In this document: positions 1 to 64,000 of the stretch, piece by piece
Numbering within the stretch: the stretch's first letter is position 1
Layout of the letters: the number at the start of each line of letters is the position of its first letter
DNA from: Rhodobacter sp. SY28-1
GTDB taxonomy: Bacteria > Pseudomonadota > Alphaproteobacteria > Rhodobacterales > Rhodobacteraceae
Length of the DNA stretch: 64,000 bases
Direction of reading: 5' to 3'
Assembly: GCF_005222785.1 (NCBI RefSeq)
Contig: NZ_STGH01000002.1
Coordinates: forward strand, 62,001-126,000
Translations under genes and position numbers: made by a program
The notes under the pieces: model-generated
What the model was told of the DNA's origin: nothing
What the model saw: the letters and a program-made list of their open reading frames with translations, nothing else
Databases searched by the model: none

Positions 1-571
1 CGACCCGCTGATCGAGGCCGCACGGATGACCGAACTGACCCAGGCCCGCATCCCCGGCTTCGGCAAGAAGCTCTTCACCTTCCTCGAACCCCTGTTCAAG
101 GGCGCGACCGAGGAACGCCTGCGCCTCATCAAGGCCGCCTGTCTTCTCCACGACACAACCTGGCGCGCCCACCCCGACTACCGGGCCGAGGCCTGCTTCG
201 ACAACGCCACCCGCGCGAACCTCGGCGGCCTCGACCACCCCGGCCGGGTCTTCCTCGGCCTCGCCCTTCTCCACCGCTACAAGAACAGCCGCGCCGGCAG
301 CCGGATGGAACCGCTGTTCCGCCTCCTCTCCGAGACGGACATCCAGGAGGCCGAAGCCCTGGGCAAGGCCATGCGCTTCGGCGCCATGTTCTCGATCGGC
401 GACCCGTCCAAGGCGGGCGAGCTGCGCTGGAACCCGAAAAAGCGCCAGCTGACCCTCTCCCTCACCGACGACGGTGTCGGTCTCTTTGGCGAGGTCGCCC
501 AGGCCCGCTTTGCCGCTCTGGCTCTCGCCCTGAAAGCCCAGACCAAGGTCACGCTGAAGGCGGAAGAGTGA
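1..571 (+). CDS. ppx: Exopolyphosphatase (Ppx/GppA family), C-terminal part, cut by window edge
   Basis: The reading frame is already open at the window edge (first full codon at base 2), so only the C-terminal ~190 residues are present. They match the helical HD-like C-terminal region of Ppx/GppA phosphatases: a run resembling EAARMTELTQARIPGFGKKL, then LIKAACLLHDTTWRAHPDYR, with the HD pair in LLHDTTWRAHPDY typical of this family. The family hydrolyses inorganic polyphosphate or ppGpp-related pentaphosphate in the cytoplasm; the N-terminal actin-like catalytic domain must lie upstream of the window. The stop codon overlaps the start of the next gene, so the two are probably co-transcribed. 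Family assignment is good; Ppx versus GppA cannot be decided from this part. Confidence 0.8.
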   Translation, partial: DPLIEAARMTELTQARIPGFGKKLFTFLEPLFKGATEERLRLIKAACLLHDTTWRAHPDYRAEACFDNATRANLGGLDHPGRVFLGLALLHRYKNSRAGSRMEPLFRLLSETDIQEAEALGKAMRFGAMFSIGDPSKAGELRWNPKKRQLTLSLTDDGVGLFGEVAQARFAALALALKAQTKVTLKAEE

Positions 572-1182
572 TGCTGCACCTGGATCACCTCGCCATATCC
601 GCCGCCACGCTCGAGGACGGCGCGAATTGGGTCGAAACCGCCCTTGGCGTGCCCCTCGCAGGCGGCGGCAAGCACCCGCACATGGGCACCCACAACCGGC
701 TGCTCAGCCTTGGTGACCTCTACCTTGAAGTCATCGCCATCGACCCCGCCGCCCCAAAGCCCGCCCATCCTCGCTGGTTCGACCTCGACCATTTCCGCGG
801 CCCCCCGCGCCTGACGAACTGGATCTGCCGCACAGATGACCTCGACGCCGCCCTCGCCGCCGCGCCCCCCGGCACCGGCACCGCGACCGACCTCTCGCGC
901 GGCGACTACCGCTGGCGCTTCGCCGTGCCCGCCTCGGGCTGCCTCCCCTTCGACGACTGCCACCCCGCCCTCATCCAGTGGCAGGGCGAGCTTCACCCCG
1001 CGAAATCGCTCCGCGACCACGGCATCCGCCTGACCCGGCTGGAGATCACCCACCCCGAAGCCCCAACCCTGCGCTCCGCGCTCAAGGGCCTGACCGATCC
1101 CCGCGTCCAAATCCAGCTTGGCCCCTACCGCGGCTTCCGCGCCACATTCGACACCCCGCACGGCCCCCGCGTCCTGACATGA
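571..1182 (+). CDS. VOC-superfamily protein (glyoxalase-like domain)
   Basis: A 203-residue protein beginning MLHLDHLAISAATLEDGANW, the usual opening strand and helix of vicinal-oxygen-chelate domains, followed by TRP- and Gly-rich strands (THNRLLSLGDLYLEVIAID). The first His and the LYLEVI glutamate are plausible metal ligands. The length suits the glyoxalase-like two-module type (PF13468-like). The ATG at 571 is chosen because it overlaps the upstream TGA by one base (TGATG); an in-frame GTG lies one codon earlier. The substrate is unknown. The 3' end overlaps the next gene by four bases (ATGA), so it sits in a tight operon with the ppx-like gene and the acetyltransferase. Confidence 0.75.
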   Translation: MLHLDHLAISAATLEDGANWVETALGVPLAGGGKHPHMGTHNRLLSLGDLYLEVIAIDPAAPKPAHPRWFDLDHFRGPPRLTNWICRTDDLDAALAAAPPGTGTATDLSRGDYRWRFAVPASGCLPFDDCHPALIQWQGELHPAKSLRDHGIRLTRLEITHPEAPTLRSALKGLTDPRVQIQLGPYRGFRATFDTPHGPRVLT

Positions 1183-1664
1183 TCCGCCCCGCCCGCGCCG
1201 CCGACGCCCCCGCCCTCGCGGCGCTGCTGAACCACTGGATCCTGCACACCGCCGTCACCTTCAACCCAGTCCCGAAGACCACGGCCGACATCCTTGCCAT
1301 GATCGCCGACAAGGACGCTGCCGAGCACGCCTTCCTGGTGGCCGAGGACGCAGGCACCGTGATCGGCCAGGCCAGCTATGGCCAGTTCCGCGGCGGCGCA
1401 GGGTACAGGACCTGCATGGAACACTCGATCTCCCTTCTCCCCGGCACGCCCAGCCGCGGCCTCGGACGCGCCCTCCTTACCGCTGTCGAGGACCACGCCC
1501 GCGCCACAGGTGCCCACCAGATGATCGCCGGCGTCTCGGGGGAAAACCCCGATGGCCAGGCCTTCCATGCCCGCATGGGTTATGCCCACATCGCCACCGT
1601 CCCGCAGGCGGGCTACAAGTTCGGGCGCTTCATCGACCTTGTGCTGATGCAGAAGTTCCTCTGA
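1179..1664 (+). CDS. GNAT N-acetyltransferase, phosphinothricin acetyltransferase-like
   Basis: A 161-residue single GNAT domain. The N-terminus MIRPARAADAPALAALLNHW is the typical strand-1/helix-1 start; the acetyl-CoA loop is SRGLGRALLTAVEDHARATG, and the C-terminal block ENPDGQAFHARMGY then GYKFGRFIDLVLMQ is characteristic of the Pat/Bar and YncA-like branch that acetylates methionine derivatives or phosphinothricin-like amines. The ATG at 1179 overlaps the upstream TGA (ATGA), fixing the start; a longer in-frame extension upstream lies inside the previous gene and is rejected. The true substrate cannot be told from sequence. Confidence 0.85.
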   Translation: MIRPARAADAPALAALLNHWILHTAVTFNPVPKTTADILAMIADKDAAEHAFLVAEDAGTVIGQASYGQFRGGAGYRTCMEHSISLLPGTPSRGLGRALLTAVEDHARATGAHQMIAGVSGENPDGQAFHARMGYAHIATVPQAGYKFGRFIDLVLMQKFL

Positions 1665-1695
1665 CATCCGCCGCCGCCCCCGCTATTCTCCCCCC

Positions 1696-2409
1696 ATGTC
1701 AATCTGGACCCGCATAACCGAGGCCCTCGCCGCCCTTGTTCAGGGCGAGCCCCTTTCGGTGGTCTTCGATCGCCTGCGCGCTGACCCCGCGCCCGAACAA
1801 TCCATCGGCTTCACCATCGCCGTCCTTGCCCTTGGCGCCAAGATGGCCAAGGCCGATGGCACCGTGACTCGCGACGAAGTCACCGCCTTCCGCCGCATCT
1901 TCACCTTTCCGCCCGGCGAGGAAGAACACGCCGCCCGCGTCTACAACCTCGCCCGCCAGGACGTCGCGGGCTTCGACGCCTACGCCCGCAAGATCGCCCG
2001 CCTGTTCAACCCCGACGGCCACAAGATCTGTGCCGACGACCACCATGTCCTGGTCGACATTCTTGAGGCGCTGTTCCAGATCGCCATCGCCGACGGCACC
2101 TACCACCCCGGCGAAGACGCCTTCCTGACCCATGTCGCGCAGGAATTCGGCCTCGACGACCGTTGTTTCACCATCGTCCGCTCCCGCCTTGTCGAGGGCG
2201 CGCCCCGCGACCCCTATGATGTCCTCGGCCTGCCGCGCGACGCCACGAAGGACGCTGCCCGCAAGGCGTGGAAGGACCTGGTCCGCGACACCCACCCCGA
2301 CGTCCTCCAGTCCCGCGGCGTCCCGCCCGAGGCGATGAAGCTTGCCGAACGTCGCCTGCAGCTCATCAACGAAGCCTGGCGCGAAATCAGCGCCAAGGAA
2401 GCCGCATGA
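1696..2409 (+). CDS. TerB/DjlA-type co-chaperone with C-terminal J domain
   Basis: A 237-residue protein with an N-terminal TerB-like helical domain (about residues 30-155; acidic pairs such as AKADGTVTRDEV and IADGTYHPGED recur as in TerB) and a C-terminal J domain (about 172-235) starting DPYDVLGLPRDATKDAARKA and carrying the essential HPD tripeptide in RDTHPDVLQ. This order matches DjlA, but there is no N-terminal membrane segment, so a soluble protein that stimulates DnaK ATPase is the likely role. It follows the acetyltransferase after 31 bases, and its stop overlaps the start of the next gene (ATGA). Confidence 0.85.
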   Translation: MSIWTRITEALAALVQGEPLSVVFDRLRADPAPEQSIGFTIAVLALGAKMAKADGTVTRDEVTAFRRIFTFPPGEEEHAARVYNLARQDVAGFDAYARKIARLFNPDGHKICADDHHVLVDILEALFQIAIADGTYHPGEDAFLTHVAQEFGLDDRCFTIVRSRLVEGAPRDPYDVLGLPRDATKDAARKAWKDLVRDTHPDVLQSRGVPPEAMKLAERRLQLINEAWREISAKEAA

Positions 2410-3464
2410 GCGAAAGCCGCAAGGGCCTCCGCCTCGCCACCTACAATGTCGAATGGTTCAACGCGCTGTTCGATGACGCGGGAAGGATGCTTGAAGACCA
2501 TGAATCCTCGACCCGCTACAAGATCACACGCGGCGAACAGCTTGCCGCCCTCGCCATCGTCTTCACCGCGCTCGATGCCGACGGCATCACCATCATCGAA
2601 GCCCCCGACACCAACGGCCGCCGCTCGACAGTGAAAGCGCTGGAAACCTTCGCCCGGGCGGCAGGCCTGCGTGCCCGAAAGGCGATCATCGGCTATTCTT
2701 CGGAAACCGAACAGGAAATCGCCTTCCTCTACGACCCCGACCGACTGACCGCGCGCCACGACCCGAAAGGCCATCCGGCCACCAGCCACGGCTCCCACGA
2801 CGCCCCGCGCTTCGACACCACCTTCCGCTACGACCTCGACGCCGACAACATCTCGGAATCCATCCGCTTCTCGAAACCACCTCTCGAACTGGCGCTGACC
2901 ACCTCGGGCGGCACGAAGCTCCGCCTCATCGGGGTCCACGCCAAATCGAAGAATCCGCACGGCGCCATCGGCCGCGAGGCGCAGATCCGCCTCTCCATCG
3001 AAAACCGCCGCAAGCAGCTGGCCCAATGCCTCTGGATCAGGCAGCGCGTTGACTCCCACCTTGTGGCAAAGGACAGCCTTCTGGTGATGGGCGATTTCAA
3101 CGACGGCCCCGGCATCGACGAGTTCGAGAAACTCTTCGGCCATTCCGGGGTCGAGATCGTGCTTGGCACCGACGTGGACCCCGCCACCCGCCTGACCGAC
3201 CCCCACGCCACCATGGCGCTGCAATCGCTCGTCAGCCTAGCCCCCACCTCGGCCCGGTTCTACCTCGCCCCGAAAAAGCGCTACTTCGAGGCGCTCCTCG
3301 ATTTCATCATGGTCTCGCCCGATCTTGCCGCCAGTGGACCCGACTGGCGCATCTGGCATCCGTTCAACGACCCCCGGATCATGGACATCCCCGAACTGCG
3401 CGAGGCGCTGCTGCAGGCCTCCGACCATTTCCCGGTTACCATTGACCTGCCAGATGTGATTTGA
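2406..3464 (+). CDS. Endonuclease/exonuclease/phosphatase family protein
   Basis: A 352-residue EEP-fold hydrolase. Family motifs are present in order: LRLATYNVEWFN (Asn of the first motif), the metal-binding acidic residue in the ITIIEAPD strand, RLIGVHAKSKNP, LLVMGDFNDGPG (catalytic Asp/Asn) and the terminal ASDHFPVTID (Asp-His). All expected catalytic residues appear intact. No signal peptide is seen, so it is probably cytoplasmic; nucleic acid or phosphoester substrates are both possible. The start ATG overlaps the stop of the DnaJ-like gene by four bases; longer upstream starts would run inside that gene. Confidence 0.85.
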   Translation: MSESRKGLRLATYNVEWFNALFDDAGRMLEDHESSTRYKITRGEQLAALAIVFTALDADGITIIEAPDTNGRRSTVKALETFARAAGLRARKAIIGYSSETEQEIAFLYDPDRLTARHDPKGHPATSHGSHDAPRFDTTFRYDLDADNISESIRFSKPPLELALTTSGGTKLRLIGVHAKSKNPHGAIGREAQIRLSIENRRKQLAQCLWIRQRVDSHLVAKDSLLVMGDFNDGPGIDEFEKLFGHSGVEIVLGTDVDPATRLTDPHATMALQSLVSLAPTSARFYLAPKKRYFEALLDFIMVSPDLAASGPDWRIWHPFNDPRIMDIPELREALLQASDHFPVTIDLPDVI

Positions 3465-3495
3465 AAACCGCCGTCCGCGTCCCCATATTCCCGTC

Positions 3496-3885
3496 ATGAG
3501 ACTCGCCCTCGCCCTCTGCCTCCTTGCCGCTCCGGCATTCGCCGAAGACCAGCCGGTCACGCCGAAAGCCGATGACGAAGGCTTCAGCCTGATGGAAGAA
3601 GGCATGAAGCTGGTTATGCGCGGGATGATGCAGGAAATGCAGCCCGCGCTTGACGAGATGGGCAAGGCGCTGGAAGAGGCGGGCCCCGCCCTCGAAGGCC
3701 TCGGCGCAGAACTCGGTCCCAAGCTGCGTCAGCTGATCGCGCTGATCGACGACATCAAGAACTACGACGCGCCGGTCATGCTGCCGAACGGCGACATCCT
3801 GATCCGCCGCAACGCGCCGCTCGTGCCGAAGATGGCCCCGCAAGCCGACCCCCAGCCCGGCCCGAACGGCGAGATCGACCTCTGA
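3496..3885 (+). CDS. Small exported protein of unknown function
   Basis: A 129-residue protein with a clear cleavable signal peptide (MRLALALCLLAAPAFA, cut expected after AFA). The mature part is a Met- and Glu-rich amphipathic helix (about residues 30-95: MEEGMKLVMRGMMQEMQPAL and following), followed by a short beta segment NGDILIRRNAP and a Pro-rich tail. Proteins of this shape occur in Rhodobacteraceae with misleading automatic names; I see no ATPase or other enzymatic motif. A periplasmic location is inferred. It is the last gene of the plus-strand run and converges on mcm. Confidence 0.7.
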   Translation: MRLALALCLLAAPAFAEDQPVTPKADDEGFSLMEEGMKLVMRGMMQEMQPALDEMGKALEEAGPALEGLGAELGPKLRQLIALIDDIKNYDAPVMLPNGDILIRRNAPLVPKMAPQADPQPGPNGEIDL

Positions 3886-3951
3886 TCGCCTGACCGCGTC
3901 AGGTCCTGCACTCTGCCCAATTACCTCCGCCAGAGGCACCTTCTCCGCCCG

Positions 3952-4013
3952 CTCCTCGTTCGACTTCGTCTCCTCGTCGCCAAACCGGCGAGGAGTGACG
4001 AAGTCATCGACGA
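3952..4013. repeat. Dispersed convergent-junction palindrome, copy 1
   Basis: An imperfect inverted repeat: left arm CTCCTCGTTCGACTTCGTC, right arm containing GAGGAG and GACGAAGTC then CGACGA, with a short A-rich centre. The same arms recur at 16316, 35802 and 44244, always between two genes that face each other; here it lies between the exported-protein gene and mcm. It could act as a bidirectional terminator or be a REP-like element. Unlike the other copies it is about 100 bases from the facing stop codon. Confidence 0.7.
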
Positions 4014-4094
4014 TCCGCAACGGGGCGCGGACGTCAAGTTACCAAACCGTAAACACCCACAGCCAACCTCTTGAAATTGCTTCCGGCCCGCAAC

Positions 4095-4111
4095 CTGTCC
4101 TGCGTGGACAG
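4095..4111 (-). terminator. Compact stop-codon hairpin after mcm
   Basis: On the minus strand CTGTCC, loop ACGCA, GGACAG starts one base after the mcm TAG. No T-run follows, so termination strength is doubtful. It is one of four near-identical hairpins in the window, the others being after topA, ade and ychF. Confidence 0.55.
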
Positions 4112-4112
4112 C

Positions 4113-6239
4113 CTACCCCCGCGCCGCGCGGATCAGATCCAGGATCTCCTTCGCCGCCGCCGGAATATTGGTCCCCGGCCCGAAGATCGCCTTCACCCCG
4201 GCCCCTTTCAGGAAATCATAGTCCTGCTGCGGAATGACCCCCCCGCAGATGACCAGAATATCCCCCGCCCCGCGCGCTTTCAGCACCTCGATCAGCTTCG
4301 GAGCCAGCGTCTTGTGCCCCGCCGCCTGCGACGAAATCCCGATCACATGCACATCATTGTCGATCGCATCCTGCGCCGCCTCTTCCGGGGTCTGGAACAG
4401 CGGCCCCACATCCACATCGAACCCGATGTCGGCGAAGGCCGTGGCGATCACCTTCGCCCCCCGGTCATGCCCGTCCTGCCCCATCTTCACCACCAGCATC
4501 CGCGGCCTGCGACCCTCAGCCTCGGCAAAAGCCTCCACGTCCCTCTGGATCGCCTCGAACCCCGCGTCGCCCTCATAGGCCGCGCCGTAAACCCCCGCGA
4601 GGGTCTTCACCTCGGCCCGATGCCGCCCGAATACCTTTTCCATGGCGTCCGAAATCTCCCCGACCGAGGCCCGAGCCCGAGCCGCCTCCACCGCCGCTTC
4701 CAGAAGGTTGCCACCTTCCCCAGCCCGCCGCGTCAGTTCCGCCAGCGCCGCCTGGCACCGCACCTCATCGCGGCCAGCCCGCACCGAAGCCAACCGCGCG
4801 ACCTGCGCTTCCCGCACCGCCCCGTTGTCGATGTCGCGGATGTCGATCGGGTCTTCCTTGTCCTTGCGGTACTTGTTGACCCCGACGATCACCTCGTCGC
4901 CCCGGTCGATCATCGCCTGCCGCCGCGCCGCCGACTCCTCAATCCGCAGCTTCGGCATGCCACTGGCCACAGCCTTGGTCATGCCCCCCATCGCCTCGAC
5001 TTCCTCGATCAGCTTCCAGGCCTCCTCGGCCAGCTGGTTCGTCAGGCTCTCGACATAGTAGGACCCGGCGAGGGGATCGACGACATGCGTGATCCCCGTC
5101 TCCTCCTGCAAGACCAGCTGAGTATTCCGGGCAATCCGCGCCGCGAACTCGGTCGGCAGGGCAATCGCCTCGTCCAGCGCGTTGGTGTGCAAGGACTGTG
5201 TGCCGCCCAACACCGCCGCCATCGCCTCATAAGCCGTGCGGATCACGTTATTGTAAGGGTCCTGCTCCTGCAGGCTGACCCCAGACGTCTGGCAATGCGT
5301 CCGCAGCATCAGCGACGACGCCTTCTTCGCCCCGAACCCATCCATGATCCGGTGCCAGAGCATCCGCGCGGCGCGGAGCTTCGCGACCTCCATGAAGAAG
5401 TTCATCCCGATCGCAAAGAAGAACGACAACCGCCCGGCGAAGTCATCCACGTCCATCCCGCGCGCCATCGCGGCCTGAACGTACTCCTTGCCGTCGGCCA
5501 GCGTGAACGCCAGCTCCTGCACCAGGTTCGCGCCCGCCTCCTGCATGTGGTAGCCGGAAATCGAGATCGAATTGAACTTCGGCATCTCGGCGGACGTGTA
5601 TTCGATGATGTCCGCGATGATCCGCATCGAAGGTTCGGGCGGATAGATGTAGGTGTTCCGCACCATGAATTCCTTCAGGATGTCGTTCTGGATCGTCCCC
5701 GACAGGTCCGCCCGCGACACGCCCTGCTCTTCCCCCGCCACGATGAAGTTCGCCAGGATCGGGATCACCGCCCCGTTCATCGTCATGGAAACGCTGATCT
5801 TTTCCAGGGGGATGCCGTCGAAGAGCACCTTCATGTCCTCGACGGAATCAATCGCCACCCCTGCCTTGCCCACATCCCCCACCACGCGTGGGTGATCCGA
5901 GTCGTACCCCCGGTGCGTCGCCAGGTCGAAGGCGACCGACACGCCCTGCTGCCCGCCCGCCAGGGCCTTGCGATAGAACGCATTCGACTCCTCGGCCGTC
6001 GAGAACCCTGCATACTGCCGGATCGTCCAGGGCCGCCCGGCATACATCGTCGCCCTGACCCCCCGCGTGAACGGAGCCACCCCGGGCAATTCGCCCATCT
6101 GCGGCAGGCCCTCCACGTCCACCGCCGTATACAGCGGCTTGACCGTGATCCCTTCCAGCGTCTGCCAATTCAGGCTCGAAGGGTCCCTACCCTTCAACTC
6201 TTTCGAGGCCAACGCCTCCCACTGCTTCAGGTCCGCCAT
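4113..6239 (-). CDS. mcm: Methylmalonyl-CoA mutase
   Basis: A 708-residue single-chain, adenosylcobalamin-dependent mutase that interconverts (R)-methylmalonyl-CoA and succinyl-CoA, the last step of propionyl-CoA assimilation. The N-terminal TIM barrel is recognised by [20 protein letters not shown] and by [12 protein letters not shown]; the C-terminal B12-binding domain has the lower axial-ligand motif DGHDRG (in [18 protein letters not shown]) and [11 protein letters not shown]. The start at 6239 ([10 protein letters not shown]) is preceded by GGAGAG at good spacing; a 15-codon longer frame exists but is poorly supported. The length is normal for the homodimeric type. The downstream mate pccA lies on the same strand, separated by a divergent DUF4174 gene, so mcm needs its own promoter in 6240-6304. 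Confidence 0.97.
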
Positions 6240-6304
6240 CACGCTCTCCAATCCGCGCCGTTCTGACGCTTGGGCTTTTGACAATTGGCCCCTATATCAG
6301 GACC

Positions 6305-6775
6305 ATGAAAGCCGTCGCCCGTCGTCCGTTCCTTGCCGTCATGGCCCTTGCCATCCCGGCGCTGTCCTTGACCGCGTGGGCCGATGAGGCCCCCGAAGCC
6401 GTTGTCGCTTTTGCTCCCGTCCCGGCGTCAGAGGTGGTCGAGGCCGATCTCCTCTTCCTCCGCCGCCCGGTCATCGTCTTCGCCGACTCTCCCGCCGACC
6501 CCGCCTTCGTCCGCCAGATGGAGCTTCTGACCCGCTACTACCCCCAGTTCGAAACCCGCGACGTGATCCTCATCACGGACACCGACCCCGCGAACCCCAG
6601 TGCCTTGCGCAAGAAACTGCGGCCCCGGGGCTTTTCACTGGTGCTGATGGACAAGGACTGGAAGCCTATGATCCGCAAGCCCCTGCCCTGGGAGGGGCGC
6701 GAGATCATCAATTCCATCGACAAGATGCCGATCGCGCGCACCGAGGCGTTGGAGCGGAATCCGGCCGGGCGGTAA
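6305..6775 (+). CDS. DUF4174 exported protein
   Basis: A 156-residue protein with a signal peptide (basic KAVARRPF then a hydrophobic core ending LTAWA). The mature domain LFLRRPVIVFADSPADPAFV, FETRDVILITDTDP and LRPRGFSLVLMDKDW matches DUF4174, a thioredoxin-like fold without the CxxC pair (no cysteine pair is seen). A periplasmic location is inferred; the function is unknown. Start 6305 is chosen because the signal peptide begins there. It is divergent from mcm with only 65 bases between the two start codons, and converges on pccA. Confidence 0.75.
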   Translation: MKAVARRPFLAVMALAIPALSLTAWADEAPEAVVAFAPVPASEVVEADLLFLRRPVIVFADSPADPAFVRQMELLTRYYPQFETRDVILITDTDPANPSALRKKLRPRGFSLVLMDKDWKPMIRKPLPWEGREIINSIDKMPIARTEALERNPAGR

Positions 6776-6776
6776 C

Positions 6777-6843
6777 CCGGAGTTTTTGAAAACTCCGGAC
6801 CGGAGCCTTCAACGGCTCCGACACGATTTCTTTGAAGAAATCG
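6777..6843. terminator. Triple tandem hairpin between DUF4174 gene and pccA
   Basis: Three consecutive, perfectly paired stem-loops fill most of the 91-base convergent gap: CCGGAGTTTT/AAAACTCCGG (6777-6798), CGGAGCC/GGCTCCG (6801-6820) and CGATTTCTT/AAGAAATCG (6824-6843). Each is self-contained. The T-runs are inside the stems rather than after them, so this is not a textbook terminator, but the position after both stop codons suggests bidirectional termination or 3'-end protection. Confidence 0.6.
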
Positions 6844-6866
6844 ATCCCGGCCCGACCTTTGCGCCA

Positions 6867-8870
6867 TCATTCGAACTCCATGATAACGTCGTCGACCTTC
6901 AGGCTCGACCCCGCGCTGGCCTTGATCTTCTTGACCACGCCCTTCCGCTCGGCCTTGAGGATGTTCTCCATCTTCATAGCCTCGACGGTCGCCAGAGCCT
7001 GACCCTCCTGCACCTCGTCACCCTCTGAGACAGCGATCTTCACCACCAGGCCCGGCATCGGGCACAGAAGGTATTTCGACGTATCCGGCGGGGCCTTCTC
7101 CAGCATCAATCCGGCCAGCGCCTTCTGGCGTGGGCTTTGCACATGGACCTTCAGATCCGCCCCGCGTAGCCGCATCCGGAAGCCCATCGGGATCTTCGCG
7201 GTCTTGATGACCAAGGGCTCACCGCCCACGGACAGGCGAGCGAGCGGCTGGCCAGGGGTCCAATCGCTTTCCACCCGCAGGTCAGTGCCATCCTCAAAGA
7301 CAACGGTAGAGCCGTGATGGTCGGCCTTGATGGTCACCGGCCAGCTTTCCCCTTGCAGCGTCACCACCCAGTCATCGCCGACCCGACGGGTATGGTTGTC
7401 CATCGTCCCGGAAATCCGCGTCCGCCGGATTTCGGCGACCCGGTTCATTGCCGCCGCCGCCGCCGCCACCCGGCGCAGAAGGCTGGAGTCCAACTTCGCG
7501 CCGGCAAACCCGCCCTCATATTCCTCGGCGATGAAGGCCGTCGTGATGTTCCCGCTGGCAAAGCGCGGATGGTCCATCACGGCGGAACAGAACGGCAGGT
7601 TGTGCCCGATCCCCTCCACCTCGAACGTGTCCAGCGCCAGCCGCATTTCCTCGATGGCATCGGCGCGGGTCGGCCCCCAGGTGCACAGCTTGGCGATCAT
7701 CGGGTCGTAGAACATGCTGATCTCGCCGCCCTCGTAAACGCCGGTATCGTTGCGCACGACCCCACCGCGTTCAGTCTTGCCCTCGACCGGGGGCCGGTAG
7801 CGAGTCAGCCGCCCGATGGAGGGGAGGAAGTTCCGGTACGGGTCCTCGGCATAAAGCCGGCTTTCCATGGCCCAGCCGTTGATTTTCAGGTCAGACTGCT
7901 TGAACGGCAGCGGCTGACCATCGGCCACGCGGATCATCTGCTCCACCAGATCGACCCCGGTAATCAGCTCCGTCACCGGATGCTCGACCTGCAAACGCGT
8001 ATTCATTTCAAGGAAATAGAAGTTGCGGTTGCCATCGACGATGAACTCCACCGTCCCGGCACTGGTATAACCCACGGCCTTCGCCAAAGCGCAGGCCTGC
8101 TCGCCCATCGCCTTCCGCGTCGCCTCGTCCAGAAAGGGCGACGGCGCCTCCTCAATGACCTTCTGGTTCCGGCGCTGGATCGAACACTCGCGTTCTTGCA
8201 GGTAGACGCAGTTGCCATGCTTGTCGGCCAGCACCTGAATTTCGATGTGGCGCGGCTGGGTCACGAACTTCTCGATGAAGATCCGGTCATCGCCAAACGA
8301 AGCCGCCGCCTCGTTCTTCGACGACTGAAAGCCCTCCCGCGCCTCGGCGTCGTTCCAGGCGATACGCATCCCTTTGCCGCCGCCGCCCGCGCTGGCCTTG
8401 ATCATTACCGGATAGCCGATCTGGGCGCTGATCTTCACCGCCTCGTCGGCATCGGCGATCAGACCCATGTAGCCGGGGACCGTGCTGACACCCGCCTCCT
8501 GCGCGATCTTCTTCGAGGTGATCTTGTCCCCCATCGCCTCGATCGCAGGCGAAGGCGGACCGATGAACACCACCCCCGCCGCCTCCAGCGCCGCGGCGAA
8601 GTTGCGGTTCTCGGACAGGAAGCCATAGCCCGGATGCACCGCTTGCGCGCCCGTCGCCTTGATCGCGGCCATGATCTTGTCGATCACGATGTAGGACTGC
8701 GCGGCGGGGGGCGGCCCGATATGCACCGCCTCGTCCGCCATCTGCACATGCAGCGCATTGCGGTCGGCGTCGGAATAGACCGCCACCGTCTTGATCCCCA
8801 TCTTGCGCGCGGTCTTGATGACGCGGCAGGCGATCTCGCCCCGGTTGGCGATCAGGATCTTGTCAAACAT
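6867..8870 (-). CDS. pccA: Propionyl-CoA carboxylase, biotin carboxylase/BCCP (alpha) subunit
   Basis: A 667-residue protein. The N-terminal biotin carboxylase domain starts MFDKILIANRGEIACRVIKT; the ATP-grasp loop KASAGGGGKGMRIAW and the catalytic block RLQVEHPVTE are intact. The C-terminal biotinyl domain carries the biotin-accepting lysine in VEAMKMENIL, about 35 residues from the end. It carboxylates its own biotin with ATP and bicarbonate; with PccB it makes methylmalonyl-CoA from propionyl-CoA. Length and domain order fit PccA rather than acetyl-CoA or pyruvate carboxylase. The start at 8870 is set by the conserved FDKILIANRGE. The gene follows a terminator at 8893-8927, so its promoter must lie very close to the ATG or there is readthrough. 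Confidence 0.96.
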   Translation of the reverse strand: MFDKILIANRGEIACRVIKTARKMGIKTVAVYSDADRNALHVQMADEAVHIGPPPAAQSYIVIDKIMAAIKATGAQAVHPGYGFLSENRNFAAALEAAGVVFIGPPSPAIEAMGDKITSKKIAQEAGVSTVPGYMGLIADADEAVKISAQIGYPVMIKASAGGGGKGMRIAWNDAEAREGFQSSKNEAAASFGDDRIFIEKFVTQPRHIEIQVLADKHGNCVYLQERECSIQRRNQKVIEEAPSPFLDEATRKAMGEQACALAKAVGYTSAGTVEFIVDGNRNFYFLEMNTRLQVEHPVTELITGVDLVEQMIRVADGQPLPFKQSDLKINGWAMESRLYAEDPYRNFLPSIGRLTRYRPPVEGKTERGGVVRNDTGVYEGGEISMFYDPMIAKLCTWGPTRADAIEEMRLALDTFEVEGIGHNLPFCSAVMDHPRFASGNITTAFIAEEYEGGFAGAKLDSSLLRRVAAAAAAMNRVAEIRRTRISGTMDNHTRRVGDDWVVTLQGESWPVTIKADHHGSTVVFEDGTDLRVESDWTPGQPLARLSVGGEPLVIKTAKIPMGFRMRLRGADLKVHVQSPRQKALAGLMLEKAPPDTSKYLLCPMPGLVVKIAVSEGDEVQEGQALATVEAMKMENILKAERKGVVKKIKASAGSSLKVDDVIMEFE

Positions 8871-8892
8871 CGGCTCCCCCCAGCGGAAATGC

Positions 8893-8927
8893 AAAAGGAC
8901 CACCCGGGCGGTCGGCCCGGATGGTCC
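8893..8927 (-). terminator. Intrinsic terminator upstream of pccA
   Basis: On the minus strand GGACCA(T)CCGGGC, loop, GCCCGGGTGGTCC is followed directly by TTTT (AAAA at 8893-8896 on the plus strand). It is a strong GC stem with a T-run, placed about 50 bases after the stop of the small lipoprotein gene and 23 bases before the pccA start. It separates that gene from pccA. Confidence 0.8.
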
Positions 8928-8974
8928 TTGTGGTCGGTATGATCCGCCCGAAGGCGGCCCGTTCAGTCAGTCGT

Positions 8975-9193
8975 TCAGTAGCCCGAGTTGCAGGGCGGCA
9001 GGCCCAGTTCGATGCCGCAAGTTGCGACACCGGCAAGACCGCCCAGCGCAGCCCCGGCCAGCATGTTTTCGTCCAGCGCGTCGGCGACCAGCGCGCCGGC
9101 CGCCGCACCTGCCATGCCGCGGGACGCAGGGTCCTGCATGCAGCCGGCCAGAGAGGTGGAAAGAAGAGCGAAGACGATAAGCGACTTCTGCAT
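8975..9193 (-). CDS. Small glycine-rich lipoprotein
   Basis: A 72-residue lipoprotein: signal MQKSLIVFALLSTSLAGC with lipobox LAGC, then a Gly/Ala-rich segment MAGAAAGALVADALDENMLA and GAALGGLAGVA resembling glycine-zipper proteins, ending with three further cysteines (CGIELGLPPCNSGY has two). It is expected to be lipid-anchored in the envelope. The start has GAGG upstream. It is transcribed like pccA and pccB but is bounded downstream by a terminator. A similar lipoprotein is at 28649. Confidence 0.75.
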   Translation of the reverse strand: MQKSLIVFALLSTSLAGCMQDPASRGMAGAAAGALVADALDENMLAGAALGGLAGVATCGIELGLPPCNSGY

Positions 9194-9509
9194 GTGATAC
9201 TGCCTCGTAGGTTTGTTGTTATTGCGCCGGATTCTACCGAAAGATCACGGATTTGGAAGCAATATCTCGCACCGCCTGCGCCGTCGGCACCACCCTGCCG
9301 CCCGACAAGGATCGGTCCGGCCTGGGACGGGCCGGACCGAAAAGAAGGGGAAGGGTAACAACGTAGACTGCGCAGGTCGTGGCCGGACTGCCAAAGACCC
9401 GCCAGGAAACAATGGCCCCACGATCCGGCCATTGCAAATCCATTGAAAACATCCGCCCCAGCGTGAGCAAAACTGTGCCAAATGGCCTGATGGGTCGGCG
9501 AAATCATGC
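9194..9509. other. 316-base non-coding gap with two stem-loops
   Basis: No convincing gene. Two hairpins are visible: CGGTCCGGCC/GGCCGGACCG at 9313-9339 (10-bp stem, no T-run on either strand) and CAATGGCC/GGCCATTG at 9410-9434, followed on the minus strand by GTTTCC, suitable as a weak terminator for the gene ending at 9510. The left end should hold the promoter of the lipoprotein gene starting at 9193 (a TAGAAT-like -10 on the minus strand near 9232-9237). Confidence 0.5.
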
Positions 9510-9905
9510 CTAATCCTCGTCCTCATCCCAATCGTCGGCCAGCGCATCGGGGGCATCGGGGGCAAAGACCTGCGGAAATGCCGCCTCGGCGCGCTTGACG
9601 TCGATCCGTAACAGCGCCTCGTAGGAACAGGGATCGAACGGGTCCTCTGCCGCCACGACCTCGCGGCCGAACAGCCAGGACAGCCGCCCGGCATCCAGAT
9701 TGCCGCGCTCGAACGGTTCTTCCCCGAAATACTGCCAAAGCGCCGCCATGAAGGCCTGATCGGCCATGCGGTCGACGTGCTTGCGGTCCTTGAACCGCTC
9801 GCGCTTGATCAGTTTGGTCGCGCCCTCTTTCACGTTGGCGCGGCGGATTGTGAACTGGAAATCGGTCCCCGGCATCCGGCCCGGGAAGCCACGGTGCTTC
9901 AGCAT
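9510..9905 (-). CDS. Conserved-looking hypothetical protein
   Basis: A 131-residue soluble protein without signal peptide or membrane segment. It is rich in charged residues, with a basic N-terminal half (KLIKRERFKDRKHVDRMADQ) and a very acidic end (ADDWDEDED). I do not recognise a domain. Codon use is like its neighbours and the frame is open throughout, so it is probably real. It lies on the same strand as the pcc genes, between two small lipoprotein genes. No function is proposed. Confidence 0.6.
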   Translation of the reverse strand: MLKHRGFPGRMPGTDFQFTIRRANVKEGATKLIKRERFKDRKHVDRMADQAFMAALWQYFGEEPFERGNLDAGRLSWLFGREVVAAEDPFDPCSYEALLRIDVKRAEAAFPQVFAPDAPDALADDWDEDED

Positions 9906-10049
9906 CTGTCCTGTCCTCTGTCATGGCAGCAGACGGGACCGATAGGCCAAAGCACCACGCCCGCCCAGAGGGAAGACAGCAAAATCGCTCGGATTATTAT
10001 TGAGAAAGCTGCCTCGACCGCGTCTGCGCGCAGGAGGCAAGGGATTGGT

Positions 10050-10082
10050 GCGGGCCCGCCCGGCTGATGCCGGCAGGCCCGC
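10050..10082 (-). terminator. Hairpin after the 42-residue lipoprotein gene
   Basis: On the minus strand GCGGGCC(T)GCC(G)GGC, loop, then the matching GC-rich arm begins about 10 bases after the TAA at 10092. The downstream bases are ACCAATCCC, with no T-run, so it is a strong structure but an imperfect terminator. Confidence 0.5.
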
Positions 10083-10091
10083 TCCGGTACA

Positions 10092-10220
10092 TTACTTGTA
10101 CTTGCCGGTGTCCACGACTTCCGGGGTGACCGGCTCGGGCATCGGCTCTTCCTTCTTGGCGCAAGCAGCCAGAGCTGCAACCGCAGCCAGAACCAGAACG
10201 AGACGTGCGCTCTTCGACAT
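10092..10220 (-). CDS. Very small lipoprotein (42 residues)
   Basis: A short open frame: MSKSARLVLVLAAVAALAAC is a complete lipoprotein signal with lipobox LAAC at residues 17-20. The mature part is only about 23 residues, lysine/glutamate/proline-rich (AKKEEPMPEPVTPEVVDTGK). A GGA-containing Shine-Dalgarno stretch lies upstream of the ATG, and a GC hairpin follows the TAA. Expected in the envelope as a lipid-anchored peptide; the function is unknown. It sits between the DUF6497 lipoprotein gene and the 131-residue hypothetical gene, all on the pcc strand. Confidence 0.72.
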   Translation of the reverse strand: MSKSARLVLVLAAVAALAACAKKEEPMPEPVTPEVVDTGKYK

Positions 10221-10431
10221 CCTCTACTCCATCCTTCTAGGGGTGCTTCGGAAGCCTCGCGGACTACCGGCACCTGTTCGCTGTTTAAGGCCGATTTGGC
10301 CCGGCCCGTCGCCACTTTATCCGAAAGATTTCCGGATTGGTATGTCGGCTGGACCAAGTTCCCGACCTGTGGCGTTCCTACATCAGCCGATAGTGCGTGG
10401 CCAGCCGGAAAAACAAGATTTCGCGTCTGCA

Positions 10432-10848
10432 TCAAAAGACCTCCCAGACGCAGGCGCCGTTTTCGGGGCGGTAGGCCTCGAAGAACTGGACGACATCCGG
10501 CGCGGGTTCGCCGAATGGAACCACTTCGCTTGCGAATGAGATCACGATCTGTCGGGGCGCCGGGACCATCCCGTCGATGCGCTGGATGGCAAAGCTGTCG
10601 CAGACCGCCTGCATGTCGTCAAAGGCCGCCTCGGCATCTTCGGGCACAAGGTCCGGGGCCAGAAACCGGAACCGCGCCGTCGCCCCTTCGGGACCTCGGG
10701 CATTGGTCACGATCTCGATCAAGGACAGCGCGCGCCCCGAAGGCACCTCGACAGCCTCGCCCGCTGGCGCGTCGTCCTGACAGGCCGACAGCAGCACAAG
10801 GGCGGCCAGCAGAACGGGGCGACGAAGGAGCGCGCGCGGTTTCATCAT
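10432..10848 (-). CDS. DUF6497-like lipoprotein linked to pccB
   Basis: A 138-residue lipoprotein: basic start KPRALLRRPVLLAALVLL then lipobox LSAC. The mature domain (ALSLIEIVTNARGPEGATAR, FDDMQAVCDSFAIQRID, ENGACVWEVF) has two conserved-looking cysteines that could form a disulfide. The family assignment to DUF6497 is from memory and moderately sure. The ATG at 10848 overlaps the pccB stop (TGATG), with alternative in-frame starts one codon either side, so translation is probably coupled to pccB. Why an envelope lipoprotein is coupled to a carboxylase is unknown. Confidence 0.7.
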   Translation of the reverse strand: MMKPRALLRRPVLLAALVLLSACQDDAPAGEAVEVPSGRALSLIEIVTNARGPEGATARFRFLAPDLVPEDAEAAFDDMQAVCDSFAIQRIDGMVPAPRQIVISFASEVVPFGEPAPDVVQFFEAYRPENGACVWEVF

Positions 10849-12380
10849 CACAGCGGGATGTTGTCGTGCTTTTTCCAGGGCATCGCGGCCTTCTTGCCGC
10901 GCAGCGCCGCAAAGGCCCGTGCCACCCGGCGGCGGGTGGAATGGGGCATGATGACCTCGTCGATGAACCCCTTCTCGGCCGCCACGAAGGGGTTGGCAAA
11001 GCGGTCTTCATAGTCCTTCACCCGGGCCGCGATCTTTTCCGGCTCGCCCAGCTCCGAGCGATAGAGGATCTCGACCGCACCCTTCGCGCCCATCACCGCA
11101 ACCTCGGCCGTGGGCCAGGCATAGTTGAAATCGGCCTTCAGGTGCTTGGACGCCATCACCACATAAGCCCCGCCATAGGTCTTGCGGGTCAGGACCGTGA
11201 CCTTCGGGACCGTCGCCTCGCCATAGGCGAACAACAGCTTCGCGCCGTGCTTGATGACGCCACCGTACTCCTGTCCCGTCCCCGGCAGGAAGCCCGGCAC
11301 GTCGACGAAGGTCAGGATCGGGATCTCGAAGGCATCACAGAACCGGACAAACCGGGCGGCCTTGCGGCTGGCGTCGATGTCGAGGCACCCCGCCAGCACC
11401 ATCGGCTGGTTCGCCACCACACCGACCGTCTGCCCCTCCAGCCGGATGAAACCGATGATGATGTTGGCGGCGTAATCCTTCTGCACCTCGAAGAAATCAC
11501 CCTCGTCTGCGATCTTCGTGATCAGCTCCTTCATGTCGTAGGGCTGGTTCGGGTTGTCAGGGACCAGCGTGTCCAGACTGCTCTCGATCCGCGCCGGATC
11601 GTCGAAGAACGGCCGCACCGGCGCCTTCTGCCGGTTGTTCAGCGGCAGAAAGTCGAAAAGCCTGCGGATTTCCGCCAGCGCCTCGACATCGTTCTCGAAA
11701 GCACCGTCGGCCACCGACGACTTGCGGGTGTGGGTCGAGGCCCCGCCCAACTCCTCTGCCGTCACCACTTCGTTCGTCACGGTCTTCACCACGTCGGGGC
11801 CGGTGACGAACATGTAGGACGAGTCCTTCACCATGAAGATGAAGTCGGTCATCGCCGGGGAATAGACCGCCCCGCCCGCACAGGGGCCCATGATGAGGGA
11901 TATCTGCGGCACCACACCCGAGGCTTCGATGTTCCGCTGGAACACCTCGCCATAGGCTGCCAGCGAGGCGACGCCCTCCTGAATCCGTGCGCCGCCCGAG
12001 TCATTGATCCCGATCACCGGCGCGCCGTTCTGCATCGCCATGTCCATGATCTTGCAGATCTTCGCGCCATGCGTCTCGCTGACCGAGCCACCCATAACGG
12101 TGAAGTCCTGGGAAAAGACATAGACCTGCCGCCCGTTGATCGTGCCCCAGCCGGTCACGACCCCGTCGCCCGCGGGCCGATCCTTCTCCATCCCAAAGTC
12201 GGTGCAGCGGTGGGCGACGAACATGTCGAACTCTTCGAACGACCCTTCGTCCAGCAGAAGCTCGATCCTCTCCCGTGCGGTCAGCTTGCCCTTGGCGTGC
12301 TGCGCCTGCACCCGACGCTCGCCACCCCCGGCCCGCGCGGCGGTACGACGACCCTCAAGCTCTTCGAGAATGTCCTTCAT
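10848..12380 (-). CDS. pccB: Propionyl-CoA carboxylase, carboxyltransferase (beta) subunit
   Basis: A 510-residue protein of the carboxyltransferase family. The N-terminal half has [20 protein letters not shown] and [16 protein letters not shown] (acyl-CoA oxyanion region); the C-terminal half has [20 protein letters not shown] and [15 protein letters not shown] (biotin oxyanion region), all typical of PccB. The start 12380 ([12 protein letters not shown]) has GGAGGG upstream; longer frames are unsupported. It transfers the carboxyl group from biotin on PccA to propionyl-CoA. TTTGCAAA boxes in the upstream region (12454-12473) fit control by the PccR-type regulator encoded at 14920. The stop overlaps the DUF6497 lipoprotein gene. 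Confidence 0.97.
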
Positions 12381-12453
12381 CGCGCCCTCCCCCGGCTGAT
12401 GTCGTGGGCAATCTAAGGGAACGCTGCGGATGCGAGAAGCACGAAACGGCGAA

Positions 12454-12473
12454 TTTGCAAATACCTTTGAAAG
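12454..12473 (-). promoter_or_regulatory. PccR-type operator upstream of pccB
   Basis: On the plus strand TTTGCAAA (12454-12461), four bases TACC, then TTTGAAAG (12466-12473), 74 bases upstream of the pccB ATG. This closely matches the two-box motif TTTGCAAA-N4-TTTGCAAA described for PccR of Rhodobacter sphaeroides; the second box has two changes. Further TTTGC-like repeats continue to about 12503. The binding itself is inferred. Confidence 0.75.
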
Positions 12474-12559
12474 ACGCGCCATCAAATCGCAAATCCGCAA
12501 AGCCTTGCCTTGGCCGTTGGTCAGGCTAAGCCGTCGCGGACCGCAAACCCGAGGACACC

Positions 12560-12910
12560 ATGACCCTGCCCATCCCCGTCGTCACTATCGGCCTTCTGCT
12601 GGCCTCGAACATCTTCATGACCTTCGCCTGGTATGGGCACCTCAAGTTCAAGGAAAGCGCGCTCTTCACCGTGATCTTCGTCTCCTGGGGGATCGCCTTC
12701 TTCGAATACGTCCTGCAGGTTCCGGCGAACCGCATCGGCCACGGCTATTTCTCGGCAGCCGAGCTGAAGACGATCCAGGAGGTCATCACCCTGTCGGTCT
12801 TTGCCGTCTTCTCCGTCCTTTACCTGAAGGAACCACTGCACTGGAACCACCTCGTCGGCTTTGGTTTCATCGCTATCGGGGCCTTCTTCATCTTCCACAA
12901 ATGGGCGTGA
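12560..12910 (+). CDS. DUF486 (DMT-like) small membrane protein
   Basis: A 116-residue integral membrane protein with about four hydrophobic segments ([69 protein letters not shown]). The motifs [25 protein letters not shown] and [10 protein letters not shown] are characteristic of DUF486, a family related to small drug/metabolite transporters. It is divergently transcribed from pccB across a 179-base gap containing the PccR-type boxes. The transported substrate is unknown. Confidence 0.85.
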
Positions 12911-12961
12911 CGCAGGCGCTTGCCCTAACGTAATCTCCTATTGGATTGGCGGGAGGACGGC

Positions 12962-13594
12962 ATGGGCTACAGACTGTTCGGACGACGCCAGACCGGCTCG
13001 ATGGCCATTGAGGCGGCCCTCAGGCTTTGCGACGCGCAGTGGGAGCCGATCGACACGCCCCGCCCCAGGACCGAGGCCGAGCTTGCCGCCCTCCACCAGA
13101 TCAACCCGCGCGGCCAGGTGCCAATTCTTATCCACCCCGACGGCACAATCATCACCGAAGGCCCCGCGATCCTGCTGCACCTCGCCGATTCCTTCCCTGC
13201 CGCGGGTCTTGCCCCCGCACCCGGAACGTCCCTCCGCGCCTGGCATGACCGCTGGCTCGCCTTCTTCCAGGCCAACGTCTACGAAGGCATGCTGCGTGAG
13301 CTTTTCCCCGACCGGTATACCGCCGACCCCGCCTGCACCCCAGCCGTCGCGACGGCCGCAACCGCCTATGTCCGCCGCCATTTCCTGATCTTCGAGGCCG
13401 AGCTGGCCCGGCACTCTAGACGCGCCTTCACCTGCGGCGACACGCCTTGCGTGCTCGACATCTATCTCTGGATGCTCTGCTTCTGGATGGATACAGCCTG
13501 GCTTGCCGACAACTGCCCGGCCCTTAGCGCACACTGGCAGCGTTTGCGAATGATCTCCGATCTTCAGTTGGTCGAGAAAGCGCACTTCCGGTAG
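12962..13594 (+). CDS. Glutathione S-transferase family protein
   Basis: A 210-residue GST. The N-terminal thioredoxin-like domain begins MGYRLFGRRQTGSMAIEAAL with a serine in the usual catalytic position, followed by NPRGQVPILIHPDG (cis-Pro loop) and ITEGPAILLHLAD (glutathione gamma-glutamate site). The C-terminal half is helical with the N-capping-like TCGDTPCVLDIYLWML. The start 12962 follows GGGAGGACGGC, a good ribosome site, so the seven-codon longer frame is rejected. Soluble; substrate unknown. It may be co-transcribed with the MFS exporter 57 bases downstream. Confidence 0.85.
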   Translation: MGYRLFGRRQTGSMAIEAALRLCDAQWEPIDTPRPRTEAELAALHQINPRGQVPILIHPDGTIITEGPAILLHLADSFPAAGLAPAPGTSLRAWHDRWLAFFQANVYEGMLRELFPDRYTADPACTPAVATAATAYVRRHFLIFEAELARHSRRAFTCGDTPCVLDIYLWMLCFWMDTAWLADNCPALSAHWQRLRMISDLQLVEKAHFR

Positions 13595-13651
13595 GCAAAA
13601 CCCACCCCGCCCGGAGGTGGACTTCGCCTGACCCGGGGCGTAGGAAAAGGG

Positions 13652-14869
13652 ATGACCTCCCTCCAAGACCCCCGCTTTCTTGATCGGACGACCCCGCCGA
13701 AGATCGTCACGCTGATCCTTATGGCCGGACTGTCGGCCCTGACGATGAACATCTTCCTGCCATCCCTCCCCGGCATGGCGACTTACTTCGGCGTGCCCTA
13801 CGGCGTGATGCAGCAGTCCGTCGCGCTGTATCTCCTCCTCTCCGCCCTTCTCCAGATCATCATCGGCCCGATCTCCGACCGCTACGGCCGCCGCGCCGTG
13901 CTGCTCTGCTCTCTGATCCTGTTTCTTCTGGCCACCGTGGGCACTCTCCTTGCGCCCACCGCGACCTGGTTCCTGATCTTCCGCATGGCCCAGGCCGTCA
14001 TCGCCTCGGGCATGGTCCTGTCCCGAGCCGTCGTCCGCGACATGGTCGCCGACGAACGCGCCGCCAGCATGATCGGCTATGTCACCATGGGGATGAGCCT
14101 GGTGCCCATGATCGGCCCGGTCATCGGCGGTGTCCTGGACGACCTTTACGGCTGGAAGGCTAACTTCGCGCTCCTCCTGATCCTCGGCCTCGGCACTCTC
14201 GCCCTCGTCTGGGCTGACCTCGGCGAAACCGCCACCCTGCGCCGCGTCAGCCTGATGGACCAGATCCGCACCTACCCCACCCTCCTCGCGTCGCGCCGGT
14301 TCTGGGGCTACACCCTTGCTGCCGCCTTCGCCTCGGGCTGCTTTTTCGCCTACCTCGGCGGAGCGCCCTATGTCGGCGACAAGATCTTTGGCCTGTCCTC
14401 CACTCATGTCGGCGCCCTGTTCGCTTTGACAGCAATCGGTTACGCCCTGGGAAACTTCTTCGCAGGCCGCTACTCCGTCCGCATCGGCATGAACCGGATG
14501 ATCCTGCTGGGTTGCATCGTCACTTCTGCCGGGCTTGCGCTTCTGGCCCTCCTCACCCTCGCTGGCCTCTCCGGCCCCACCGTCTTCTTCGGTCTCACCA
14601 TCTTCATGGGCCTCGGCAACGGCATCTGCCTGCCCAACGCCAACGCCGGAATGCTCTCGGTCCGCCCCGACCTTGCCGGCACCGCCTCCGGCCTTGGCGG
14701 AGCAATCCTGATCGGCGGCGGCGCGGCCCTTGCCGCCTTCGCCGGTGTCCTCCTCGGACCCGGCTCTTCGGAAATGCCGCTCATCCTCCTGATGCTCGCC
14801 TCCTCCATCGCCTCGGTGATCGCCATCCTCTTCGTTATCCGCCGCGCCCGGCAGATCGACGCCGCCTGA
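13652..14869 (+). CDS. Bcr/CflA-type multidrug efflux MFS transporter
   Basis: A 405-residue protein with twelve predicted hydrophobic segments. The family signature is visible between segments 2 and 3 (IIIGPISDRYGRRAVLL, loop GPxSDRYGRR) and in ALTMNIFLPSLPGMATYF near the N-terminus, which is characteristic of the Bcr/CflA drug:H+ antiporter branch. Length is typical. It probably exports small amphipathic compounds at the expense of the proton gradient. The stop is 50 bases before the pccR start, with a separate promoter for pccR in that gap. Confidence 0.88.
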   Translation: MTSLQDPRFLDRTTPPKIVTLILMAGLSALTMNIFLPSLPGMATYFGVPYGVMQQSVALYLLLSALLQIIIGPISDRYGRRAVLLCSLILFLLATVGTLLAPTATWFLIFRMAQAVIASGMVLSRAVVRDMVADERAASMIGYVTMGMSLVPMIGPVIGGVLDDLYGWKANFALLLILGLGTLALVWADLGETATLRRVSLMDQIRTYPTLLASRRFWGYTLAAAFASGCFFAYLGGAPYVGDKIFGLSSTHVGALFALTAIGYALGNFFAGRYSVRIGMNRMILLGCIVTSAGLALLALLTLAGLSGPTVFFGLTIFMGLGNGICLPNANAGMLSVRPDLAGTASGLGGAILIGGGAALAAFAGVLLGPGSSEMPLILLMLASSIASVIAILFVIRRARQIDAA

Positions 14870-14872
14870 CTC

Positions 14873-14910
14873 TTGACGAGGCTTTGCAAAGCGCCGCATA
14901 GCTTTGCAAA
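14873..14910 (+). promoter_or_regulatory. pccR promoter with two TTTGCAAA boxes
   Basis: TTGACG (14873-14878) is a good -35; a weak -10 (GCATAG, 14896-14901) is 17 bases on. Two perfect TTTGCAAA boxes, each within CTTTGCAAAG, occupy 14883-14890 and 14903-14910, between the -35 and -10 and just after the -10. The position suggests self-repression. The centre-to-centre spacing is 20 bp here, not 12 bp as in front of pccB. Confidence 0.75.
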
Positions 14911-14919
14911 GAGGTTCCG

Positions 14920-16314
14920 ATGGCCACCCAGAAACTCTATGCCGGCGTCAAACTGCGCGAGATTCGCGGGCGGCTGTCGCTGACCCAGAAGGCCTTCGCC
15001 GACAAGCTGAACGTCTCGCTGCCTTATCTGAACCAGATGGAGAACAACCACCGGCCCGTCTCCGCCGCCGTGGTCCTCGCCTTGGCCCAGGAATTCGGCC
15101 TCGACGTCACCGAACTGACCGTGGGCGAAAGCGAACGCCTGGTGACCGACATGCGCGAGGCCTTGGCAGACCCGGTCTTCACCACCGCCACGCCCCCGCT
15201 GGCCGATCTCCGCCTTGCCGCCTCGAACGCTCCGGCACTCGCACGCGCCTTCCTCGACCTCCACCGCGCCTACCGCCAGACCCATGAACGCCTCGCCTCG
15301 CTGGATGAGGCTTTGGGTCGTGAAGACGCCGATCTCCGCCCCTCGGCATGGGAGGAGGTCCGCGACTTCTTTCACTATTGCGACAATTACTTGGATGCCA
15401 TCGACCGCGCGGCAGAATATTTCGCGACCTCGGCAACCAGCGGAAAACCCATCGAAACTCTCGCGCAGGACCTGCTGAAACGCGCAGGAATCAGTCTGCA
15501 CTATTCGAATACCGCGCCCTTGCGGCACTACGACCCGCAGGCCAGGCGCCTCGACATCTCCGCCCGCGCCTCTGGCCCGTCGCAACGCTTCCAGCTTCTC
15601 CACCAGGTTGCCCTTCTCACGCAGAATGAACTGCTTGAAGCAACCCTCGACCTGGCAAGGTTTTCCACGCCCGAAGCCCGCGACATCGCCAAGATCGGCC
15701 TTGCGAACTACTTCGCCGGGGCCGCCCTCCTGCCCTACCGCGCCTTCCTGACCGCGGCACAAGAGGTCCGCCACGACCTCGAACGCCTCGCCGACATCTT
15801 CGGTGCCAGCATCGAGCAAGTCGGTCACCGCCTTTCCACGATGCAGCGCCCCGGCGCCAAGGGTATCCCCTTCTTCTTCGTCCGTGTCGATCAGGCGGGC
15901 ACGATCACCAAGCGCCACTCCTCCACCCGGTTGCAATTCGCCCGCTTCGGTGGGGCCTGTCCCTTGTGGAACGTCCACCAGGCCTTTGAAACCCCTGGGC
16001 AATTCCTGCGCCAACTGGCCGAAACGCCCGACGGGGTCCGCTACCTCTGCCTGGCCCGCGACGTGTCAAAACCCGCCGGGGCCTTCCTCGCCCCGGTTCG
16101 CCGCTATGCCATCGGTCTGGGGTGCGAGGTGCAGCACGCCCAACACCTCGTTTACTCCGATGGGCTCGACCTGAAAGGCCGGTTCGAGCCCATCGGCATC
16201 TCCTGCCGAATCTGCGAGCGGGTGGACTGCCACCAGCGGTCGGTTCCGCCGCTGGAAGGGCGTTTGAAGATCAATCCCAACGCCCGCGACGTCCTGCCCT
16301 ACGAGATCGGCTGA
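14920..16314 (+). CDS. pccR: Short-chain fatty acyl-CoA regulator, PccR/ScfR family
   Basis: A 464-residue regulator. Residues about 8-65 are an XRE-type helix-turn-helix (LREIRGRLSLTQKAFADKLN, SLPYLNQMENNHRPVS). The middle resembles the IrrE/ImmA-like region (FQLLHQVALLTQNELLEATL), but without an HExxH zinc-protease motif. The C-terminal part has a cysteine-rich acyl-CoA-responsive segment (GACPLWNVHQAF and ISCRICERVDCHQR). This is the architecture of the ScfR family, of which PccR controls propionyl-CoA carboxylase. Location close to pccB and TTTGCAAA boxes before both genes support the name. It probably activates pccB and limits its own expression; both are inferred. Confidence 0.9.
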   Translation: MATQKLYAGVKLREIRGRLSLTQKAFADKLNVSLPYLNQMENNHRPVSAAVVLALAQEFGLDVTELTVGESERLVTDMREALADPVFTTATPPLADLRLAASNAPALARAFLDLHRAYRQTHERLASLDEALGREDADLRPSAWEEVRDFFHYCDNYLDAIDRAAEYFATSATSGKPIETLAQDLLKRAGISLHYSNTAPLRHYDPQARRLDISARASGPSQRFQLLHQVALLTQNELLEATLDLARFSTPEARDIAKIGLANYFAGAALLPYRAFLTAAQEVRHDLERLADIFGASIEQVGHRLSTMQRPGAKGIPFFFVRVDQAGTITKRHSSTRLQFARFGGACPLWNVHQAFETPGQFLRQLAETPDGVRYLCLARDVSKPAGAFLAPVRRYAIGLGCEVQHAQHLVYSDGLDLKGRFEPIGISCRICERVDCHQRSVPPLEGRLKINPNARDVLPYEIG

Positions 16315-16315
16315 A

Positions 16316-16379
16316 CCTCGTCGTTCGCTTCGTGTCCTCCTCGGGGCGGTCAGCGAGGAGTGGCGAAGCCTTCGACGAG
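16316..16379. repeat. Dispersed convergent-junction palindrome, copy 2
   Basis: Fills nearly all of the 69-base gap between the facing stop codons of pccR and the DUF465 gene. Left arm CGTCGTTCGCTTCGTGTCCTC, right arm GAGGAGTGGCGAAGCCTTCG then ACGAG. Same family as copies at 3952, 35802 and 44244. Confidence 0.72.
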
Positions 16380-16383
16380 CGGC

Positions 16384-16620
16384 CTACTTGCGCAACGCCG
16401 CCGCGATCTGGTCCTTCAGCCGCGACCGCGTTTTCCGCAGTCCTTCCTCCTCGGCCTCGGTCACGAGGTCCAGCCGCGTCTCCGCCCGGTGCACCTTGTC
16501 GTTGACTGCATCGTAGTCCGTCAGCAGCTTCGCGAAATGCGCGTCAGACGCCTTCAAGGCACTGATTTTCTGCGCGTCCGCCGGAAATTCCTCGTGCAGC
16601 GTGTGCGGGGTGTTCGACAT
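16384..16620 (-). CDS. YdcH-family (DUF465) small protein
   Basis: A 78-residue, highly charged, all-helical protein: HEEFPADAQKISALKASDAH and FAKLLTDYDAVNDKVHRAET match DUF465, with LRKTRSRLKDQIAAAL at the end. The family forms short antiparallel coiled coils; its role is unknown. No signal peptide. It stands alone on the minus strand downstream of betA, with a good promoter-sized gap of 71 bases. Confidence 0.85.
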   Translation of the reverse strand: MSNTPHTLHEEFPADAQKISALKASDAHFAKLLTDYDAVNDKVHRAETRLDLVTEAEEEGLRKTRSRLKDQIAAALRK

Positions 16621-16691
16621 GCCTATCTCCTTCTTGACTGTCCCTACCAGTCTAGAGGGTCCAGCCCCGCGGCACCTTGACCCGGATCAAC

Positions 16692-18341
16692 CTACCGCTG
16701 TGAAACCCGCCAGTTCGGGTTGATCCAGGGTTCCAGGTTCGAGGCCGGCAGGGGCGTCCGCCCCAGGATATGATCCGCCGCCTTCTCGCCGGTCATGATC
16801 GACGGCGCGTTCAGGTTGCCGTTCGTCACCTGGGGGAAGATCGAGCTGTCAGCGACCCGCAGCCCCTCCACCCCGATCACCCGGCATTCCGGATCGACGA
16901 CCGCCATCGGATCGCTGGCCCGCCCCATCCGACAGGTCCCGCAAGGGTGATAGGCGCTTTCGACATGCTCGCGCAGGAAATCGTCCAACTGGATGTCGCT
17001 TTGCACCTTGGGACCCGGCTGCAGTTCGCCCTTCAGATAGGGCTTGAACGCCTCTTGCCCGAAGATTTCGCGGGTCAGTCGGATGCAGGTGCGGAAGTCC
17101 TCCCAGTCCGACGGGTCGGACATGTAGTTGAACCGGATGACCGGCGCGTCCGTCGGGTTGCCCGACCGCAGCGTGATCGAGCCGCGCGACTTCGACCGCA
17201 TCGGGCCGACATGGGCCTGAAACCCGTGGCCTTCCGCCACCGCCTTGCCGTCATAGCGGACCGCAATGGGCAGGAAGTGGTACTGGATGTCGGGGTATTC
17301 GACCCCGGCCTTCGACCGGATGAAGGCGCAGGCTTCGAACTGGTTCGACGCGCCCGGCCCCTTGCGGCTAAACAACCATTGCGCTCCAACCCAGGCCTTG
17401 CCCCAGAGATTCCAGTATTTGTAAAGGGTTATCGGCTGGCTTGCCGCAAACTGCATGTAGATTTCCAGATGGTCCTGCAGATTCGCGCCCACCCCGGGCC
17501 GGTCCGCGACGACCTCCACCCCATGCTCGCGCAGATGCGCGGCGGGCCCGATCCCCGACAGCATCAACAGCTTGGGCGAGTTGATCGACGAGGCCGCGAT
17601 GATGACCTCCCGCCCCGCCTTGATGACCTGCCGACCCGCGCGGGTGTCGATCTCGACGCCCACTGCGCGCTTGCCTTCCATCACCACGCGCCGGGCAAAG
17701 CCGCGCACGATCTGCACGTTCCCCCCGGCCATCGCGGGCTTGAGGTAGGCATTCGCCGCCGACCAGCGCCGACCCTTGTGGATCGTCGCCTCGAAGGGCC
17801 CGAATCCCTCCTGCTGCTGGCCGTTGTAATCCGCCGTCACCGGATAGCCCGCCTGCCGCCCCGCCTCGATGAAGGCGTCGAACAGCGGGTTCTCCCGCCT
17901 TCCGCGATTGACATGCAGCGGGCCGTCGGTACCCCGGAACTCTGGCCCTGACCCGCCGTGCGAGGCTTCCATCCGCTTGAAATACGGGAGAACATCGGCA
18001 TATCCCCAGCAATCCGCCCCCATCTCGGCCCAGGTGTCGAAGTCCTTCGCATGGCCCCGGACATAGACCATCCCGTTGATGCTGGAGGACCCCCCGATCA
18101 CCTTCCCCCGCGGCGTCGCCAGCACCCGGCCGCCCAGGTGAGGCTCCGGCTCGGTGGCAAAGCCCCAGTCGTAGATCCCCATGTTCATCGGATAGGACAA
18201 GGCGCCCGGCATCTGGATGAACGGACCGGCATCCGACCCGCCATGCTCGATCACTGTCACCCGCTTGCCCGCCTCGGCCAGCCGGTAGGCCATCGCGCAG
18301 CCCGCCGAACCCGCGCCCACGATCACATAGTCCGCATGCAT
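16692..18341 (-). CDS. betA: Choline dehydrogenase
   Basis: A 549-residue GMC-family flavoprotein oxidising choline to betaine aldehyde. The N-terminal FAD-binding Rossmann motif is [23 protein letters not shown] signature 1 is [20 protein letters not shown], and the catalytic histidine region is [15 protein letters not shown]; the C-terminal [20 protein letters not shown] is typical. The length fits BetA. The start ATG overlaps the betI stop (TGATG), so the two form an operon under the BetI-type operator. No betB (betaine aldehyde dehydrogenase) follows; the next gene is the unrelated DUF465 gene, so that step must be encoded elsewhere. Confidence 0.95.
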
Positions 18342-18925
18342 CAGACCGCCCCCCGCGCCAATTCCACTTCCAGATGTCGCAACGCCAACGCCACTGCCTC
18401 CGCCCCGTCAGGCGGGCCCGATTTCAGCACCTCGCGCAGATACAGACCGTCGATCATTGCCCCCAGCGATTCGGCGATTCCCTCGGCCCGGTCACCCGCC
18501 AGAGGGCGCAGGGCGGACACCAGATTTGACCGCAGCCGCCCCTGATAGATCGCCAGCAGTCGCTTGGCAGGAGGAGCCGTCTGCGCGAGAACCCAGAAGT
18601 TCAGCCAGGCCCCCACCGCCTCGCGCCGGAAGTTGCCGGGGCTGAACGATGCCCGCAAAATCCCGCGAATCCGCCCCTCCGGCCCCTCTGCCGCCGCCAG
18701 CGCGCCCCGAACTTCCGCGCCATACAGCGTCATGATGTGGCGCATCGCGGCCAGGAACATCTCTTCCTTCGACCCGAAGTAGTGGTGCGCCAGCGCACTC
18801 GACATCCCTGCCCGCTTGGCGATCTGGCTCACCGTCACGTCCAGCGACCCCACCCTGCCGATCTCGACAATCGTGGCTTTTACCAGCGCTTCCTTGCGGA
18901 TAGGCTCCATCCCAAGCTTTGGCAT
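18341..18925 (-). CDS. betI: TetR-family repressor of choline metabolism
   Basis: A 194-residue TetR regulator. The N-terminal helix-turn-helix is [17 protein letters not shown] then [20 protein letters not shown], the BetI-type recognition helix. The C-terminal ligand domain contains WLNFWVLAQ and YQGRLRSNL as in BetI proteins, which release DNA on binding choline. It is first gene of the betI-betA unit and divergent from choX; the 86-base gap holds a palindromic operator (18974-18987). Confidence 0.93.
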
Positions 18926-18973
18926 CGGTGCGGCCCCAAAAATGTCTTGCCAAACCGAAGTAGGGCGAAGTTT

Positions 18974-18987
18974 ATTGACTCGTCAAT
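18974..18987. promoter_or_regulatory. BetI-type operator between betI and choX
   Basis: ATTGAC-TC-GTCAAT is a near-perfect palindrome, extended by TT and CAA. It resembles the ATTGAA...TTCAAT-type boxes of BetI. It sits between the divergent betI and choX start codons, so one site could control both the oxidation and uptake genes. Confidence 0.75.
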
Positions 18988-19011
18988 CAACAAAAAACAC
19001 GGGGAGCCTGC

Positions 19012-19941
19012 ATGACCATCCGTTCCACCCTCCTGACCACCGCCGTCACCTTCGCCCTTGCCGGGTCCGCCTTCGCCGAAGGTTGCGACAAGATCGTCTT
19101 CTCGGACGTCGGCTGGACCGACATCACGGCGACGACCGCCGCCACGACGCTCGTCCTCGAAGCGCTTGGCTATGAGACCGAAACCAAGGTTCTCTCGGTC
19201 CCCGTCACCTATACCGGCCTTGCCGAAGGCGACGTCGATGTATTCCTTGGCAACTGGATGCCGACGATGGAGGCCGACCTCGCCCCGCACCGTGACGCAG
19301 GGAAAGTCGAAACGGTCCGCACCAACCTTGAAGGCGCCAAGTACACCCTTGCCACGAACGAGGCCGGCGCCGCCCTCGGCATCGCCGACTTCAAGGACAT
19401 CGCCGCCCACAAGGACGCGCTGGAAGGCCAGATCTACGGGATCGAACCCGGCAACGACGGCAACCGCCTGATCCTCGACATGATCGCCTCGGGTCCCTTC
19501 GGGCTGGACGGCTTTGAAGTCGTCGAATCCTCGGAACAGGGCATGCTGGCCGAAGTCGCCAAAAAGTCCGACGCCGGTGAGCCGATCATCTTCCTCGGCT
19601 GGGAACCTCACCCGATGAACGCCAACTTCAAGATGACCTACCTGACCGGCGGTGACGACTATTTCGGCCCGAACTTCGGCGGCGCCGTGGTCGATACCAA
19701 CGTCCGCGCGGGCTATGTCGCGGAATGCCCGAACCAGGGCAAACTGTTGCAGAACCTGTCGTTCTCGCTGGCCATGGAAAACGAGATCATGGGCAAGATC
19801 CTGAACGACGGCGAGGACCCGCGCGATGCGGCAAAGGCCTGGCTTGCCGCCAACCCCGATGCCTGGAAGGCCTGGCTTGACGGCGTGACCGCAAAGGACG
19901 GCAGCGATGCCGTGGCGGCCGTGGAGGCTGCGCTCCAGTAA
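19012..19941 (+). CDS. choX: Choline ABC transporter, periplasmic binding protein
   Basis: A 309-residue periplasmic binding protein with signal peptide (TIRSTLLTTAVTFALAGSAF, cut near AFA-EG). The mature protein has the OpuAC/ProX-type fold; FSDVGWTDITATTAATTLV and VFLGNWMPTM provide aromatic residues that typically cage the quaternary ammonium group, and IFLGWEPHPMNANF is another ligand-cage segment. It delivers choline to ChoW/ChoV. The GGGGAGCCTGC before the ATG is a good ribosome site. A strong hairpin follows the stop, before choW, which would give more binding protein than permease. Confidence 0.93.
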   Translation: MTIRSTLLTTAVTFALAGSAFAEGCDKIVFSDVGWTDITATTAATTLVLEALGYETETKVLSVPVTYTGLAEGDVDVFLGNWMPTMEADLAPHRDAGKVETVRTNLEGAKYTLATNEAGAALGIADFKDIAAHKDALEGQIYGIEPGNDGNRLILDMIASGPFGLDGFEVVESSEQGMLAEVAKKSDAGEPIIFLGWEPHPMNANFKMTYLTGGDDYFGPNFGGAVVDTNVRAGYVAECPNQGKLLQNLSFSLAMENEIMGKILNDGEDPRDAAKAWLAANPDAWKAWLDGVTAKDGSDAVAAVEAALQ

Positions 19942-19949
19942 TCAGACAA

Positions 19950-19973
19950 GGCCCCGGGGACCAACCCGGGGCC
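19950..19973 (+). terminator. Intercistronic hairpin between choX and choW
   Basis: GGCCCCGGG, loop GACCAA, CCCGGGGCC, followed by GCTTTCGTT. A 9-bp GC stem just after the choX stop. It is likely a partial terminator or mRNA-stabilising structure that raises the choX:choWV ratio. Confidence 0.7.
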
Positions 19974-20001
19974 GCTTTCGTTCCGACCAGGGGGACTGGG
20001 A

Positions 20002-20832
20002 ATGGACTGGCTGACGGATTACAAGATCCCGGTCGGCAAGGTGGCGAAGTCCATCTTCGACTGGATGAAGGACAACCTCTCGCCGCTGTTCGACGCGATC
20101 TCGGCCGTCATGGAAGCGATGATCGAGGGCATCCTGTGGCTTTTGCAGACGCCTCACCCCTTTGTTATCATTGCCATTTTCATCGCGCTGACCTGGTATT
20201 TGCAGCGCAGCTGGAAAGTCTGCCTCGGCGTCTTCCTGGGTTTTCTCTTCATCCTGAACCAGGGCTACTGGGAAGAGACGACGGAAAGCCTGACCCTGAT
20301 CCTGTCGGCCTGCGTGGTCTGCATGGGGCTTGGCGTGCCCATCGGCATCGCCGCCGCGCACCGGCCCCGGCTTTACACCGCGCTTGCGCCGATCCTAGAC
20401 CTGATGCAGACCCTGCCGACCTTCGTCTACCTGATCCCGGCCATCGTCTTCTTCGGCCTTGGCATGGTCCCGGGCCTGATCGCCACGGTGATCTTCGTCC
20501 TGCCCGCACCGATCCGACTGACCCACCTTGGAGTCTCCTCCACGCCGAACGCGCTGCTGGAGGCCGCAACGGCGTTCGGCGCGACCCCGCGCCAAAGGCT
20601 CTGGAAGGTAGAACTGCCCTGGGCCATGCCGCAGATCATGGCGGGGCTGAACCAGACCATCATGCTGTCCCTGTCCATGGTCGTCATCGCCGCACTTGTG
20701 GGCGCGAACGGCCTGGGCGTCCCCGTCGTCCGCGCGCTGAACTCGGTCAACACCGCGCTAGGCTTCGAATCGGGCTTCATCATCGTCGTGGTGGCGATCC
20801 TCCTTGACCGTATGCTGAGGGTGACACGATGA
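20002..20832 (+). CDS. choW: Choline ABC transporter, permease
   Basis: A 276-residue inner-membrane permease of the glycine-betaine/choline type (ProW/OpuAB). Hydrophobic segments begin after an N-terminal amphipathic stretch (WLTDYKIPVGKVAKSIFDWM). The EAA loop that contacts the ATPase is EAATAFGATPRQRLWKVELP. The segment PTFVYLIPAIVFFGLGMVPG is typical of the family. The stop overlaps the choV start (ATGA), indicating coupled translation. Confidence 0.93.
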   Translation: MDWLTDYKIPVGKVAKSIFDWMKDNLSPLFDAISAVMEAMIEGILWLLQTPHPFVIIAIFIALTWYLQRSWKVCLGVFLGFLFILNQGYWEETTESLTLILSACVVCMGLGVPIGIAAAHRPRLYTALAPILDLMQTLPTFVYLIPAIVFFGLGMVPGLIATVIFVLPAPIRLTHLGVSSTPNALLEAATAFGATPRQRLWKVELPWAMPQIMAGLNQTIMLSLSMVVIAALVGANGLGVPVVRALNSVNTALGFESGFIIVVVAILLDRMLRVTR

Positions 20833-21860
20833 CCCGCCCTGCCGTTGAATTCGACCGCGTCTCCATCGTCTTCGGCGACAACCCGGAGCGCGCCCTGCCC
20901 CTGATGGACCAGGGCAAGACCCGGGCGGAGGTGCAGCAGGCCTGCGGTCAGGTGCTGGGCGTGCACGACTGTTCGCTGACCGTGGCCGAAGGCGAAATCC
21001 TTGTCCTGATGGGACTTTCCGGCTCTGGCAAGTCCACCCTTCTGCGCGGCGTGAACGCGCTGAACCCCGTCGTCCGGGGTGAAGTGCGGGTGCTTGAGAA
21101 CGACAAGATGGTCTCGGTCACCAAGGCCGACCCCGAAACGCTCCGTCGCCTGCGCGCGACGCGGATCGCGATGGTCTTCCAGCAGTTCGGCCTTCTGCCC
21201 TGGCGCACCGTGCGCGAAAATGTTGGGTTAGGGCTGGAACTGGCCGGCATGTCGCCGGAGGCGCGCAAGCCCAAGGTCGATGCCCAGCTTGAACTGGTGA
21301 ACCTGTCGCAATGGGCGGATCGCAAGGTCGGCGACCTTTCGGGCGGCATGCAGCAGCGGGTGGGTCTTGCCCGCGCCTTCGTCACCGACGCGCCGATCCT
21401 TCTGATGGACGAACCCTTCTCGGCCCTGGACCCCCTGATCCGGTCCAAGCTGCAGGATGAACTTCTGGACCTGCAGGCCAAGCTGAAGCGCACCATCGTC
21501 TTCGTCAGCCACGACCTGGACGAAGCCTTCAAGATCGGCAACCGCATCGCGCTGATGGAGGGCGGCCGGATCGTGCAATGCGGCACCGCGCGCGAGATCA
21601 TCGCCAACCCGGTCAGCGAATATGTCGCCGATTTCGTCGCCCACATGAACCCGCTCGGCGTCCTGACCGCCCGCGACGTGATGGAGCCGGGCGAAGCCTC
21701 AGCCGTCGCGCATCAGCTTCCCGCCGAAACCCCGGTCAAGCACATCATGGACCTGATGTCCCAGGGCGTGGCCGAGCTGGTGGTAACGGAAAACGGTCGC
21801 AACCTTGGCATGATCCGCACCGCCGGGCTGATGGCAAAGCTGATCAATCCACGGGGCTAA
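20829..21860 (+). CDS. choV: Choline ABC transporter, ATP-binding subunit
   Basis: A 343-residue ABC ATPase of the ProV/OpuAA type. Walker A is GLSGSGKSTLLRG, Q-loop VFQQFGLLPW, signature LSGGMQQRVGLARA, Walker B ILLMDEPFSALDPL and the switch His in FVSHDLDEAF. An N-terminal extension (FGDNPERALPLMDQGKTRAE) is typical for the family. After the nucleotide-binding domain, about residues 280-340 form a single degenerate CBS-like module (VMEPGEASAVAHQL; LVVTENGRNLGMIRTAGLM). It energises choline import. Confidence 0.94.
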   Translation: MTRPAVEFDRVSIVFGDNPERALPLMDQGKTRAEVQQACGQVLGVHDCSLTVAEGEILVLMGLSGSGKSTLLRGVNALNPVVRGEVRVLENDKMVSVTKADPETLRRLRATRIAMVFQQFGLLPWRTVRENVGLGLELAGMSPEARKPKVDAQLELVNLSQWADRKVGDLSGGMQQRVGLARAFVTDAPILLMDEPFSALDPLIRSKLQDELLDLQAKLKRTIVFVSHDLDEAFKIGNRIALMEGGRIVQCGTAREIIANPVSEYVADFVAHMNPLGVLTARDVMEPGEASAVAHQLPAETPVKHIMDLMSQGVAELVVTENGRNLGMIRTAGLMAKLINPRG

Positions 21861-21862
21861 GT

Positions 21863-21910
21863 CCAAGAATTTTAAGTAAAATTCTTGGCGAATTCCTTGA
21901 GTAAGGAATT
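21863..21910. terminator. Double hairpin after choV
   Basis: Two perfect stem-loops in tandem: CCAAGAATTTT/AAAATTCTTGG with loop AAGT (21863-21888) and AATTCCTT/AAGGAATT with loop GAGT (21891-21910), followed by TTGCTCC. The AAAATTC of the first can also pair with the GAATTTT after the second, so alternative folding is possible. It is located between the facing choV and topA genes. Confidence 0.65.
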
Positions 21911-21999
21911 TTGCTCCCCCTGTCGCAGGCGCAGCGGGCAAAAGTTAAGTTTCCCCTAACGTCCGCGACCAAGCCATTGATTTCACGGGAACAATCGAA

Positions 22000-22018
22000 A
22001 GTGTCCACCGTGGACACT
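22000..22018 (-). terminator. Compact stop-codon hairpin after topA
   Basis: AGTGTCC-ACCGT-GGACACT is a 19-base palindrome whose end overlaps the last base of the topA TGA. On the minus strand it is followed by TTCGATTGTT. It is the same family as the hairpins after mcm, ade and ychF. Confidence 0.65.
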
Positions 22019-24594
22019 CACTCCGCCGCCGCCGTCTTCTTGGGCGCGGCCTTCTTCGCCGTCGCCTTCTTCGGGGCCGCCTTCTTCGCCCCAGCCGCCG
22101 CCTTCTTCGGCGCGGCCTTCTTCTTCGTCCCCGATTTCCCCACCTTCTCGGCGATCAGGACCAGCGCCTCCTCCAGCGTGACCGCCTCCGGCTCCACCCC
22201 CTTGGGCAGCGTAGCGTTGACCTTCTCCCACTTCACATAGGGACCGTACTTGCCCGGCATGACCTGGACCTCACCCCCATCCGGGTGCGCCCCCAGAACC
22301 TTCAACGGCCCCGCCTTCGCCGCCCCTCCGCGCCGCCCGGCCAGCTTCTGGGCCAGCACCTCCACCGCCCGGTTCATCCCGATGGTGAAGACCTCCTCCA
22401 CCTCCGGAATGTTCGCGTAGACCGCCCCGTGCTTCACATAGGGCCCGAACCGGCCGATCCCCGCTTCGACCAGCACCCCGTCCTCCGGATGCTTGCCGAC
22501 TTCCCGGGGCAGCGACAGCAGTTGCAATGCCCGCTCCAAGGTCAACCCGTCCGGAGTCCATCCTTTCGGCAGGCTCGCCCGGTCGGGCTTCGGGTTTGCC
22601 TCGGAAGCCTCCCCCCGCTGGACGTAGGGCCCGAACCGACCGGCCCGGAGCGAAATCTCCACCCCGTTCTCGTCCTGCCCCAGCACCCGTCCGTCCGAAG
22701 CGACCGACTCCGCATCCCCCGCCAAGGGACGGGTATACCGACACTCCGGATAGTTGCCGCAGCCGATGAAGGCCCCCCCCGACCGCGCGGTCTTCAGGTG
22801 CAGACGACCCGTCCCGCAGGTCGGGCAGACCCGGGGATCGCCCCCATCCGCCCGTGCCGGGTACAGGTGCGGGGCGAGGAAATCGTCCAGCTTCTCCAGC
22901 ACCTCGCCGATGCGCAGGTCCGCCGTCTCGGCAATCGCCGCGCTGAAATCCCGCCAGAACCGCGCCAGCACGTCCTTGTAGTCGCGGTCGCCAGCCGAGA
23001 CATCGTCAAGCTCCGCCTCAAGGTCAGCGGTGAAGTCATACTCCACATACCGCTTGAAGAAGTTCGCGAGGAACGCCGTCACCAGCCGCCCCTTGTCTTC
23101 GGGGAACAGGCGATTCTTGTCCTTCCTCACATACTCCCGGTCGACGATCGTGGTCAGGATCGAGGCATAGGTGGACGGCCGACCGATCCCCAACTCCTCC
23201 ATCCGCTTGACCAGCGTCGCCTCGGTATAGCGTGGTGGGGGCTGAGTGAAGTGCTGCTCGGGCGTGACCGCGCCCTTGTCCAGCTTTTCGCCCTGCATCA
23301 CCTGCGGCAGGCGGCCTTCCTCGTCGTCCTCGTCGTCGCGGCCCTGATCGTAGACCTTGAGGTAGCCGTCGAACAGCACCACCTGCCCGTTCGCCCGGAA
23401 CGCCACCTCGCCGTCGGGCGAGGCCACGTCCACCGCCGTCCGCTCCAGCCGCGCCGCTGCCATTTGCGAAGAAATCGTCCGCTTCCAGATCAGGTCGTAA
23501 AGCTTCCGCTGATCCTCCTCGACCCGGATCTTCTCGGGCCCCAGGGCCATGTCCGTCGGTCGGATGCATTCATGCGCTTCCTGAGCGTTCTTGGCCTTGT
23601 TCTTGTACATGCGGGGAGAGTCCGGAACATACTCCGCCCCGAACCGCCGCTTGATCTCGTCCCGCGCGGCCATCACGGCCTCGGGCGCCATGTCGATGCC
23701 GTCGGTCCGCATGTAGGTGATGTAACCCGCCTCGTAGAGGCGCTGCGCGGCGTTCATGCACTGCTTTGCGCCCATGCCGTATTTGCGGCTGGCCTCCTGC
23801 TGAAGCGTCGACGTCATGAAGGGCGGCCAGGGGTTGCGCGTCGCCGGTTTCGATTCGACCGCCATCACCTTGAAATCGCGGTGCTTCGCCGCCTCGACCG
23901 CAAGCTCGGCAGCGGTGGCAGTGGGAATGTCGAACTTGGTCAGCTTCTTGCCGCCAAGGGTGACCATCCCGGCCTCGAACTCCTGGCCCCGCGGGGTGCG
24001 GAAGACGGCCTTCACCGTCCAGTATTCCTGGGCCTTGAAGGCCTCGATCTCCATCTCGCGCTCGACAATCAGTCGCAGGCAGACTGACTGTACCCGTCCT
24101 GCCGATTTCGCACCCGGAAGCTTGCGCCACAGGACCGGCGACAGGGTGAAGCCCACCAGATAGTCCAGCGCGCGGCGAGCGAGATAGGCTTCGACCAATG
24201 CCTGGTCGACCTCGCGCGGTTCCTTCATCGCCTTGGTCACCGCGTCCTTGGTGATCGCGTTGAAGGTCACGCGGGCGACCTTTTTGCCTTTCTTCAGTGA
24301 GCTTTGCAGGGCTTCCTTCAGGTGCCAGCTGATCGCTTCGCCCTCACGATCGGGGTCGGTCGCAAGGATCAGGGTGTCGTCGGATTTCAGCGCTTCGGTA
24401 ATGGCGCGGATATGCTTTTTCGACTCGGGCGCGACTTCCCAAAGCATGTCGAATCCGTTCTCGGGGTCGACCGAGCCATCCTTTGCAGGCAGATCGCGGA
24501 CGTGGCCGTAAGAGGCAAGGACCGTGAAGTCCGGGCCGAGATACTTATTGATTGTCTTGGCCTTGGCGGGGGATTCGACGACAACGACTGGCAT
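22018..24594 (-). CDS. topA: DNA topoisomerase I
   Basis: An 858-residue type IA topoisomerase relaxing negative supercoils. The Toprim domain starts PVVVVESPAKAKTINKYLG with acidic triad LILATDPDREGEAISWHL. The catalytic tyrosine is in GYITYMRTDGIDM. After about residue 580 there is one Cys4 zinc-ribbon (CPTCGTGRLHLKTARSGG with CGNYPEC), then three repeats of the GPYV type (GRFGPYVQRGE, GRFGPYVKHGA, GKYGPYVKWEK), and a 45-residue Lys/Ala/Pro tail that should bind DNA nonspecifically. This organisation is usual for alphaproteobacteria. It ends directly in a compact hairpin. Confidence 0.97.
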   Translation of the reverse strand: MPVVVVESPAKAKTINKYLGPDFTVLASYGHVRDLPAKDGSVDPENGFDMLWEVAPESKKHIRAITEALKSDDTLILATDPDREGEAISWHLKEALQSSLKKGKKVARVTFNAITKDAVTKAMKEPREVDQALVEAYLARRALDYLVGFTLSPVLWRKLPGAKSAGRVQSVCLRLIVEREMEIEAFKAQEYWTVKAVFRTPRGQEFEAGMVTLGGKKLTKFDIPTATAAELAVEAAKHRDFKVMAVESKPATRNPWPPFMTSTLQQEASRKYGMGAKQCMNAAQRLYEAGYITYMRTDGIDMAPEAVMAARDEIKRRFGAEYVPDSPRMYKNKAKNAQEAHECIRPTDMALGPEKIRVEEDQRKLYDLIWKRTISSQMAAARLERTAVDVASPDGEVAFRANGQVVLFDGYLKVYDQGRDDEDDEEGRLPQVMQGEKLDKGAVTPEQHFTQPPPRYTEATLVKRMEELGIGRPSTYASILTTIVDREYVRKDKNRLFPEDKGRLVTAFLANFFKRYVEYDFTADLEAELDDVSAGDRDYKDVLARFWRDFSAAIAETADLRIGEVLEKLDDFLAPHLYPARADGGDPRVCPTCGTGRLHLKTARSGGAFIGCGNYPECRYTRPLAGDAESVASDGRVLGQDENGVEISLRAGRFGPYVQRGEASEANPKPDRASLPKGWTPDGLTLERALQLLSLPREVGKHPEDGVLVEAGIGRFGPYVKHGAVYANIPEVEEVFTIGMNRAVEVLAQKLAGRRGGAAKAGPLKVLGAHPDGGEVQVMPGKYGPYVKWEKVNATLPKGVEPEAVTLEEALVLIAEKVGKSGTKKKAAPKKAAAGAKKAAPKKATAKKAAPKKTAAAE

Positions 24595-24739
24595 GATCTA
24601 GGGGCTCCCGCGGCCGGCAAATGGCGGGGCAACATGTGGGGGAAGCCGCGCGCTTGTCAACCTGTGGGGGCGAATTCGCCGCGGCGGACGGGCCGAGACG
24701 GAGCGGACGTCCCGAGGTCAACAAACGCGATGCCCCTGC

Positions 24740-25885
24740 CTATTCCAGCCGGGAAAGCAGGCCGCCCGGCTGGCGGGCAATCCGACCCTCAAGCTCAAGG
24801 TTCAGAAGTTCGGGCGCAAGTTGGGCCGGGGTGACCTTGAGATCCCGCATCAGCTGATCCTCGGCCAGGGGGCTGGGGCCAAGCCTGGACAGGATCATCG
24901 CGTGCAGAAGCGCCACGTCCTTCAGGGGGCGCTGGGGCGTCTCGGGGCCGGGAAGCGGCGCAAGCGTCATATGCGTTTCGGTCCGCGCCTCACCCGGGGT
25001 TCCAAGCGCTTCAAGTACGTCCTGAACGCCACGGACCAGCACCGCCCCGTCGCGGATCAGCATGTTGCAGCCCGAGGCCCGGGCATCGAAGGGGTGGCCG
25101 GGGACGGCCATGACGTCGCGCCCATAGTCGAGAGCGGCGCGGGCTGTAATCAGGCTGCCCGACTTGGCCGCGGCCTCGACCACGATCACGGCGCGGGACA
25201 GGCCCGCGACGATCCGGTTGCGCAGGGGGAAATGCCGGGCCTGGGGCTCAAGACCCAGGGGGTGCTCGCTGATGCGACAGCCTCTGGCGTCGATTGCCTG
25301 CGCCAAGGCATCGTTTTCGGCCGGGTAGATCACGTCGATTCCGCCCGCCATCACTGCGATCGTACGCCCCTCGCCTTCCAGGGCAGCTTCATGGGCGGCG
25401 GTGTCGATGCCACGCGCGAGACCGGAGACCACGGTCATCCCAGCCTCAGACAGGCCTTGGGCCAGCCTGCGGGCCATGCGCATACCCAACGACGAGGCAT
25501 TCCGCGCACCGACCATGCCGATGGCGGGGCGGTTCAACAGGGACAGGTCGCCCTTTGCCCACAGCACGGGCGGCGCGTCGGGGATATCCCGGAGGGCGCG
25601 GGGATACTCATCCTCGCCGTGGATCAGAAGCCGCGCGCCTGCCGCAAGGCCCTGGCGTTCTTCGGCAAGCACGACCCCCACCGGGCAACATTCGTAGTTT
25701 TCGACCCCCGCCGCGGCGGCAATCGCTGGAAGAGCCGCCAGCGCCGCGCAGGCCGAGCCGTGTTCGGCCATCAGCCGATGATAGGTGACCGCCCCCACCC
25801 GCCGGGATCGGACAAGCCGCAGCCGATCCCGCCGTTCGTCGCTGGTCAGACCGGAAGACAGGTTCGCAAGCTGACCATCCGCCAT
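24740..25885 (-). CDS. dprA: DNA-processing protein DprA
   Basis: A 381-residue protein that loads RecA on incoming single-stranded DNA during natural transformation. The Rossmann-like core has IGMVGARNASSLGMRMARRL, VSGLARGIDTAAHEAAL, VIYPAENDALAQAI and SGSLITARAALDYGRDVMAV then PGHPFDARASGCNMLI, all diagnostic. A C-terminal winged-helix segment (DQLMRDLKVTPAQLAPELLN) is present. The start at 25885 has GAGGG at correct spacing; a 23-codon longer frame to 25954 is possible. Separated from topA by 145 bases with no recognisable feature. Confidence 0.93.
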   Translation of the reverse strand: MADGQLANLSSGLTSDERRDRLRLVRSRRVGAVTYHRLMAEHGSACAALAALPAIAAAAGVENYECCPVGVVLAEERQGLAAGARLLIHGEDEYPRALRDIPDAPPVLWAKGDLSLLNRPAIGMVGARNASSLGMRMARRLAQGLSEAGMTVVSGLARGIDTAAHEAALEGEGRTIAVMAGGIDVIYPAENDALAQAIDARGCRISEHPLGLEPQARHFPLRNRIVAGLSRAVIVVEAAAKSGSLITARAALDYGRDVMAVPGHPFDARASGCNMLIRDGAVLVRGVQDVLEALGTPGEARTETHMTLAPLPGPETPQRPLKDVALLHAMILSRLGPSPLAEDQLMRDLKVTPAQLAPELLNLELEGRIARQPGGLLSRLE

Positions 25886-25976
25886 CAGTGCCCTCGTTGC
25901 ATTCGTAGGGTCCAGTCTGCGTCGGGGAAGGTTAAGGAATGCTGAATCACGCAAGTAAGGATCAGTGTTACAAGGA

Positions 25977-26005
25977 TTGAAGTTGGCGCGGATATTTGAT
26001 CAAAT
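25977..26005 (+). promoter_or_regulatory. gabT promoter with TTTGATCAAA palindrome
   Basis: ATTTGATCAAAT (25994-26005) is a perfect 12-base palindrome. A -35-like TTGAAG at 25977-25982 and a -10-like TCAAAT at 26000-26005 with 17-base spacing would place the palindrome over the -10, as for a repressor. TTTGATCAAA occurs again at 55336-55345 in front of an aminotransferase/glutamine-synthetase-like operon. Confidence 0.6.
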
Positions 26006-26071
26006 GACCCAAAGACCCCGAGGCCCGAGTCTGATCTCCGGGGTTGTCATGCTTTCTGGGGAGCCAAGACC

Positions 26072-27349
26072 ATGTTGAACGCCGAAGTAGCCAAGCGCCG
26101 CGACGAAGCCATCTCGCGTGGGGTGGGCATGATGACCCAGATCTACGCGGATCGGGCGCTCAACGCGGAGATCTGGGACATCGAGGGCAACCGCTACATC
26201 GACTTTGCCGCCGGGATCGCGGTGGTGAACACCGGGCATTGCCATCCGAAGGTGATGGCAGCCGTGGCGAACCAGATGACGAAGTTCACCCACACCTGCC
26301 ATCAGGTGATGCCCTATGAAAACTATATCCGTCTGGCCGAACGGCTGAACGAGAAGGTGCCGGGCAACTTCAAGAAGAAGACGATCTTCGTGACCACCGG
26401 CGCCGAGGCCTGCGAGAATGCGATCAAGATCGCCCGCATCGCCACCGGCCGCGATGCCGTCATCGCCTTCGGCGGCGGCTTCCATGGCCGGACCTTCATG
26501 GGCATGGCACTGACCGGCAAGGTTGAGCCCTACAAGAAGGGCTTCGGCTCGATGATGCCGGGGGTGTTCCATGTCCCCTTCCCGATGGAGCCGCACGGGA
26601 TTTCCACCAAGGACGCGATGGCGGGGATCGAGAAGCTGTTCAAGGCCGACCTCGACCCGGCCCGCGTGGCCGCGCTGATCTTCGAACCCGTGCAGGGCGA
26701 GGGCGGGTTCTATCCGGCGCCGACCGACCTGGTGAAGGCGATCCGCGCGCTGTGCGACCAGCATGGCATCGTGATGATCGCCGACGAGGTGCAGACCGGT
26801 TTTGCGCGCACGGGCAACCTGTTCGCGATGGAGATGCATGGCGTGGCCGCCGACCTGACCACCATGGCCAAGGGCCTCGCAGGTGGGTTGCCGCTGGCGG
26901 CCGTCACGGGCCGCGCCGACCTTATGGACGCGGCCAATCCGGGCGGCCTGGGCGGGACCTATGCGGGGAACCCGCTGGGGATCGCCGCGGCAAATGCCGT
27001 TCTGGACGTGATCGAGGAGGAAGACCTCTGCGCCCGTGCCAATGAGCTTGGCAGCCGGCTGAAGCAGCGGCTGGAGGCGATCCGCGCCACCTCGCCCGAG
27101 ATCATGGACATCCGCGGCCCGGGCTTCATGGTCGCTGTCGAATTCGGCAAGCCCGGCTCGAAAGAGCCTGACGCCGGGTTCACTGGTCGCGTCCGGATGG
27201 AGGCGCAGAAGCGCGGGCTGATCCTTCTGACCTGCGGCGTCTACGGCAACGTTGTCCGCTTCCTGGCCCCGATCACCATTCCCGACGCGCACTTCGCGGA
27301 AGCGATGGATATCCTCGAAGCCTCGGTCGCCGCCGCGCGCCAGGGCTGA
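26072..27349 (+). CDS. gabT: 4-aminobutyrate aminotransferase
   Basis: A 425-residue class III PLP aminotransferase that moves the amino group of GABA to 2-oxoglutarate, giving succinate semialdehyde. Motifs: IDFAAGIAVVNTGHCHPKVM, VTTGAEACENAIKIARI, AFGGGFHGRTFMGMALTGKV, EPVQGEGGFYPAP, IADEVQTGFARTG and the PLP lysine in TMAKGLAGGLPL. All match GabT rather than argD or bioA. No succinate semialdehyde dehydrogenase gene is adjacent. The next gene starts six bases after the stop. Confidence 0.93.
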   Translation: MLNAEVAKRRDEAISRGVGMMTQIYADRALNAEIWDIEGNRYIDFAAGIAVVNTGHCHPKVMAAVANQMTKFTHTCHQVMPYENYIRLAERLNEKVPGNFKKKTIFVTTGAEACENAIKIARIATGRDAVIAFGGGFHGRTFMGMALTGKVEPYKKGFGSMMPGVFHVPFPMEPHGISTKDAMAGIEKLFKADLDPARVAALIFEPVQGEGGFYPAPTDLVKAIRALCDQHGIVMIADEVQTGFARTGNLFAMEMHGVAADLTTMAKGLAGGLPLAAVTGRADLMDAANPGGLGGTYAGNPLGIAAANAVLDVIEEEDLCARANELGSRLKQRLEAIRATSPEIMDIRGPGFMVAVEFGKPGSKEPDAGFTGRVRMEAQKRGLILLTCGVYGNVVRFLAPITIPDAHFAEAMDILEASVAAARQG

Positions 27350-27354
27350 ATGCG

Positions 27355-28506
27355 GTGGGATACCTTTCGGCGACGGCCGAGGCCGGGCAGTATGACGTAG
27401 TACGGGCGGTCGAGCGTCTCGCCGCGAAAGGCGGGCCCGGACCGCTGCGTCAGGGCTTCAGCCTGATCCGGCTTCAGTTCAGTCGCTACAAGGTGCGGCC
27501 CGAGGAATACTTCACCTTTGCGCTCTGGCGGAAAGACCGCGGGCGCGCCTTTCTGCGCGACTTCATCGCCAACCGCCGGATCAAGGCGTTCAACGCCTCG
27601 CTGAACATGCCGGACCGGGGTCTTGCGCATGACTTGGTGAACGACAAGCTTGCGACCGAGGCGCTGCTTCATGCCCGGGGACTGCCGGTCAGCAAGACCC
27701 TGGCCGCCTTTGCACCAGACGGGGCATCGCTGCCTGACCTGCCCTATCTTCGGCCCTTGCACTCGGCCGAGGACCTGCAGGCCTTCTTTTCGGACCCTGC
27801 AAACCTGCCGGTGTTCGGCAAACCGCGCGCCGACAGCTTTGCCCGGGGGGCGGCGGCGATCTCGGGCCTGGCAGAGCCGGGAAAGCTGCGGTTTCTGACG
27901 GGCGAGGTCGTGCCGATTGACGGACTTGCGGCCGAGATCGTGCGTGACTGGCGGCAGGGCTATGTCTTCCAGCCCTTCTACCAGTGCGAGGCCAGCTTGC
28001 GTCCACATGTCGGGGCCGCGATGGCATCGGTCCGGATCGTCACTCTCTGGACCGACCGCGGGATCGAGCCCTGGTACGCGGTGATACGCCTGCCTGCCAG
28101 GTCGGCGATGCATGACGGGGACGCAAAGGACGATCGGATCTGGGGGTTGATCGACATCACCTCGGGCGAAGTGGTGAAGCTCCGCATCCTGCGCGACCCG
28201 CAGACCGAGGACCTGCGCCACGGCAACGACCCCGACCAGCCTTTCCTCGGCTTCCGGATACCGGACTGGGCGCGCGCGGTGGAGCTTTGCCGCGAAGCCC
28301 ATGCCAGCTTTCCCGGTCATGGCATCATCGGCTGGGACGTCTTCCTGACCGATGCCGGTCCGATCCTGAACGAAGCCAACGCCAACCCCGGCCACGTCTA
28401 CCAGGCTGCCGCCCAGCGTCCGCTTCTGAACCCGGACCTGCGCCCGGCCTATGAACGCGCCCGGGCCTTTGCGCAAAAGCACGGTGGCGGCAGCCCGGCG
28501 TTCTGA
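27355..28506 (+). CDS. ATP-grasp protein, sugar-transfer-associated type
   Basis: A 383-residue protein of the ATP-grasp superfamily (PF14397-like). Visible elements: KLATEALLHARGLPVSKTLA, VFGKPRADSFARGAAAISGL (ATP-binding Lys/Gly loop), VFQPFYQCEASL, SVRIVTLW and the metal site IGWDVFLTDAGPILNEANAN. It likely ligates an amine or carboxylate using ATP, perhaps for a surface or small-molecule modification; the substrate is unknown. The start is a GTG at 27355, six bases after gabT; no in-frame ATG lies nearby. Co-transcription with gabT is likely, but a functional link is not obvious. Confidence 0.75.
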   Translation: MGYLSATAEAGQYDVVRAVERLAAKGGPGPLRQGFSLIRLQFSRYKVRPEEYFTFALWRKDRGRAFLRDFIANRRIKAFNASLNMPDRGLAHDLVNDKLATEALLHARGLPVSKTLAAFAPDGASLPDLPYLRPLHSAEDLQAFFSDPANLPVFGKPRADSFARGAAAISGLAEPGKLRFLTGEVVPIDGLAAEIVRDWRQGYVFQPFYQCEASLRPHVGAAMASVRIVTLWTDRGIEPWYAVIRLPARSAMHDGDAKDDRIWGLIDITSGEVVKLRILRDPQTEDLRHGNDPDQPFLGFRIPDWARAVELCREAHASFPGHGIIGWDVFLTDAGPILNEANANPGHVYQAAAQRPLLNPDLRPAYERARAFAQKHGGGSPAF

Positions 28507-28648
28507 TCCCGAAGGCTGGGAATGGAAAACTTCCGGACCACTGAAGTCGGTTGAATTCCGCCCAGTTGGCAGCCTAACCACAGATTGTGGAACCTTCCGC
28601 GCGGCGCGGCGTTACAGTGCAGCCGTAGACTCATCACTTGGAGCACAC

Positions 28649-28915
28649 ATGATGAAGCGTTCTATCCTCACCCTTCCCCTGGTCTTCGCCACTCTGGCGG
28701 CCTGCACCCCCGCTGAACAGAACGCGACGATCGGCGCTCTGGGCGGTGCTGCGGTTGGCGCGGCAGTCTCGTCGGACAGCGACCGCGAAAAAGGCGCCAT
28801 CGTCGGCGCAATAGTCGGCGTCGCGGCGTCGCAGCTGATCGGCCCGGCGCCGCAGCAGGGCAAATGCTACTACCGCGACCAGTATGGCAACCGCTTTATC
28901 GCCGACTGCGCGTAA
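28649..28915 (+). CDS. Glycine-zipper lipoprotein
   Basis: An 88-residue lipoprotein: MMKRSILTLPLVFATLAAC with lipobox LAAC. The mature part contains a glycine zipper (IGALGGAAVGAAVSSDSD, GAIVGAIVGVAASQLIG), followed by a small domain GKCYYRDQYGNRFIADC with a Cys pair. Glycine-zipper lipoproteins of this kind insert in or span the outer membrane. TTGGAG precedes the first of two adjacent ATGs. A strong terminator follows. Similar in style to the lipoprotein at 8975. Confidence 0.8.
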   Translation: MMKRSILTLPLVFATLAACTPAEQNATIGALGGAAVGAAVSSDSDREKGAIVGAIVGVAASQLIGPAPQQGKCYYRDQYGNRFIADCA

Positions 28916-28951
28916 GGCGGACGCTGGACCCAAACGGTCCTGCCTGTTTCG

Positions 28952-28987
28952 AAAACCCTGGCTGTCACCGGCCAGGGTTTTTGCTTT
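28952..28987 (+). terminator. Intrinsic terminator after glycine-zipper lipoprotein gene
   Basis: AAAACCCTGGC, loop TGTCACCG, GCCAGGGTTTT, then TGCTTTT. An 11-bp stem with a T-rich tail, 36 bases after the stop; a textbook Rho-independent terminator. Confidence 0.9.
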
Positions 28988-29079
28988 TGCAGCAGGTCCG
29001 ATCTGCAGCACCTTCGCACGCCCCTTTCGCCGGGCGGGCGAAGCGGCTAGAAGCGCGGCCAGTCCACAAAGGGCCCGAA

Positions 29080-29811
29080 ATGGCTGATCCTTTTCCCGGC
29101 ATCGAGATCGCTGACGCCCGTGTCCGGCTTGGGTATCGCACGGTTCTGGATGGCCTCACCCTCAGCCTGACCCAGCGCAGGATCGGTATCCTTGGCCGCA
29201 ACGGCTCGGGCAAGACGACGCTCTTGCGGCTGATCGCGGGGCTGATCCCGGCGGCGGCGGGAACCGTTCGGGTCGAAGGGTTCGACCCCTACACCGACCG
29301 GCGCGCCGCCCTGTCTGCCATCGGCATCCTGTTCCAGAACCCGGATCACCAGATCCTGTTTCCGACGGTCGAGGAAGAACTGGCCTTCGGTCTGGCCCAG
29401 AAGGGCCTGTCACAGGCCGAAGCCCTGGCGCGCGCCAATGCGGCCTTGCAGGTTGAGACGCGCGGGCATTGGGCCAAAGCACCAGTGACGAGCCTCAGCC
29501 AGGGACAGCGTCACTACCTGTGCCTGATGTCGATCCTGCTGATGGCGCCCCGCACGATCCTTCTGGATGAACCCCTTGCCGGGCTGGACCTGCCGACGCA
29601 GACCCGTCTGGCCCGCCGCTTCGCCTCCCTGCCGCAGCGGCTGGTGACCATCACGCATGATCCCGCGACGGTGCAGGACTGCGACCGGGTGATCTGGCTG
29701 GAAAATGGACGCATCGCAGCCGATGGCTTGCCCGGCGAGGTCATCCCGGACTTCACCGCCGAAATGACCAGGATCGGAGCTGAAGATGCTGACGCTGACC
29801 TCGCCGGTTGA
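29080..29811 (+). CDS. bioM: Biotin ECF transporter, ATPase subunit
   Basis: A 243-residue energy-coupling-factor ATPase. Walker A GRNGSGKTTLLRLIAG, Q-loop ILFQNPDHQILFPTVEEELA (the NPDxQ block typical of ECF ATPases), signature SLSQGQRHYLCLMS and Walker B TILLDEPLAGLDLP with the switch His in TITHDPAT. With BioN and BioY it imports biotin, the cofactor of PccA. The start 29080 is the first good methionine after the terminator; upstream in-frame sequence overlaps non-coding bases. The stop lies inside bioN (26-base overlap). No TTATCTATAA-like BioR box was seen upstream. Confidence 0.93.
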   Translation: MADPFPGIEIADARVRLGYRTVLDGLTLSLTQRRIGILGRNGSGKTTLLRLIAGLIPAAAGTVRVEGFDPYTDRRAALSAIGILFQNPDHQILFPTVEEELAFGLAQKGLSQAEALARANAALQVETRGHWAKAPVTSLSQGQRHYLCLMSILLMAPRTILLDEPLAGLDLPTQTRLARRFASLPQRLVTITHDPATVQDCDRVIWLENGRIAADGLPGEVIPDFTAEMTRIGAEDADADLAG

Positions 29812-30382
29812 GACCTGGGCGCATCGCCTGCCTGCAGGGCCTAAGCTGGCCGCGGTGGCCGGGGTCACGACCGGACTGTTCCTTCTGTCCTCGCCCTGGA
29901 CGCTGGCGGGACCGGCCCTGGCCGCACTGGCGCTTTATCTGTCCGGGGGATGGGTCTTTGCGCGGGCGGGGCTGCGGCTTCTGTGGCCGCTTTGGCCCTT
30001 CGTGCTGGTGGTCGGGCTCTGGCATCTGTGGACTGCGGACCCTGTCGGCGGAGCGGTGGTGCTGCTGCGCATGTTCAGCGCGGTGGCGCTGGCGAATTTC
30101 GTCACCATGACCACGCGGCTGTCCGACATGCTGGCGGTCATGGAGCGTCTGGCCAGCCCGTTGTCTCCCGTTCTGCCGCCACGGCGACTGGCGCTGGCCT
30201 TCGCGCTGGTGATCCGCTCCATCCCGGTGATGGTCGAACGGATGGACCAGATCCGGCAATCCTGGTCCGCCCGCGCCCCGCGCCGGCCGCGCTGGCGGGT
30301 GCTGGTCCCGGCGGTGCTGGCGGCGCTGGACGACGCGGACCGCGTGGCCGATGCCTTGCGGGCACGCGGCGGGTCGGGATAA
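29786..30382 (+). CDS. bioN: Biotin ECF transporter, transmembrane coupling subunit
   Basis: A 198-residue membrane protein, short for EcfT, as BioN usually is. Four or five hydrophobic segments begin GVTTGLFLLSSPWTLAGPAL. The cytoplasmic coupling helices with Ala-Arg-Gly-type motifs are at the C-terminal end (QSWSARAPRRPRW and DALRARGGSG), where the ATPase docks. It overlaps bioM by 26 bases and is followed by bioY after 29 bases, giving the order bioM-bioN-bioY as known in Rhodobacter. Confidence 0.9.
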   Translation: MLTLTSPVETWAHRLPAGPKLAAVAGVTTGLFLLSSPWTLAGPALAALALYLSGGWVFARAGLRLLWPLWPFVLVVGLWHLWTADPVGGAVVLLRMFSAVALANFVTMTTRLSDMLAVMERLASPLSPVLPPRRLALAFALVIRSIPVMVERMDQIRQSWSARAPRRPRWRVLVPAVLAALDDADRVADALRARGGSG

Positions 30383-30411
30383 GTGGGCGCGAACCAACTG
30401 GCGGGGACATC

Positions 30412-30954
30412 GTGGAACGCAACCTTACCCATATCGCTCTGTTCGCCGCGCTGATCGCAGTGCTGGGCCTGATCCCGAAGATCGATCTCGCCTCGGGTGT
30501 GCCGATCACCGCACAGTCGATGGGCATCATGCTTTGCGGCGCGGTGCTGGGTGCGCGGCGCGGTGCGCTGGCGGTGCTGCTGTTCCTGGCGCTTGTGGCG
30601 GCGGGCTTGCCGCTTCTGTCCGGCGGGCGCGGCGGGATCGGGGTCTTTGCCGGACCGTCCGTCGGCTTCCTCGTGGGCTTCCCAGTCGCGGCCTTCGTCA
30701 CCGGATGGTTCATGGAACGGACCACACTTTCGCCCATGGTCGCGGCAACGGCGGCCTCGGTGATCGGCGGGATCGGAGTGCTGTACGTCTTCGGTATCAT
30801 CGGCATGTCGATGGTGCTGGACAAGACGCTGGGCGAGGCCGCCTTCCTGTCCGCAGCCTTCCTGCCGGGCGACGCGATCAAGGCGGTGATCGCCGGTCTC
30901 GTGACGCAAAGCCTGTCGCGGATGCGGCCGGCCTCGCTCCTCTCCCGCGCCTGA
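30412..30954 (+). CDS. bioY: Biotin ECF transporter, substrate-binding S component
   Basis: A 180-residue, six-segment membrane protein. LTHIALFAALIAVLGLIPKI, GVPITAQSMGIMLCGAVLGA and GGRGGIGVFAGPSVGFLVGF are the conserved BioY blocks; the last two line the biotin pocket. It starts at a GTG (30412) preceded by GGCGGGGAC; no better ATG is in frame. The stop codon is only two bases from the facing stop codon of the thiolase gene, an extremely tight convergent junction without a terminator. Confidence 0.93.
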   Translation: MERNLTHIALFAALIAVLGLIPKIDLASGVPITAQSMGIMLCGAVLGARRGALAVLLFLALVAAGLPLLSGGRGGIGVFAGPSVGFLVGFPVAAFVTGWFMERTTLSPMVAATAASVIGGIGVLYVFGIIGMSMVLDKTLGEAAFLSAAFLPGDAIKAVIAGLVTQSLSRMRPASLLSRA

Positions 30955-30956
30955 GA

Positions 30957-32027
30957 CTAATCCGGGGCCTCGACCAGCAGCGCGGTCCCGATTCCCCCGG
31001 CTGCGGCGATTGCGGCAAGGCCCCGGCCCTGTCGCAAGCCGTGGAACAGCCGGACCGCAAGCACCGCGCCCGAGGCCCCGACCGGGTGCCCGCGGGCCAG
31101 CCCTCCCCCGCCCGGGTTGACGATGGCGGGGTCCAGCCCCGCCCCCTCCACCACAGCGATGGCCTGAACGGCATAGGCCTCCATGATCTCGGCCATGGCA
31201 AGCGCCTGGCCGCCCCAGATCGCCCGGATCGCGGCCACTGGGGCGAGGCCGGGCTCCATCGGGTCGCCTCCGACCGTCCTCCCCGCCAGAAGCGTCAGCC
31301 CACGGCCTTGCGCAACCCGGTCGCTGACCACCAGGCAGAGTGCAGCCGCATCGGCAGCGACGGCAGCCGTCGCGGCGGTGATGCCGCCGTGCACGACGGG
31401 TGCCCGGGCAAGAAGGCGCGGCGACAGTTGCCGGGGGAACGCATCCTGCATCACCCCGTGCAGCGGCACGATCTCGGCCGACAAATCCGCCGCCAGCGCC
31501 TTGTCGTGGCTTGCTGTCGCCCAGGCCTCTTGCCGGTCCCGGCCAATCCCCAGCCGCAAAGCCAGCGCATCGGCGGCCTCTGCCATGCCCGGGTTGCGGT
31601 CCGGCCAGGGGGTGAAAGGCGCCTCGTCGTAGGGCACCGCAGGGCCGCCATCCGGATCGGTCCGCAGGCGCAAGGGACGGCGGGAGTAGCTTTCGACGCC
31701 ACCCGCGACCACAACCTCGGCCGCGCCGGAATCCACCAGGGCCTTGGCCAGCAGGATGGCATCGAGGCCCCCCGCGCATTGCCGGTCCATGGTCAGACCC
31801 GCCACCATCTGCGGCAGGCCAGCCGCCAGAGCCACCCGCCGGGCGGGGTTTCCCCCCGCGCCAAGGGCGTTGGACAGGATCACCTCATCAACCTGTCCGG
31901 GGGCAATCCCGGCATCGGCAAGGCATGCGGCAAGAACCGGCGCCGCGAGCTCCTCCAGCGACAGCCGCGCGAAGGCCCCGCCCCGGGGAACCACCGCCGT
32001 CCGGCGCGCCGCGATCAGCCGGGCCAT
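30957..32027 (-). CDS. Thiolase-family protein with altered active site, next to bioY
   Basis: A 356-residue thiolase fold. The nucleophilic Cys is present in LTMDRQCAGGLDAILL and the catalytic His in GGGGLARGHPVGASG. Two usual residues are changed: the NEAFA motif reads IMEAYAVQ (Asn to Met), and the C-terminal CxGGG loop reads AIAAAGGIGTALLVE (second catalytic Cys to Ala). It could still transfer an acyl group through the remaining Cys/His. The start overlaps the 3' end of the acyl-CoA ligase gene by 13 bases, so they form an operon. BioY beside a thiolase and an acyl-CoA ligase resembles the yhfU-yhfT-yhfS set of Bacillus. The substrate is unknown. Confidence 0.82.
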   Translation of the reverse strand: MARLIAARRTAVVPRGGAFARLSLEELAAPVLAACLADAGIAPGQVDEVILSNALGAGGNPARRVALAAGLPQMVAGLTMDRQCAGGLDAILLAKALVDSGAAEVVVAGGVESYSRRPLRLRTDPDGGPAVPYDEAPFTPWPDRNPGMAEAADALALRLGIGRDRQEAWATASHDKALAADLSAEIVPLHGVMQDAFPRQLSPRLLARAPVVHGGITAATAAVAADAAALCLVVSDRVAQGRGLTLLAGRTVGGDPMEPGLAPVAAIRAIWGGQALAMAEIMEAYAVQAIAVVEGAGLDPAIVNPGGGGLARGHPVGASGAVLAVRLFHGLRQGRGLAAIAAAGGIGTALLVEAPD

Positions 32028-33205
32028 GACAGGCTTGCCTCCAGCGCCTTGAGGTCGGTCTTGCCCGAGGCAAGCACCGGCCAGTCGTCCCGCCAGATCA
32101 ACGCCTTGGGGGCCTTGGTCGGGCCAAGCGTTCCCCGCAGGCTGCCAAGGATCGCATCCTCTTGCCCCGCATCGCCCTGCAGGACCGCCACCAGCGCATG
32201 GCCGCGCAGTGCGTCCTTGACCGGCAGCACCGCAGCGCGGCTCACGCCGGGCAGCGCCTGCAAGAGCGCCTCGATCTCTTCGGGAAAGACGTTCTGGTCG
32301 GCCACCGTGACCATGCGCCCTGCGCGCCCTTTCAGGTAAAGGTAGCCAGACTGCAGACTGCCGATCTCGCCCACCGACAACCAGCCATCCCGCCACCTTG
32401 TACCGCCGGGTCCCTGCCCTTCCTGTCCGGCGCCGAGGACCGATTGATCGCCGTAGCCAAGAAACAGGTAGGTGCTGCGCACCCAGACCTCATCGCCGGG
32501 ATCAACCGTGATCTCGACACCCGGATAGGCTCGCCCGACCGATGCATCGGGAGTCTCGGCATCGGCAAGCGTGATGAAGCTTGTCTCTGCCGCGCCATAA
32601 AACTCGCGCACCTGCGCGTTGGGTGCCAAGGCGGCAAGCGCGTTGCACAGTGTCGCATCAAGCTTTGACCCGCCGACGAAGACGAACTGCAGGTCCGGAC
32701 ATGGGTCCTGCGCCGCAGCCAGCAGCCGCAATTGCGCGGGCGTGGCATACAGATGGGTGACCCCACGCCGTCCAAGCGCAACAGCCTGACGGTCCGGGCG
32801 CAGCGCATCAAGAAGGTGGACCTCCGCCCCCAGATGCACCCCCTCGACCGCACCGTAGAGCGACAGGGAATGGGCCAGCCGCCCCAGAACGGCAACCCGC
32901 GCCCCCGGGCCGATGCCGAAGCCCGCATTGACCGCAAAGCTTGCCGTCCAGGAGGCTTGGGTGCGACGGATGCGGCGTGGCCGCCCGGTCGACCCAGATG
33001 TCAGCGTTTCGAACACCGGCCGCCCCTCCGGGTCCGGCGCGGGCTGATCCGCCGCGCCGATGCGGAAGGCCGGGTGTCCGATCGCCGCCGCAAGCCCTGC
33101 CGGGGTGTCGGGCAGCACCGCACCGCTTTGCGGCACAGGTGGCACCAAGGTCCCGGAACTGTCGAACAGCCGGGCCTTGGGATGCCACCGAAAGCTGTCG
33201 GTCAT
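32015..33205 (-). CDS. Short AMP-binding acyl-CoA ligase
   Basis: A 396-residue adenylate-forming enzyme, about 100 residues shorter than typical acyl-CoA synthetases at the N-terminus. The phosphate-binding loop is [14 protein letters not shown] (usual Lys replaced by Arg), the A5 motif is [11 protein letters not shown], the A7 motif [10 protein letters not shown] has Glu for the usual Asp, and the catalytic A10 lysine is in [10 protein letters not shown]. It should activate a carboxylic acid to its CoA thioester for the thiolase that follows. A pimeloyl or other dicarboxylic substrate is only a guess from the bioY linkage. Its start overlaps the aroQ stop (ATGA). Confidence 0.82.
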
Positions 33206-33642
33206 GCCGTCAGAAGCGTGGCGATCCGGCGCAGCGCCAGAAGATAGCCTTCCGTCCCGCAGCCCGCGATCACCCCGTCGGCGCGGGCCGAGACGTAGGA
33301 GTGGTGGCGGAACGCCTCGCGCTTGTGGATGTTCGAGATATGGACCTCGATTACCACACCTTCATAGGCGTTCAGGGCGTCCAGGATGGCGATGGAAGTG
33401 TGGGAATAGGCACCAGGGTTGATGATGATCCCCGCACTCGTCCCCCGCGCCGCGTGGATCCAGTCGACCAGCTGGCCTTCGTGGTTTGACTGCAGCGCCT
33501 TGACCCGGAGGCCGAGGTCGTCCGCCAGGTCCGACACCTTGGCCGCCACGTCGTCCAGCGTTTCCCGCCCATAGATTTCCGGCTGGCGCAGGCCAAGCAG
33601 GTTCAGGTTCGGGCCGTTCAGCAGGGTGACGAGTTTCGACAT
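33202..33642 (-). CDS. aroQ: Type II 3-dehydroquinate dehydratase
   Basis: A 146-residue protein: [20 protein letters not shown] with the lid tyrosine in EIYGRETL, the [14 protein letters not shown] block, [19 protein letters not shown] and [20 protein letters not shown], which together are diagnostic of the dodecameric type II enzyme (AroQ). It converts 3-dehydroquinate to 3-dehydroshikimate. Start 33642 is set by homology; five further in-frame codons upstream are unlikely. It leads the aroQ-ligase-thiolase unit with overlapping starts and stops. Confidence 0.96.
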
Positions 33643-33702
33643 GGGGCGTCCGCGCAAAGGGTTCGCGCGAGATTAGCCGATATGCCTGTCGGGACAACGG
33701 GC

Positions 33703-33754
33703 AAAAAATTGGCGGCTTTCCAGGGACCTGCTGGGGACAGTCCGGAAAGCCGCC
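33703..33754 (-). terminator. Intrinsic terminator after metF
   Basis: On the minus strand GGCGGCTTTCC, a 22-base internal loop that folds further, GGAAAGCCGCC, then AATTTTTTG. An 11-bp stem with six T, 35 bases after the metF stop. Confidence 0.88.
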
Positions 33755-33788
33755 CAGGGAGACACCATTACACCCCAAGGGGTTGAAA

Positions 33789-34655
33789 TCAGGCCACTTT
33801 CTCAAGAACCAGTTCGGGCAGGATGCCCAGGGCGCGCACCACTTCGCGGGTCAGATGCGGGCGGTTCAGGGTGTAGAAATGCAAATCCTCGACCCCGCCC
33901 TGGATCAGCTTGTCGCAAAGCTGGGTGCATTGGGCGAGCGCCAGAAGCTCCTCGCGCCCGTCGCGGGCGGCGGTGGTGAAGGCCTCGTCCAGCTTCTGCG
34001 GCACCGAGGTCCCGCAGCGGCGGGCGAACTTTTTCGCGCCCTCCCAGCTGGTGATCGGCAGGATGCCGGGGATGATCGGGGCGGTGATCCCCGCCTTCAC
34101 GCAGGCATCGCGGAAGCGGAAGAAGGTGTCGGCATCGAAGAAGAACTGGGTGATCGCGCTGGAGGCCCCAGCATCGGTCTTGCGCTTCAGCCAGGTGACG
34201 TCGGCGGTGCTGTCGGCGGCGTCCGGGTGGGGTTCGGGATAGGCACCGACGCGGATCTTGAACTTGCCGGTTTTCGCAAGCTTCTCAACCAGTTCGACCG
34301 AGTTGGCAAAGCCCAGAGGGTGCGGGACGAAGCGCTGCGCACCTTTGGGGGCGTCGCCGCGCAGGGCGACGATCTCGGTGACGCCGGCAGCGGCATAGGC
34401 CTCGGCGATGGCGAGCGTCTCGGTCTGGGTCGCGTCGACGCAGGTCAGGTGCGCGGCGACCGGCAGGCCGTAGTTGCGATGGATGGTCGAGACCGCCTCG
34501 TGCGTCAGGGTGCGGGTGGTCCCGCCCGCGCCGTAGGTGACCGACACGAAGGACGGCTTCATGGGCGCCAGTGCCTGCACCGTTTCCCACAGCCGGAACG
34601 AGGCGTCGAGCGACTGCGGCGGGAAGAATTCGAAACTGATACGGGGCGTGGACAT
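33789..34655 (-). CDS. metF: Methylenetetrahydrofolate reductase
   Basis: A 288-residue FAD-dependent TIM-barrel enzyme making 5-methyltetrahydrofolate for methionine synthesis. RISFEFFPPQSLDASFRLWE carries the catalytic Glu of FEFFPP; PSFVSVTYGAGGTTR and AHLTCVDATQTE follow, and ITQFFFDADTFFRFRD is typical. The start 34655 has AGGAG at good spacing. Length is normal for the bacterial short form. It is divergent from a MetR-like gene with an 85-base intergenic region containing an inverted repeat. Confidence 0.96.
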   Translation of the reverse strand: MSTPRISFEFFPPQSLDASFRLWETVQALAPMKPSFVSVTYGAGGTTRTLTHEAVSTIHRNYGLPVAAHLTCVDATQTETLAIAEAYAAAGVTEIVALRGDAPKGAQRFVPHPLGFANSVELVEKLAKTGKFKIRVGAYPEPHPDAADSTADVTWLKRKTDAGASSAITQFFFDADTFFRFRDACVKAGITAPIIPGILPITSWEGAKKFARRCGTSVPQKLDEAFTTAARDGREELLALAQCTQLCDKLIQGGVEDLHFYTLNRPHLTREVVRALGILPELVLEKVA

Positions 34656-34696
34656 GGTGTTCTCCTGCGATGGGTTCTTGTCGCAGATTTCTAAAT

Positions 34697-34720
34697 GTGA
34701 GACCAATTCATAGTTCTCAC
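34697..34720. promoter_or_regulatory. Inverted repeat between metF and metR
   Basis: GTGAGA, 12 bases, TCTCAC in the 85-base divergent gap. The arms are perfectly complementary. It is the obvious candidate for binding by the LysR-type regulator encoded at 34741; it does not match the TGAA-N5-TTCA box of enteric MetR. Confidence 0.55.
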
Positions 34721-34740
34721 GATCTTCATGAGGTTCGTTC

Positions 34741-35649
34741 ATGTACATCGAGCTGCGCCATCTGCGGACGATCCGGGCCATCCAGCAGGCGGGGGGGCTG
34801 CAGCGGGCGGCGGATATGCTGAACATGACGCAGTCGGCTTTGTCCCATCAGGTCAAGGGGTTGGAAGATCAGGCGGGGATGGAGCTGTTCGTGCGGCGGT
34901 CGAAGCCGATGCGGCTTTCGGCGGCCGGCATCAGGATGTTGCGGGCGGCGGAACGGATCCTGCCAGAGATTGACGCGATGGAAGAAGAGTTCCGCGCGCT
35001 GCGTGCTGGGCGGACGGGCCGACTGCACATCGCCATCGAGTGCCATGCCTGCTTCGACTGGCTGTTCCCGGTGCTGGAGATGTTCCGCCACGCCTGGCCG
35101 GAAATCGACGTGGACATCCGGGCGGGGCTGGCCTTTGGGGCGCTGCCCGCCCTGAACCGCGAGGAGGTCGATCTGGTCATCTCCTCCGACCGTGAGCCGC
35201 CGCCCGGGATCGTGTTCAACCCCCTGTTCGACTACCACCCGACCTTTGTCGCGTCCTCGCAGAACCCTTTGGCGGCAAAGGATTTCATCACCGCCGAGGA
35301 TTTCCGGGACGAGGTCCTGATCACCTATCCGGTCAGCCGCGACAAGCTGGACGTCTTCACCGAAATCCTGACGCCCGCAAAGGTGGAACCCCGGGCGCAG
35401 CGGACGGCGGAGCTGACCGCGGTGATCCTGATGCTGGTGGGATCGAACCGGGGGGTGGCGGTGCTGCCGGACTGGGTGATGCGCGAGGTGAAATCCAATG
35501 CCGACTACATCACGCGGCCGCTGGGGCCCGAGGTGGTGACCAAGCGGATGTATGCGGCGACGCGGGAGGAGGATGCGGCGAAACCCTATATCGCGCATTT
35601 CCTGCGGCTGGCGCGGTCGGAGCCGGTGAAGCTGCAGCGTGCCGACTAA
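34741..35649 (+). CDS. metR: LysR-family regulator, MetR-like
   Basis: A 302-residue LysR protein. The N-terminal winged helix is YIELRHLRTIRAIQQAGGLQ then RAADMLNMTQSALSHQVKGL. The effector domain begins around residue 95 (GRLHIAIECHACFDWLFPVL); the CHxCxxWLxP pattern is characteristic of MetR, which senses homocysteine. The divergent position next to metF supports the assignment. A plausible promoter gap is shared with metF. Confidence 0.88.
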   Translation: MYIELRHLRTIRAIQQAGGLQRAADMLNMTQSALSHQVKGLEDQAGMELFVRRSKPMRLSAAGIRMLRAAERILPEIDAMEEEFRALRAGRTGRLHIAIECHACFDWLFPVLEMFRHAWPEIDVDIRAGLAFGALPALNREEVDLVISSDREPPPGIVFNPLFDYHPTFVASSQNPLAAKDFITAEDFRDEVLITYPVSRDKLDVFTEILTPAKVEPRAQRTAELTAVILMLVGSNRGVAVLPDWVMREVKSNADYITRPLGPEVVTKRMYAATREEDAAKPYIAHFLRLARSEPVKLQRAD

Positions 35650-35801
35650 GTCACTGCGGACGCTGGGTTAATCCGGGGTGTTTCGGAAAGGTTAAGCGTC
35701 TGGCATCCGTCTGGCATGTGTCGGGTTTCCGTACCGACGCAGGCGGGCCTGTGTGTCGTTCACCATGAGGGACGAATCGGTACCGCAGGCGTGGGTGACG
35801 C

Positions 35802-35864
35802 CTCCTCGTTCGACTGCGTCTCATTGTCGGAAGGCCCGCGAGGAGGGACGAAGTCCCCGACGAG
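35802..35864. repeat. Dispersed convergent-junction palindrome, copy 3
   Basis: Left arm CTCCTCGTTCGACTGCGTC, right arm GAGGAGGGACGAAGTCCCCG then ACGAG. It ends two bases before the stop codon of the inositol monophosphatase gene (35867) and faces metR from the other side. Confidence 0.7.
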
Positions 35865-35866
35865 CC

Positions 35867-36652
35867 TTACGCCCGGATCGTGTCCGCCATCGGTTTGAAC
35901 AGCCCGTCATTGGCCGCGATCAGCGCGCCGTCCAGCGGGTCGGTGCCTTCGCGCAGACCTTCGACCAGCCCCCCGGCTTCCTTGACCAGCAGGATCCCGG
36001 CCGCCACGTCCCAGGCCGACAATTCACGTTCCCAGTACCCGTCGAACCGGCCGGCGGCGACGTAGGCGAGGTCCAGCGACGCGGCCCCCCAGCGCCGCAC
36101 CCCGGCGCAGGCGGGCATCAGGCGGCCTAGGTCCTTCAGCATCGCAGGAAGCGTGGACTTTGCGCCGAAGGGCACGCCAGTCGCAAAGACCGCCTCGTGC
36201 ATCGCCCGGCGGGCCGAGACGCGGAGGCGGCGGTTGTCGTTCAGCCAGCAACCCGCGCCCTTTTCGGCCCAGAACATCTCGTCCTTGGCGGGGTCGTAGA
36301 CGACGGCGGAGACGATCTCGCCCTTGTGCTCCAGCGCGATGGAGACGGCCCAGTGCGGCATCCCGTGCAGGAAATTGGTGGTCCCGTCCAGCGGATCGAC
36401 GATCCAGCGCCGGGTCGGGTCGGCACCCGCGGCGCCACCGGTTTCCTCGCCCAGCCAACCGTAGGTCGGGCGGCCACCGAGGAGCTCTTCCTTGATGAGA
36501 CGTTCGGCCTCGCGGTCGGCCCGGGACACGAAGTCCCCCGGACCCTTGGTCGACACCTGCAGGTTCTCCACCTCGCGGAAGTCCTTGACCAGGCTGCGGC
36601 CCGCCTTGCGCGCAGCCTTGATCATCAGGTTGAGGTTGGCCGAGCCCTGCAT
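35867..36652 (-). CDS. suhB: Inositol monophosphatase family protein
   Basis: A 261-residue Mg-dependent phosphatase. The metal sites are in GWLGEETGG (GEE), WIVDPLDGTTNFLHGMPHWA (DPLDGTTN) and the C-terminal ERELSAWDVAAGILLVKEAGG (WDxAAG). All metal ligands are present. It probably hydrolyses inositol-1-phosphate or related sugar phosphates; SuhB can also act in rRNA transcription in some bacteria. The start 36652 is preferred over 36670 because LNLMIKAARKAGR aligns with the usual first helix. Confidence 0.9.
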   Translation of the reverse strand: MQGSANLNLMIKAARKAGRSLVKDFREVENLQVSTKGPGDFVSRADREAERLIKEELLGGRPTYGWLGEETGGAAGADPTRRWIVDPLDGTTNFLHGMPHWAVSIALEHKGEIVSAVVYDPAKDEMFWAEKGAGCWLNDNRRLRVSARRAMHEAVFATGVPFGAKSTLPAMLKDLGRLMPACAGVRRWGAASLDLAYVAAGRFDGYWERELSAWDVAAGILLVKEAGGLVEGLREGTDPLDGALIAANDGLFKPMADTIRA

Positions 36653-36722
36653 CTTCCGCTCCAACAGCATTTCAAGCCCGGCGCTATAGCGGGTCGGGGG
36701 CGGGAAAGAAAGGGGGCGAGGC

Positions 36723-37145
36723 CTACTGGACGATCACCACGCGCATGTTCTCCATCCCCTCGGCCTTGACCATGTTGAACAGGATCTTGGCGTTGTCGGG
36801 ATGCAGGCGCACGCAACCGCGGCTTGCCGGCGCGCCAAGCTTGCTGATCTGGTCGGTGCCGTGGATCGCATAGTGCCCGTCGTAGAAGATCGCGAAGGGC
36901 ATCGGCGCGTTGTTGTAGCGGCGCGAGCGATGGTTCTTCGACAAGAATTCCGGCGCATAGGTGCCGGTGGGAGTGATCTTTCCCGCCTTAGCGGTTGAAA
37001 CCGGCCAGGTGTAAAGCAGGCGACCCTCGTGGTAGACCTTCATGGTCTGCGACGAAATCGAGACACGGGCGAGGACCCGGTCTGCAAGGGCCTGCCCGGG
37101 CAGAAGCGCCAGAACCAGGGCAAGCGCGGCAAAATGGCGGCGCAT
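36723..37145 (-). CDS. L,D-transpeptidase (YkuD domain), exported
   Basis: A 140-residue protein with signal peptide (RRHFAALALVLALLPGQALA). The YkuD catalytic motif is complete: AIHGTDQISKLGAPASRGCV with the active Cys in SRGCVRLHP. It is short, consisting of the catalytic domain alone, so it probably crosslinks peptidoglycan or attaches proteins to it in the periplasm. The promoter should lie in the 115-base gap upstream, which also contains the terminator of the DUF1194 gene. Confidence 0.92.
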   Translation of the reverse strand: MRRHFAALALVLALLPGQALADRVLARVSISSQTMKVYHEGRLLYTWPVSTAKAGKITPTGTYAPEFLSKNHRSRRYNNAPMPFAIFYDGHYAIHGTDQISKLGAPASRGCVRLHPDNAKILFNMVKAEGMENMRVVIVQ

Positions 37146-37218
37146 AGAAACCTCCGAATGTATTCACCAATCTGCGAGAAGAATTCCCGCTGTTGTGCAT
37201 TAGTCAATGAAAAACCGG

Positions 37219-37246
37219 CAAAAATCCGGTCAGGAATCCCGGATTT
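37219..37246 (-). terminator. Intrinsic terminator after DUF1194 gene
   Basis: On the minus strand AAATCCGG, loop GATTCCTGA, CCGGATTT followed by TTGCCGG, with five consecutive T across the end of the stem. Lies 15 bases after the DUF1194 stop. Confidence 0.8.
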
Positions 37247-37260
37247 GTGGCGGGTTTGGG

Positions 37261-37977
37261 TCAACCTTCGTCAGAACCGGGCAGAGACAGCGCGCCGATC
37301 ATCGGGCCTTCCAACTCGCGCAGGAGCTTGCGGCGGATCGCTTTCGGGTAGTCCTCTTGCCGGGGCGCGCTTTCGACAAAGGCCCCCGGACCGCGGATCA
37401 CCTGGGTCCGGTAATAGTCGAGGATGCCGGCCTCATGCTCTCCCACGGCGAGGCCATTCACCGTGATGCCAGTGAAATCCTCACGCTCATAGGTCCGGTG
37501 AACCGAGATCCCCTCGTTGTTCTGCCCGTCTCCCGCCACGTCGATCACCCTACGGTCGCAGGGGGGTGCCTCGGACATCAGGTCCAGACCGAAACGCAAG
37601 GCATCGCCCAGCGCGGTGGCCAGCCGGGCAAGCGGCCTTGGCGTCCGGCGCACGGTCCAGATGACGCTGTCCAGGGCCTCGGGGCTGTCGAGGCTGACCC
37701 AGGGCTGGACCAGGTCCTGATAGCCGTTGCCGGACCAGTAGTAGATCGCCAGGGCGACCTCACCCTCGGGCACGAAGATCGCCCGCCGGACCTCGGGGTC
37801 CTCCAGGGCTTGCGCGAGCCCTTCGGTCTGGATGATGTAATCTTGCGAATCGATCGACCGTGAAATGTCGACCGCAAGGGCTAAAGCCAGACGGCAGTCG
37901 GACAGCGCGGGGGCCACACAGGCAGCCACCAGGCCAAGGGCATACAGGCTGGCGCGAAGAAGGCTGGCAAGCGGCAT
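37261..37977 (-). CDS. DUF1194 protein (von Willebrand A-like), exported
   Basis: A 238-residue exported protein with a signal peptide (SLLRASLYALGLVAACVAPA). The VWA-type metal-binding MIDAS is seen in LALAVDISRSIDSQDY (DxSxS), with DVAGDGQNNEG providing the conserved Asp. The rest (LAQALEDPEVRRAIFVPEGE) fits DUF1194. It probably mediates protein contact in the periplasm; there is no known partner. It is read in the same direction as the L,D-transpeptidase but separated by a terminator. Confidence 0.85.
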   Translation of the reverse strand: MPLASLLRASLYALGLVAACVAPALSDCRLALALAVDISRSIDSQDYIIQTEGLAQALEDPEVRRAIFVPEGEVALAIYYWSGNGYQDLVQPWVSLDSPEALDSVIWTVRRTPRPLARLATALGDALRFGLDLMSEAPPCDRRVIDVAGDGQNNEGISVHRTYEREDFTGITVNGLAVGEHEAGILDYYRTQVIRGPGAFVESAPRQEDYPKAIRRKLLRELEGPMIGALSLPGSDEG

Positions 37978-38037
37978 TGCATCCCCCGTTCCCTGCGTGA
38001 TCCTGCACCCGACCTGCCAGCGCCGTCAAACGCGGGA

Positions 38038-38781
38038 TCAGCGGCGGCGACGCACCAAGGGAACGTTTGACCGCGACGCCTCGAAATGGGTTTCCGGATG
38101 CGGCGGATGACCAGCGGTCTGACGCCAATAGCCACTGGCCCCGCGCCGCAGCCAGACCGGCAGCGTCAGGATCAGCCCGGCCACGAAACCGCCGACATGC
38201 GCCCAGTAGGCCACCCCACCCTCGTCTCCCGGGATCGCCACACCCGAGCCGATCTGGATCACGAGCCAGAGTCCGAGGACGATCCAGGCCGGGATGGCAA
38301 AGATGCGGAAGAAGATGATGAAGATGAACAGCACGTCGACCTTGGCCTTGGGGAACAAGAGGAGATAGCCCCCCATCACCCCGGCAATCGCGCCCGAGGC
38401 GCCCACCATCGGCACGGGCGAGCCCGGGTCGGGCAGCACCTGCGCCAGGCCCGCCGCCGCGCCGCAAGCAAGATAGAAGATCAGGAAGCCGAGATGCCCC
38501 ATCTCTTCTTCCAGGTTGTCGCCGTAGATCCACAGGAACAGCATGTTGCCCGCAAGGTGCATCCAGCCGCCGTGCAGGAACATCGAGGTCAGGATCGTCT
38601 CCAGCCCGTCGCCCGACATGAAGCGTCCGGGGACCAGGCCCCAGGTCATGAAGAAGCCCTGCAGGTCCCAGTCTGAAAGGCTGGGGAAATAGGCAAGGAA
38701 GATCAGGATATTGATCGCGATCAGCGCGAAGGTGACATAGGGCGTGCGCCCTGACGGGTTATGGTCGCGGATCGGGAACAT
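38038..38781 (-). CDS. Rhomboid-family intramembrane serine protease
   Basis: A 247-residue membrane protein with six or seven hydrophobic segments. The catalytic serine is in VGASGAIAGVMGGYLL (GxSG) and the catalytic His in WAHVGGFVAGLIL; HGGWMHLAGNMLFLWIYGDN provides the conserved HxxxN in TM2. It cleaves membrane-anchored substrates within the bilayer. A 35-residue polar C-terminal tail follows the last segment. The start 38781 is fixed by the first conserved block (PIRDHNPSGRTPYVTFAL). Confidence 0.92.
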   Translation of the reverse strand: MFPIRDHNPSGRTPYVTFALIAINILIFLAYFPSLSDWDLQGFFMTWGLVPGRFMSGDGLETILTSMFLHGGWMHLAGNMLFLWIYGDNLEEEMGHLGFLIFYLACGAAAGLAQVLPDPGSPVPMVGASGAIAGVMGGYLLLFPKAKVDVLFIFIIFFRIFAIPAWIVLGLWLVIQIGSGVAIPGDEGGVAYWAHVGGFVAGLILTLPVWLRRGASGYWRQTAGHPPHPETHFEASRSNVPLVRRRR

Positions 38782-38789
38782 GGCGCGCA

Positions 38790-38807
38790 GCCTTCCCGAA
38801 GGAAGGC
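38790..38807 (-). terminator. putA terminator with TTCG tetraloop
   Basis: On the minus strand GCCTTCC-TTCG-GGAAGGC: a 7-bp stem closed by a stable C(UUCG)G tetraloop, seven bases after the putA stop and close to the rhomboid start. No T-run follows, so it may be only partly effective. Confidence 0.6.
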
Positions 38808-38813
38808 CGCCCG

Positions 38814-41800
38814 TCAAGCATCGGCGGCATCGGCCAGAAGCTGGGCGTTGCCGCCCGACGCGGTGGTGTCGATGCAGAGGTGCCGTTCCAGATGCGCGTG
38901 GCCCGCGTCGGGGGCGGCGATCAGGGGCAGGATCGGGCCTTGCCGGCTGGCCAGCGCCTGGGCGTAGGGGCGACCGGCCTCGGCCGCGCCCCACCAGACA
39001 GCGCCGGAAAAGCCGTGCAGGGTTGTCAGCGCCTGCGGGTCAAGGCCGGGGGCTTCGACCGCGTGACCACCCAGCTTGCGGATGGCTTCGGCCTGGGCAA
39101 GCGCTGCGGCCCGGCCGGGGCCAAGGCAAAGGAGGGGCGCGCGGGGGGTGAGGGTCAGGCGGTTCGATTCGCCGGTCGGGCCTGGCATGTCCTCGGTGAT
39201 CGGCGCCGTGGCAGGCCAGGGGGCCGCAAGGGCCTTGTTCACGTCAGAGACGGTCGCGGTGGCGTCATCCGGCAGGGCGGCCGACGTCGGGGCCTTGGTG
39301 AACCGCGTCAGGTAGTGTGGCCCGCCTGCCTTGGGTCCGGTGCCGGACAGCCCCTCGCCGCCGAAAGGTTGCGACCCCACGACCGCGCCGATCTGGTTGC
39401 GGTTGACGTAGGTGTTGCCGACCCGCATGCCGTCGACGATGTGCTGCACCCGGTCGTCGATGCGGGAGTGCAGACCGAAAGTCAGTCCATAGCCAGTGGC
39501 GTTGATTGCAGAGATCACCCGGTCGATCTCATGTGCCTTGAAGGTGGCAATGTGCAGGACCGGGCCGAAGATCTCGCGCGGCATGTCCTGGATACCTTTG
39601 ACCTTCAGGACGGTGGGCGCGACGAAGGTCCCCTGCCCCGGCGCCGGCAGTTCCTTCAGCACCCGCCCCTCGGCCCGGGCCGCGTCGACATAGGCCCGGA
39701 TGCCGGCCTGCGCCTCGGCGTCGATCACGGGTCCGATGTCGGTGGCGAGGCTCCACGGATCGCCAAGCGACAGATCCTCCATCGCGCCGAAGAGCATTTC
39801 GGTGACGGTGTGGGCGATGTCTTCCTGCAGATAGAGGCAGCGCAGCGCCGAACACCGCTGGCCCGCCGACTGGAAGCTGGAGACGATGATGTCGCGCACC
39901 GCCTGTTCGGGGAGTGCGGTCGAATCGACCAGCATGGCGTTCAAGCCTCCGGTCTCGGCGATCAGCGGGGCGGTGGGGTCGAGGTGGCCGGCCATCGAGC
40001 GCCGGATCGCCTGCGCGGTTTCGGTCGATCCGGTGAAGGCAACACCGTTCACGCGCGGGTCGCGGGTCAGGGCCGCGCCGATCTGACCGTCTCCGGGAAG
40101 GAGTTGCAGCGCCGTTGCGGGCACCCCTGCGGCGAGCAGGTGATCGACGGCAAGGCAGGCGATCAGGGGGGTCTGCTCGGCCGGCTTGGCAAGGACGGCG
40201 TTCCCGGCGGCAATGGCCGCGCCGATCTGGCCACAGAAGATGGCAAGCGGGAAGTTCCAGGGGCTGATGCAGGCAAAGACACCGCGCGCCGGGTGCGGTT
40301 GGGCAGTCTGCGTCGCGTAGTAGCGCAGGAAATCCACCGCTTCGCGCAGTTCGGCCACGGCGTCTGAGAGGGTCTTGCCCGCCTCGCGTGCCAGCAGCGC
40401 GAAGGCGCGGCCAAAGTCGGCCTCCATCCGGTCGGCGGCGCGGTTCAGGACCGTGGCCCGTTCCCGTGGAGCGGCAGTCCAGGGTTCGGCAAGCCGCAGG
40501 GCGGTGTCCACATCCGGCAGCCCTGCCGTGGTGACATGGCCGACCAGCGCGCCGGTGGCGGGGTTCAGGACGGCAAGCTGCGGGCCGCCGACGACCCTGC
40601 CGGCCAGACGCGGGGCGGCGTCGATGCGGGTCTCCATGAAGGGCGTGCGGGCGGCTTCGATCTCGGCCAGATCGGCGGCATCCGTCAGGTCCCAGCCTTT
40701 CGAGTTCTTCCGAGCGCCAAAGAGCCCCGGCCCGGTCTTGAGCGCGGGGCTGGGGATGGCGGTCAGGCCCTCGACCATCGTCAACGGGCAGGCGGCGACG
40801 GTTTCGGGGGGGACATCTTCATCGACGATCTGGTTGACGAAGCTGGAATTCGCGCCGTTCTCCAGGAGGCGGCGAACGAGATAGGCGAGAAGGTCCCGGT
40901 GCGCCCCTACCGGCGCGTAGATCCGGCAGCGGGTGGCGTTGTCCGTCAGCACGATGTCGTGCAGCCGCTCGCCCATTCCGTGCAGGCGCTGGAATTCGTA
41001 GTCCATCGGCGTCAGGCCCTGCTGACCGGCGATATGCAGGATCGCGGCGACGGTATGGGCGTTGTGGGTGGCGAATTGGGGGTAGATGCGGTCGGTCAGC
41101 GACAAAAGCTTGCGGGCGTTGGCGATGTAGCTGACATCGGTCGATTGCTTGCGGGTGAAGACCGGGAAGCTGTCCAGCCCCATGACCTGCGCCCGCTTCA
41201 CCTCGGCATCCCAATAGGCGCCCTTCACCAGCCGCACCATGATCTTGCGGTCAAGGCGTTGGCTCAGGGCGTAAAGCCAGTCGATCACCGCACCCGCCCG
41301 GCGGCCATAGGCCTGCACCACGACCCCGAACCCGTCCCAGCCCTTCAGCGCGGGGTCGGACAGCGTGGCCTCGATGACCTCCAGCGAGAGGGCGAGGCGG
41401 TCGGCTTCCTCGGCGTCGATGTTGAAGCCAAGCCCCGCCGCCTTGGCCAAAGTCGCCAGCGCCCGGACGCGGGGGACCAGCTCCTCCATCACCCGTTCGC
41501 GCTTTGCGACCTCATAGCGCGGGTGCAGGGCGGACAGCTTGACCGAGATGCCGGGGTTGGTGCGGATGTCATTGCCCTTGGCGGCACGCGCAATGGCGGT
41601 GATCGCGCGGGAATAGGACAGGTGATAGCGCCGCGCATCGGCTTCGGTCCGCGCGGCCTCGCCCAGCATGTCGTAGCTGTAGGTGTAGCCCTTCGCCTCC
41701 AGCTCCTCGGCCCGGTCCATCGCCTTGTCGATGGTTTCGCCCAGGACGAAGTTGCGCCCCATCTCCTTCATCGCGCGGGAGACGGCGGTGCGGATCACCG

Positions 41801-42263
41801 GCTCGCCCAGCCGCCGCACCGCGCCCCGCAGCGCGCCCGCAATGCCGCCCTCACGGTCGTCCAGCACCTTGCCGGTCAGCATCAGAGCCCAAGTCGAGGC
41901 ATTGACGAGGCTGGAGGCCGACTTCCCAAGATGCCGCCCCCAGTCCGAGGGCGCGATCTTGTCCTCGATCAGGGCATCCATCGTTTCGGCGTCGGGCACG
42001 CGGAGCAGCGCCTCGGCCAGACACATCAGGGCGATGCCTTCGTCTGTTGAGAGGCCATATTCGGCGAGGAAAACCTCCATCAGACCGGGTCGCGAGCTGG
42101 CGCGGATGCGGCGCACGAGGTCCGCACCCTGCCCCACGATGGCCGCGCGCGCAGAGGGGTCGAGGGCCGCCTCGGCCACCAGCCGCTGCACCAGCGCGGT
42201 CTCATCGGTCAGCGTTCCGGTGGTGATGACGGACCAGGCGGCGGGGGCGGTTGCGGATTTCAT
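38814..42263 (-). CDS. putA: Bifunctional proline dehydrogenase / P5C dehydrogenase
   Basis: An 1149-residue bifunctional enzyme oxidising proline to glutamate. Residues about 70-470 are the FAD proline dehydrogenase (NPGISVKLSALHPRYEVAKR, MVRLVKGAYWDAEVKRAQVM, TNAHTV-like FATHNAHTVAAIL, YEFQRLHGMGERLHDIV). Residues about 560-1020 are the aldehyde dehydrogenase (ISPWNFPLAIFCGQIGAAIA, LIAETGGLNAMLVDSTALPE, SAGQRCSALRCLYL with the catalytic Cys), plus a C-terminal extension. There is no N-terminal ribbon-helix-helix domain, so it cannot be self-repressing; the divergent PutR is the probable regulator. The ATG at 42263 is preferred over a GTG three codons upstream. Confidence 0.96.
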   Translation of the reverse strand: MKSATAPAAWSVITTGTLTDETALVQRLVAEAALDPSARAAIVGQGADLVRRIRASSRPGLMEVFLAEYGLSTDEGIALMCLAEALLRVPDAETMDALIEDKIAPSDWGRHLGKSASSLVNASTWALMLTGKVLDDREGGIAGALRGAVRRLGEPVIRTAVSRAMKEMGRNFVLGETIDKAMDRAEELEAKGYTYSYDMLGEAARTEADARRYHLSYSRAITAIARAAKGNDIRTNPGISVKLSALHPRYEVAKRERVMEELVPRVRALATLAKAAGLGFNIDAEEADRLALSLEVIEATLSDPALKGWDGFGVVVQAYGRRAGAVIDWLYALSQRLDRKIMVRLVKGAYWDAEVKRAQVMGLDSFPVFTRKQSTDVSYIANARKLLSLTDRIYPQFATHNAHTVAAILHIAGQQGLTPMDYEFQRLHGMGERLHDIVLTDNATRCRIYAPVGAHRDLLAYLVRRLLENGANSSFVNQIVDEDVPPETVAACPLTMVEGLTAIPSPALKTGPGLFGARKNSKGWDLTDAADLAEIEAARTPFMETRIDAAPRLAGRVVGGPQLAVLNPATGALVGHVTTAGLPDVDTALRLAEPWTAAPRERATVLNRAADRMEADFGRAFALLAREAGKTLSDAVAELREAVDFLRYYATQTAQPHPARGVFACISPWNFPLAIFCGQIGAAIAAGNAVLAKPAEQTPLIACLAVDHLLAAGVPATALQLLPGDGQIGAALTRDPRVNGVAFTGSTETAQAIRRSMAGHLDPTAPLIAETGGLNAMLVDSTALPEQAVRDIIVSSFQSAGQRCSALRCLYLQEDIAHTVTEMLFGAMEDLSLGDPWSLATDIGPVIDAEAQAGIRAYVDAARAEGRVLKELPAPGQGTFVAPTVLKVKGIQDMPREIFGPVLHIATFKAHEIDRVISAINATGYGLTFGLHSRIDDRVQHIVDGMRVGNTYVNRNQIGAVVGSQPFGGEGLSGTGPKAGGPHYLTRFTKAPTSAALPDDATATVSDVNKALAAPWPATAPITEDMPGPTGESNRLTLTPRAPLLCLGPGRAAALAQAEAIRKLGGHAVEAPGLDPQALTTLHGFSGAVWWGAAEAGRPYAQALASRQGPILPLIAAPDAGHAHLERHLCIDTTASGGNAQLLADAADA

Positions 42264-42368
42264 GGCAGGCACCTTTCTTTCCGCCCAGCATAACGCGAAA
42301 ATTGCAGGCTGTTTTCCTGAAGATCATGTAATATGCAGGCCGGAATCGCGACAATCCCGGAAATACCC

Positions 42369-42830
42369 ATGTCAAGTGACCGCGCCGATCTGGACCGTTT
42401 CGACCTTGCGATCCTGCGGGTCCTGCAGACCGAGGGGCGCATCGCCGCGGTGGAGCTTGCCCGCCGGATCGGGCTGTCGAAATCGCCCACCCAGGCGCGC
42501 ATGAAGCGGCTGGAAGAGATCGGGATCATCACCGGCTACCGCGCGATCCTGGACCCGATCAGGATGGGCCAGGCCCATGTGGCGTTTGTCGAAGTGCGGC
42601 TTTCCGACACCCGCGAGGCGGCGCTGACCGCGTTCAACCGGGCAGTGCTGACGGTGCCCGAGGTGGAGCAGTGCCACATGATGGCATCCAGCTTCGACTA
42701 CCTCCTCAAAGTGCGCACCGCCGACATCCAGAGTTATCGCCGGGTGCTGGGCGAGGTGATCTCGGCCCTGCCCCATGTCGCCTCGACCTCGACCTATGTG
42801 GCGATGGAGGCGGTGAAGGAAGTGTTCTGA
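42369..42830 (+). CDS. putR: Lrp/AsnC-family regulator of proline use
   Basis: A 153-residue Lrp/AsnC protein. The DNA-binding domain is LDRFDLAILRVLQTEGRIAA then VELARRIGLSKSPTQARMKR; the C-terminal RAM domain has AHVAFVEVRLSDTREAALTA and CHMMASSFDYLLKVRTADIQ. Its divergent location next to putA is the classic putR arrangement, and it probably activates putA in response to proline. The 105-base gap has a direct repeat of TGCAGGC at 42303-42309 and 42334-42340 and a TAATAT -10-like element. Confidence 0.9.
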   Translation: MSSDRADLDRFDLAILRVLQTEGRIAAVELARRIGLSKSPTQARMKRLEEIGIITGYRAILDPIRMGQAHVAFVEVRLSDTREAALTAFNRAVLTVPEVEQCHMMASSFDYLLKVRTADIQSYRRVLGEVISALPHVASTSTYVAMEAVKEVF

Positions 42831-42851
42831 CGGACAGTGCGCGACGTCGCC

Positions 42852-42977
42852 CTAGTCCTTTGGCTTTCCGGGGGAAATCGTGACCCTCGCATTAGTCGAG
42901 GAGACCGAGATCGCGGCCTTCGCGGCCTCTTTCTTCGGTTTCTTCACTTCCTTGCGCTTGTTCATGCCCTTGGCCAT
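42852..42977 (-). CDS. Very small basic protein (41 residues)
   Basis: Starts MAKGMNKRKEVKKPKKEAAK, a Lys-rich, unstructured N-terminus, ending ARVTISPGKPKD. A clear ribosome site (GGGGGA) precedes the ATG. Small lysine-rich proteins with this opening occur in Alphaproteobacteria, so I consider it real; the function is unknown, nucleic acid binding being plausible. It lies in the 286 bases between putR and the Rieske gene, on the opposite strand. Confidence 0.65.
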   Translation of the reverse strand: MAKGMNKRKEVKKPKKEAAKAAISVSSTNARVTISPGKPKD

Positions 42978-43116
42978 GACCGCATCCCCCTGCCGGCCTG
43001 GATGGCCAGACCCTGACCCTAGACCTCCGGTCGTGCGATTGCACGGACCAAATGCGCGGGACTTGCCAGCTTGGACCGGACGCAGCAGACTTCGGGACAG
43101 GAGGAAGGGACCACCG

Positions 43117-44235
43117 ATGGGCCTAGAACGCGCCGAGATCGCAGCTGCCACGCAACCCCTGAACCGCGCACGGTCGATGCCTGCGGGGTTCTACACCGAC
43201 CCCGCGATCTTCAAGGCCGAGCACGAGCGGGTGTTCCTGAAACACTGGTTCTTTCTGTGCCGGGCCGAAGGACTGCCCGACCCCGGTGACTACCGCGCCT
43301 TCGACAGCCCCGGCGGGCCCATCGTGCTGATCCGGGGCAATGACGGGCAGCTGCGCTGCTTTGCCAACTATTGCCGCCACCGGGGGTCGATCCTGCTGGA
43401 AGGGTCGGGCAATGTCGGAGGCCGGATCACCTGCCCCTACCACGCCTGGAGCTACCTGAATGACGGTCGCCTCTATGGTTGCCCGGACATGAAGGATGCG
43501 GAGGGCTTCGACAAGGTCGAGAACGGGCTGGTGGCGCTCGACCTCGACAGTTGGGAGGGCTTTGTCTTCGCCCGCTTCACCCGCGAAGGCCCGTCCCTGC
43601 GAGAGCATCTGGGCGACTTCTCCGACCGGATGGCCAGCCACAAGCTTGGCCAGATGCGCTGCACCTGGGCGGTGACGCTGGATGTGCAGGCGAACTGGAA
43701 GCTGATCCTGGAAAACGCGGTCGAGACCTATCACACCGGGATCGTCCACCGCGACACGGTGGGGGCGCAGCAGTCGCGGTCGCCCAAGACGAAAGGCAAC
43801 TGGATCACGATCCAGGTGATCTCGGGCCGCTCCATCGCCACTTTGGGCACCGACCAGCCGCCGTTTCCGCCGATCGTCGGCCTCGACGAGGACGCGAAGA
43901 TGGGGACCTATTTCACCGTCGTCTTCCCCACCGTCCAGTTCGCCGTGGCGCAGGATTGCCTGTGGTGGCTGAAAACGGTCCCCGTCAGCGAAAGCCGCAC
44001 GATCCTGGAGGTCGGCGGCTGCTTCCCGGAAGACCGGCTTTCCCTTCCCGACTTCCAGGCTCGGGCCGAGCCCTACTACGACCGCTGGGAACGGGTTGCC
44101 AAAGAAGACGTGGGCATTCTGGAGAAACAGCAGCGCGCCTTGGGGTCGGCGCTCTACAAGCCCGGGCCGCTGTCGTGGCGGGACGATATGGTGCAGGCGA
44201 TGGGCGTCTGGGTAGTGGACCGGCTGGGGCTCTGA
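43117..44235 (+). CDS. Rieske non-heme iron oxygenase, alpha subunit
   Basis: A 372-residue ring-hydroxylating-type oxygenase. The Rieske [2Fe-2S] site is CFANYCRHRGSILLEG with a following RITCPYHAWSYL (CxH...CxxH). The mononuclear iron site is ENAVETYHTGIVHRDTVG. The single-chain size and ETYH...H pattern resemble oxygenases that demethylate quaternary amines (glycine betaine, proline betaine) as well as aromatic hydroxylases. No ferredoxin reductase is adjacent. Proximity to putA makes proline betaine an attractive but untested substrate. AGGAGGAAGG before the ATG fixes the start. Confidence 0.88.
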   Translation: MGLERAEIAAATQPLNRARSMPAGFYTDPAIFKAEHERVFLKHWFFLCRAEGLPDPGDYRAFDSPGGPIVLIRGNDGQLRCFANYCRHRGSILLEGSGNVGGRITCPYHAWSYLNDGRLYGCPDMKDAEGFDKVENGLVALDLDSWEGFVFARFTREGPSLREHLGDFSDRMASHKLGQMRCTWAVTLDVQANWKLILENAVETYHTGIVHRDTVGAQQSRSPKTKGNWITIQVISGRSIATLGTDQPPFPPIVGLDEDAKMGTYFTVVFPTVQFAVAQDCLWWLKTVPVSESRTILEVGGCFPEDRLSLPDFQARAEPYYDRWERVAKEDVGILEKQQRALGSALYKPGPLSWRDDMVQAMGVWVVDRLGL

Positions 44236-44243
44236 CCGGAAGG

Positions 44244-44309
44244 CTCCTCGTGCGCCTTCGGCTTCTCCTCGCCGGGGCCACCGACGAGGAGACGACGTCG
44301 AACGAGGAG
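44244..44309. repeat. Dispersed convergent-junction palindrome, copy 4
   Basis: Left arm CTCCTCGTGCGCCTTCGGCTT, right arm GACGAGGAGACGACGTCG then AACGAGGAG. It fills most of the 75-base gap between the facing stop codons of the Rieske and EamA genes. It is the most diverged of the four copies. Confidence 0.65.
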
Positions 44310-44310
44310 G

Positions 44311-45231
44311 CTATCCCTGCGGCGTCATCGCCTTCCTTTGCCGGGCGCGTTCAAGGCCCAGTTTCCGCTCGCGCCAGATGATCAGGATGCCCGCCGTCAC
44401 GATCAGCGCCGCGCCGCCCAGCATCGGCAAGGTCGGCACTTCGCTGAAGACGAAGTAGCCGATCCCAAGCGCAAAGATCATCGAGGCATAGTCGAAGGGT
44501 GCCACCAGGGACGCATCCGCCTCGCGGTAGCTGGAGGTCAGGAGGATCTGGCCAAGGCCCCCGAGAAGGCCCGCCAGCACCAGAATCATCGCTTCGCCCG
44601 GCGTGGGCCAGACCCAGCCGAAGGGCAGAGTGATGAGGGACATCACCGTTGCCGTGACGGAAAACCAGAAGACAATGGCCGAGGTCTGCTCGGTATTTAC
44701 CAGTTTTCGCACGAAGACCTGCGCCAGAGCCGCGAAGACCGCCCCGCCCAGGACCAGCATCGCGCCAAGCGCATCGGCGATGCTTGCGGTTTCCGGATCA
44801 ATCGACAGGCGCGGGGCAAGCACGATCAACACGCCGATCATGCCCAGGATGACCGCCGAGATGCGGAAGACGCGAACCTCCTCGCCCAGGAACATCGCGG
44901 CGAAGACCACCGTCAGCAGCGGTGCGGCATAGCCGATGGCGGTAACTTCGGGCAGCGGCAGGTAGCCCAGTCCCGCGAAGCCCAGCCCCATCGCCATGGT
45001 CCCCACCACTCCGCGCCAGACATGGCCGAGGGGTTGCACGGTCTTGAGGCCGGTGGAGAGTTCCTTCCGCCAGGCGAGCCAGGCAACGATGACCGGGATC
45101 GCGAAGAAGGACCGGAAGAACACCGCCTGACCGGCGGGGACATGTTGGGCCGTCGATTTGATTAGGCTGGCCATGACGATGAACACCATCACCGAGGCCA
45201 GTTTGAGGGCAATGCCGCGCAGCGGGCGCAT
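44311..45231 (-). CDS. EamA/DMT-family transporter
   Basis: A 306-residue protein with ten hydrophobic segments in two EamA repeats: the first around LASVMVFIVMASLIKSTAQH and VPEV-like LPLPEVTAIGYAAPLLTVVF, the second around MLVLGGAVFAALAQVFVRKL and SYREADASLVAPFDYASMIF. It ends with a basic cytoplasmic tail. Probably a metabolite exporter; substrate unknown. The ATG at 45231 is preferred over a TTG 13 codons upstream. Confidence 0.86.
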   Translation of the reverse strand: MRPLRGIALKLASVMVFIVMASLIKSTAQHVPAGQAVFFRSFFAIPVIVAWLAWRKELSTGLKTVQPLGHVWRGVVGTMAMGLGFAGLGYLPLPEVTAIGYAAPLLTVVFAAMFLGEEVRVFRISAVILGMIGVLIVLAPRLSIDPETASIADALGAMLVLGGAVFAALAQVFVRKLVNTEQTSAIVFWFSVTATVMSLITLPFGWVWPTPGEAMILVLAGLLGGLGQILLTSSYREADASLVAPFDYASMIFALGIGYFVFSEVPTLPMLGGAALIVTAGILIIWRERKLGLERARQRKAMTPQG

Positions 45232-45324
45232 TCCGATACTCTTGCTTTTGTTCAGACGGTTTCGGGCCAAAGGCTATGGACGCCGGGCCACGGTTGAGTT
45301 TCCCTGTTCGGAAAGGAGAAGACC

Positions 45325-47025
45325 ATGCCGAAAGCGCCGCTTGCCGACAGAATTGATCAGGGCCGCGGGATCGAGCCCGCCGATCTGGTGCTGAAGGGGG
45401 GCCGGGTCTTCGACCTGATCACCGGCGATCTGGTCGAGACCGATGTGGCGATCTGCTGTGATACCATCGTAGGGGTATTCGGGGATTACGCCGGCAAGCG
45501 GGAGATCGACGTTTCGGGCAGTGTCCTCGTTCCGGGGTTCATCGACACGCACCTGCATGTGGAATCGTCGCTCGTCACCCCGCACGAGTTCGACCGTTGC
45601 GTGACGCCCCGTGGGGTGACGACGGCGATCTGCGATCCACACGAGATCGCGAATGTCTGCGGTGTGAAGGGGATACGGTACTTCCTTGAGTCCGCGTCTC
45701 AGCTGGTCATGGACCTGCGGGTCCAACTGTCGTCCTGCGTGCCCTCGACCCATATGGAGACGACGGGCGCCCGTCTGGTCGCCGCCGACCTGGTGCCATT
45801 CATGGACCATCCGAAGGTCATCGGTCTGGCCGAGTTCATGAACTACCCCGGCGTGTTGATGAAGGACCCGGAGTGTCTGGAGAAGCTGGAGGCGTTCCAA
45901 GGCCGCCACATCGACGGGCATTCCCCCCTGCTGCGGGGGAACGATCTGAACGGCTACATCTCGGCGGGGATCCGGACCGAGCATGAGGCGACGAGTTACG
46001 ACGAAGGGCTTGAGAAGTTGCGCAAGGGGATGCGGGTGCTGATCCGGGAAGGGTCGGTGTCAAAGGATCTGCATGCGCTGGTGGGGCTGCTGACCGAACG
46101 CTTCTCTCCCTACCTCTGCCTCTGCACGGATGACCGCAACCCCTTGGACATCGGCGAGCATGGGCATCTGGACTACATGATCCGGACGGCCATCGAACTG
46201 GGGGCGCCTCCTCTGGCGGTCTATCGGGCGGCGTCACTCAGCGCGGCCGAGGCGTTCGGGCTGAAGGACCGCGGGCTGATCGCGCCGGGCAAGCGGGCGG
46301 ATATTGCGGTGATCGACTCGCTTGAAGGGTGCCATGCCAGCCTCGTGCTGGCGGGAGGCGTCGTGGCCGATGCTGCGGCCTTTGCTGCGCGGGTTGGGAC
46401 CGAGCCGATGGCGCGGAACTCGGTGCAGTCGGCGAAGATCGAGGCGGCGCATTTCCGGACCGGCGGCAACCGGGTGGACACGCCGGTGATCGGCATCCTG
46501 CCGGGCAAGATCATCACCGAGCACCTGAATTTCGATATCGCCCCGCAGGATGGGGACAAGCGGCCGGACCTCTCCCGCGACCTGGTGAAGATCGCAGTGA
46601 TCGAGCGGCATGGGATGAACGGGAACCGGGCGACTGGGTTCGTGAAGGGCTTCGGGTTGCAGAGGGGGGCGATCGGGTCGACGGTCTGTCACGACCACCA
46701 CAACATCGCGGTCGTCGGGGCGGATTACGGGGACATGGCCCTGGCGGCGAACCGGCTGGTCGAGATCGAGGGCGGGTTCGTCGTCGTCGAGGGGGGGCAG
46801 GTGCTGGCGGAACTGTCGCTGCCCGTGGCGGGGCTGATGTCGCTGCGGTCCTTCGAGGAGGTGCGGGAGGAACTGCTGAAGCTGCGGGCTGCGGCGACTT
46901 CGCTGGGGGTGGTGCTGGAGGAGCCGTTCCTGCAGCTGGCCTTCCTCGCCCTGCCGGTGATCCCGCATCTGAAGATCACCGACATGGGCATGGTCGACGT
47001 GGACCGGTTCGAGATCATGCCCTGA
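45325..47025 (+). CDS. ade: Adenine deaminase
   Basis: A 566-residue amidohydrolase converting adenine to hypoxanthine. [20 protein letters not shown] is the family's first beta sandwich, and the metal site is [69 protein letters not shown] and [11 protein letters not shown] follow. The C-terminal domain ([20 protein letters not shown]) is typical of Ade. GGAAAGGAGAAGACC before the ATG is a strong ribosome site. A compact hairpin follows the stop. Confidence 0.96.
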
Positions 47026-47026
47026 C

Positions 47027-47047
47027 CTGTCCACGGTGGACAGTTTT
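47027..47047 (+). terminator. Compact stop-codon hairpin after ade
   Basis: CTGTCC-ACGGT-GGACAG then TTTTCATTTT, starting one base after the ade TGA. The T-run makes this the clearest terminator in the four-copy family (others after mcm, topA, ychF). Confidence 0.78.
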
Positions 47048-47384
47048 CATTTTCCATTGCTTCACAGGTACTTGGCTTTTTCCGTTAGGAGTGTCTTAAC
47101 CTGCGGCCTACCCCCTCACCCTGACCCTCTCCCCCGGTGGGGATAGGGGACGCGGGTGACGCGGTCCGGGTCTGGTTCCGAGACGTCGCGCGGGTGGGGG
47201 CGGTTTTCAGATTGAGCGCTGACGCGCAAGGCTTTTGTCTCGCCCCTTTGCGTGACGCAAAGCGGCTCGGGTGACAGGGGTCTCACACACCCCGCTTCCA
47301 GTGGTTCTCGAACCAACGGCGCACCACTGGATGCACCCGTGGAGCATTTGGACAAAGGCAAGACCGGAAGCTGGACAAGGGGGA
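47048..47384. other. Non-coding gap between ade and an EEP gene, with hairpins
   Basis: No supported gene. It holds an imperfect hairpin CCCT(C)TCCCC/GGGGA(T)AGGG at 47125-47148 next to CCCTCACCCTGACCC, a stretch common in proteobacterial spacers; CTTTGCG-TGA-CGCAAAG at 47246-47262; and CCAGTGGT/ACCACTGG at 47298-47330, which competes with an inner GGTT-CTCG-AACC. These could be terminators for the converging gene at 47385 or a small RNA; nothing decides this. Confidence 0.45.
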
Positions 47385-48089
47385 CTAGAGCCAACGCAGT
47401 TCAGCAAGAAGCGGCAGGTGGTCCGAAGCGTGCGGGCCGCTGCCGTGCAGGTGGCGAAGCGGGGTCAGTTCAAGGTCCGGCGAGTGGACGATCCGGTCCA
47501 GCGGCAAAAGCGGTCGGCGCGAGGGGAAGGTGGGCGCGGTCGGCAGGATCACGAAAGGCGTGGCGATGCGGCCGAGGCCCACGCGGCGGGAATGTTCGTT
47601 GAAATCACCGAGGATCACCGTCGGCCGCACCGGGTGGCGCTGCAGCGCGGCCTTGATCGCGTCCAGCTGGCGGCGGCGGGCGGCGCGCAGAAGGCCAAGG
47701 TGTACGGCCACAACGCGCAGGGGTGCGGGCGTGTCGAGATCGACGATCACCGCCCCGCGCGGCTCGTGGCCCGGAAGGTCCAGCCGTTCCAGCCCGCAGA
47801 TCCGGATGCCCGGCCGCGCCAGCAGCGCATTGCCATGCCAGCCGAGGCTGACGGCATTGCGGCCGATGGGCAGGGGGTCAAGGCCGGTCAGCAGGGCAAT
47901 GCGGTCGCGTGGCAGGGCCGAGGGGCGGTCGCCCAGCCGCCGATCGGCCTCTTGCAGGGCCACGATGTCGGCCTGCAACGCGGCGATTCCGGCCAGGACC
48001 CGATCTGCATCCCGGCGCCGGTCGGTGCCGACCGCCTTGTGGATGTTCCACGAGGCGACGCGCAGGCTGGGCTTTAAGTCCGGGCTCAT
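47385..48089 (-). CDS. Endonuclease/exonuclease/phosphatase family protein, short
   Basis: A 234-residue EEP-fold protein: LRVASWNIHKAVGTDRRRDA (Asn motif), IVALQEADRRLGDRPS (metal Glu), VVAVHLGLLRAARRRQ, TVILGDFNEHSRRVGLGRI (Asp/Asn) and the terminal PHASDHLPLLAEL (Asp-His). The catalytic set is complete. No signal peptide. It is divergent from the membrane-protein gene at 48131 and unrelated in length to the EEP protein at 2406. Confidence 0.85.
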   Translation of the reverse strand: MSPDLKPSLRVASWNIHKAVGTDRRRDADRVLAGIAALQADIVALQEADRRLGDRPSALPRDRIALLTGLDPLPIGRNAVSLGWHGNALLARPGIRICGLERLDLPGHEPRGAVIVDLDTPAPLRVVAVHLGLLRAARRRQLDAIKAALQRHPVRPTVILGDFNEHSRRVGLGRIATPFVILPTAPTFPSRRPLLPLDRIVHSPDLELTPLRHLHGSGPHASDHLPLLAELRWL

Positions 48090-48130
48090 GCGCCCAATAT
48101 AGAGGTCGGGCCCCGGATCGGGAGAGGGAA

Positions 48131-48778
48131 GTGCCAGGAACCTCGGCCATCCTGTTGAACGGCATCCGCCTTCTGTTGCTGGCAGAGGCGCTGATCGCCG
48201 TGTGGCGGGGCGTCCTTCCGGCCGTCTTCATCTCGCTTGCCGCGCTGGCGCTGACCCTGTTGCCCGGGCTGCTGGCTAGCCGCGTGGGCCTGCGCCTGCC
48301 GCCCAGCTTTCTGGCCGCCATCGCGCTGTTCGTGCTGGCGACGCTGTATCTGGGCGAGGTCTACGACTTCTACAACCGGTTCTGGTGGTGGGACCTTGTG
48401 CTGCATTTCGGGTCGGCCATGGGCTTCGGCATCCTGGGGTTCCTGTTGATCTTCATGCTGTTCCAGGGCGATCGCTATGCCGCCCCGCCCTGGGCACTGG
48501 GGGTGCTGTCCTTTTGCGTGGCACTGGCGGTGGGCACGCTGTGGGAAATCTTCGAATATGCGATGGATACGCTGTTCGGCTTCAACATGATGAAGTCGGG
48601 GCTGCCGGACACGATGGGCGATCTGATGGTCGACGCCGTGGGCGCCGCGTTGGCGGCTGGGGCCGGGGTGGTCTACCTGCTGGGCCGGGCGGGGCGACTG
48701 GGGGCGCCCTTCGATCTGTTCATCGAGACGAACCGGGCGCGGTTCCGCAAGGTCCTCGCGCGACGGAAGCAGGGGTAA
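48131..48778 (+). CDS. Integral membrane protein (DUF2238-like)
   Basis: A 215-residue protein with about six hydrophobic segments (ILLNGIRLLLLAEALIAVWR, VFISLAALALTLLPGLLASR, FLAAIALFVLATLYL, LHFGSAMGFGILGFLLIFML, GVLSFCVALAVGTLWEIFEY). The FWWWDLVLHFGSAMGFG and WEIFEYAMDTLFG and DTMGDLMVDAVGA blocks, with conserved His, Glu and Asp, recall the DUF2238/YjdF family. Function unknown. The start is probably the GTG at 48131 preceded by GGAGAG; it is not certain. Confidence 0.7.
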   Translation: MPGTSAILLNGIRLLLLAEALIAVWRGVLPAVFISLAALALTLLPGLLASRVGLRLPPSFLAAIALFVLATLYLGEVYDFYNRFWWWDLVLHFGSAMGFGILGFLLIFMLFQGDRYAAPPWALGVLSFCVALAVGTLWEIFEYAMDTLFGFNMMKSGLPDTMGDLMVDAVGAALAAGAGVVYLLGRAGRLGAPFDLFIETNRARFRKVLARRKQG

Positions 48779-48797
48779 GGGGGCCTTTGCGGCCCCC
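48779..48797. terminator. Bidirectional hairpin between membrane gene and SDR gene
   Basis: GGGGGCC-TTTGC-GGCCCCC immediately after the stop at 48778 and just before the facing stop at 48805. A symmetric GC stem that could serve both genes; no T-run. Confidence 0.6.
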
Positions 48798-48804
48798 TGC
48801 CGGG

Positions 48805-49632
48805 TCAGAGGGCGGCCGCGATGGTTTCGGCGATCGGGGTCGTCGGGCGACCGATCAGGCGGCTGAGCGTGCGGCTGTCGTCGGACAGGACGCCTTCGCC
48901 GGCGCGGGCATCGCAGTCGGCCAGAATCTGGGCAAAGCCTTCGGGCAGGCCGAAGCCGGTCAGCGCCTGGGCATAGTCGGCCTGCGGCATCGACACATAG
49001 GCGACCGGCTTGTCCGCAGCCTTGGCGACTGCGGCGGCGAAGTCCGACCCGCTGTGCGCGATGTCGCCCGCCAGTTCATAGGCCTTGCCCGCATGGGCGT
49101 TGTCGAGTGCGGTCACGGCGATGGCCTCGGCATAGTCCTTGCGCGCGGCGGAGTTCACCCGGCCTTCGCCCGCCGCGCCGATCATCGCGCCGTGCTGGAC
49201 CGAGGCGGCCAGGGAGCCGGTGTAGTTCTCGGTGTACCAGCCGTTGCGCAGGATGGTGGCGGCGAGGCCCGATTCACGCAGCGCGGCTTCGGTGGCGATG
49301 TGGTCCTGCGCGAGGATCATCGGGTTCCGGTCACCCTTCAGGATCGAGGTGTAGATCAGCCGCTGGACGCCCGCGGCCTTGGCGGCGGCAATGACGTTGC
49401 GGTGCTGCCCCACCCGGTCATTGAAATCGTTCGAGGAGATCAGGACCAACGTGTCGACGCCCTGCAGCGCGGCGGGATCGGATTTGGTGTAGTCGAAGGC
49501 CCGGGTCTCGACCCCGAGGTCGGCCTTTGAAGGGTCGCGGGCCAGGGCGACGGGCTTTGCGCCGCGGGCTTTCAGGGCGGCGATGGCAAGGCGGCCGAGC
49601 TGGCCGGTGGCTCCGGTGATGGCGATGGTCAT
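48805..49632 (-). CDS. NAD(P)-binding quinone oxidoreductase, QorB/NmrA-like
   Basis: A 275-residue atypical short-chain dehydrogenase. The nucleotide-binding motif is MTIAITGATGQLGRLAIAAL; VDTLVLISSNDFNDRVGQHR, RLIYTSILKGDRNPM and TILRNGWYTENYTGSL match the QorB (YtfG) quinone reductase family. The start 49632 begins that motif. It is divergent from an HxlR regulator, the usual arrangement of qorB-type genes, and the 95-base gap contains an inverted repeat likely bound by it. Confidence 0.88.
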   Translation of the reverse strand: MTIAITGATGQLGRLAIAALKARGAKPVALARDPSKADLGVETRAFDYTKSDPAALQGVDTLVLISSNDFNDRVGQHRNVIAAAKAAGVQRLIYTSILKGDRNPMILAQDHIATEAALRESGLAATILRNGWYTENYTGSLAASVQHGAMIGAAGEGRVNSAARKDYAEAIAVTALDNAHAGKAYELAGDIAHSGSDFAAAVAKAADKPVAYVSMPQADYAQALTGFGLPEGFAQILADCDARAGEGVLSDDSRTLSRLIGRPTTPIAETIAAAL

Positions 49633-49671
49633 GGATCTCTCCTGTTGTTGACAGGGTGTGAGATACGGCAT

Positions 49672-49708
49672 TACTTACGAAAAGGAAGTACGCACAAAAT
49701 TGTAAGTA
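49672..49708. promoter_or_regulatory. Inverted repeat between qorB-like gene and HxlR gene
   Basis: TACTTAC (49672-49678) and GTAAGTA (49702-49708), perfectly complementary arms 23 bases apart, in the divergent gap. A candidate operator for the HxlR regulator at 49728, controlling both directions. Confidence 0.55.
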
Positions 49709-49727
49709 TCCCAAAGGGGCGCACAAC

Positions 49728-50120
49728 ATGATGGAGCGGGATGCACAGGGGCTGCTGGACGGCTGGCGGCTGGGGAATGTGCTGGCGACGGACTGCCCGT
49801 CGCGCGGAATCCTCAGCCACCTGACGAACCGCTGGGGGGTCCTCGTGATGGTGGCGCTGGCGACGGGGCCGCACCGGTTTGCGGAACTGCGGCGGAAGGT
49901 GGGGGGCGTCAGCGAGCGGATGCTGTCGCAGACCCTGAAGGAGCTGGAGGCGGACGGGTTCGTGTTGCGGACCGCGCATCCGGTGGTGCCGCCGCATGTC
50001 GTCTATGAGCTGACCCCGCTGGGGGTGGAGGCCGCGGGGCATGTGGTGGCGCTGGTTGGCTGGATCGAGGGGGCGCTGCCGCGGATCATGGCGGGGAAGC
50101 TGGCGATGGCGGCGGAGTGA
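49728..50120 (+). CDS. HxlR-family transcriptional regulator
   Basis: A 130-residue winged-helix regulator: CPSRGILSHLTNRWGVLVMV with the conserved Cys near the N-terminus, then HRFAELRRKVGGVSERMLSQ TLKEL and VVYELTPLGVEAAGHV. This is the HxlR/YtfH family, in which the N-terminal Cys often senses quinones or electrophiles. It is divergent from the quinone reductase gene, which it most likely represses. Confidence 0.9.
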   Translation: MMERDAQGLLDGWRLGNVLATDCPSRGILSHLTNRWGVLVMVALATGPHRFAELRRKVGGVSERMLSQTLKELEADGFVLRTAHPVVPPHVVYELTPLGVEAAGHVVALVGWIEGALPRIMAGKLAMAAE

Positions 50121-50126
50121 GGATTG

Positions 50127-50153
50127 GTAGGGTGGGCGTGTCGCCCACCCTAC
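50127..50153. terminator. Bidirectional hairpin overlapping a stop codon
   Basis: GTAGGGTGGGCG-TGT-CGCCCACCCTAC, a perfect 12-bp stem with a three-base loop, seven bases after the HxlR stop. Its right arm contains the TAG stop of the facing phosphatase gene (50150-50152). Serves convergent genes. Confidence 0.75.
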
Positions 50154-50614
50154 GATTCAGCGCCCTCCGTCGGCGGCCCGAAGCGTTCCAGCATCCTGGA
50201 CCTGATCTGGTCCCGGGCCTGGCGGTAGGCCGCAAGCTTGGCCTCGCGCGTCTCGCCCAGGCCGGTTGGATCAAGGATCGGCCAGTATTCGATCTCGAGA
50301 TGATGGAACCGGGTCAATTCCAGGGCCATGCGCTGGCTGGCGGGGCTTAAGGCGATGATGAGGTCGAATTGGGAAAGATCGTCGCCCCAATCCTGCATCT
50401 CGTCGAAGGACCGCGAGCGGTGGCGGCTGAGTTCGATCCCCAATTCCTTGCAGACCGCGACGGAGAAGCCGTCGATCTCCATGTCGTTCTTGACGCCCGC
50501 GGATTGGACATAGGCGCGCTGGCCGTACATCTGTTTCATCAGCCCCTCTGCCATGGGCGAGCGGACGGCGTTGTGGTCGCAGCAGAAGAGGACGGACTGA
50601 GGGAAGTCGCCCAA
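50150..50614 (-). CDS. Low-molecular-weight protein-tyrosine phosphatase / ArsC-like
   Basis: A 154-residue phosphatase. The catalytic P-loop is VLFCCDHNAVRSPMAEG (Cys-X5-Arg-Ser), with the general-acid Asp in WPILDPTG. Both key residues are present. Either a protein-tyrosine phosphatase or an arsenate reductase-like activity is possible. The start is taken as the TTG at 50614, two bases after the UPF0262 stop, giving LGDFPQSVLF; a longer reading upstream would run through UPF0262 and hisD in another frame and is rejected. The stop codon lies in a terminator stem. Confidence 0.82.
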   Translation of the reverse strand: MGDFPQSVLFCCDHNAVRSPMAEGLMKQMYGQRAYVQSAGVKNDMEIDGFSVAVCKELGIELSRHRSRSFDEMQDWGDDLSQFDLIIALSPASQRMALELTRFHHLEIEYWPILDPTGLGETREAKLAAYRQARDQIRSRMLERFGPPTEGAES

Positions 50615-50616
50615 GA

Positions 50617-51096
50617 TCAGCCCCAGTGCAGGACGCAGATCAGGGTGAAGAGGCGCCGGGCGGTGTCGGTGTCGACCTCGGCCTTGCCGCCAAGGCGGTC
50701 CTGCAGGATCGAGGCGCCCTCGTTGTGGATGCCGCGGCGGGCCATGTCGATCGCCTCGATCTGGCTGGGCGGCAGGCGTTTCACCGCGTCGAAGTAGGAC
50801 TCGCAGATCTGGAAGTAGTCCTTCACGACCTGCCGGAAGGGCCCGAGCGAGAGGTGAAATTCGGCGGCCTTTTCGCCGCTTTCGGTGGCGATGTCGAACA
50901 CGAGGCGGCCCTCGCGGATGGCCAGGAGCACGCGGTAGGGGCCCTCCGGCATCTCGCGGTCGGGGCGGCGGGCGGGGGTGAAGGAGTTCTCTTCCAAGAG
51001 GTCGAAGATCGCGACGCGGCGTTCCTGTTCGATCTCGGGCGTTGGGCGGGCGAGGCCGCGCTCGTCGATCTCGATCTGGCAGATGCGGTTGGTCAT
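50617..51096 (-). CDS. UPF0262 family protein
   Basis: A 159-residue soluble protein. MTNRICQIEIDERGLARPTP, PEGPYRVLLAIREGRLVFDI and LGPFRQVVKDYFQICESYFD, then HNEGASILQDRL are the conserved blocks of UPF0262, found almost only in Alphaproteobacteria. Function unknown. It follows hisD by 54 bases and precedes the phosphatase by two, so it is in the same operon. Confidence 0.9.
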   Translation of the reverse strand: MTNRICQIEIDERGLARPTPEIEQERRVAIFDLLEENSFTPARRPDREMPEGPYRVLLAIREGRLVFDIATESGEKAAEFHLSLGPFRQVVKDYFQICESYFDAVKRLPPSQIEAIDMARRGIHNEGASILQDRLGGKAEVDTDTARRLFTLICVLHWG

Positions 51097-51150
51097 GGGC
51101 GGTTCCCGGTGGTTCCGCCCGTGATGCCCGAGCGCGTCCCTTGGTGCAAG

Positions 51151-52452
51151 TCAGTCGTTCAGCCGGTCGAGCCGGGCGCGGACGGACAGGCCGTGGGCCT
51201 GCAGGCTTTCGCTGGTGGCCAGGCGTTCGGCGGCGGGGCCGATGGCCTTCAGCGCCTCGGGGGTCATCTTGGCGATGGTAGTGCGCTTCATGAAGTCGAG
51301 GACGGAGAGGCCCGAGGAGAACCGGGCCGAGCGGGCTGTGGGCAGGACGTGGTTCGGGCCGCCGATGTAGTCGCCGATGGCCTCGGGCGTGTATTGGCCG
51401 AGGAAGATCGCGCCGGCGTGGGTGATCTTGGGGCTGAGGGCTTCGGGGTCGGCGGTGCAAAGCTCCAGATGTTCGGGGGCAACGCGGTTGGAAAGCTGGG
51501 CAGCCTCGGTCAGGTCGCGGGTCACGATGACGGCACCGTGCTGCGCCCAGGAGGCCCCGGCGATGGCGCGTCTTTCCAGCGTTTCCAGGCGCTTGGCGAC
51601 GGCTTTTGCCACGGCTTCTCCAAAGGCCTCGCTGTCGGTCACAAGGATCGACTGCGCGCTTTCGTCGTGTTCGGCCTGGGAGAGGAGGTCTAGGGCGATC
51701 CAGTCGGGGTCGTTGTCCTGATCGGCGATGACGAGGATTTCCGAGGGGCCGGCGATCATGTCGATACCGACGCGCCCGAAGACCCGGCGCTTGGCGGCGG
51801 CGACGAAGGCGTTGCCGGGGCCGGTGATCTTGTCGACGGGCAGGATGGTCTGGGTCCCGTAGGCCAGCGCGGCAATCGCCTGGGCGCCGCCGATCCGGTA
51901 GACGTGGTCGACCCCGGCGATGCGGGCGGCCAACAGCACCAGCGGGTTGACTTTCCCGTCCGGGGTCGGGCAGGCGATGACCAGGCGTTCGACGCCCGCG
52001 ACCTTGGCGGGGATCGCGTTCATCAGGACGGAGGACGGATAGGAGGCGAGGCCGCCGGGGACGTAGAGGCCCGCGGCCGAGACAGGGGTCCAGCGCCAGC
52101 CGAGCGTGGCCCCGGTGCTGTCGGTCCAACTTTCGTCCTGCGGTTTCTGGCGTTCGTGGTAGGCGCGGATGCGGGTTGCGGCGAGGTCGAGGGCCGCGCG
52201 GTCCTCAGGCGAGACCTTGGCGATCTCGGCGTGGATCTCGGCCTGGGAGAAGGCAAGGGTGTCGGGGGTGAGGCTAAGGCGGTCGAAGCGGGCGGTCAGG
52301 TCGATGACGGCTTGGTCGCCACGGGTGCGGACGTCGGCGATGATGCTGGCCACAGCCTGGTCGACGTCCTCGGCCTCTTCGCGCTTTTGCCCGAGGAGGG
52401 TCTGGAAGGCGGCTTCAAAGCCTGGGTCGGCGGTGTTGAGGAAAACGGGCAT
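51151..52452 (-). CDS. hisD: Histidinol dehydrogenase
   Basis: A 433-residue, zinc-dependent, NAD-dependent enzyme catalysing the last two steps of histidine synthesis. [20 protein letters not shown] and [67 protein letters not shown] (catalytic region Gln/His) and [10 protein letters not shown] are all family-defining. Length is normal. The hisD-UPF0262-phosphatase order is typical of Rhodobacteraceae. Confidence 0.97.
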
Positions 52453-52533
52453 CGCGGCCTCCGGCTGGTCGCGGGTCAGATAGCGCGGGGGGCTGGCAGG
52501 CTCAAGGCCGGAGGTCGCCCCCCTGCCCTGCCG

Positions 52534-53919
52534 TCAGACCGTGTGGAGGTAGAGGTCGAAGTCCACCTCGCTGACCGTTCGCATGACGCGGGCGTATTCG
52601 GCGGCCATGATCGCGGTGAAGGTGCGGTGCATGTCCGCGCCCAGCGCGTCCTGCAGGAAGGTGGAACGCTTGGCGGCGTCGATGGCGGATTTCCAGTCGG
52701 TCGGGATGCCCGCGTTGTCTTCGTCGGCATAGCCGTTGCCGGTCGTTTCCGGGCCGGGGTCGATCTGCTCCTTCAACCCCTTGCGGATGCCCGCCAGAAC
52801 GGTGGCGCCGACCAGATAGGGGTTCGCGTCGACGCCTGCGGGGCGGTGTTCGATGCGGCGGGCCTTGATGTCGCCTGCGGGGATGCGCAGCGCGACCGAG
52901 CGGTTGTTGACCCCCCAGGTGGGAGAGACCGGCGCGTAGGACTGGTTGGCGAAACGGCGCCAGGAGTTCGCATGGGGGGCGAAGACCAGCATCGATTCAC
53001 CCATCGTTGCCTGCAACCCGCCAAGGGCGTGCAGGATGGTGGGGTTCCATTCGCCTTCGTCTTTCTCGATGAAGACGTTCTTGCCGTTGTCGTCCAAGAG
53101 CGAGACGTGGAAATGCATGCCCGAGCCCGCGTAGTTCTCGTTCGGCTTGGCCATGAAGCAGGCGACGACGCCATGGTCGCGGGCTTGCGCCCGGACGATG
53201 CGCTTCAGGCGCATCAGGTCGTCGGCGGCCTGCATCACGTTCTCGCGGTAGTGCAGCGTCAGTTCGTACTGGCCGGGGGCGTATTCCGAGATCAGCGTCT
53301 CGGCCTTGATTCCAGCTTTTTCGGCGCCTGCGTAGATGTCGCTGAAGAGCGGGAGCATCCCGTGCAGATGGTCCACCGAGTAGACCTCGGTCTTCCGCGA
53401 GGAGCGGCGGTCCAGCACGTCGCGGGCGGGCTGCATCTTGCCGTCGGGACCGCGTTCGGGGTCGAGAAGGAAGAATTCGAGTTCAAATGCCCCGGCGGGG
53501 TGGAGGCCGTCCTTGGCCAGCAAGTCCACCTGCCGTTGCAGGGCGTGGCGGGGGTCCGAGGTCATCGGCGCGCCGTCGAGCATGTACATCGACATGAACA
53601 CCTCGCCGCGCGGCGGCTGGGTGTTGTGCAGCGCCTTCAAGGTGCCCGGGATCGGCCAGGCGCGCAGGTCGCCGTCGCCCTGGTCCCAGATCAGGCCGGT
53701 TTCGTGCACGTCTTCGCCGCAGATGTCGAGGCCGAGGATGGAAATCGGCAGATGGCGGCCATTGTTGTAAAAAGACAAAAGCTCATGCCGGCGGATGATC
53801 TTTCCGCGGCCAATCCCGTTTGCGTCGTGCAGGATAATGTCAAAAGCCTCGATCTCGGGATGGGCGTCGAGGAAGGCTTGCGCCTCGGCTGCGGTGGAAC
53901 CGGAGGGGCTTTGGGTCAT
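52534..53919 (-). CDS. Glutamine synthetase-like ligase, gamma-glutamylpolyamine type
   Basis: A 461-residue GS-family protein. The N-terminal beta-grasp is IEAFDIILHDANGIGRGKII; the catalytic core has GAFELEFFLLD, EYAPGQYELTL, GSGMHFHVSLLD and NNRSVALRIPAGDIKARRIE then HRPAGVDANPYL. The last block matches PuuA-like enzymes, which glutamylate putrescine or other amines, rather than the nitrogen-assimilating GlnA. It is downstream of a class III aminotransferase with two bases between them. Substrate inferred, not shown. Confidence 0.83.
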   Translation of the reverse strand: MTQSPSGSTAAEAQAFLDAHPEIEAFDIILHDANGIGRGKIIRRHELLSFYNNGRHLPISILGLDICGEDVHETGLIWDQGDGDLRAWPIPGTLKALHNTQPPRGEVFMSMYMLDGAPMTSDPRHALQRQVDLLAKDGLHPAGAFELEFFLLDPERGPDGKMQPARDVLDRRSSRKTEVYSVDHLHGMLPLFSDIYAGAEKAGIKAETLISEYAPGQYELTLHYRENVMQAADDLMRLKRIVRAQARDHGVVACFMAKPNENYAGSGMHFHVSLLDDNGKNVFIEKDEGEWNPTILHALGGLQATMGESMLVFAPHANSWRRFANQSYAPVSPTWGVNNRSVALRIPAGDIKARRIEHRPAGVDANPYLVGATVLAGIRKGLKEQIDPGPETTGNGYADEDNAGIPTDWKSAIDAAKRSTFLQDALGADMHRTFTAIMAAEYARVMRTVSEVDFDLYLHTV

Positions 53920-53921
53920 GG

Positions 53922-55295
53922 TCAGGCTGCCTGGAAAAGATCGGTAAGGATGGCGTCGAAGCTGGCAAGCAGGCGGTCGACCTGGGCCTTTTTCGTCGCG
54001 GGGCTGATGAGCATCATGTTGTGGAACGGCGCGATGAGCGTGCCGCGGTTGATGAGGCCGGTGTGGATTGCGGCCTCGACCTTCGGCTGATGGGCGTATC
54101 CCGCCTGGGTGCCGTTGCGAAGGGGGCCGGGGGCGCAGATGAATTCGACCCGCGCGCCGACGCGGACGACGTGCCAAGGGGCTTTGTGCTTGTCGATGAT
54201 CTTCGCGAGGCCGTGGGAGAGACGTTCGGCCAGTTTCTCCATATGGGCGTAGTTGTGCGGGGTCATCACATGCGAAAGGGTGGCGACCAGGCAGGCGAAT
54301 TGCATCGGGTTGGCGGAGAGGGTCGTGCCCATGCCGGTGCGGCCCGGCGCGCGCTTGGCATCCGCCTCTTCGTACCGCTTCGCGGTCTCGTCGGTGAGGC
54401 CCCAGACGGCGGTCGGCATGCCGCCTGCAACGCATTTGCCGACGACGAAGATGTCGGGGCGGAGCGAATGGACGCGGGTATAGCCGCCGAGGCCGGAAGA
54501 GATGGTGTGCGTCTCGTCGATGATGAGGAGCGCGTTGTATTTCCTTGAAAGCTGGCGGAGGCCGTCGTGGAACCCGGCCTCGGGCAGGACCATGCAGGAG
54601 TTGGTCATCACCGGCTCGGTCAGGATTGCGGCGACGTCGCCTTTGGCAAGCGCGGCCTCGACCGAGGCGAGGTCGTTGAATTCGGCGCAGACGGCGGTTT
54701 GCGTCAGGTCGTTCACCTGGCCGAGGAGGCCGGGGGAGTTCACGGTGCGGCCGTTCTGCAGGGAGACGAAGGTGTCATCCACGGTGCCGTGGTAGCAGCC
54801 GTTGAAGACCAGGACCTTGGGCTTGCCAGTGATCGCCCGGGCAACGCGGAGGGCGAAGCGGTTGGCGTCGGTGGCGGTGGTGGCGATCTGCCAGCGGAAG
54901 GGGCCGAAGCGGTCGGTCAGGAGGCGGCCGGCTTCAAGGGCGGCCTCGGTCGGCAGCATGTAGGTCAGGCCGCGGCGGGCTTGGCTCCGGATCGCCTTGG
55001 CGACTGGCGCGGGGGAATGGCCGAACATCGAGCCGGTGTCGCCCAGACAGAAGTCGTCGAGCGTGAGGCCGTCGATATCCTCGATCCGCGCGCCATGGGC
55101 GCGGGCGACCAGGGGCAGGTGCGGCATCGGCCAGTCGGCCATCCAGTGCATCGGCACGCCGCCGAGGAAGGTGTCCGCACTTTTGGAGAGCGCTTTCAGC
55201 GCCTTGGGACGGGCCTTGGCGTAGATTTCGGCCTCGCGCTTGGCGAACGCGGCCAGGCGGTCCTGGCGGATACCGGCAATCGTTTCGTCTGGCAT
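53922..55295 (-). CDS. Class III (GSA-like) aminotransferase
   Basis: A 457-residue PLP enzyme. IDGLTLDDFCLGDTGSMFGH, TTATDANRFALRVARAITGK, LVFNGCYHGTVDDTFV, LIIDETHTISSGLGGYTRVH and the PLP lysine in VVGKCVAGGMPTAVWG place it near glutamate-1-semialdehyde aminomutases but in a clade often called aspartate aminotransferase family. The gene pair with a gamma-glutamylpolyamine synthetase-like gene suggests a polyamine or omega-amino acid substrate. A TTTGATCAAA box (55336-55345) upstream is shared with gabT. Confidence 0.82.
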   Translation of the reverse strand: MPDETIAGIRQDRLAAFAKREAEIYAKARPKALKALSKSADTFLGGVPMHWMADWPMPHLPLVARAHGARIEDIDGLTLDDFCLGDTGSMFGHSPAPVAKAIRSQARRGLTYMLPTEAALEAGRLLTDRFGPFRWQIATTATDANRFALRVARAITGKPKVLVFNGCYHGTVDDTFVSLQNGRTVNSPGLLGQVNDLTQTAVCAEFNDLASVEAALAKGDVAAILTEPVMTNSCMVLPEAGFHDGLRQLSRKYNALLIIDETHTISSGLGGYTRVHSLRPDIFVVGKCVAGGMPTAVWGLTDETAKRYEEADAKRAPGRTGMGTTLSANPMQFACLVATLSHVMTPHNYAHMEKLAERLSHGLAKIIDKHKAPWHVVRVGARVEFICAPGPLRNGTQAGYAHQPKVEAAIHTGLINRGTLIAPFHNMMLISPATKKAQVDRLLASFDAILTDLFQAA

Positions 55296-55335
55296 GGAAG
55301 CCCCCGTGGAACGTCTGGCGGTATATGCGACAGAA

Positions 55336-55345
55336 TTTGATCAAA
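55336..55345 (-). promoter_or_regulatory. TTTGATCAAA box upstream of aminotransferase operon
   Basis: A perfect 10-base palindrome 41 bases upstream of the aminotransferase ATG. On the minus strand it falls between TTGCTT (-35-like) and GCATAT (-10-like). The identical sequence is over the gabT -10 region (25994-26005). Confidence 0.6.
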
Positions 55346-55360
55346 AAGCAAGCGGCGGCA

Positions 55361-55696
55361 TCAGTCCTTGCGCAGGAGAAGCACGACGCCCGCCGGGTCG
55401 GAGGTCCAATGGCCAGAGACGCCGTCCAGCGGCTCCAGCTCGTCGCGCTGCGGGCTGCCGAGGTGGGCAAGGGCCGCGTCGGGATCGTCGGAGGTCAGTT
55501 CCAGCCAGACGTCGACCTGGCTTTGCTGCGGCACGCGGTCAAGCCAGAGGGTGATCTCGCCAAAGGCCAAAGCGATGTTTTCAGGGCCGTCCCGCCGCAC
55601 GGCAAGACCGATGCGGTCACGGTAGAAGGCCAACATCTCTTCCCAGCGGTGGGCGGGGACCTTGATCGCAATGTTCCGCCCTGGGGTGATCTGCAT
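55361..55696 (-). CDS. VOC-family (glyoxalase/bleomycin-resistance-like) protein
   Basis: A 111-residue single VOC domain: GRNIAIKVPAHRWEEMLAFY, IALAFGEITLWLDRVPQQSQ, VDVWLELTSDDPDAALAHLG and a terminal GVVLLLRKD strand. A dimer is expected. The ligand set is unclear: the first strand has no clear His, so metal binding is doubtful. GAGGGAACC precedes the ATG. It lies 15 bases downstream of the lactate-dehydrogenase-type gene and is probably its operon partner. Confidence 0.75.
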   Translation of the reverse strand: MQITPGRNIAIKVPAHRWEEMLAFYRDRIGLAVRRDGPENIALAFGEITLWLDRVPQQSQVDVWLELTSDDPDAALAHLGSPQRDELEPLDGVSGHWTSDPAGVVLLLRKD

Positions 55697-55711
55697 TGCG
55701 GTTCCCTCTGC

Positions 55712-56875
55712 TCAGGCCCAGCGGCCCTCGAAATCCTCGGGCACCAGCAGATTGTGGCGGCCCATGTTCTTGATGTCACGCTCACCACACAGGGCCATGG
55801 TGATGTCCATTTCCTTTCGGATCACCTCCAGCGCCTTAGTCACCCCGGCTTCGCCCATGGCACCCAGGCCGTGGATATAGGCCCGGCCGATCATCGTGCC
55901 CTTTGCGCCGAGCGACAGGGCCTTGAGCACGTCCTGGCCCGAGCGGATGCCGCCGTCCATCCAGACTTCGGTCCGGTCGCCGATGGCGCGGACAACCTGC
56001 GGCAGCATGCGGATGGAGGACAAAGCGCCGTCGAGCTGCCGCCCGCCGTGGTTCGACACGATGACCGCATCGGCCCCGGCGTCGGCGGCCATCTTGGCAT
56101 CCTCGGCGTCGAGGACCCCTTTCAAGATGAACTTGCCCTTCCACTGGTCGCGGATGCGGGTGACCTTGGACCAGTCGAGCTTGGGGTCGAACTGTTCGTT
56201 CGCCCAGGCCGTCAGGTCCGACAGTTTCTGCACGTTCTTCACATGGCCGACGATATTGCGGAACTGGCGGCGCGGGGTGCGCGCCATGTTCCAGGCCCAG
56301 CGCGGCTTGGTGGCGATGTTGATGAGGTTGGGGATCGTGGGCTTCGGCGGCGAGGTCAGGCCGTTCTTCAGGTCCTTGTGGCGCTGGCCCAGGATCTGCA
56401 GGTCCAGGGTCAGCACCAGTGCCGAGCATTTCGCAGCCCGGGCGCGTTCGATGATGGCGTCGACGAAATCCTCGTCCTTCATCACATAAAGCTGGAACCA
56501 GAACGGGTCGGGGCTGTGGGCGGCAACATCCTCGATCGAGCAGATCGACATGGTGGAGAGGGTGAAGGGCACCCCGGCCTTGGCGGCGGCGCGGGCTGCG
56601 TGGATCTCGCCATCGGGGTGCTGCATCCCGCAGGAGCCGACGGGGGCAAGGGCCACGGGCATCGAAACCTTCTGGCCCGCCATGGTGCTTTCCAGCACGC
56701 GTTCCGAAAGGTCGCGGGCAACGCGCTGGCGGAAGCGGAGTTTCTGGAAGTCGGAGGTGTTCTCGTGGAAGGTCTGTTCGGTGTAGCTGCCGCTTTCGCA
56801 GTAATCCCAGAACATCTTCGGCGTGCGCTTCTGGTGGAGGCGCTTGAGGTCCTCGATGCAGGTGATGACGGGCAT
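55712..56875 (-). CDS. lldD: FMN-dependent alpha-hydroxy-acid (L-lactate) dehydrogenase
   Basis: A 387-residue flavoprotein of the LldD/glycolate oxidase family. ITCIEDLKRLHQKRTPKMFW and YCESGSYTEQTFHENT open the protein; the active His and its FMN context are in VIVSNHGGRQLDGALSSIRM, with VWMDGGIRSGQDVLKALSLG at the phosphate site. It oxidises L-lactate, or another 2-hydroxy acid, and passes electrons to the respiratory chain. LldD is the best guess; mandelate or glycolate cannot be excluded. A GntR-like TTGGT-T-ACCAA box precedes it. Confidence 0.88.
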   Translation of the reverse strand: MPVITCIEDLKRLHQKRTPKMFWDYCESGSYTEQTFHENTSDFQKLRFRQRVARDLSERVLESTMAGQKVSMPVALAPVGSCGMQHPDGEIHAARAAAKAGVPFTLSTMSICSIEDVAAHSPDPFWFQLYVMKDEDFVDAIIERARAAKCSALVLTLDLQILGQRHKDLKNGLTSPPKPTIPNLINIATKPRWAWNMARTPRRQFRNIVGHVKNVQKLSDLTAWANEQFDPKLDWSKVTRIRDQWKGKFILKGVLDAEDAKMAADAGADAVIVSNHGGRQLDGALSSIRMLPQVVRAIGDRTEVWMDGGIRSGQDVLKALSLGAKGTMIGRAYIHGLGAMGEAGVTKALEVIRKEMDITMALCGERDIKNMGRHNLLVPEDFEGRWA

Positions 56876-56899
56876 GGCACTCTCCGGGATTGGTCATCT

Positions 56900-56910
56900 T
56901 TGGTTACCAA
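56900..56910 (-). promoter_or_regulatory. GntR/LldR-like box upstream of lldD
   Basis: TTGGT-T-ACCAA, a perfect palindrome followed by TT, 25 bases upstream of the lldD start. The half-sites match those bound by FadR-subfamily GntR regulators such as LldR and PdhR, though the enteric boxes have a spacing two bases longer. No gntR gene is in the window. Confidence 0.5.
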
Positions 56911-56967
56911 TTTGCCGGGCGAGGCGCAAATACTTCGTTGGGGTTGCATTTGGTGCGGTTTCGTACT

Positions 56968-56991
56968 ATTTAGTGCGATATCGCATTAAAT
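56968..56991 (+). promoter_or_regulatory. 24-base palindrome before the acg-like/marR operon
   Basis: ATTTAGTGCGAT and ATCGCATTAAAT form a palindrome with one mismatched pair, centred on GATATC. It ends 10 bases before the acg-like ATG and overlaps its ribosome site. A second, weaker copy (GGTGCGGTTTCGTACTATT, from 56952) lies just upstream. A likely operator for the MarR encoded as second gene of the unit. Confidence 0.65.
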
Positions 56992-57001
56992 GGAGAGCAC
57001 C

Positions 57002-58144
57002 ATGACCCTGTCCCGCCGCAGAACGCTTGCCCTGATCGGGGGTGGCGTGATCCTTGCCGCCTCCGCTTCGCTGGGTGCCATTGCAAGTCGCCAACCGCGC
57101 ACGGCCCTGCTGCCGTGGGGGCAGGCCGGGCTGGGCGAGGATGCGCGCCACCGGGCGTTGTCCTGGGCGCTTCTGGCACCGAACCCGCACAACCGGCAGC
57201 CCTGGCTGGTGGACCTGGCGACGCCGGGCGAGGTGGTGCTGTATGTCGACACAGCCAAGCTCTTGCCCCACACCGACCCCTACAACCGTCAGATCACCAT
57301 CGGCCTCGGCTGCTTTCTGGAGCTGATGCGGATGGCGGCGAGCCATGACGGGCAGCGGGTGGAGATCACGCCCTTCCCGCAGGGCTACGACGACCGGGCG
57401 CTGGACGCGCGGCCCGTGGCGCGGGCGGTGTTCACGGAGGAGGCAGGCGTGACGCCGGACCCGCTGTTCGCGCAGGCCCTGGCGCGGCGGTCGACAAAGG
57501 AACCCTATGACACCGCCCGCCCGCTGCCCGGGGGAACGCTGGAAAGGCTGGCCGTCGCCAGAACCGCCCGCTTCGGCGGAACGCTCGACCCGAAGGAGGT
57601 CGCGGACTGGCGCGCCTTCACGCATGAGGCGCTGCGGATCGAGATCGAGACGCCGAATACCTACAAGGAATCGGTGGACCTGTTCCGCATCGGTCGGGCG
57701 GAAGTGGACGCGAACCCCGACGGCATCGACTTCACCGGCCCGTTGTTCGAAGTACTAGGCACGACAGGGCTGATGACGCGGGAGAGTGTGCTGGATCCCT
57801 CGTCCCAGGCCTACAAGGCTGGGCTGGACGCGGTCTATGCCAATACCGATACGGCGATGGGGCATGTCTGGCTGGTGACGGACGGCAACTCTCGCCCTGA
57901 CCAGATCGCCACGGGGGCCGACTGGCTGAGGGTGAACCTGGCGGCGACGGCGGCGGGGGTGGCGTTCCAGCCTCTGTCCCAGGCCTTGCAGGAATATCCC
58001 GAGATGGCTAAGCCTTACGCCGATCTGCACGCCAGGCTTGCGCCAACGGGCGGGACGGTCCAGATGTTGGCGCGTATCGGGTACGGGTCGGAGGTGGCCC
58101 CTTCCCCGCGCTGGCCGCTGGAGGCGAAGATCCTGAATGGCTGA
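57002..58144 (+). CDS. Acg-like nitroreductase-fold protein with Tat-like signal
   Basis: A 380-residue protein of the Acg family (duplicated nitroreductase fold). SRRRTLALIGGGVILAASAS resembles a twin-arginine signal, so export in folded, FMN-bound form is possible. ALLAPNPHNRQPWLVDLATP is the first FMN-binding block; RRSTKEPYDTARPLP and TDTAMGHVWLVTDGNSRPDQ follow. It may sequester FMN or reduce nitro compounds. GGAGAGCACC fixes the start. It overlaps the marR gene by eight bases. Confidence 0.82.
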   Translation: MTLSRRRTLALIGGGVILAASASLGAIASRQPRTALLPWGQAGLGEDARHRALSWALLAPNPHNRQPWLVDLATPGEVVLYVDTAKLLPHTDPYNRQITIGLGCFLELMRMAASHDGQRVEITPFPQGYDDRALDARPVARAVFTEEAGVTPDPLFAQALARRSTKEPYDTARPLPGGTLERLAVARTARFGGTLDPKEVADWRAFTHEALRIEIETPNTYKESVDLFRIGRAEVDANPDGIDFTGPLFEVLGTTGLMTRESVLDPSSQAYKAGLDAVYANTDTAMGHVWLVTDGNSRPDQIATGADWLRVNLAATAAGVAFQPLSQALQEYPEMAKPYADLHARLAPTGGTVQMLARIGYGSEVAPSPRWPLEAKILNG

Positions 58145-58595
58145 CCAGGCCCCGACCCCGGAAGCGACGCTTTTCGGCTTCTTCAACGAGGTCGGGATCC
58201 TTGCCCAACTGAGCCGCGCCCTGTTCGAGGCGCGGCTGCCGGACGGGTTCAACCTGCCGCAGTTCACCGTGCTGAACCATCTTGTGCGGGTGAAGGACGG
58301 GCAGACTCCGCTGGCGCTGGCGCGCGCCTTTCAGGTGCCGAAGACCAGCATGACCCACAGCCTGGCGGTTCTGGAACGGCACGGGCTGATCGAGATGCGC
58401 CCGAATGCCCGCGACGGGCGGTCGAAATGCGTGTTCCTGACCGAGGCGGGCCGTGCCTTCCGGCTGGAGGCGATCGGTCGGCTGATGCCAGACATGGCGG
58501 CCGTGGCGGCGGAGTTTCCGGTGGAGCGGCTGGCCGAGGTGCTGCCGGTGCTGACAGACCTGCGCAAGGCGATGGACGCGATGCGGGACGCCTAG
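58137..58595 (+). CDS. MarR-family regulator, operon partner of the Acg-like gene
   Basis: A 152-residue MarR protein: LPQFTVLNHLVRVKDGQTPL, ARAFQVPKTSMTHSLAVLER and GLIEMRPNARDGRSKCVFLT (wing DxRxK). A repressor of its own operon is likely, acting at the 56968-56991 palindrome. Its 3' end overlaps by four bases the 3' end of a second, unrelated MarR gene read from the other strand. Confidence 0.9.
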   Translation: MADQAPTPEATLFGFFNEVGILAQLSRALFEARLPDGFNLPQFTVLNHLVRVKDGQTPLALARAFQVPKTSMTHSLAVLERHGLIEMRPNARDGRSKCVFLTEAGRAFRLEAIGRLMPDMAAVAAEFPVERLAEVLPVLTDLRKAMDAMRDA

Positions 58596-59008
58596 CGGTC
58601 AACCACCTGGCGGAGGAGCCGGTCCAGGTTGTCGAAGCCTTCGGGCCCCAGCTTTTCCCGCCAGCGCGTTTCGATCTGCACCTTGATGCGGTCGGCGTCG
58701 CGCATCGCGGCTTCGCCCGCCGGGGTGAGGCGAACCCAGCGCGCGCGGGCGTCCCTTTCGTCCCGGGTGCGGTGAACGATGCCGTCGGTCTCCAGCTCGT
58801 CCACGAATTGCTGGACAGCCTGCTTGGTCAGGCCCGCCTTCTCGGCAAGTTCAGTCTGCCGGATGCCGGCGGGGCCGATGTAGACCATGATGTTGCCGCG
58901 TGCTTGGGCGAACCAGCCATGGCCCGCCGCGACCATTCCGGCGAGGAAGTCCTTGCGCCAGGCATTCGTGGCCCGCCAGAGCGTCCAGCCGATGTGATCT
59001 GGGACCAA
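58592..59008 (-). CDS. MarR-family regulator
   Basis: A 138-residue MarR protein: ELAEKAGLTKQAVQQFVDEL and GIVHRTRDERDARARWVRLT (wing) are typical. The start is uncertain: a TTG at 59008 with AAGGGG at the right distance is preferred; a TTG six codons upstream (59026) lacks a ribosome site and no ATG is in frame before residue 30. A perfect palindrome GTCAAGTGACTTGAC lies just upstream; it is divergent from the genes at 59147 and 59449, which it could control. Confidence 0.85.
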   Translation of the reverse strand: MVPDHIGWTLWRATNAWRKDFLAGMVAAGHGWFAQARGNIMVYIGPAGIRQTELAEKAGLTKQAVQQFVDELETDGIVHRTRDERDARARWVRLTPAGEAAMRDADRIKVQIETRWREKLGPEGFDNLDRLLRQVVDR

Positions 59009-59031
59009 CGGGGCACCCCTTTGCAATAATA

Positions 59032-59046
59032 GTCAAGTGACTTGAC
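59032..59046. promoter_or_regulatory. MarR operator 1 (perfect palindrome)
   Basis: GTCAAGT-G-ACTTGAC, perfect 15-base palindrome 24 bases upstream of the divergent marR start. Extended to TAGTCAAGT on the left. Confidence 0.7.
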
Positions 59047-59069
59047 AATATCCGTCAGATCGGGAAATA

Positions 59070-59084
59070 GTCAAGTTGCTAGAC
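59070..59084. promoter_or_regulatory. MarR operator 2 (imperfect copy)
   Basis: GTCAAGT-T-GCTAGAC: left half-site identical to operator 1 (also preceded by TA), right half degenerate. Centre-to-centre distance to operator 1 is 38 bp. It faces the 59147 gene. Confidence 0.6.
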
Positions 59085-59146
59085 CAATTGTGGTTGATTG
59101 CCAGCTGCCCCGCAACCCCGTTGCAGGGCCATGAAAGGATATTGCG

Positions 59147-59464
59147 ATGACGGTACTTGAGAAATCCGTGTTGGACGTGCTGCTGCCTGGCTTTACGCAT
59201 CATGTGGACATTGGCCAAGGCTCGGATGCGAGGATCAGCTTTGGCGCAGGGGGCCTTGCGCAGATGGTGCTGCCCGGCAAGCCGCCGATGAACGGCGAAT
59301 GGAAGCCCCTGCCTGACGGCTATCATGTCGCCTGGTCGGGTGGGCCGGAGGGGGCCTGGAAGATCGCCCATGACATCGGACGGCTGACCTATATCGATCC
59401 CACAGGCCGCGAGGCCGGGACCGTGACGCGGATCGAGCCGATCGGACCATGGCAGACAGCCTGA
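59147..59464 (+). CDS. Small protein of unknown function next to a methyltransferase
   Basis: A 105-residue soluble protein, no signal. The sequence is Gly/Pro-rich and mostly beta (VDIGQGSDARISFGAGGLAQ, GYHVAWSGGPEGAWKIAHDI, LTYIDPTGREAGTVTRIEPI). I recognise no domain. It has a reasonable ribosome site (AAAGGA) and overlaps the methyltransferase start by 16 bases, so both are translated from one mRNA, probably under the divergent MarR. Confidence 0.65.
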   Translation: MTVLEKSVLDVLLPGFTHHVDIGQGSDARISFGAGGLAQMVLPGKPPMNGEWKPLPDGYHVAWSGGPEGAWKIAHDIGRLTYIDPTGREAGTVTRIEPIGPWQTA

Positions 59465-60123
59465 CTGCGCGCTACGAGGCCGCTGCTCCGTCCTGGGGGC
59501 GGCGGCTGGCGAAACTGGGCTTTCTGGCGGCCTACCGCGCGATCATGGACCAGGCGCTGGACCGATTGCCGCCACCCGAAGGACCTGTTGCCGCTGTCGA
59601 TCTGGGGTGCGGGGACGGGGCCTTTGCCGAGGCCCTGGCCAACAAGCTGGGACCGCGCCTGTCGCTGACCCTCGTTGACCGTTCGCCCGCCATGTTGCGC
59701 GCGGCCGAGGCCCGCCTTGGACCGGGTCGTGCCCGCTTGATCGCCGGGGATATGGCGGGCCTTGATATGCCGCCGTGCAGTCAGGACATCGTCACCGCCG
59801 CGCATCTTCTGGAACATCTGCCCGACCCGGACGCGGCCCTTGCCGGAATGATGCACCTGTTGAAGCCGGGCGGGAGTCTGATCCTGATGGTCAGCCGCCC
59901 GCATTGGTGCAGCCATCTTGTCTGGCTGAACTGGCGCCACCGCCGCTTTCGCGAGGCCGAAATGCGTGATGCCCTGCGCCGCGCCGGATTTGCCGACCTG
60001 CACTGCTGGCAGCCGCCTGCGGGACCGCCGCGACGGCTGAGCCTTGCCTACGTCGCCCGCAGACCGCTTCAGGCCGAATGCGCGCCGTCGGACAGGGCCT
60101 TGACCTTGGCCAGCACGTCCTGA
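59449..60123 (+). CDS. Class I SAM-dependent methyltransferase
   Basis: A 224-residue methyltransferase. The AdoMet site is [20 protein letters not shown] (DLGCGDG), then [36 protein letters not shown] and [15 protein letters not shown]. Substrate unknown; UbiE-like small-molecule methylation is typical for this shape. Its last 55 bases overlap the 3' end of trpA on the other strand, so the C-terminal residues [18 protein letters not shown] may be an extension acquired by loss of an earlier stop. Confidence 0.85.
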
Positions 60124-60860
60124 ACCGGGACGCCCGCGCCGATGTCCTTGACGATCGCCGAACCCACGACGCAACCGTCCGCCACGCTGGCGATAGACTT
60201 TGCCTGCTCGGGGGTGTTGATCCCGAAGCCCACGATGATCGGCAGGTCAGTAGACCGTTTGATCCTTGCGACTTCCGGCCCGACATCCGTCGCCTGTGCG
60301 GCGGCGGCGCCGGTGATGCCGGTGATCGAGACGTAGTAGACGAAGCCCGAGGTGTTCTGCAGCACCTTGGGCAACCGCTTGTCATCGGTGGTGGGGGTGG
60401 CAAGGCGGATGAAGTTCAGACCCGCTTTCTGGGCGGGGATGCACAGCTCGTCATCTTCCTCGGGCGGCAGGTCCACGACGATGAGCCCGTCGATCCCGGC
60501 ATCCTGCGCGTCCTTCAGAAAGCGGTCGACGCCGCGGGAATAGATCGGGTTGTAGTAGCCCATGAGGACGATGGGTGTGGTGTTGTCCCCGGCGCGGAAG
60601 GCGCGGACCATGTTCAGGACCTTGTCCATCGTCATCCCGCCTTCCAGCGCGCGCTGGCCAGCCGCCTGGATCGTCGGGCCGTCGGCCATCGGGTCGGTGA
60701 AGGGCATCCCAAGCTCGATCACGTCGACGCCTGCGGCGGGCAGACCCTGCATCACGGCGAGGCTGGTCGCCGCATCGGGATCGCCGCCCATGATGTAGGC
60801 GACAAAGGCCTTTTTGCCCTGCGCGCGCAGGCGGGCGAAAGTGTCGTCGATCCGTGTCAT
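60069..60860 (-). CDS. trpA: Tryptophan synthase alpha chain
   Basis: A 263-residue TIM-barrel enzyme cleaving indole-3-glycerol phosphate to indole. The catalytic Glu is in [20 protein letters not shown] and the catalytic Asp in [31 protein letters not shown] and [18 protein letters not shown] (phosphate site) are conserved. No trpB or trpF is next to it; it stands alone here on the minus strand, with its promoter in the 60861-61097 gap. Confidence 0.96.
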
Positions 60861-61097
60861 GGCTGTTCCCTTGCGATCCGGGTCTTGGGCACGATGTGCA
60901 CAAGCTCTGACGGAAATGCAATTGGTCATCGTGCCATTTCCGCAAGGTGCGGGCGGTATATGCCCAACAAGTTGCGGGTCCGGTCGTCTCCACTCGGCGC
61001 GCGATCGGACGCCCGGCCTGCAAACAAAGTCTTTGGAGCCACGTCAATCGTCGGTGTATTGTCATGCCCATTGTAGATAGATCAGCTGAGTGGCCCG

Positions 61098-62711
61098 ATG
61101 CATTTTTCCGGTCAGCACGCGCGTGAAATTCTTGCTGTTCTGGCGCTGATGTCGGGCGCCACCATTGTCGTCGCGATGTTCGTGACACCCTTTATGCCAG
61201 AACCCATGAAGGAGGTTCGATTTAAAATGCTGCCCCGGCCCGAGCCGGTCTTTGCTGGAAGCATGATCGCCGCAGTCGTTCTCCTGGGTCGCAAGGCCTG
61301 GCGCCGACCCTCGGGCTCGATAATATTCCTGACGCTGGCGGCGGCGGCGGTGCTGCCATTCGGGGTCATCTACCGGGCCTTCGGCCAGGTCGACATGATG
61401 TCCTTCCTGTTTCACGCCCAGGCCGGGATAGCCGGCGTCCGCCCGGAGATGCTGCTCAACCACATTCTGGCGACGCTCTTTTCCCTCATCGGCATTCTCC
61501 TGATCTGCTATCTCGCAAGTTCTGTCCGCTGGATGCGTTGGCTTCCGCTGGTGATCGGGGTGGCTCTTGTCGTGTTCCATCCTTTTGTCGTCTTTCAGGC
61601 AAAGCGTCTGCTTCTGCCGGTTCCCGACATGGACCTGGCCGCGCGGTTGATCGAGCCGGTGATCGCGGCAAACCCGCTGCCGCCCGATATCGTGCATGTC
61701 TATCTCGAAGGCCTGGACCGCCGTTTCTTTGACCCAGAACTCGGACCGGAAACCGCGGGGATGCTGCGCGGGCTGGAGGCGCAGGGTCTGAGCTTCACCG
61801 ATATTCGCGAGGTCGCCGGAACGGGCTGGAGCATCGCAGGCATGGTCGCCTCGCAATGCGGTGTGCCGCTGTTGCCGCGCGGCAATCTGAACAACGACAT
61901 CATTGAATCGATCGGCGAGAGCTTTCTGCCGGGGGTCACCTGCCTGGGCGATCTGCTGGCCGGGCGGGGATATTCGCAGACCTTCATCATGGGTGCCGAA
62001 GCCAAATTCGCCGGAACGGCCGCTTTCTATGTGACCCACCAGTACCAGACGATATTGGCACAGAAGGACATGGTGGCGCTCTTTCCGCCCGACGAGGTGC
62101 AGAAGGCCAGCGTCACGTGGTTTGCCGATGACCAGATGACCTATGACCTTGCCAGAACCGTCTTCAGCGATGCTCTGGGCCAGGACGCGCCGATCCTGCT
62201 GACCATCGCCACAATCGGCCCGCATGGCGTGCCGAACTACCTGTCGCGGGAGTGCACTGCCGACGCGCAGGCCGTTGCCACCGACGACGTGTTTCTTGCG
62301 GCGCACTGCCTGACAAGACTGACGGAACGTCTGGTTGCCGACATTCAGGACATGCACCGCCAGTCAGGTCGACCGAACGAACTGCGGATCATTCTCCAGT
62401 CCGACCACCTCAACCATGCACGCCAGCTGCTTCCGGACGATGCCACTCTCAAGGTGAATACGCTGATCCTGATTGGCGGAGCCGAAAGCGGGGTGTCGGT
62501 CGCCACGCCCGGCACCATGATGGACGTGTATCCGACCCTGCTGGAATGGCTTGACTTTCCGGCTGTCGGGGGCAAAGCGGGGCTTGGGGTTTCGCTGCTT
62601 TCACCCGAGGCCGGAGAGTCTCTTGTCGAGGTCTGGGACCTGCCGGTTCTGGACCGGGTCGTGATGAACAGCATCCCGATGTTCGCGATGCTTTGGGAAG
62701 GATCGCACTGA
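61098..62711 (+). CDS. Phosphoglycerol transferase-like membrane protein (OpgB/LtaS type)
   Basis: A 537-residue protein. About five hydrophobic segments occupy residues 10-170 (ILAVLALMSGATIVVAMFVT; SIIFLTLAAAAVLPFGVIYR; HILATLFSLIGILLICYLAS; WLPLVIGVALVVFHPFVVFQ), followed by a periplasmic alkaline-phosphatase-fold domain. VHVYLEGLDRRFFDPE and GTGWSIAGMVASQCGVPLL (nucleophile Thr region) and ILQSDHLNHARQLL (metal Asp-His) match OpgB, which moves phosphoglycerol to periplasmic glucans. Substrate is inferred; no glucan genes are near. Confidence 0.8.
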   Translation: MHFSGQHAREILAVLALMSGATIVVAMFVTPFMPEPMKEVRFKMLPRPEPVFAGSMIAAVVLLGRKAWRRPSGSIIFLTLAAAAVLPFGVIYRAFGQVDMMSFLFHAQAGIAGVRPEMLLNHILATLFSLIGILLICYLASSVRWMRWLPLVIGVALVVFHPFVVFQAKRLLLPVPDMDLAARLIEPVIAANPLPPDIVHVYLEGLDRRFFDPELGPETAGMLRGLEAQGLSFTDIREVAGTGWSIAGMVASQCGVPLLPRGNLNNDIIESIGESFLPGVTCLGDLLAGRGYSQTFIMGAEAKFAGTAAFYVTHQYQTILAQKDMVALFPPDEVQKASVTWFADDQMTYDLARTVFSDALGQDAPILLTIATIGPHGVPNYLSRECTADAQAVATDDVFLAAHCLTRLTERLVADIQDMHRQSGRPNELRIILQSDHLNHARQLLPDDATLKVNTLILIGGAESGVSVATPGTMMDVYPTLLEWLDFPAVGGKAGLGVSLLSPEAGESLVEVWDLPVLDRVVMNSIPMFAMLWEGSH

Positions 62712-62794
62712 AGTCCGCCCTCTACCTGCGGTATCTTCCTTGATCCCGTTGCGACGCCCCCGTAGAAGGCCCCCTGTCGCCAATGGAGGGTCGC

Positions 62795-63892
62795 ATGGGT
62801 TTCAAGATGGGCATCGTCGGGCTGCCGAACGTGGGCAAGTCGACCCTCTTCAACGCGCTGACCCGCACAGCGGCGGCGCAGGCGGCGAACTTTCCGTTCT
62901 GCACCATCGAACCCAACGTGGGCGAGGTGTCGGTCCCGGATGCGCGGTTGGAGAAGCTTGCGGCCATCGCCGGGTCGAAACAGATCATTCCGACGCGGAT
63001 GACCTTCGTGGACATCGCGGGCCTCGTGCGCGGGGCGTCGAAGGGGGAAGGCTTGGGGAACCAGTTCCTGGCCAACATCCGCGAATGCGACGCCATCGCC
63101 CATGTGCTGCGCTGCTTTGAAGATGGCGACATCACTCATGTCGAGGGCCGGATCGACCCGGTGGCCGACGCCGAGACCATCGAGACCGAGCTGATGCTGG
63201 CCGACATGGAATCGATCGAACGCCGCCTGACCGCATTGTCGAAAAAGCTGCGCGGCGGGGATCAGGACACGCTGGACCAGGATCGCCTGCTGCGGGCGGC
63301 GCTGGCTGTGCTGAACGAGGGGCGTCCCGCCCGGACGGTGCAGGTGGCGGCGGATGACCGGAAGCAATGGCGGATGCTGCAGCTGCTGACGGCAAAGCCG
63401 GTCCTGTACGTCTGCAACGTCGAGGAGGCCTCGGCGGCCTCGGGCAACTCCCAATCGGCGCGGGTAGCCGAGATGGCGGCGAAACAGGGCGCGGCCTCGG
63501 TGGTGATCTCGGCCCGGATCGAGGAGGAACTGGCGCAGCTGCCCGAGGATGAGGCGGCGATGTTCCTGGAGGAGATGGGGCTGCACGAGGCGGGGCTGGA
63601 TCGCCTGATCAAGGCGGGCTACGCGCTGCTTGGCTTGCAGACCTATTTCACGGTCGGGCCAAAGGAGGCGCGGGCCTGGACTATCACCAGGGGGACCCTG
63701 GCGCCGCAGGCGGCGGGGGTGATCCACGGGGATTTCGAGAAGGGCTTCATCCGAGCGGAAACCGTGGCCTACGACGACTACATCGCCGGAAACGGCGAGG
63801 CGGGGGCCAAGGAAGCGGGCAAGTTCCGGGTCGAGGGCAAGACCTACGAGGTCAAGGACGGGGACGTGCTGCACTTCCTGTTCAATGCCTGA
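62795..63892 (+). CDS. ychF: Redox-regulated ATPase YchF (Obg-related)
   Basis: A 365-residue Obg-family ATPase. G1 GIVGLPNVGKSTLFNALTRT, G2/3 region FVDIAGLVRGASKGEGLGNQ, and the switch from GTP to ATP specificity in the NKxD position (LYVCNVEE) are typical of YchF; the C-terminal TGS domain ends FRVEGKTYEVKDGDVLHFLF. It associates with ribosomes. GGAGGG fixes the start at 62795. A compact hairpin with T-run follows directly. Confidence 0.97.
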   Translation: MGFKMGIVGLPNVGKSTLFNALTRTAAAQAANFPFCTIEPNVGEVSVPDARLEKLAAIAGSKQIIPTRMTFVDIAGLVRGASKGEGLGNQFLANIRECDAIAHVLRCFEDGDITHVEGRIDPVADAETIETELMLADMESIERRLTALSKKLRGGDQDTLDQDRLLRAALAVLNEGRPARTVQVAADDRKQWRMLQLLTAKPVLYVCNVEEASAASGNSQSARVAEMAAKQGAASVVISARIEEELAQLPEDEAAMFLEEMGLHEAGLDRLIKAGYALLGLQTYFTVGPKEARAWTITRGTLAPQAAGVIHGDFEKGFIRAETVAYDDYIAGNGEAGAKEAGKFRVEGKTYEVKDGDVLHFLFNA

Positions 63893-63893
63893 C

Positions 63894-63915
63894 CTGTCCA
63901 CGCCGGACAGGTTTT
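63894..63915 (+). terminator. Compact stop-codon hairpin after ychF
   Basis: CTGTCC-ACGCC-GGACAG then GTTTT, one base after the ychF TGA. It differs from the ade copy only in the loop. The remaining 85 bases of the window show no gene. Confidence 0.75.
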
Positions 63916-64000
63916 CGGGCTGAATGATTTCAAAGGGTTGGGTGTGGCCGTCAAGGGTTTGGCAAGGGTTGCAGAGTCGGCCTGAAGCCCGATCCTCAAG

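Follow-up and report, generated by a model that had tools for sequence, protein, structure and literature searches.

What would an acyl-CoA ligase and a thiolase contribute beside a biotin importer? This question is raised by a locus of Rhodobacter sp. SY28-1, situated in a stretch of 64,000 nucleotides (positions 62,001 to 126,000 of contig NZ_STGH01000002.1; the whole stretch analysed is referred to as the window), where genes for such a pair face bioMNY. The original prediction likened the arrangement to the bioY-yhfT-yhfS set of Bacillus, and proposed an undescribed role in the metabolism of biotin precursors or vitamers.

Locus layout and recurrence beside bioY

The importer is encoded on the forward strand by bioM (29080..29811), specifying the biotin ECF transporter ATPase (Pfam ABC_tran, 82.3 bits), by bioN (29786..30382), which overlaps bioM by 26 nt and specifies the ECF transmembrane (T) component (Pfam CbiQ, 60.9 bits), and by bioY (30412..30954, from a GTG start at 30412 picked by eye), specifying the biotin-binding S component (Pfam BioY, 124.5 bits against a cut-off of 25). 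The two best NCBIfam matches of BioM are energy-coupling-factor ATPases, both below their cut-offs, while the window bioY is the single match of the BioY profile in the whole genome. With BioY above its Pfam cut-off and CbiQ and ABC_tran components adjoining, the set is assigned to the BioY transporters.

The reverse strand carries genes for a putative YhfS-clade thiolase-fold acyltransferase of 356 aa (30957..32027; Thiolase_N 130.5 bits, Thiolase_C 59.9 bits), a putative YhfT-clade ANL-type acyl-adenylate ligase of 396 aa (32015..33205; Pfam AMP-binding, 85.0 bits), and AroQ, a type II 3-dehydroquinate dehydratase (33202..33645; DHquinase_II 196.3 bits; NCBIfam NF003806 221.4 bits against a cut-off of 171). 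These coordinates bear out the predicted convergence, bases 30955-30956 being the only two that separate the stop of bioY from that of the thiolase-fold gene. The first gene of the aroQ-ligase-thiolase run overlaps the ligase gene by 4 nt, and the latter overlaps the thiolase-fold gene by 13 nt, counted from the ATG at 32027. The predicted coupling to aroQ is real in the window, with aroQ as a local partner: it lies upstream of the pair only here and in four other loci (L032, L033, L034 and L058), and was not found when queried in the further alphaproteobacterial and Bacilli pair loci.

Neighbourhoods of the pair were compared across genomes. In a family sample of 100 genomes, from which the loci of the 30 best ligase matches were taken, the partner thiolase adjoins the ligase in 15 of the 30 (the window included), and bioMNY adjoins the pair in 13 of these 15, being convergent in ten, divergent in one (L041) and co-directional in two (L044, L045). 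This adjacency of the pair and bioMNY exceeds chance. bioY adjoins the pair in four of five further alphaproteobacterial loci, in 10 of the 13 plasmid records examined (two of them actinobacterial) among the 185 and 126 records matched by the plasmid searches, and in 12 of 15 Bacilli genomes, while in L276 bioY lies 4.4 kb from the pair; the Bacilli count covers ligases at E 1e-90 or better and would miss remoter pairs such as that of Listeria. The Bacillus genomes were reached through a BirA-box pattern; a phage phi3T protein, used as another route to them, returned no relative, and no Bacillus record figured among the 126 matched when the Azospirillum ligase served as query at E 1e-40. The pair occurs without bioY within the stretch read in three Rhizobium records and in L035, L043, L254, L277 and L278.

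Gene order varies considerably. Apart from convergent and divergent arrangements, the orders bioMNY-ligase-thiolase, bioY-bioM-bioN-ligase-thiolase, bioY-ligase-thiolase-bioM-bioN, bioY-ligase-thiolase and bioY-thiolase-ligase were encountered; in Listeria grayi, whose genome is without BioB, a BirA-type box is followed by bioY, ligase and thiolase. Recurrent linkage to bioY across distant groups, as originally predicted, is seen in Alphaproteobacteria, Actinomycetota (two records), Bacilli and Pelosinus, with bioY adjoining the pair in most loci examined.

In some lineages the set is joined by a nitroreductase or a thioesterase. A nitroreductase with 56-70% identity to that of Alloyangia is found in 5 of the 100 family genomes, all five carrying the pair, and is located between bioY and the thiolase gene in four of them; in G054, where pair and bioY are on separate contigs, it remains by bioY. 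Another 17 family genomes, most of which lack the pair, contain remoter nitroreductases (32-41% identity); in the genome of the window none was detected at E 1e-30. In Streptantibioticus a thioesterase gene heads the run bioM-bioN-bioY-ligase-thiolase, and in Azospirillum an MFS exporter neighbours the pair.

Kinship with YhfT and YhfS and state of the catalytic residues

In a ligase tree, 45 partner ligases including Bacillus YhfT were separated from 17 other ligases on one branch (support 100/100), a split recovered in 200 of 200 bootstrap trees; near-duplicates, the broken L279 row, the second L254 ligase and the over-extended frames L033 and L255 were left out. The corresponding thiolase tree placed 36 partner rows including YhfS on one branch against 22 others (99/95; 200 of 200 bootstrap trees), its rows having been hand-picked for run time and spread from 48 members and 41 comparison thiolases; the Listeria row (L214) is the one closest to the canonical side. 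In an earlier thiolase tree of 54 rows, 24 other thiolases were set apart in the same way (100/98), and the bioY-less members L035, L043 and L054 fell on the partner side. The likeness to bioY-yhfT-yhfS is thus upheld for both partners, and trees and neighbourhoods together contradict the contrary possibility that the pair is unrelated to YhfT and YhfS and unlinked to bioY.

The kinship is a remote one. The YhfT family NF005797 (PRK07638) is the best NCBIfam match of the window ligase, at 177.6 bits against a curated cut-off of 518, compared with 725.7 bits for YhfT of B. mojavensis; YhfT used at E 1e-90 matched B. subtilis alone among 14 control genomes. Likewise, the thiolase-fold protein scores 194.3 bits on the YhfS family NF005212 (PRK06690; curated cut-off 498), on which YhfS of B. 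halotolerans and B. mojavensis reach 621 bits. Judged from sequence, the two window proteins are therefore assigned to a YhfT-like clade broader than NF005797 and a YhfS-like clade broader than NF005212, respectively.

Claisen catalysis by thiolases involves the nucleophilic Cys89, His348, Asn316 and the base Cys378, according to the relevant passage of PMC3406046. The window protein retains the acyl cysteine (C84) and the histidine (H314), and carries M282 in place of Asn316 and A341 in place of Cys378 (Zoogloea numbering), so that its residues are not those of a Claisen-active thiolase. The pair "thiolase" has generally kept the acyl cysteine and lost the second catalytic cysteine: in the alignment, the former and the histidine are present in 48 of 48 pair-family members, while Cys378 is gone from 47 of the 48, the Listeria protein retaining it, and stands in all 41 comparison thiolases, these being the best non-member matches and not a random sample. 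Near-duplicates and the multi-domain thiolases L197 and L203 stand outside these counts. An AlphaFold model of the window protein (mean pLDDT 95.6) superimposes on C. acetobutylicum thiolase 4xl3 with Z 54.4 and rmsd 1.9 over 354 aligned residues; the matches listed are exclusively thiolases, although the protein may resemble KAS-type enzymes too, and TIGR01930 scores 224.2 bits, below its cut-off of 240.55. As a statement of function, "thiolase" is doubtful, given the missing second catalytic cysteine.

The window ligase is shorter at its N end by about 80-90 residues than its Azospirillum or Bacillus relatives. Its sequence contains a P-loop, a YGxxE motif and a C-terminal SGK lysine, as in ANL enzymes, and its AlphaFold model (mean pLDDT 85.4) matched, among the structures listed, ANL-type enzymes exclusively, feruloyl-CoA synthetase 8wev being the best (Z 30.1, rmsd 3.4, 371 aligned). 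Since the Z values among ANL enzymes are nearly tied, no acceptor (CoA, ACP or other) is singled out.

Biotin supply, regulation and the role of the pair

The part of the original prediction that concerned a biotin precursor such as pimelate was not borne out in this organism. BioB, which catalyses the final step of biotin synthesis, and with it complete biotin biosynthesis, is absent from an assembly that is 98.9% complete, the best match scoring 30.4 bits where the cut-off is 225; the organism is apparently a biotin auxotroph. The same state, without BioB and with biotin protein ligase, characterizes the alphaproteobacterial pair genomes: BioB above the cut-off is missing from 19 of 20, and biotin protein ligase is present in 20 of 20, the genome of the window included, which argues that pimelate supply is not the role of the pair there. 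A pair-specific association with BioB absence was considered and rejected, as 6 of 6 pair genomes lack BioB against 70 of 81 BioY genomes (p = 0.40). The lack is as common in BioY genomes generally; it thus excludes a precursor role and is no association in itself. In a class sample, all 7 members fall among the 71 of 192 genomes that have BioY and lack BioB (p = 0.002 without G000), a value that for the most part restates the BioY link.

With regard to control by biotin, relevant passages of the literature describe yhfT-yhfS of S. aureus as BirA-controlled, in an operon repressed by biotin (PMC6391492, PMC7235819), and BirA control of bioY, yhfS and yhfT in B. subtilis has likewise been published (these two papers and PMC11089781 taken together); the passages in these three papers assign the pair no role in biotin metabolism. 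The part of a review that deals with YhfT presents it, citing Kraas et al., as the surfactin fatty-acid activator, which forms acyl-adenylates and no CoA thioesters, and reports that it hands fatty acyl groups from these adenylates to ACP (PMC10988940). What PMC9936203 says of yhfT is a knock-down effect on amylase yield, with nothing more on yhfT and biotin in the passage concerned. Searches found no text joining vraA, vraB and biotin, none joining bioY, nitroreductase, biotin and acyl-CoA, and none in which four or more of bioY, thiolase, acyl-CoA synthetase, biotin and bioMN come together; of the texts on bioY and thiolase, none by title concerns a ligase-thiolase pair. "Undescribed" accordingly fits the biotin link and not the genes as such, BirA control and the surfactin-related activity of YhfT being in print, as far as these passages go. 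In the window no exact BirA-type palindrome was found, nor a BioR box (TTAT.TATAA) with up to one mismatch, and 27 loci scanned for TTAT.TATAA had none either; a lineage-specific box that differs from these consensus forms would escape such scans. A shared upstream 10-mer (one mismatch) occurred in 8 of 24 stretches from 12 loci, compared with 7-8 of 24 in five shuffles. With neither box in the window and no motif exceeding shuffles, control by biotin is no more than a possibility for the alphaproteobacterial pair.

The pair is best read as an acyl-activation and transfer module, presumably acting on a biotin-type acid. We see an about even chance that ligase and thiolase-fold enzyme form one unit of the YhfT/YhfS kind that aids BioMNY in obtaining usable biotin, at a step after uptake and not in pimelate synthesis. 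As this organism apparently does not synthesize biotin, imported biotin-like compounds are a likelier substrate for the pair than building blocks for biotin synthesis. The ligase would adenylate an imported biotin-type acid, either biotin itself or a side-chain vitamer, at its carboxyl group and pass the acyl group to a thiol, which may be that of CoA, of ACP, or directly C84 of its partner. The range of possible chemistry is narrower without the thiolase base: the partner, with C84 and H314 and no alpha-proton base, would perform acyl transfer or decarboxylative condensation and not thiolysis of the ordinary type. In loci that include them, the flavin nitroreductase may adjust the side chain and the thioesterase may release the free acid. 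A specific version, speculative and unlikely as it stands, is that organisms which do not make biotin import side-chain-shortened biotin (e.g. bisnorbiotin), which would undergo YhfT-type activation, a KAS-like decarboxylating two-carbon extension by the thiolase-fold enzyme, nitroreductase-aided reduction and release of biotin by the thioesterase, in effect a repair of the vitamin. If so, yhfT-yhfS of Bacillus would encode this pathway too, with BirA as its regulator.

The adenylation of surfactin-type fatty acids by YhfT, as given in the review passage (PMC10988940), means that a fatty-acid role fits the pair equally. When biotin is short and acetyl-CoA carboxylase fails, the pair might sustain lipid synthesis by loading ACP or CoA with fatty acids that are recycled or taken up from outside, making the biotin link regulatory and physiological, not chemical. 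The transfer of acyl-adenylates to ACP reported in that passage, the biotin repression of the S. aureus operon via BirA (PMC6391492, PMC7235819, in the passages concerned) and the condensing-enzyme fold of the partner all suit this explanation; however, a shared stress would require less than conservation beside the transporter in unrelated orders and several gene orders, and the nitroreductase keeps to bioY where the pair has moved off, in the single case of G054. On balance, it is possible though rather improbable. Far less can be said for pimelate or pimeloyl supply, to which we attach the slightest probability of all: an acyl ligase and a condensing-enzyme fold would suit a seven-carbon acid, and B. 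halotolerans, B. mojavensis, Aneurinibacillus, Pelosinus and G079 carry pair and BioB together, yet with BioB missing here, in most alphaproteobacterial pair genomes and in Listeria grayi, this role is refuted for the genome of the window, barring an unrecognised biotin synthase or a gene missed by the assembly.

Breakdown of biotin, with the pair initiating beta-oxidation of the side chain, agrees with gene classes suited to activation and thiolysis and with the flavin enzyme of some loci, but is very unlikely, given that the hosts cannot make the vitamin, that the cysteine required for Claisen chemistry is lost and that the S. aureus operon is described as biotin-repressed (PMC6391492, passage on this operon). 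Such repression would be needless if reductase, ligase and the Azospirillum MFS exporter disposed of, or defended against, biotin analogues (antivitamins) entering via BioY; nitroreductase and MFS neighbours invite this thought, neither is general, and we regard it as highly improbable. Precursor synthesis, the usual guess, no longer applies to the auxotrophs of another phylum in which the same pair lies beside biotin importers; taken with the loss of the thiolase base, this reduces the question to a few assays. Were the substrate a biotin vitamer, the pair would represent a salvage route for a vitamin that many auxotrophic bacteria need.

Comparison with known systems

Compared with BioMNY biotin ECF transporters, the window set has all three components, adjoining, and shows nothing unusual. 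The ligase has the fold of ANL enzymes (8wev, DltA 7vhv, McbA 6h1b and MenE 5gtd; Z 29.0-30.1, rmsd 3.0-3.9, 371-385 aligned), differing in its short N terminus and in reaching no NCBIfam cut-off. Its partner shares with PhaA and the Zoogloea ramigera thiolase the fold (PhaA 4o99, Z 53.6, rmsd 1.8, 353 aligned), the acyl cysteine and the GHP histidine, and differs from them by Ala for Cys378 and Met for Asn316.

The closest parallel is the bioY-yhfT-yhfS operon of Bacillus, which has the same two enzyme clades, with bioY adjoining the pair and the ligase gene preceding the thiolase gene, and whose YhfS has similarly kept the acyl cysteine and histidine and lost the second cysteine; yhfT-yhfS of S. 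aureus is likened through literature descriptions. In contrast to the Bacillus and S. aureus sets, the window contains a whole bioMNY, arranged convergently with an aroQ-headed run rather than in one operon, is without a BirA box, belongs to a genome without BioB, and encodes a shortened ligase and a partner with Met for Asn316. The window pair is a divergent member of the biotin-regulated yhfT-yhfS kind.

Gene arrangement and linkage of the pair to bioY

The host of the window is an alphaproteobacterium with a genome of 4.28 Mb (G000, contig C2), and the nearest plasmid-borne relatives of the window thiolase, as retrieved by a search of plasmid records, belong to the Rhodobacterales. Gene reading and Pfam, by which each protein of both gene runs was clearly assigned, confirmed the original prediction that bioM, bioN and bioY (29080-30954, rightward) face a leftward run (30957-33645) of a thiolase-fold protein (30957-32027), an AMP-binding ligase (32015-33205) and aroQ; neighbouring genes overlap, and two bases separate the stops of bioY and the thiolase gene. 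The location of aroQ at the head of the ligase-thiolase run was seen only in the window, in the loci L032, L033 and L034, and in the Thioclava plasmid record L058. L033 carries an HpcH/HpaI-type aldolase gene (8706-9470; Pfam 177.4 bits) between aroQ and the ligase gene, and in L058 a GntR/FCD-type regulator gene (3574-4248) adjoins aroQ-ligase-thiolase.

From 100 genomes of the host family the best 30 ligase loci were retrieved, in 15 of which (own genome counted) the partner thiolase adjoins the ligase. Thirteen of the 15 have bioMNY next to the pair, convergent with it in ten, divergent in one (L041) and co-directional in two (L044 and L045); in L035 and L043 bioMNY was not found there. When 192 genomes of the class were searched with a thiolase profile, seven scored 444-514 bits, the next best match being 341; five of the seven were new to the comparison, and bioY was located beside the pair in four of these, G151 being the genome where it was not found. 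The 13 opened plasmid records comprise ten with bioY beside the pair, two of them from Actinomycetota (Nonomuraea and Streptantibioticus), and three from Rhizobium where no bioY was found beside it. In a sample of 200 genomes from the class of Bacillus mojavensis, a YhfT-type ligase was detected at E 1e-90 or better in 15; bioY adjoins the pair in 12 of these, is separated from it by 4.4 kb and accompanied by an ECF set in one, and was not found within the stretch read in two, which have ECF ATPase genes nearby. The same adjacency occurs in B. halotolerans, Pelosinus and Listeria grayi, the order in the latter (L214, 4691-7722) being BirA-type box, bioY, ligase and thiolase. The recurrence of bioY linkage in distant phyla is borne out by neighbourhoods from Alphaproteobacteria, Actinomycetota, Bacilli and Pelosinus. 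In the Bacilli locus L279 (5302-6994) the pair looks broken, with a thiolase match in two pieces and a half-length ligase match; the bioY match alongside is full length.

Kinship with YhfT and YhfS and accessory genes

The best NCBIfam match of the window ligase is PRK07638 (the YhfT model), and the window thiolase matches the generic TIGR01930 first and PRK06690 (the YhfS model) as its best specific family, in both cases far under the equivalog cut-off. All 20 members of alignment A4 match PRK07638, and all 22 of alignment A3 match PRK06690, at E 1e-20 or better; the PRK06690 cut-off is exceeded by the B. mojavensis and B. halotolerans proteins and that of PRK07638 by B. mojavensis, and among 14 control genomes only B. 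subtilis matched PRK07638 at E 1e-90. Phylogenetic trees split 45 partner ligases from 17 other ligases by a 100/100 branch; for the thiolases, a 99/95 branch sets the 36 partner proteins apart from 22 others. Because of these matches and splits, the unrelatedness to YhfT and YhfS that had been named beforehand as a refutation does not hold, and the window proteins are divergent members of both clades, outside the narrow NCBIfam families.

The window ligase retains the P-loop, the YGAAE motif and the C-terminal SGK lysine, its N end being some 80-90 residues shorter than that of its Azospirillum and Bacillus kin, and its predicted model is about equally similar to ANL ligases that use CoA, carrier-protein or amine acceptors. 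For B. subtilis YhfT, the consulted part of a review describes acyl-adenylates, handed on to ACP, as the sole products, CoA thioesters not being formed (PMC10988940).

A nitroreductase gene is situated between the thiolase gene and bioY in the Alloyangia, Marivivens and Thioclava records and adjoins the thiolase gene in two Paracoccus records. Five of the 100 family genomes, all of them pair genomes, carry a close relative (56-70% identity), which in four is placed between bioY and the thiolase gene; in genome G054 the nitroreductase gene adjoins bioY though the pair is on a different contig. Weaker homologues (32-41% identity) were present in 17 further family genomes, and no such nitroreductase was found in the window's genome at E 1e-30. 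Genome G258 presents bioY-bioM-bioN-nitroreductase-ligase-thiolase in one direction, and G151 nitroreductase-ligase-thiolase (42% identity). A thioesterase gene heads the set in Streptantibioticus, and one of the same Pfam family precedes the ligase gene in three Rhizobium records. L054 (Rhizobium etli p42f, 11522-14635), L047 and L056 carry thioesterase-ligase-thiolase without bioY, their thiolases likewise having lost Cys378 (Zoogloea thiolase numbering); panC-panB lies within about 10 kb of this set in L054 and L056, and the ligase search matched 113 Rhizobium plasmid records. On two Azospirillum plasmids an annotated MFS transporter gene follows the thiolase gene (L046, 7153-8388; L057, 8552-9801), that of L046 matching EntS-type exporters under their cut-off.

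Biotin synthesis and the candidate role of the pair

The proposed role in biotin precursor (pimelate) metabolism was not sustained for the alphaproteobacterial pair genomes that lack BioB, the window's genome among them. BioB was not found in the window's genome (best match 30.4 bits versus a cut-off of 225), which encodes a biotin protein ligase (109.9 bits versus 83.1); BioB is missing from 19 of the 20 alphaproteobacterial pair genomes (14/15 and 5/5 in two sets; exception G079), and all 20 possess biotin protein ligase. Pimelate supply by the pair in these BioB-less Alphaproteobacteria is therefore excluded, barring the existence of an unknown biotin synthase. BioB was found in B. mojavensis, B. 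halotolerans, Aneurinibacillus and Pelosinus, and was not found in the L. grayi genome with its BirA-type box and bioY-ligase-thiolase. Absence of BioB as a special mark of pair genomes was rejected, BioY genomes at large being mostly without it (71 of 82 in the class sample).

We propose that the ligase would adenylate a carboxylic acid tied to biotin uptake, the activated acyl group then being moved to a thiol; C84 of the thiolase-fold partner may take this group, with transfer or extension occurring without a thiolase base, and in some lineages a reductase or thioesterase might finish the reaction sequence. The bioY linkage, the auxotrophy and the repression by biotin in Staphylococcus aureus suggest biotin or one of its vitamers as this acid; the consulted parts of two articles report that biotin represses yhfT-yhfS in that species (PMC6391492, PMC7235819). 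The strongest rival is a biotin-sparing role of the pair in lipid metabolism, because the single biochemical report retrieved, that on YhfT, deals with fatty acids, as far as the consulted part of PMC10988940 conveys. A scan of the window for exact BirA-type palindromes and for BioR boxes with up to one mismatch turned up no biotin operator, and no motif shared by the upstream stretches of the bioMNY and ligase-thiolase operons stood out above shuffled sequence.

Active site of the thiolase-fold partner

As regards the proposed acyl transfer to the thiolase-fold partner, the predicted model of the window protein (mean pLDDT 95.6) has the thiolase fold and superimposes on 4xl3 with Z 54.4 and rmsd 1.9 over 354 aligned residues. 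In the Zoogloea thiolase, according to the consulted part of PMC3406046, the acyl group is borne by Cys89, the oxyanion hole is made up of Asn316 and His348, and Cys378 serves as the base. Cys89 and His348 are kept in all 48 YhfS-clade members examined. At the Cys378 position 23 members have Gly, 22 Ala, two Pro and one Cys, and at the Asn316 position 24 have Asn, 23 Met and one Val; Cys378 is present in all 41 other thiolases. Its loss extends to four alphaproteobacterial members without bioY alongside (L035, L043, L054 and L254). The sole keeper of Cys378, the L. grayi thiolase (L214), branches nearest the canonical thiolases.

The corresponding window residues are C84, M282, H314 and A341, and since A341 replaces Cys378 and M282 replaces Asn316, ordinary Claisen condensation or thiolysis by this protein is unlikely. 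The bioY-yhfT-yhfS link is already known in Bacilli; a literature search covering few subscription journals retrieved no account of the pair in Alphaproteobacteria or Actinomycetota, of the lost thiolase cysteine, or of the nitroreductase and thioesterase partners. The chemistries that remain for the thiolase-fold partner are acyl transfer or a KAS-like decarboxylative condensation, KAS enzymes resembling it in being likewise without a Cys378-type base.
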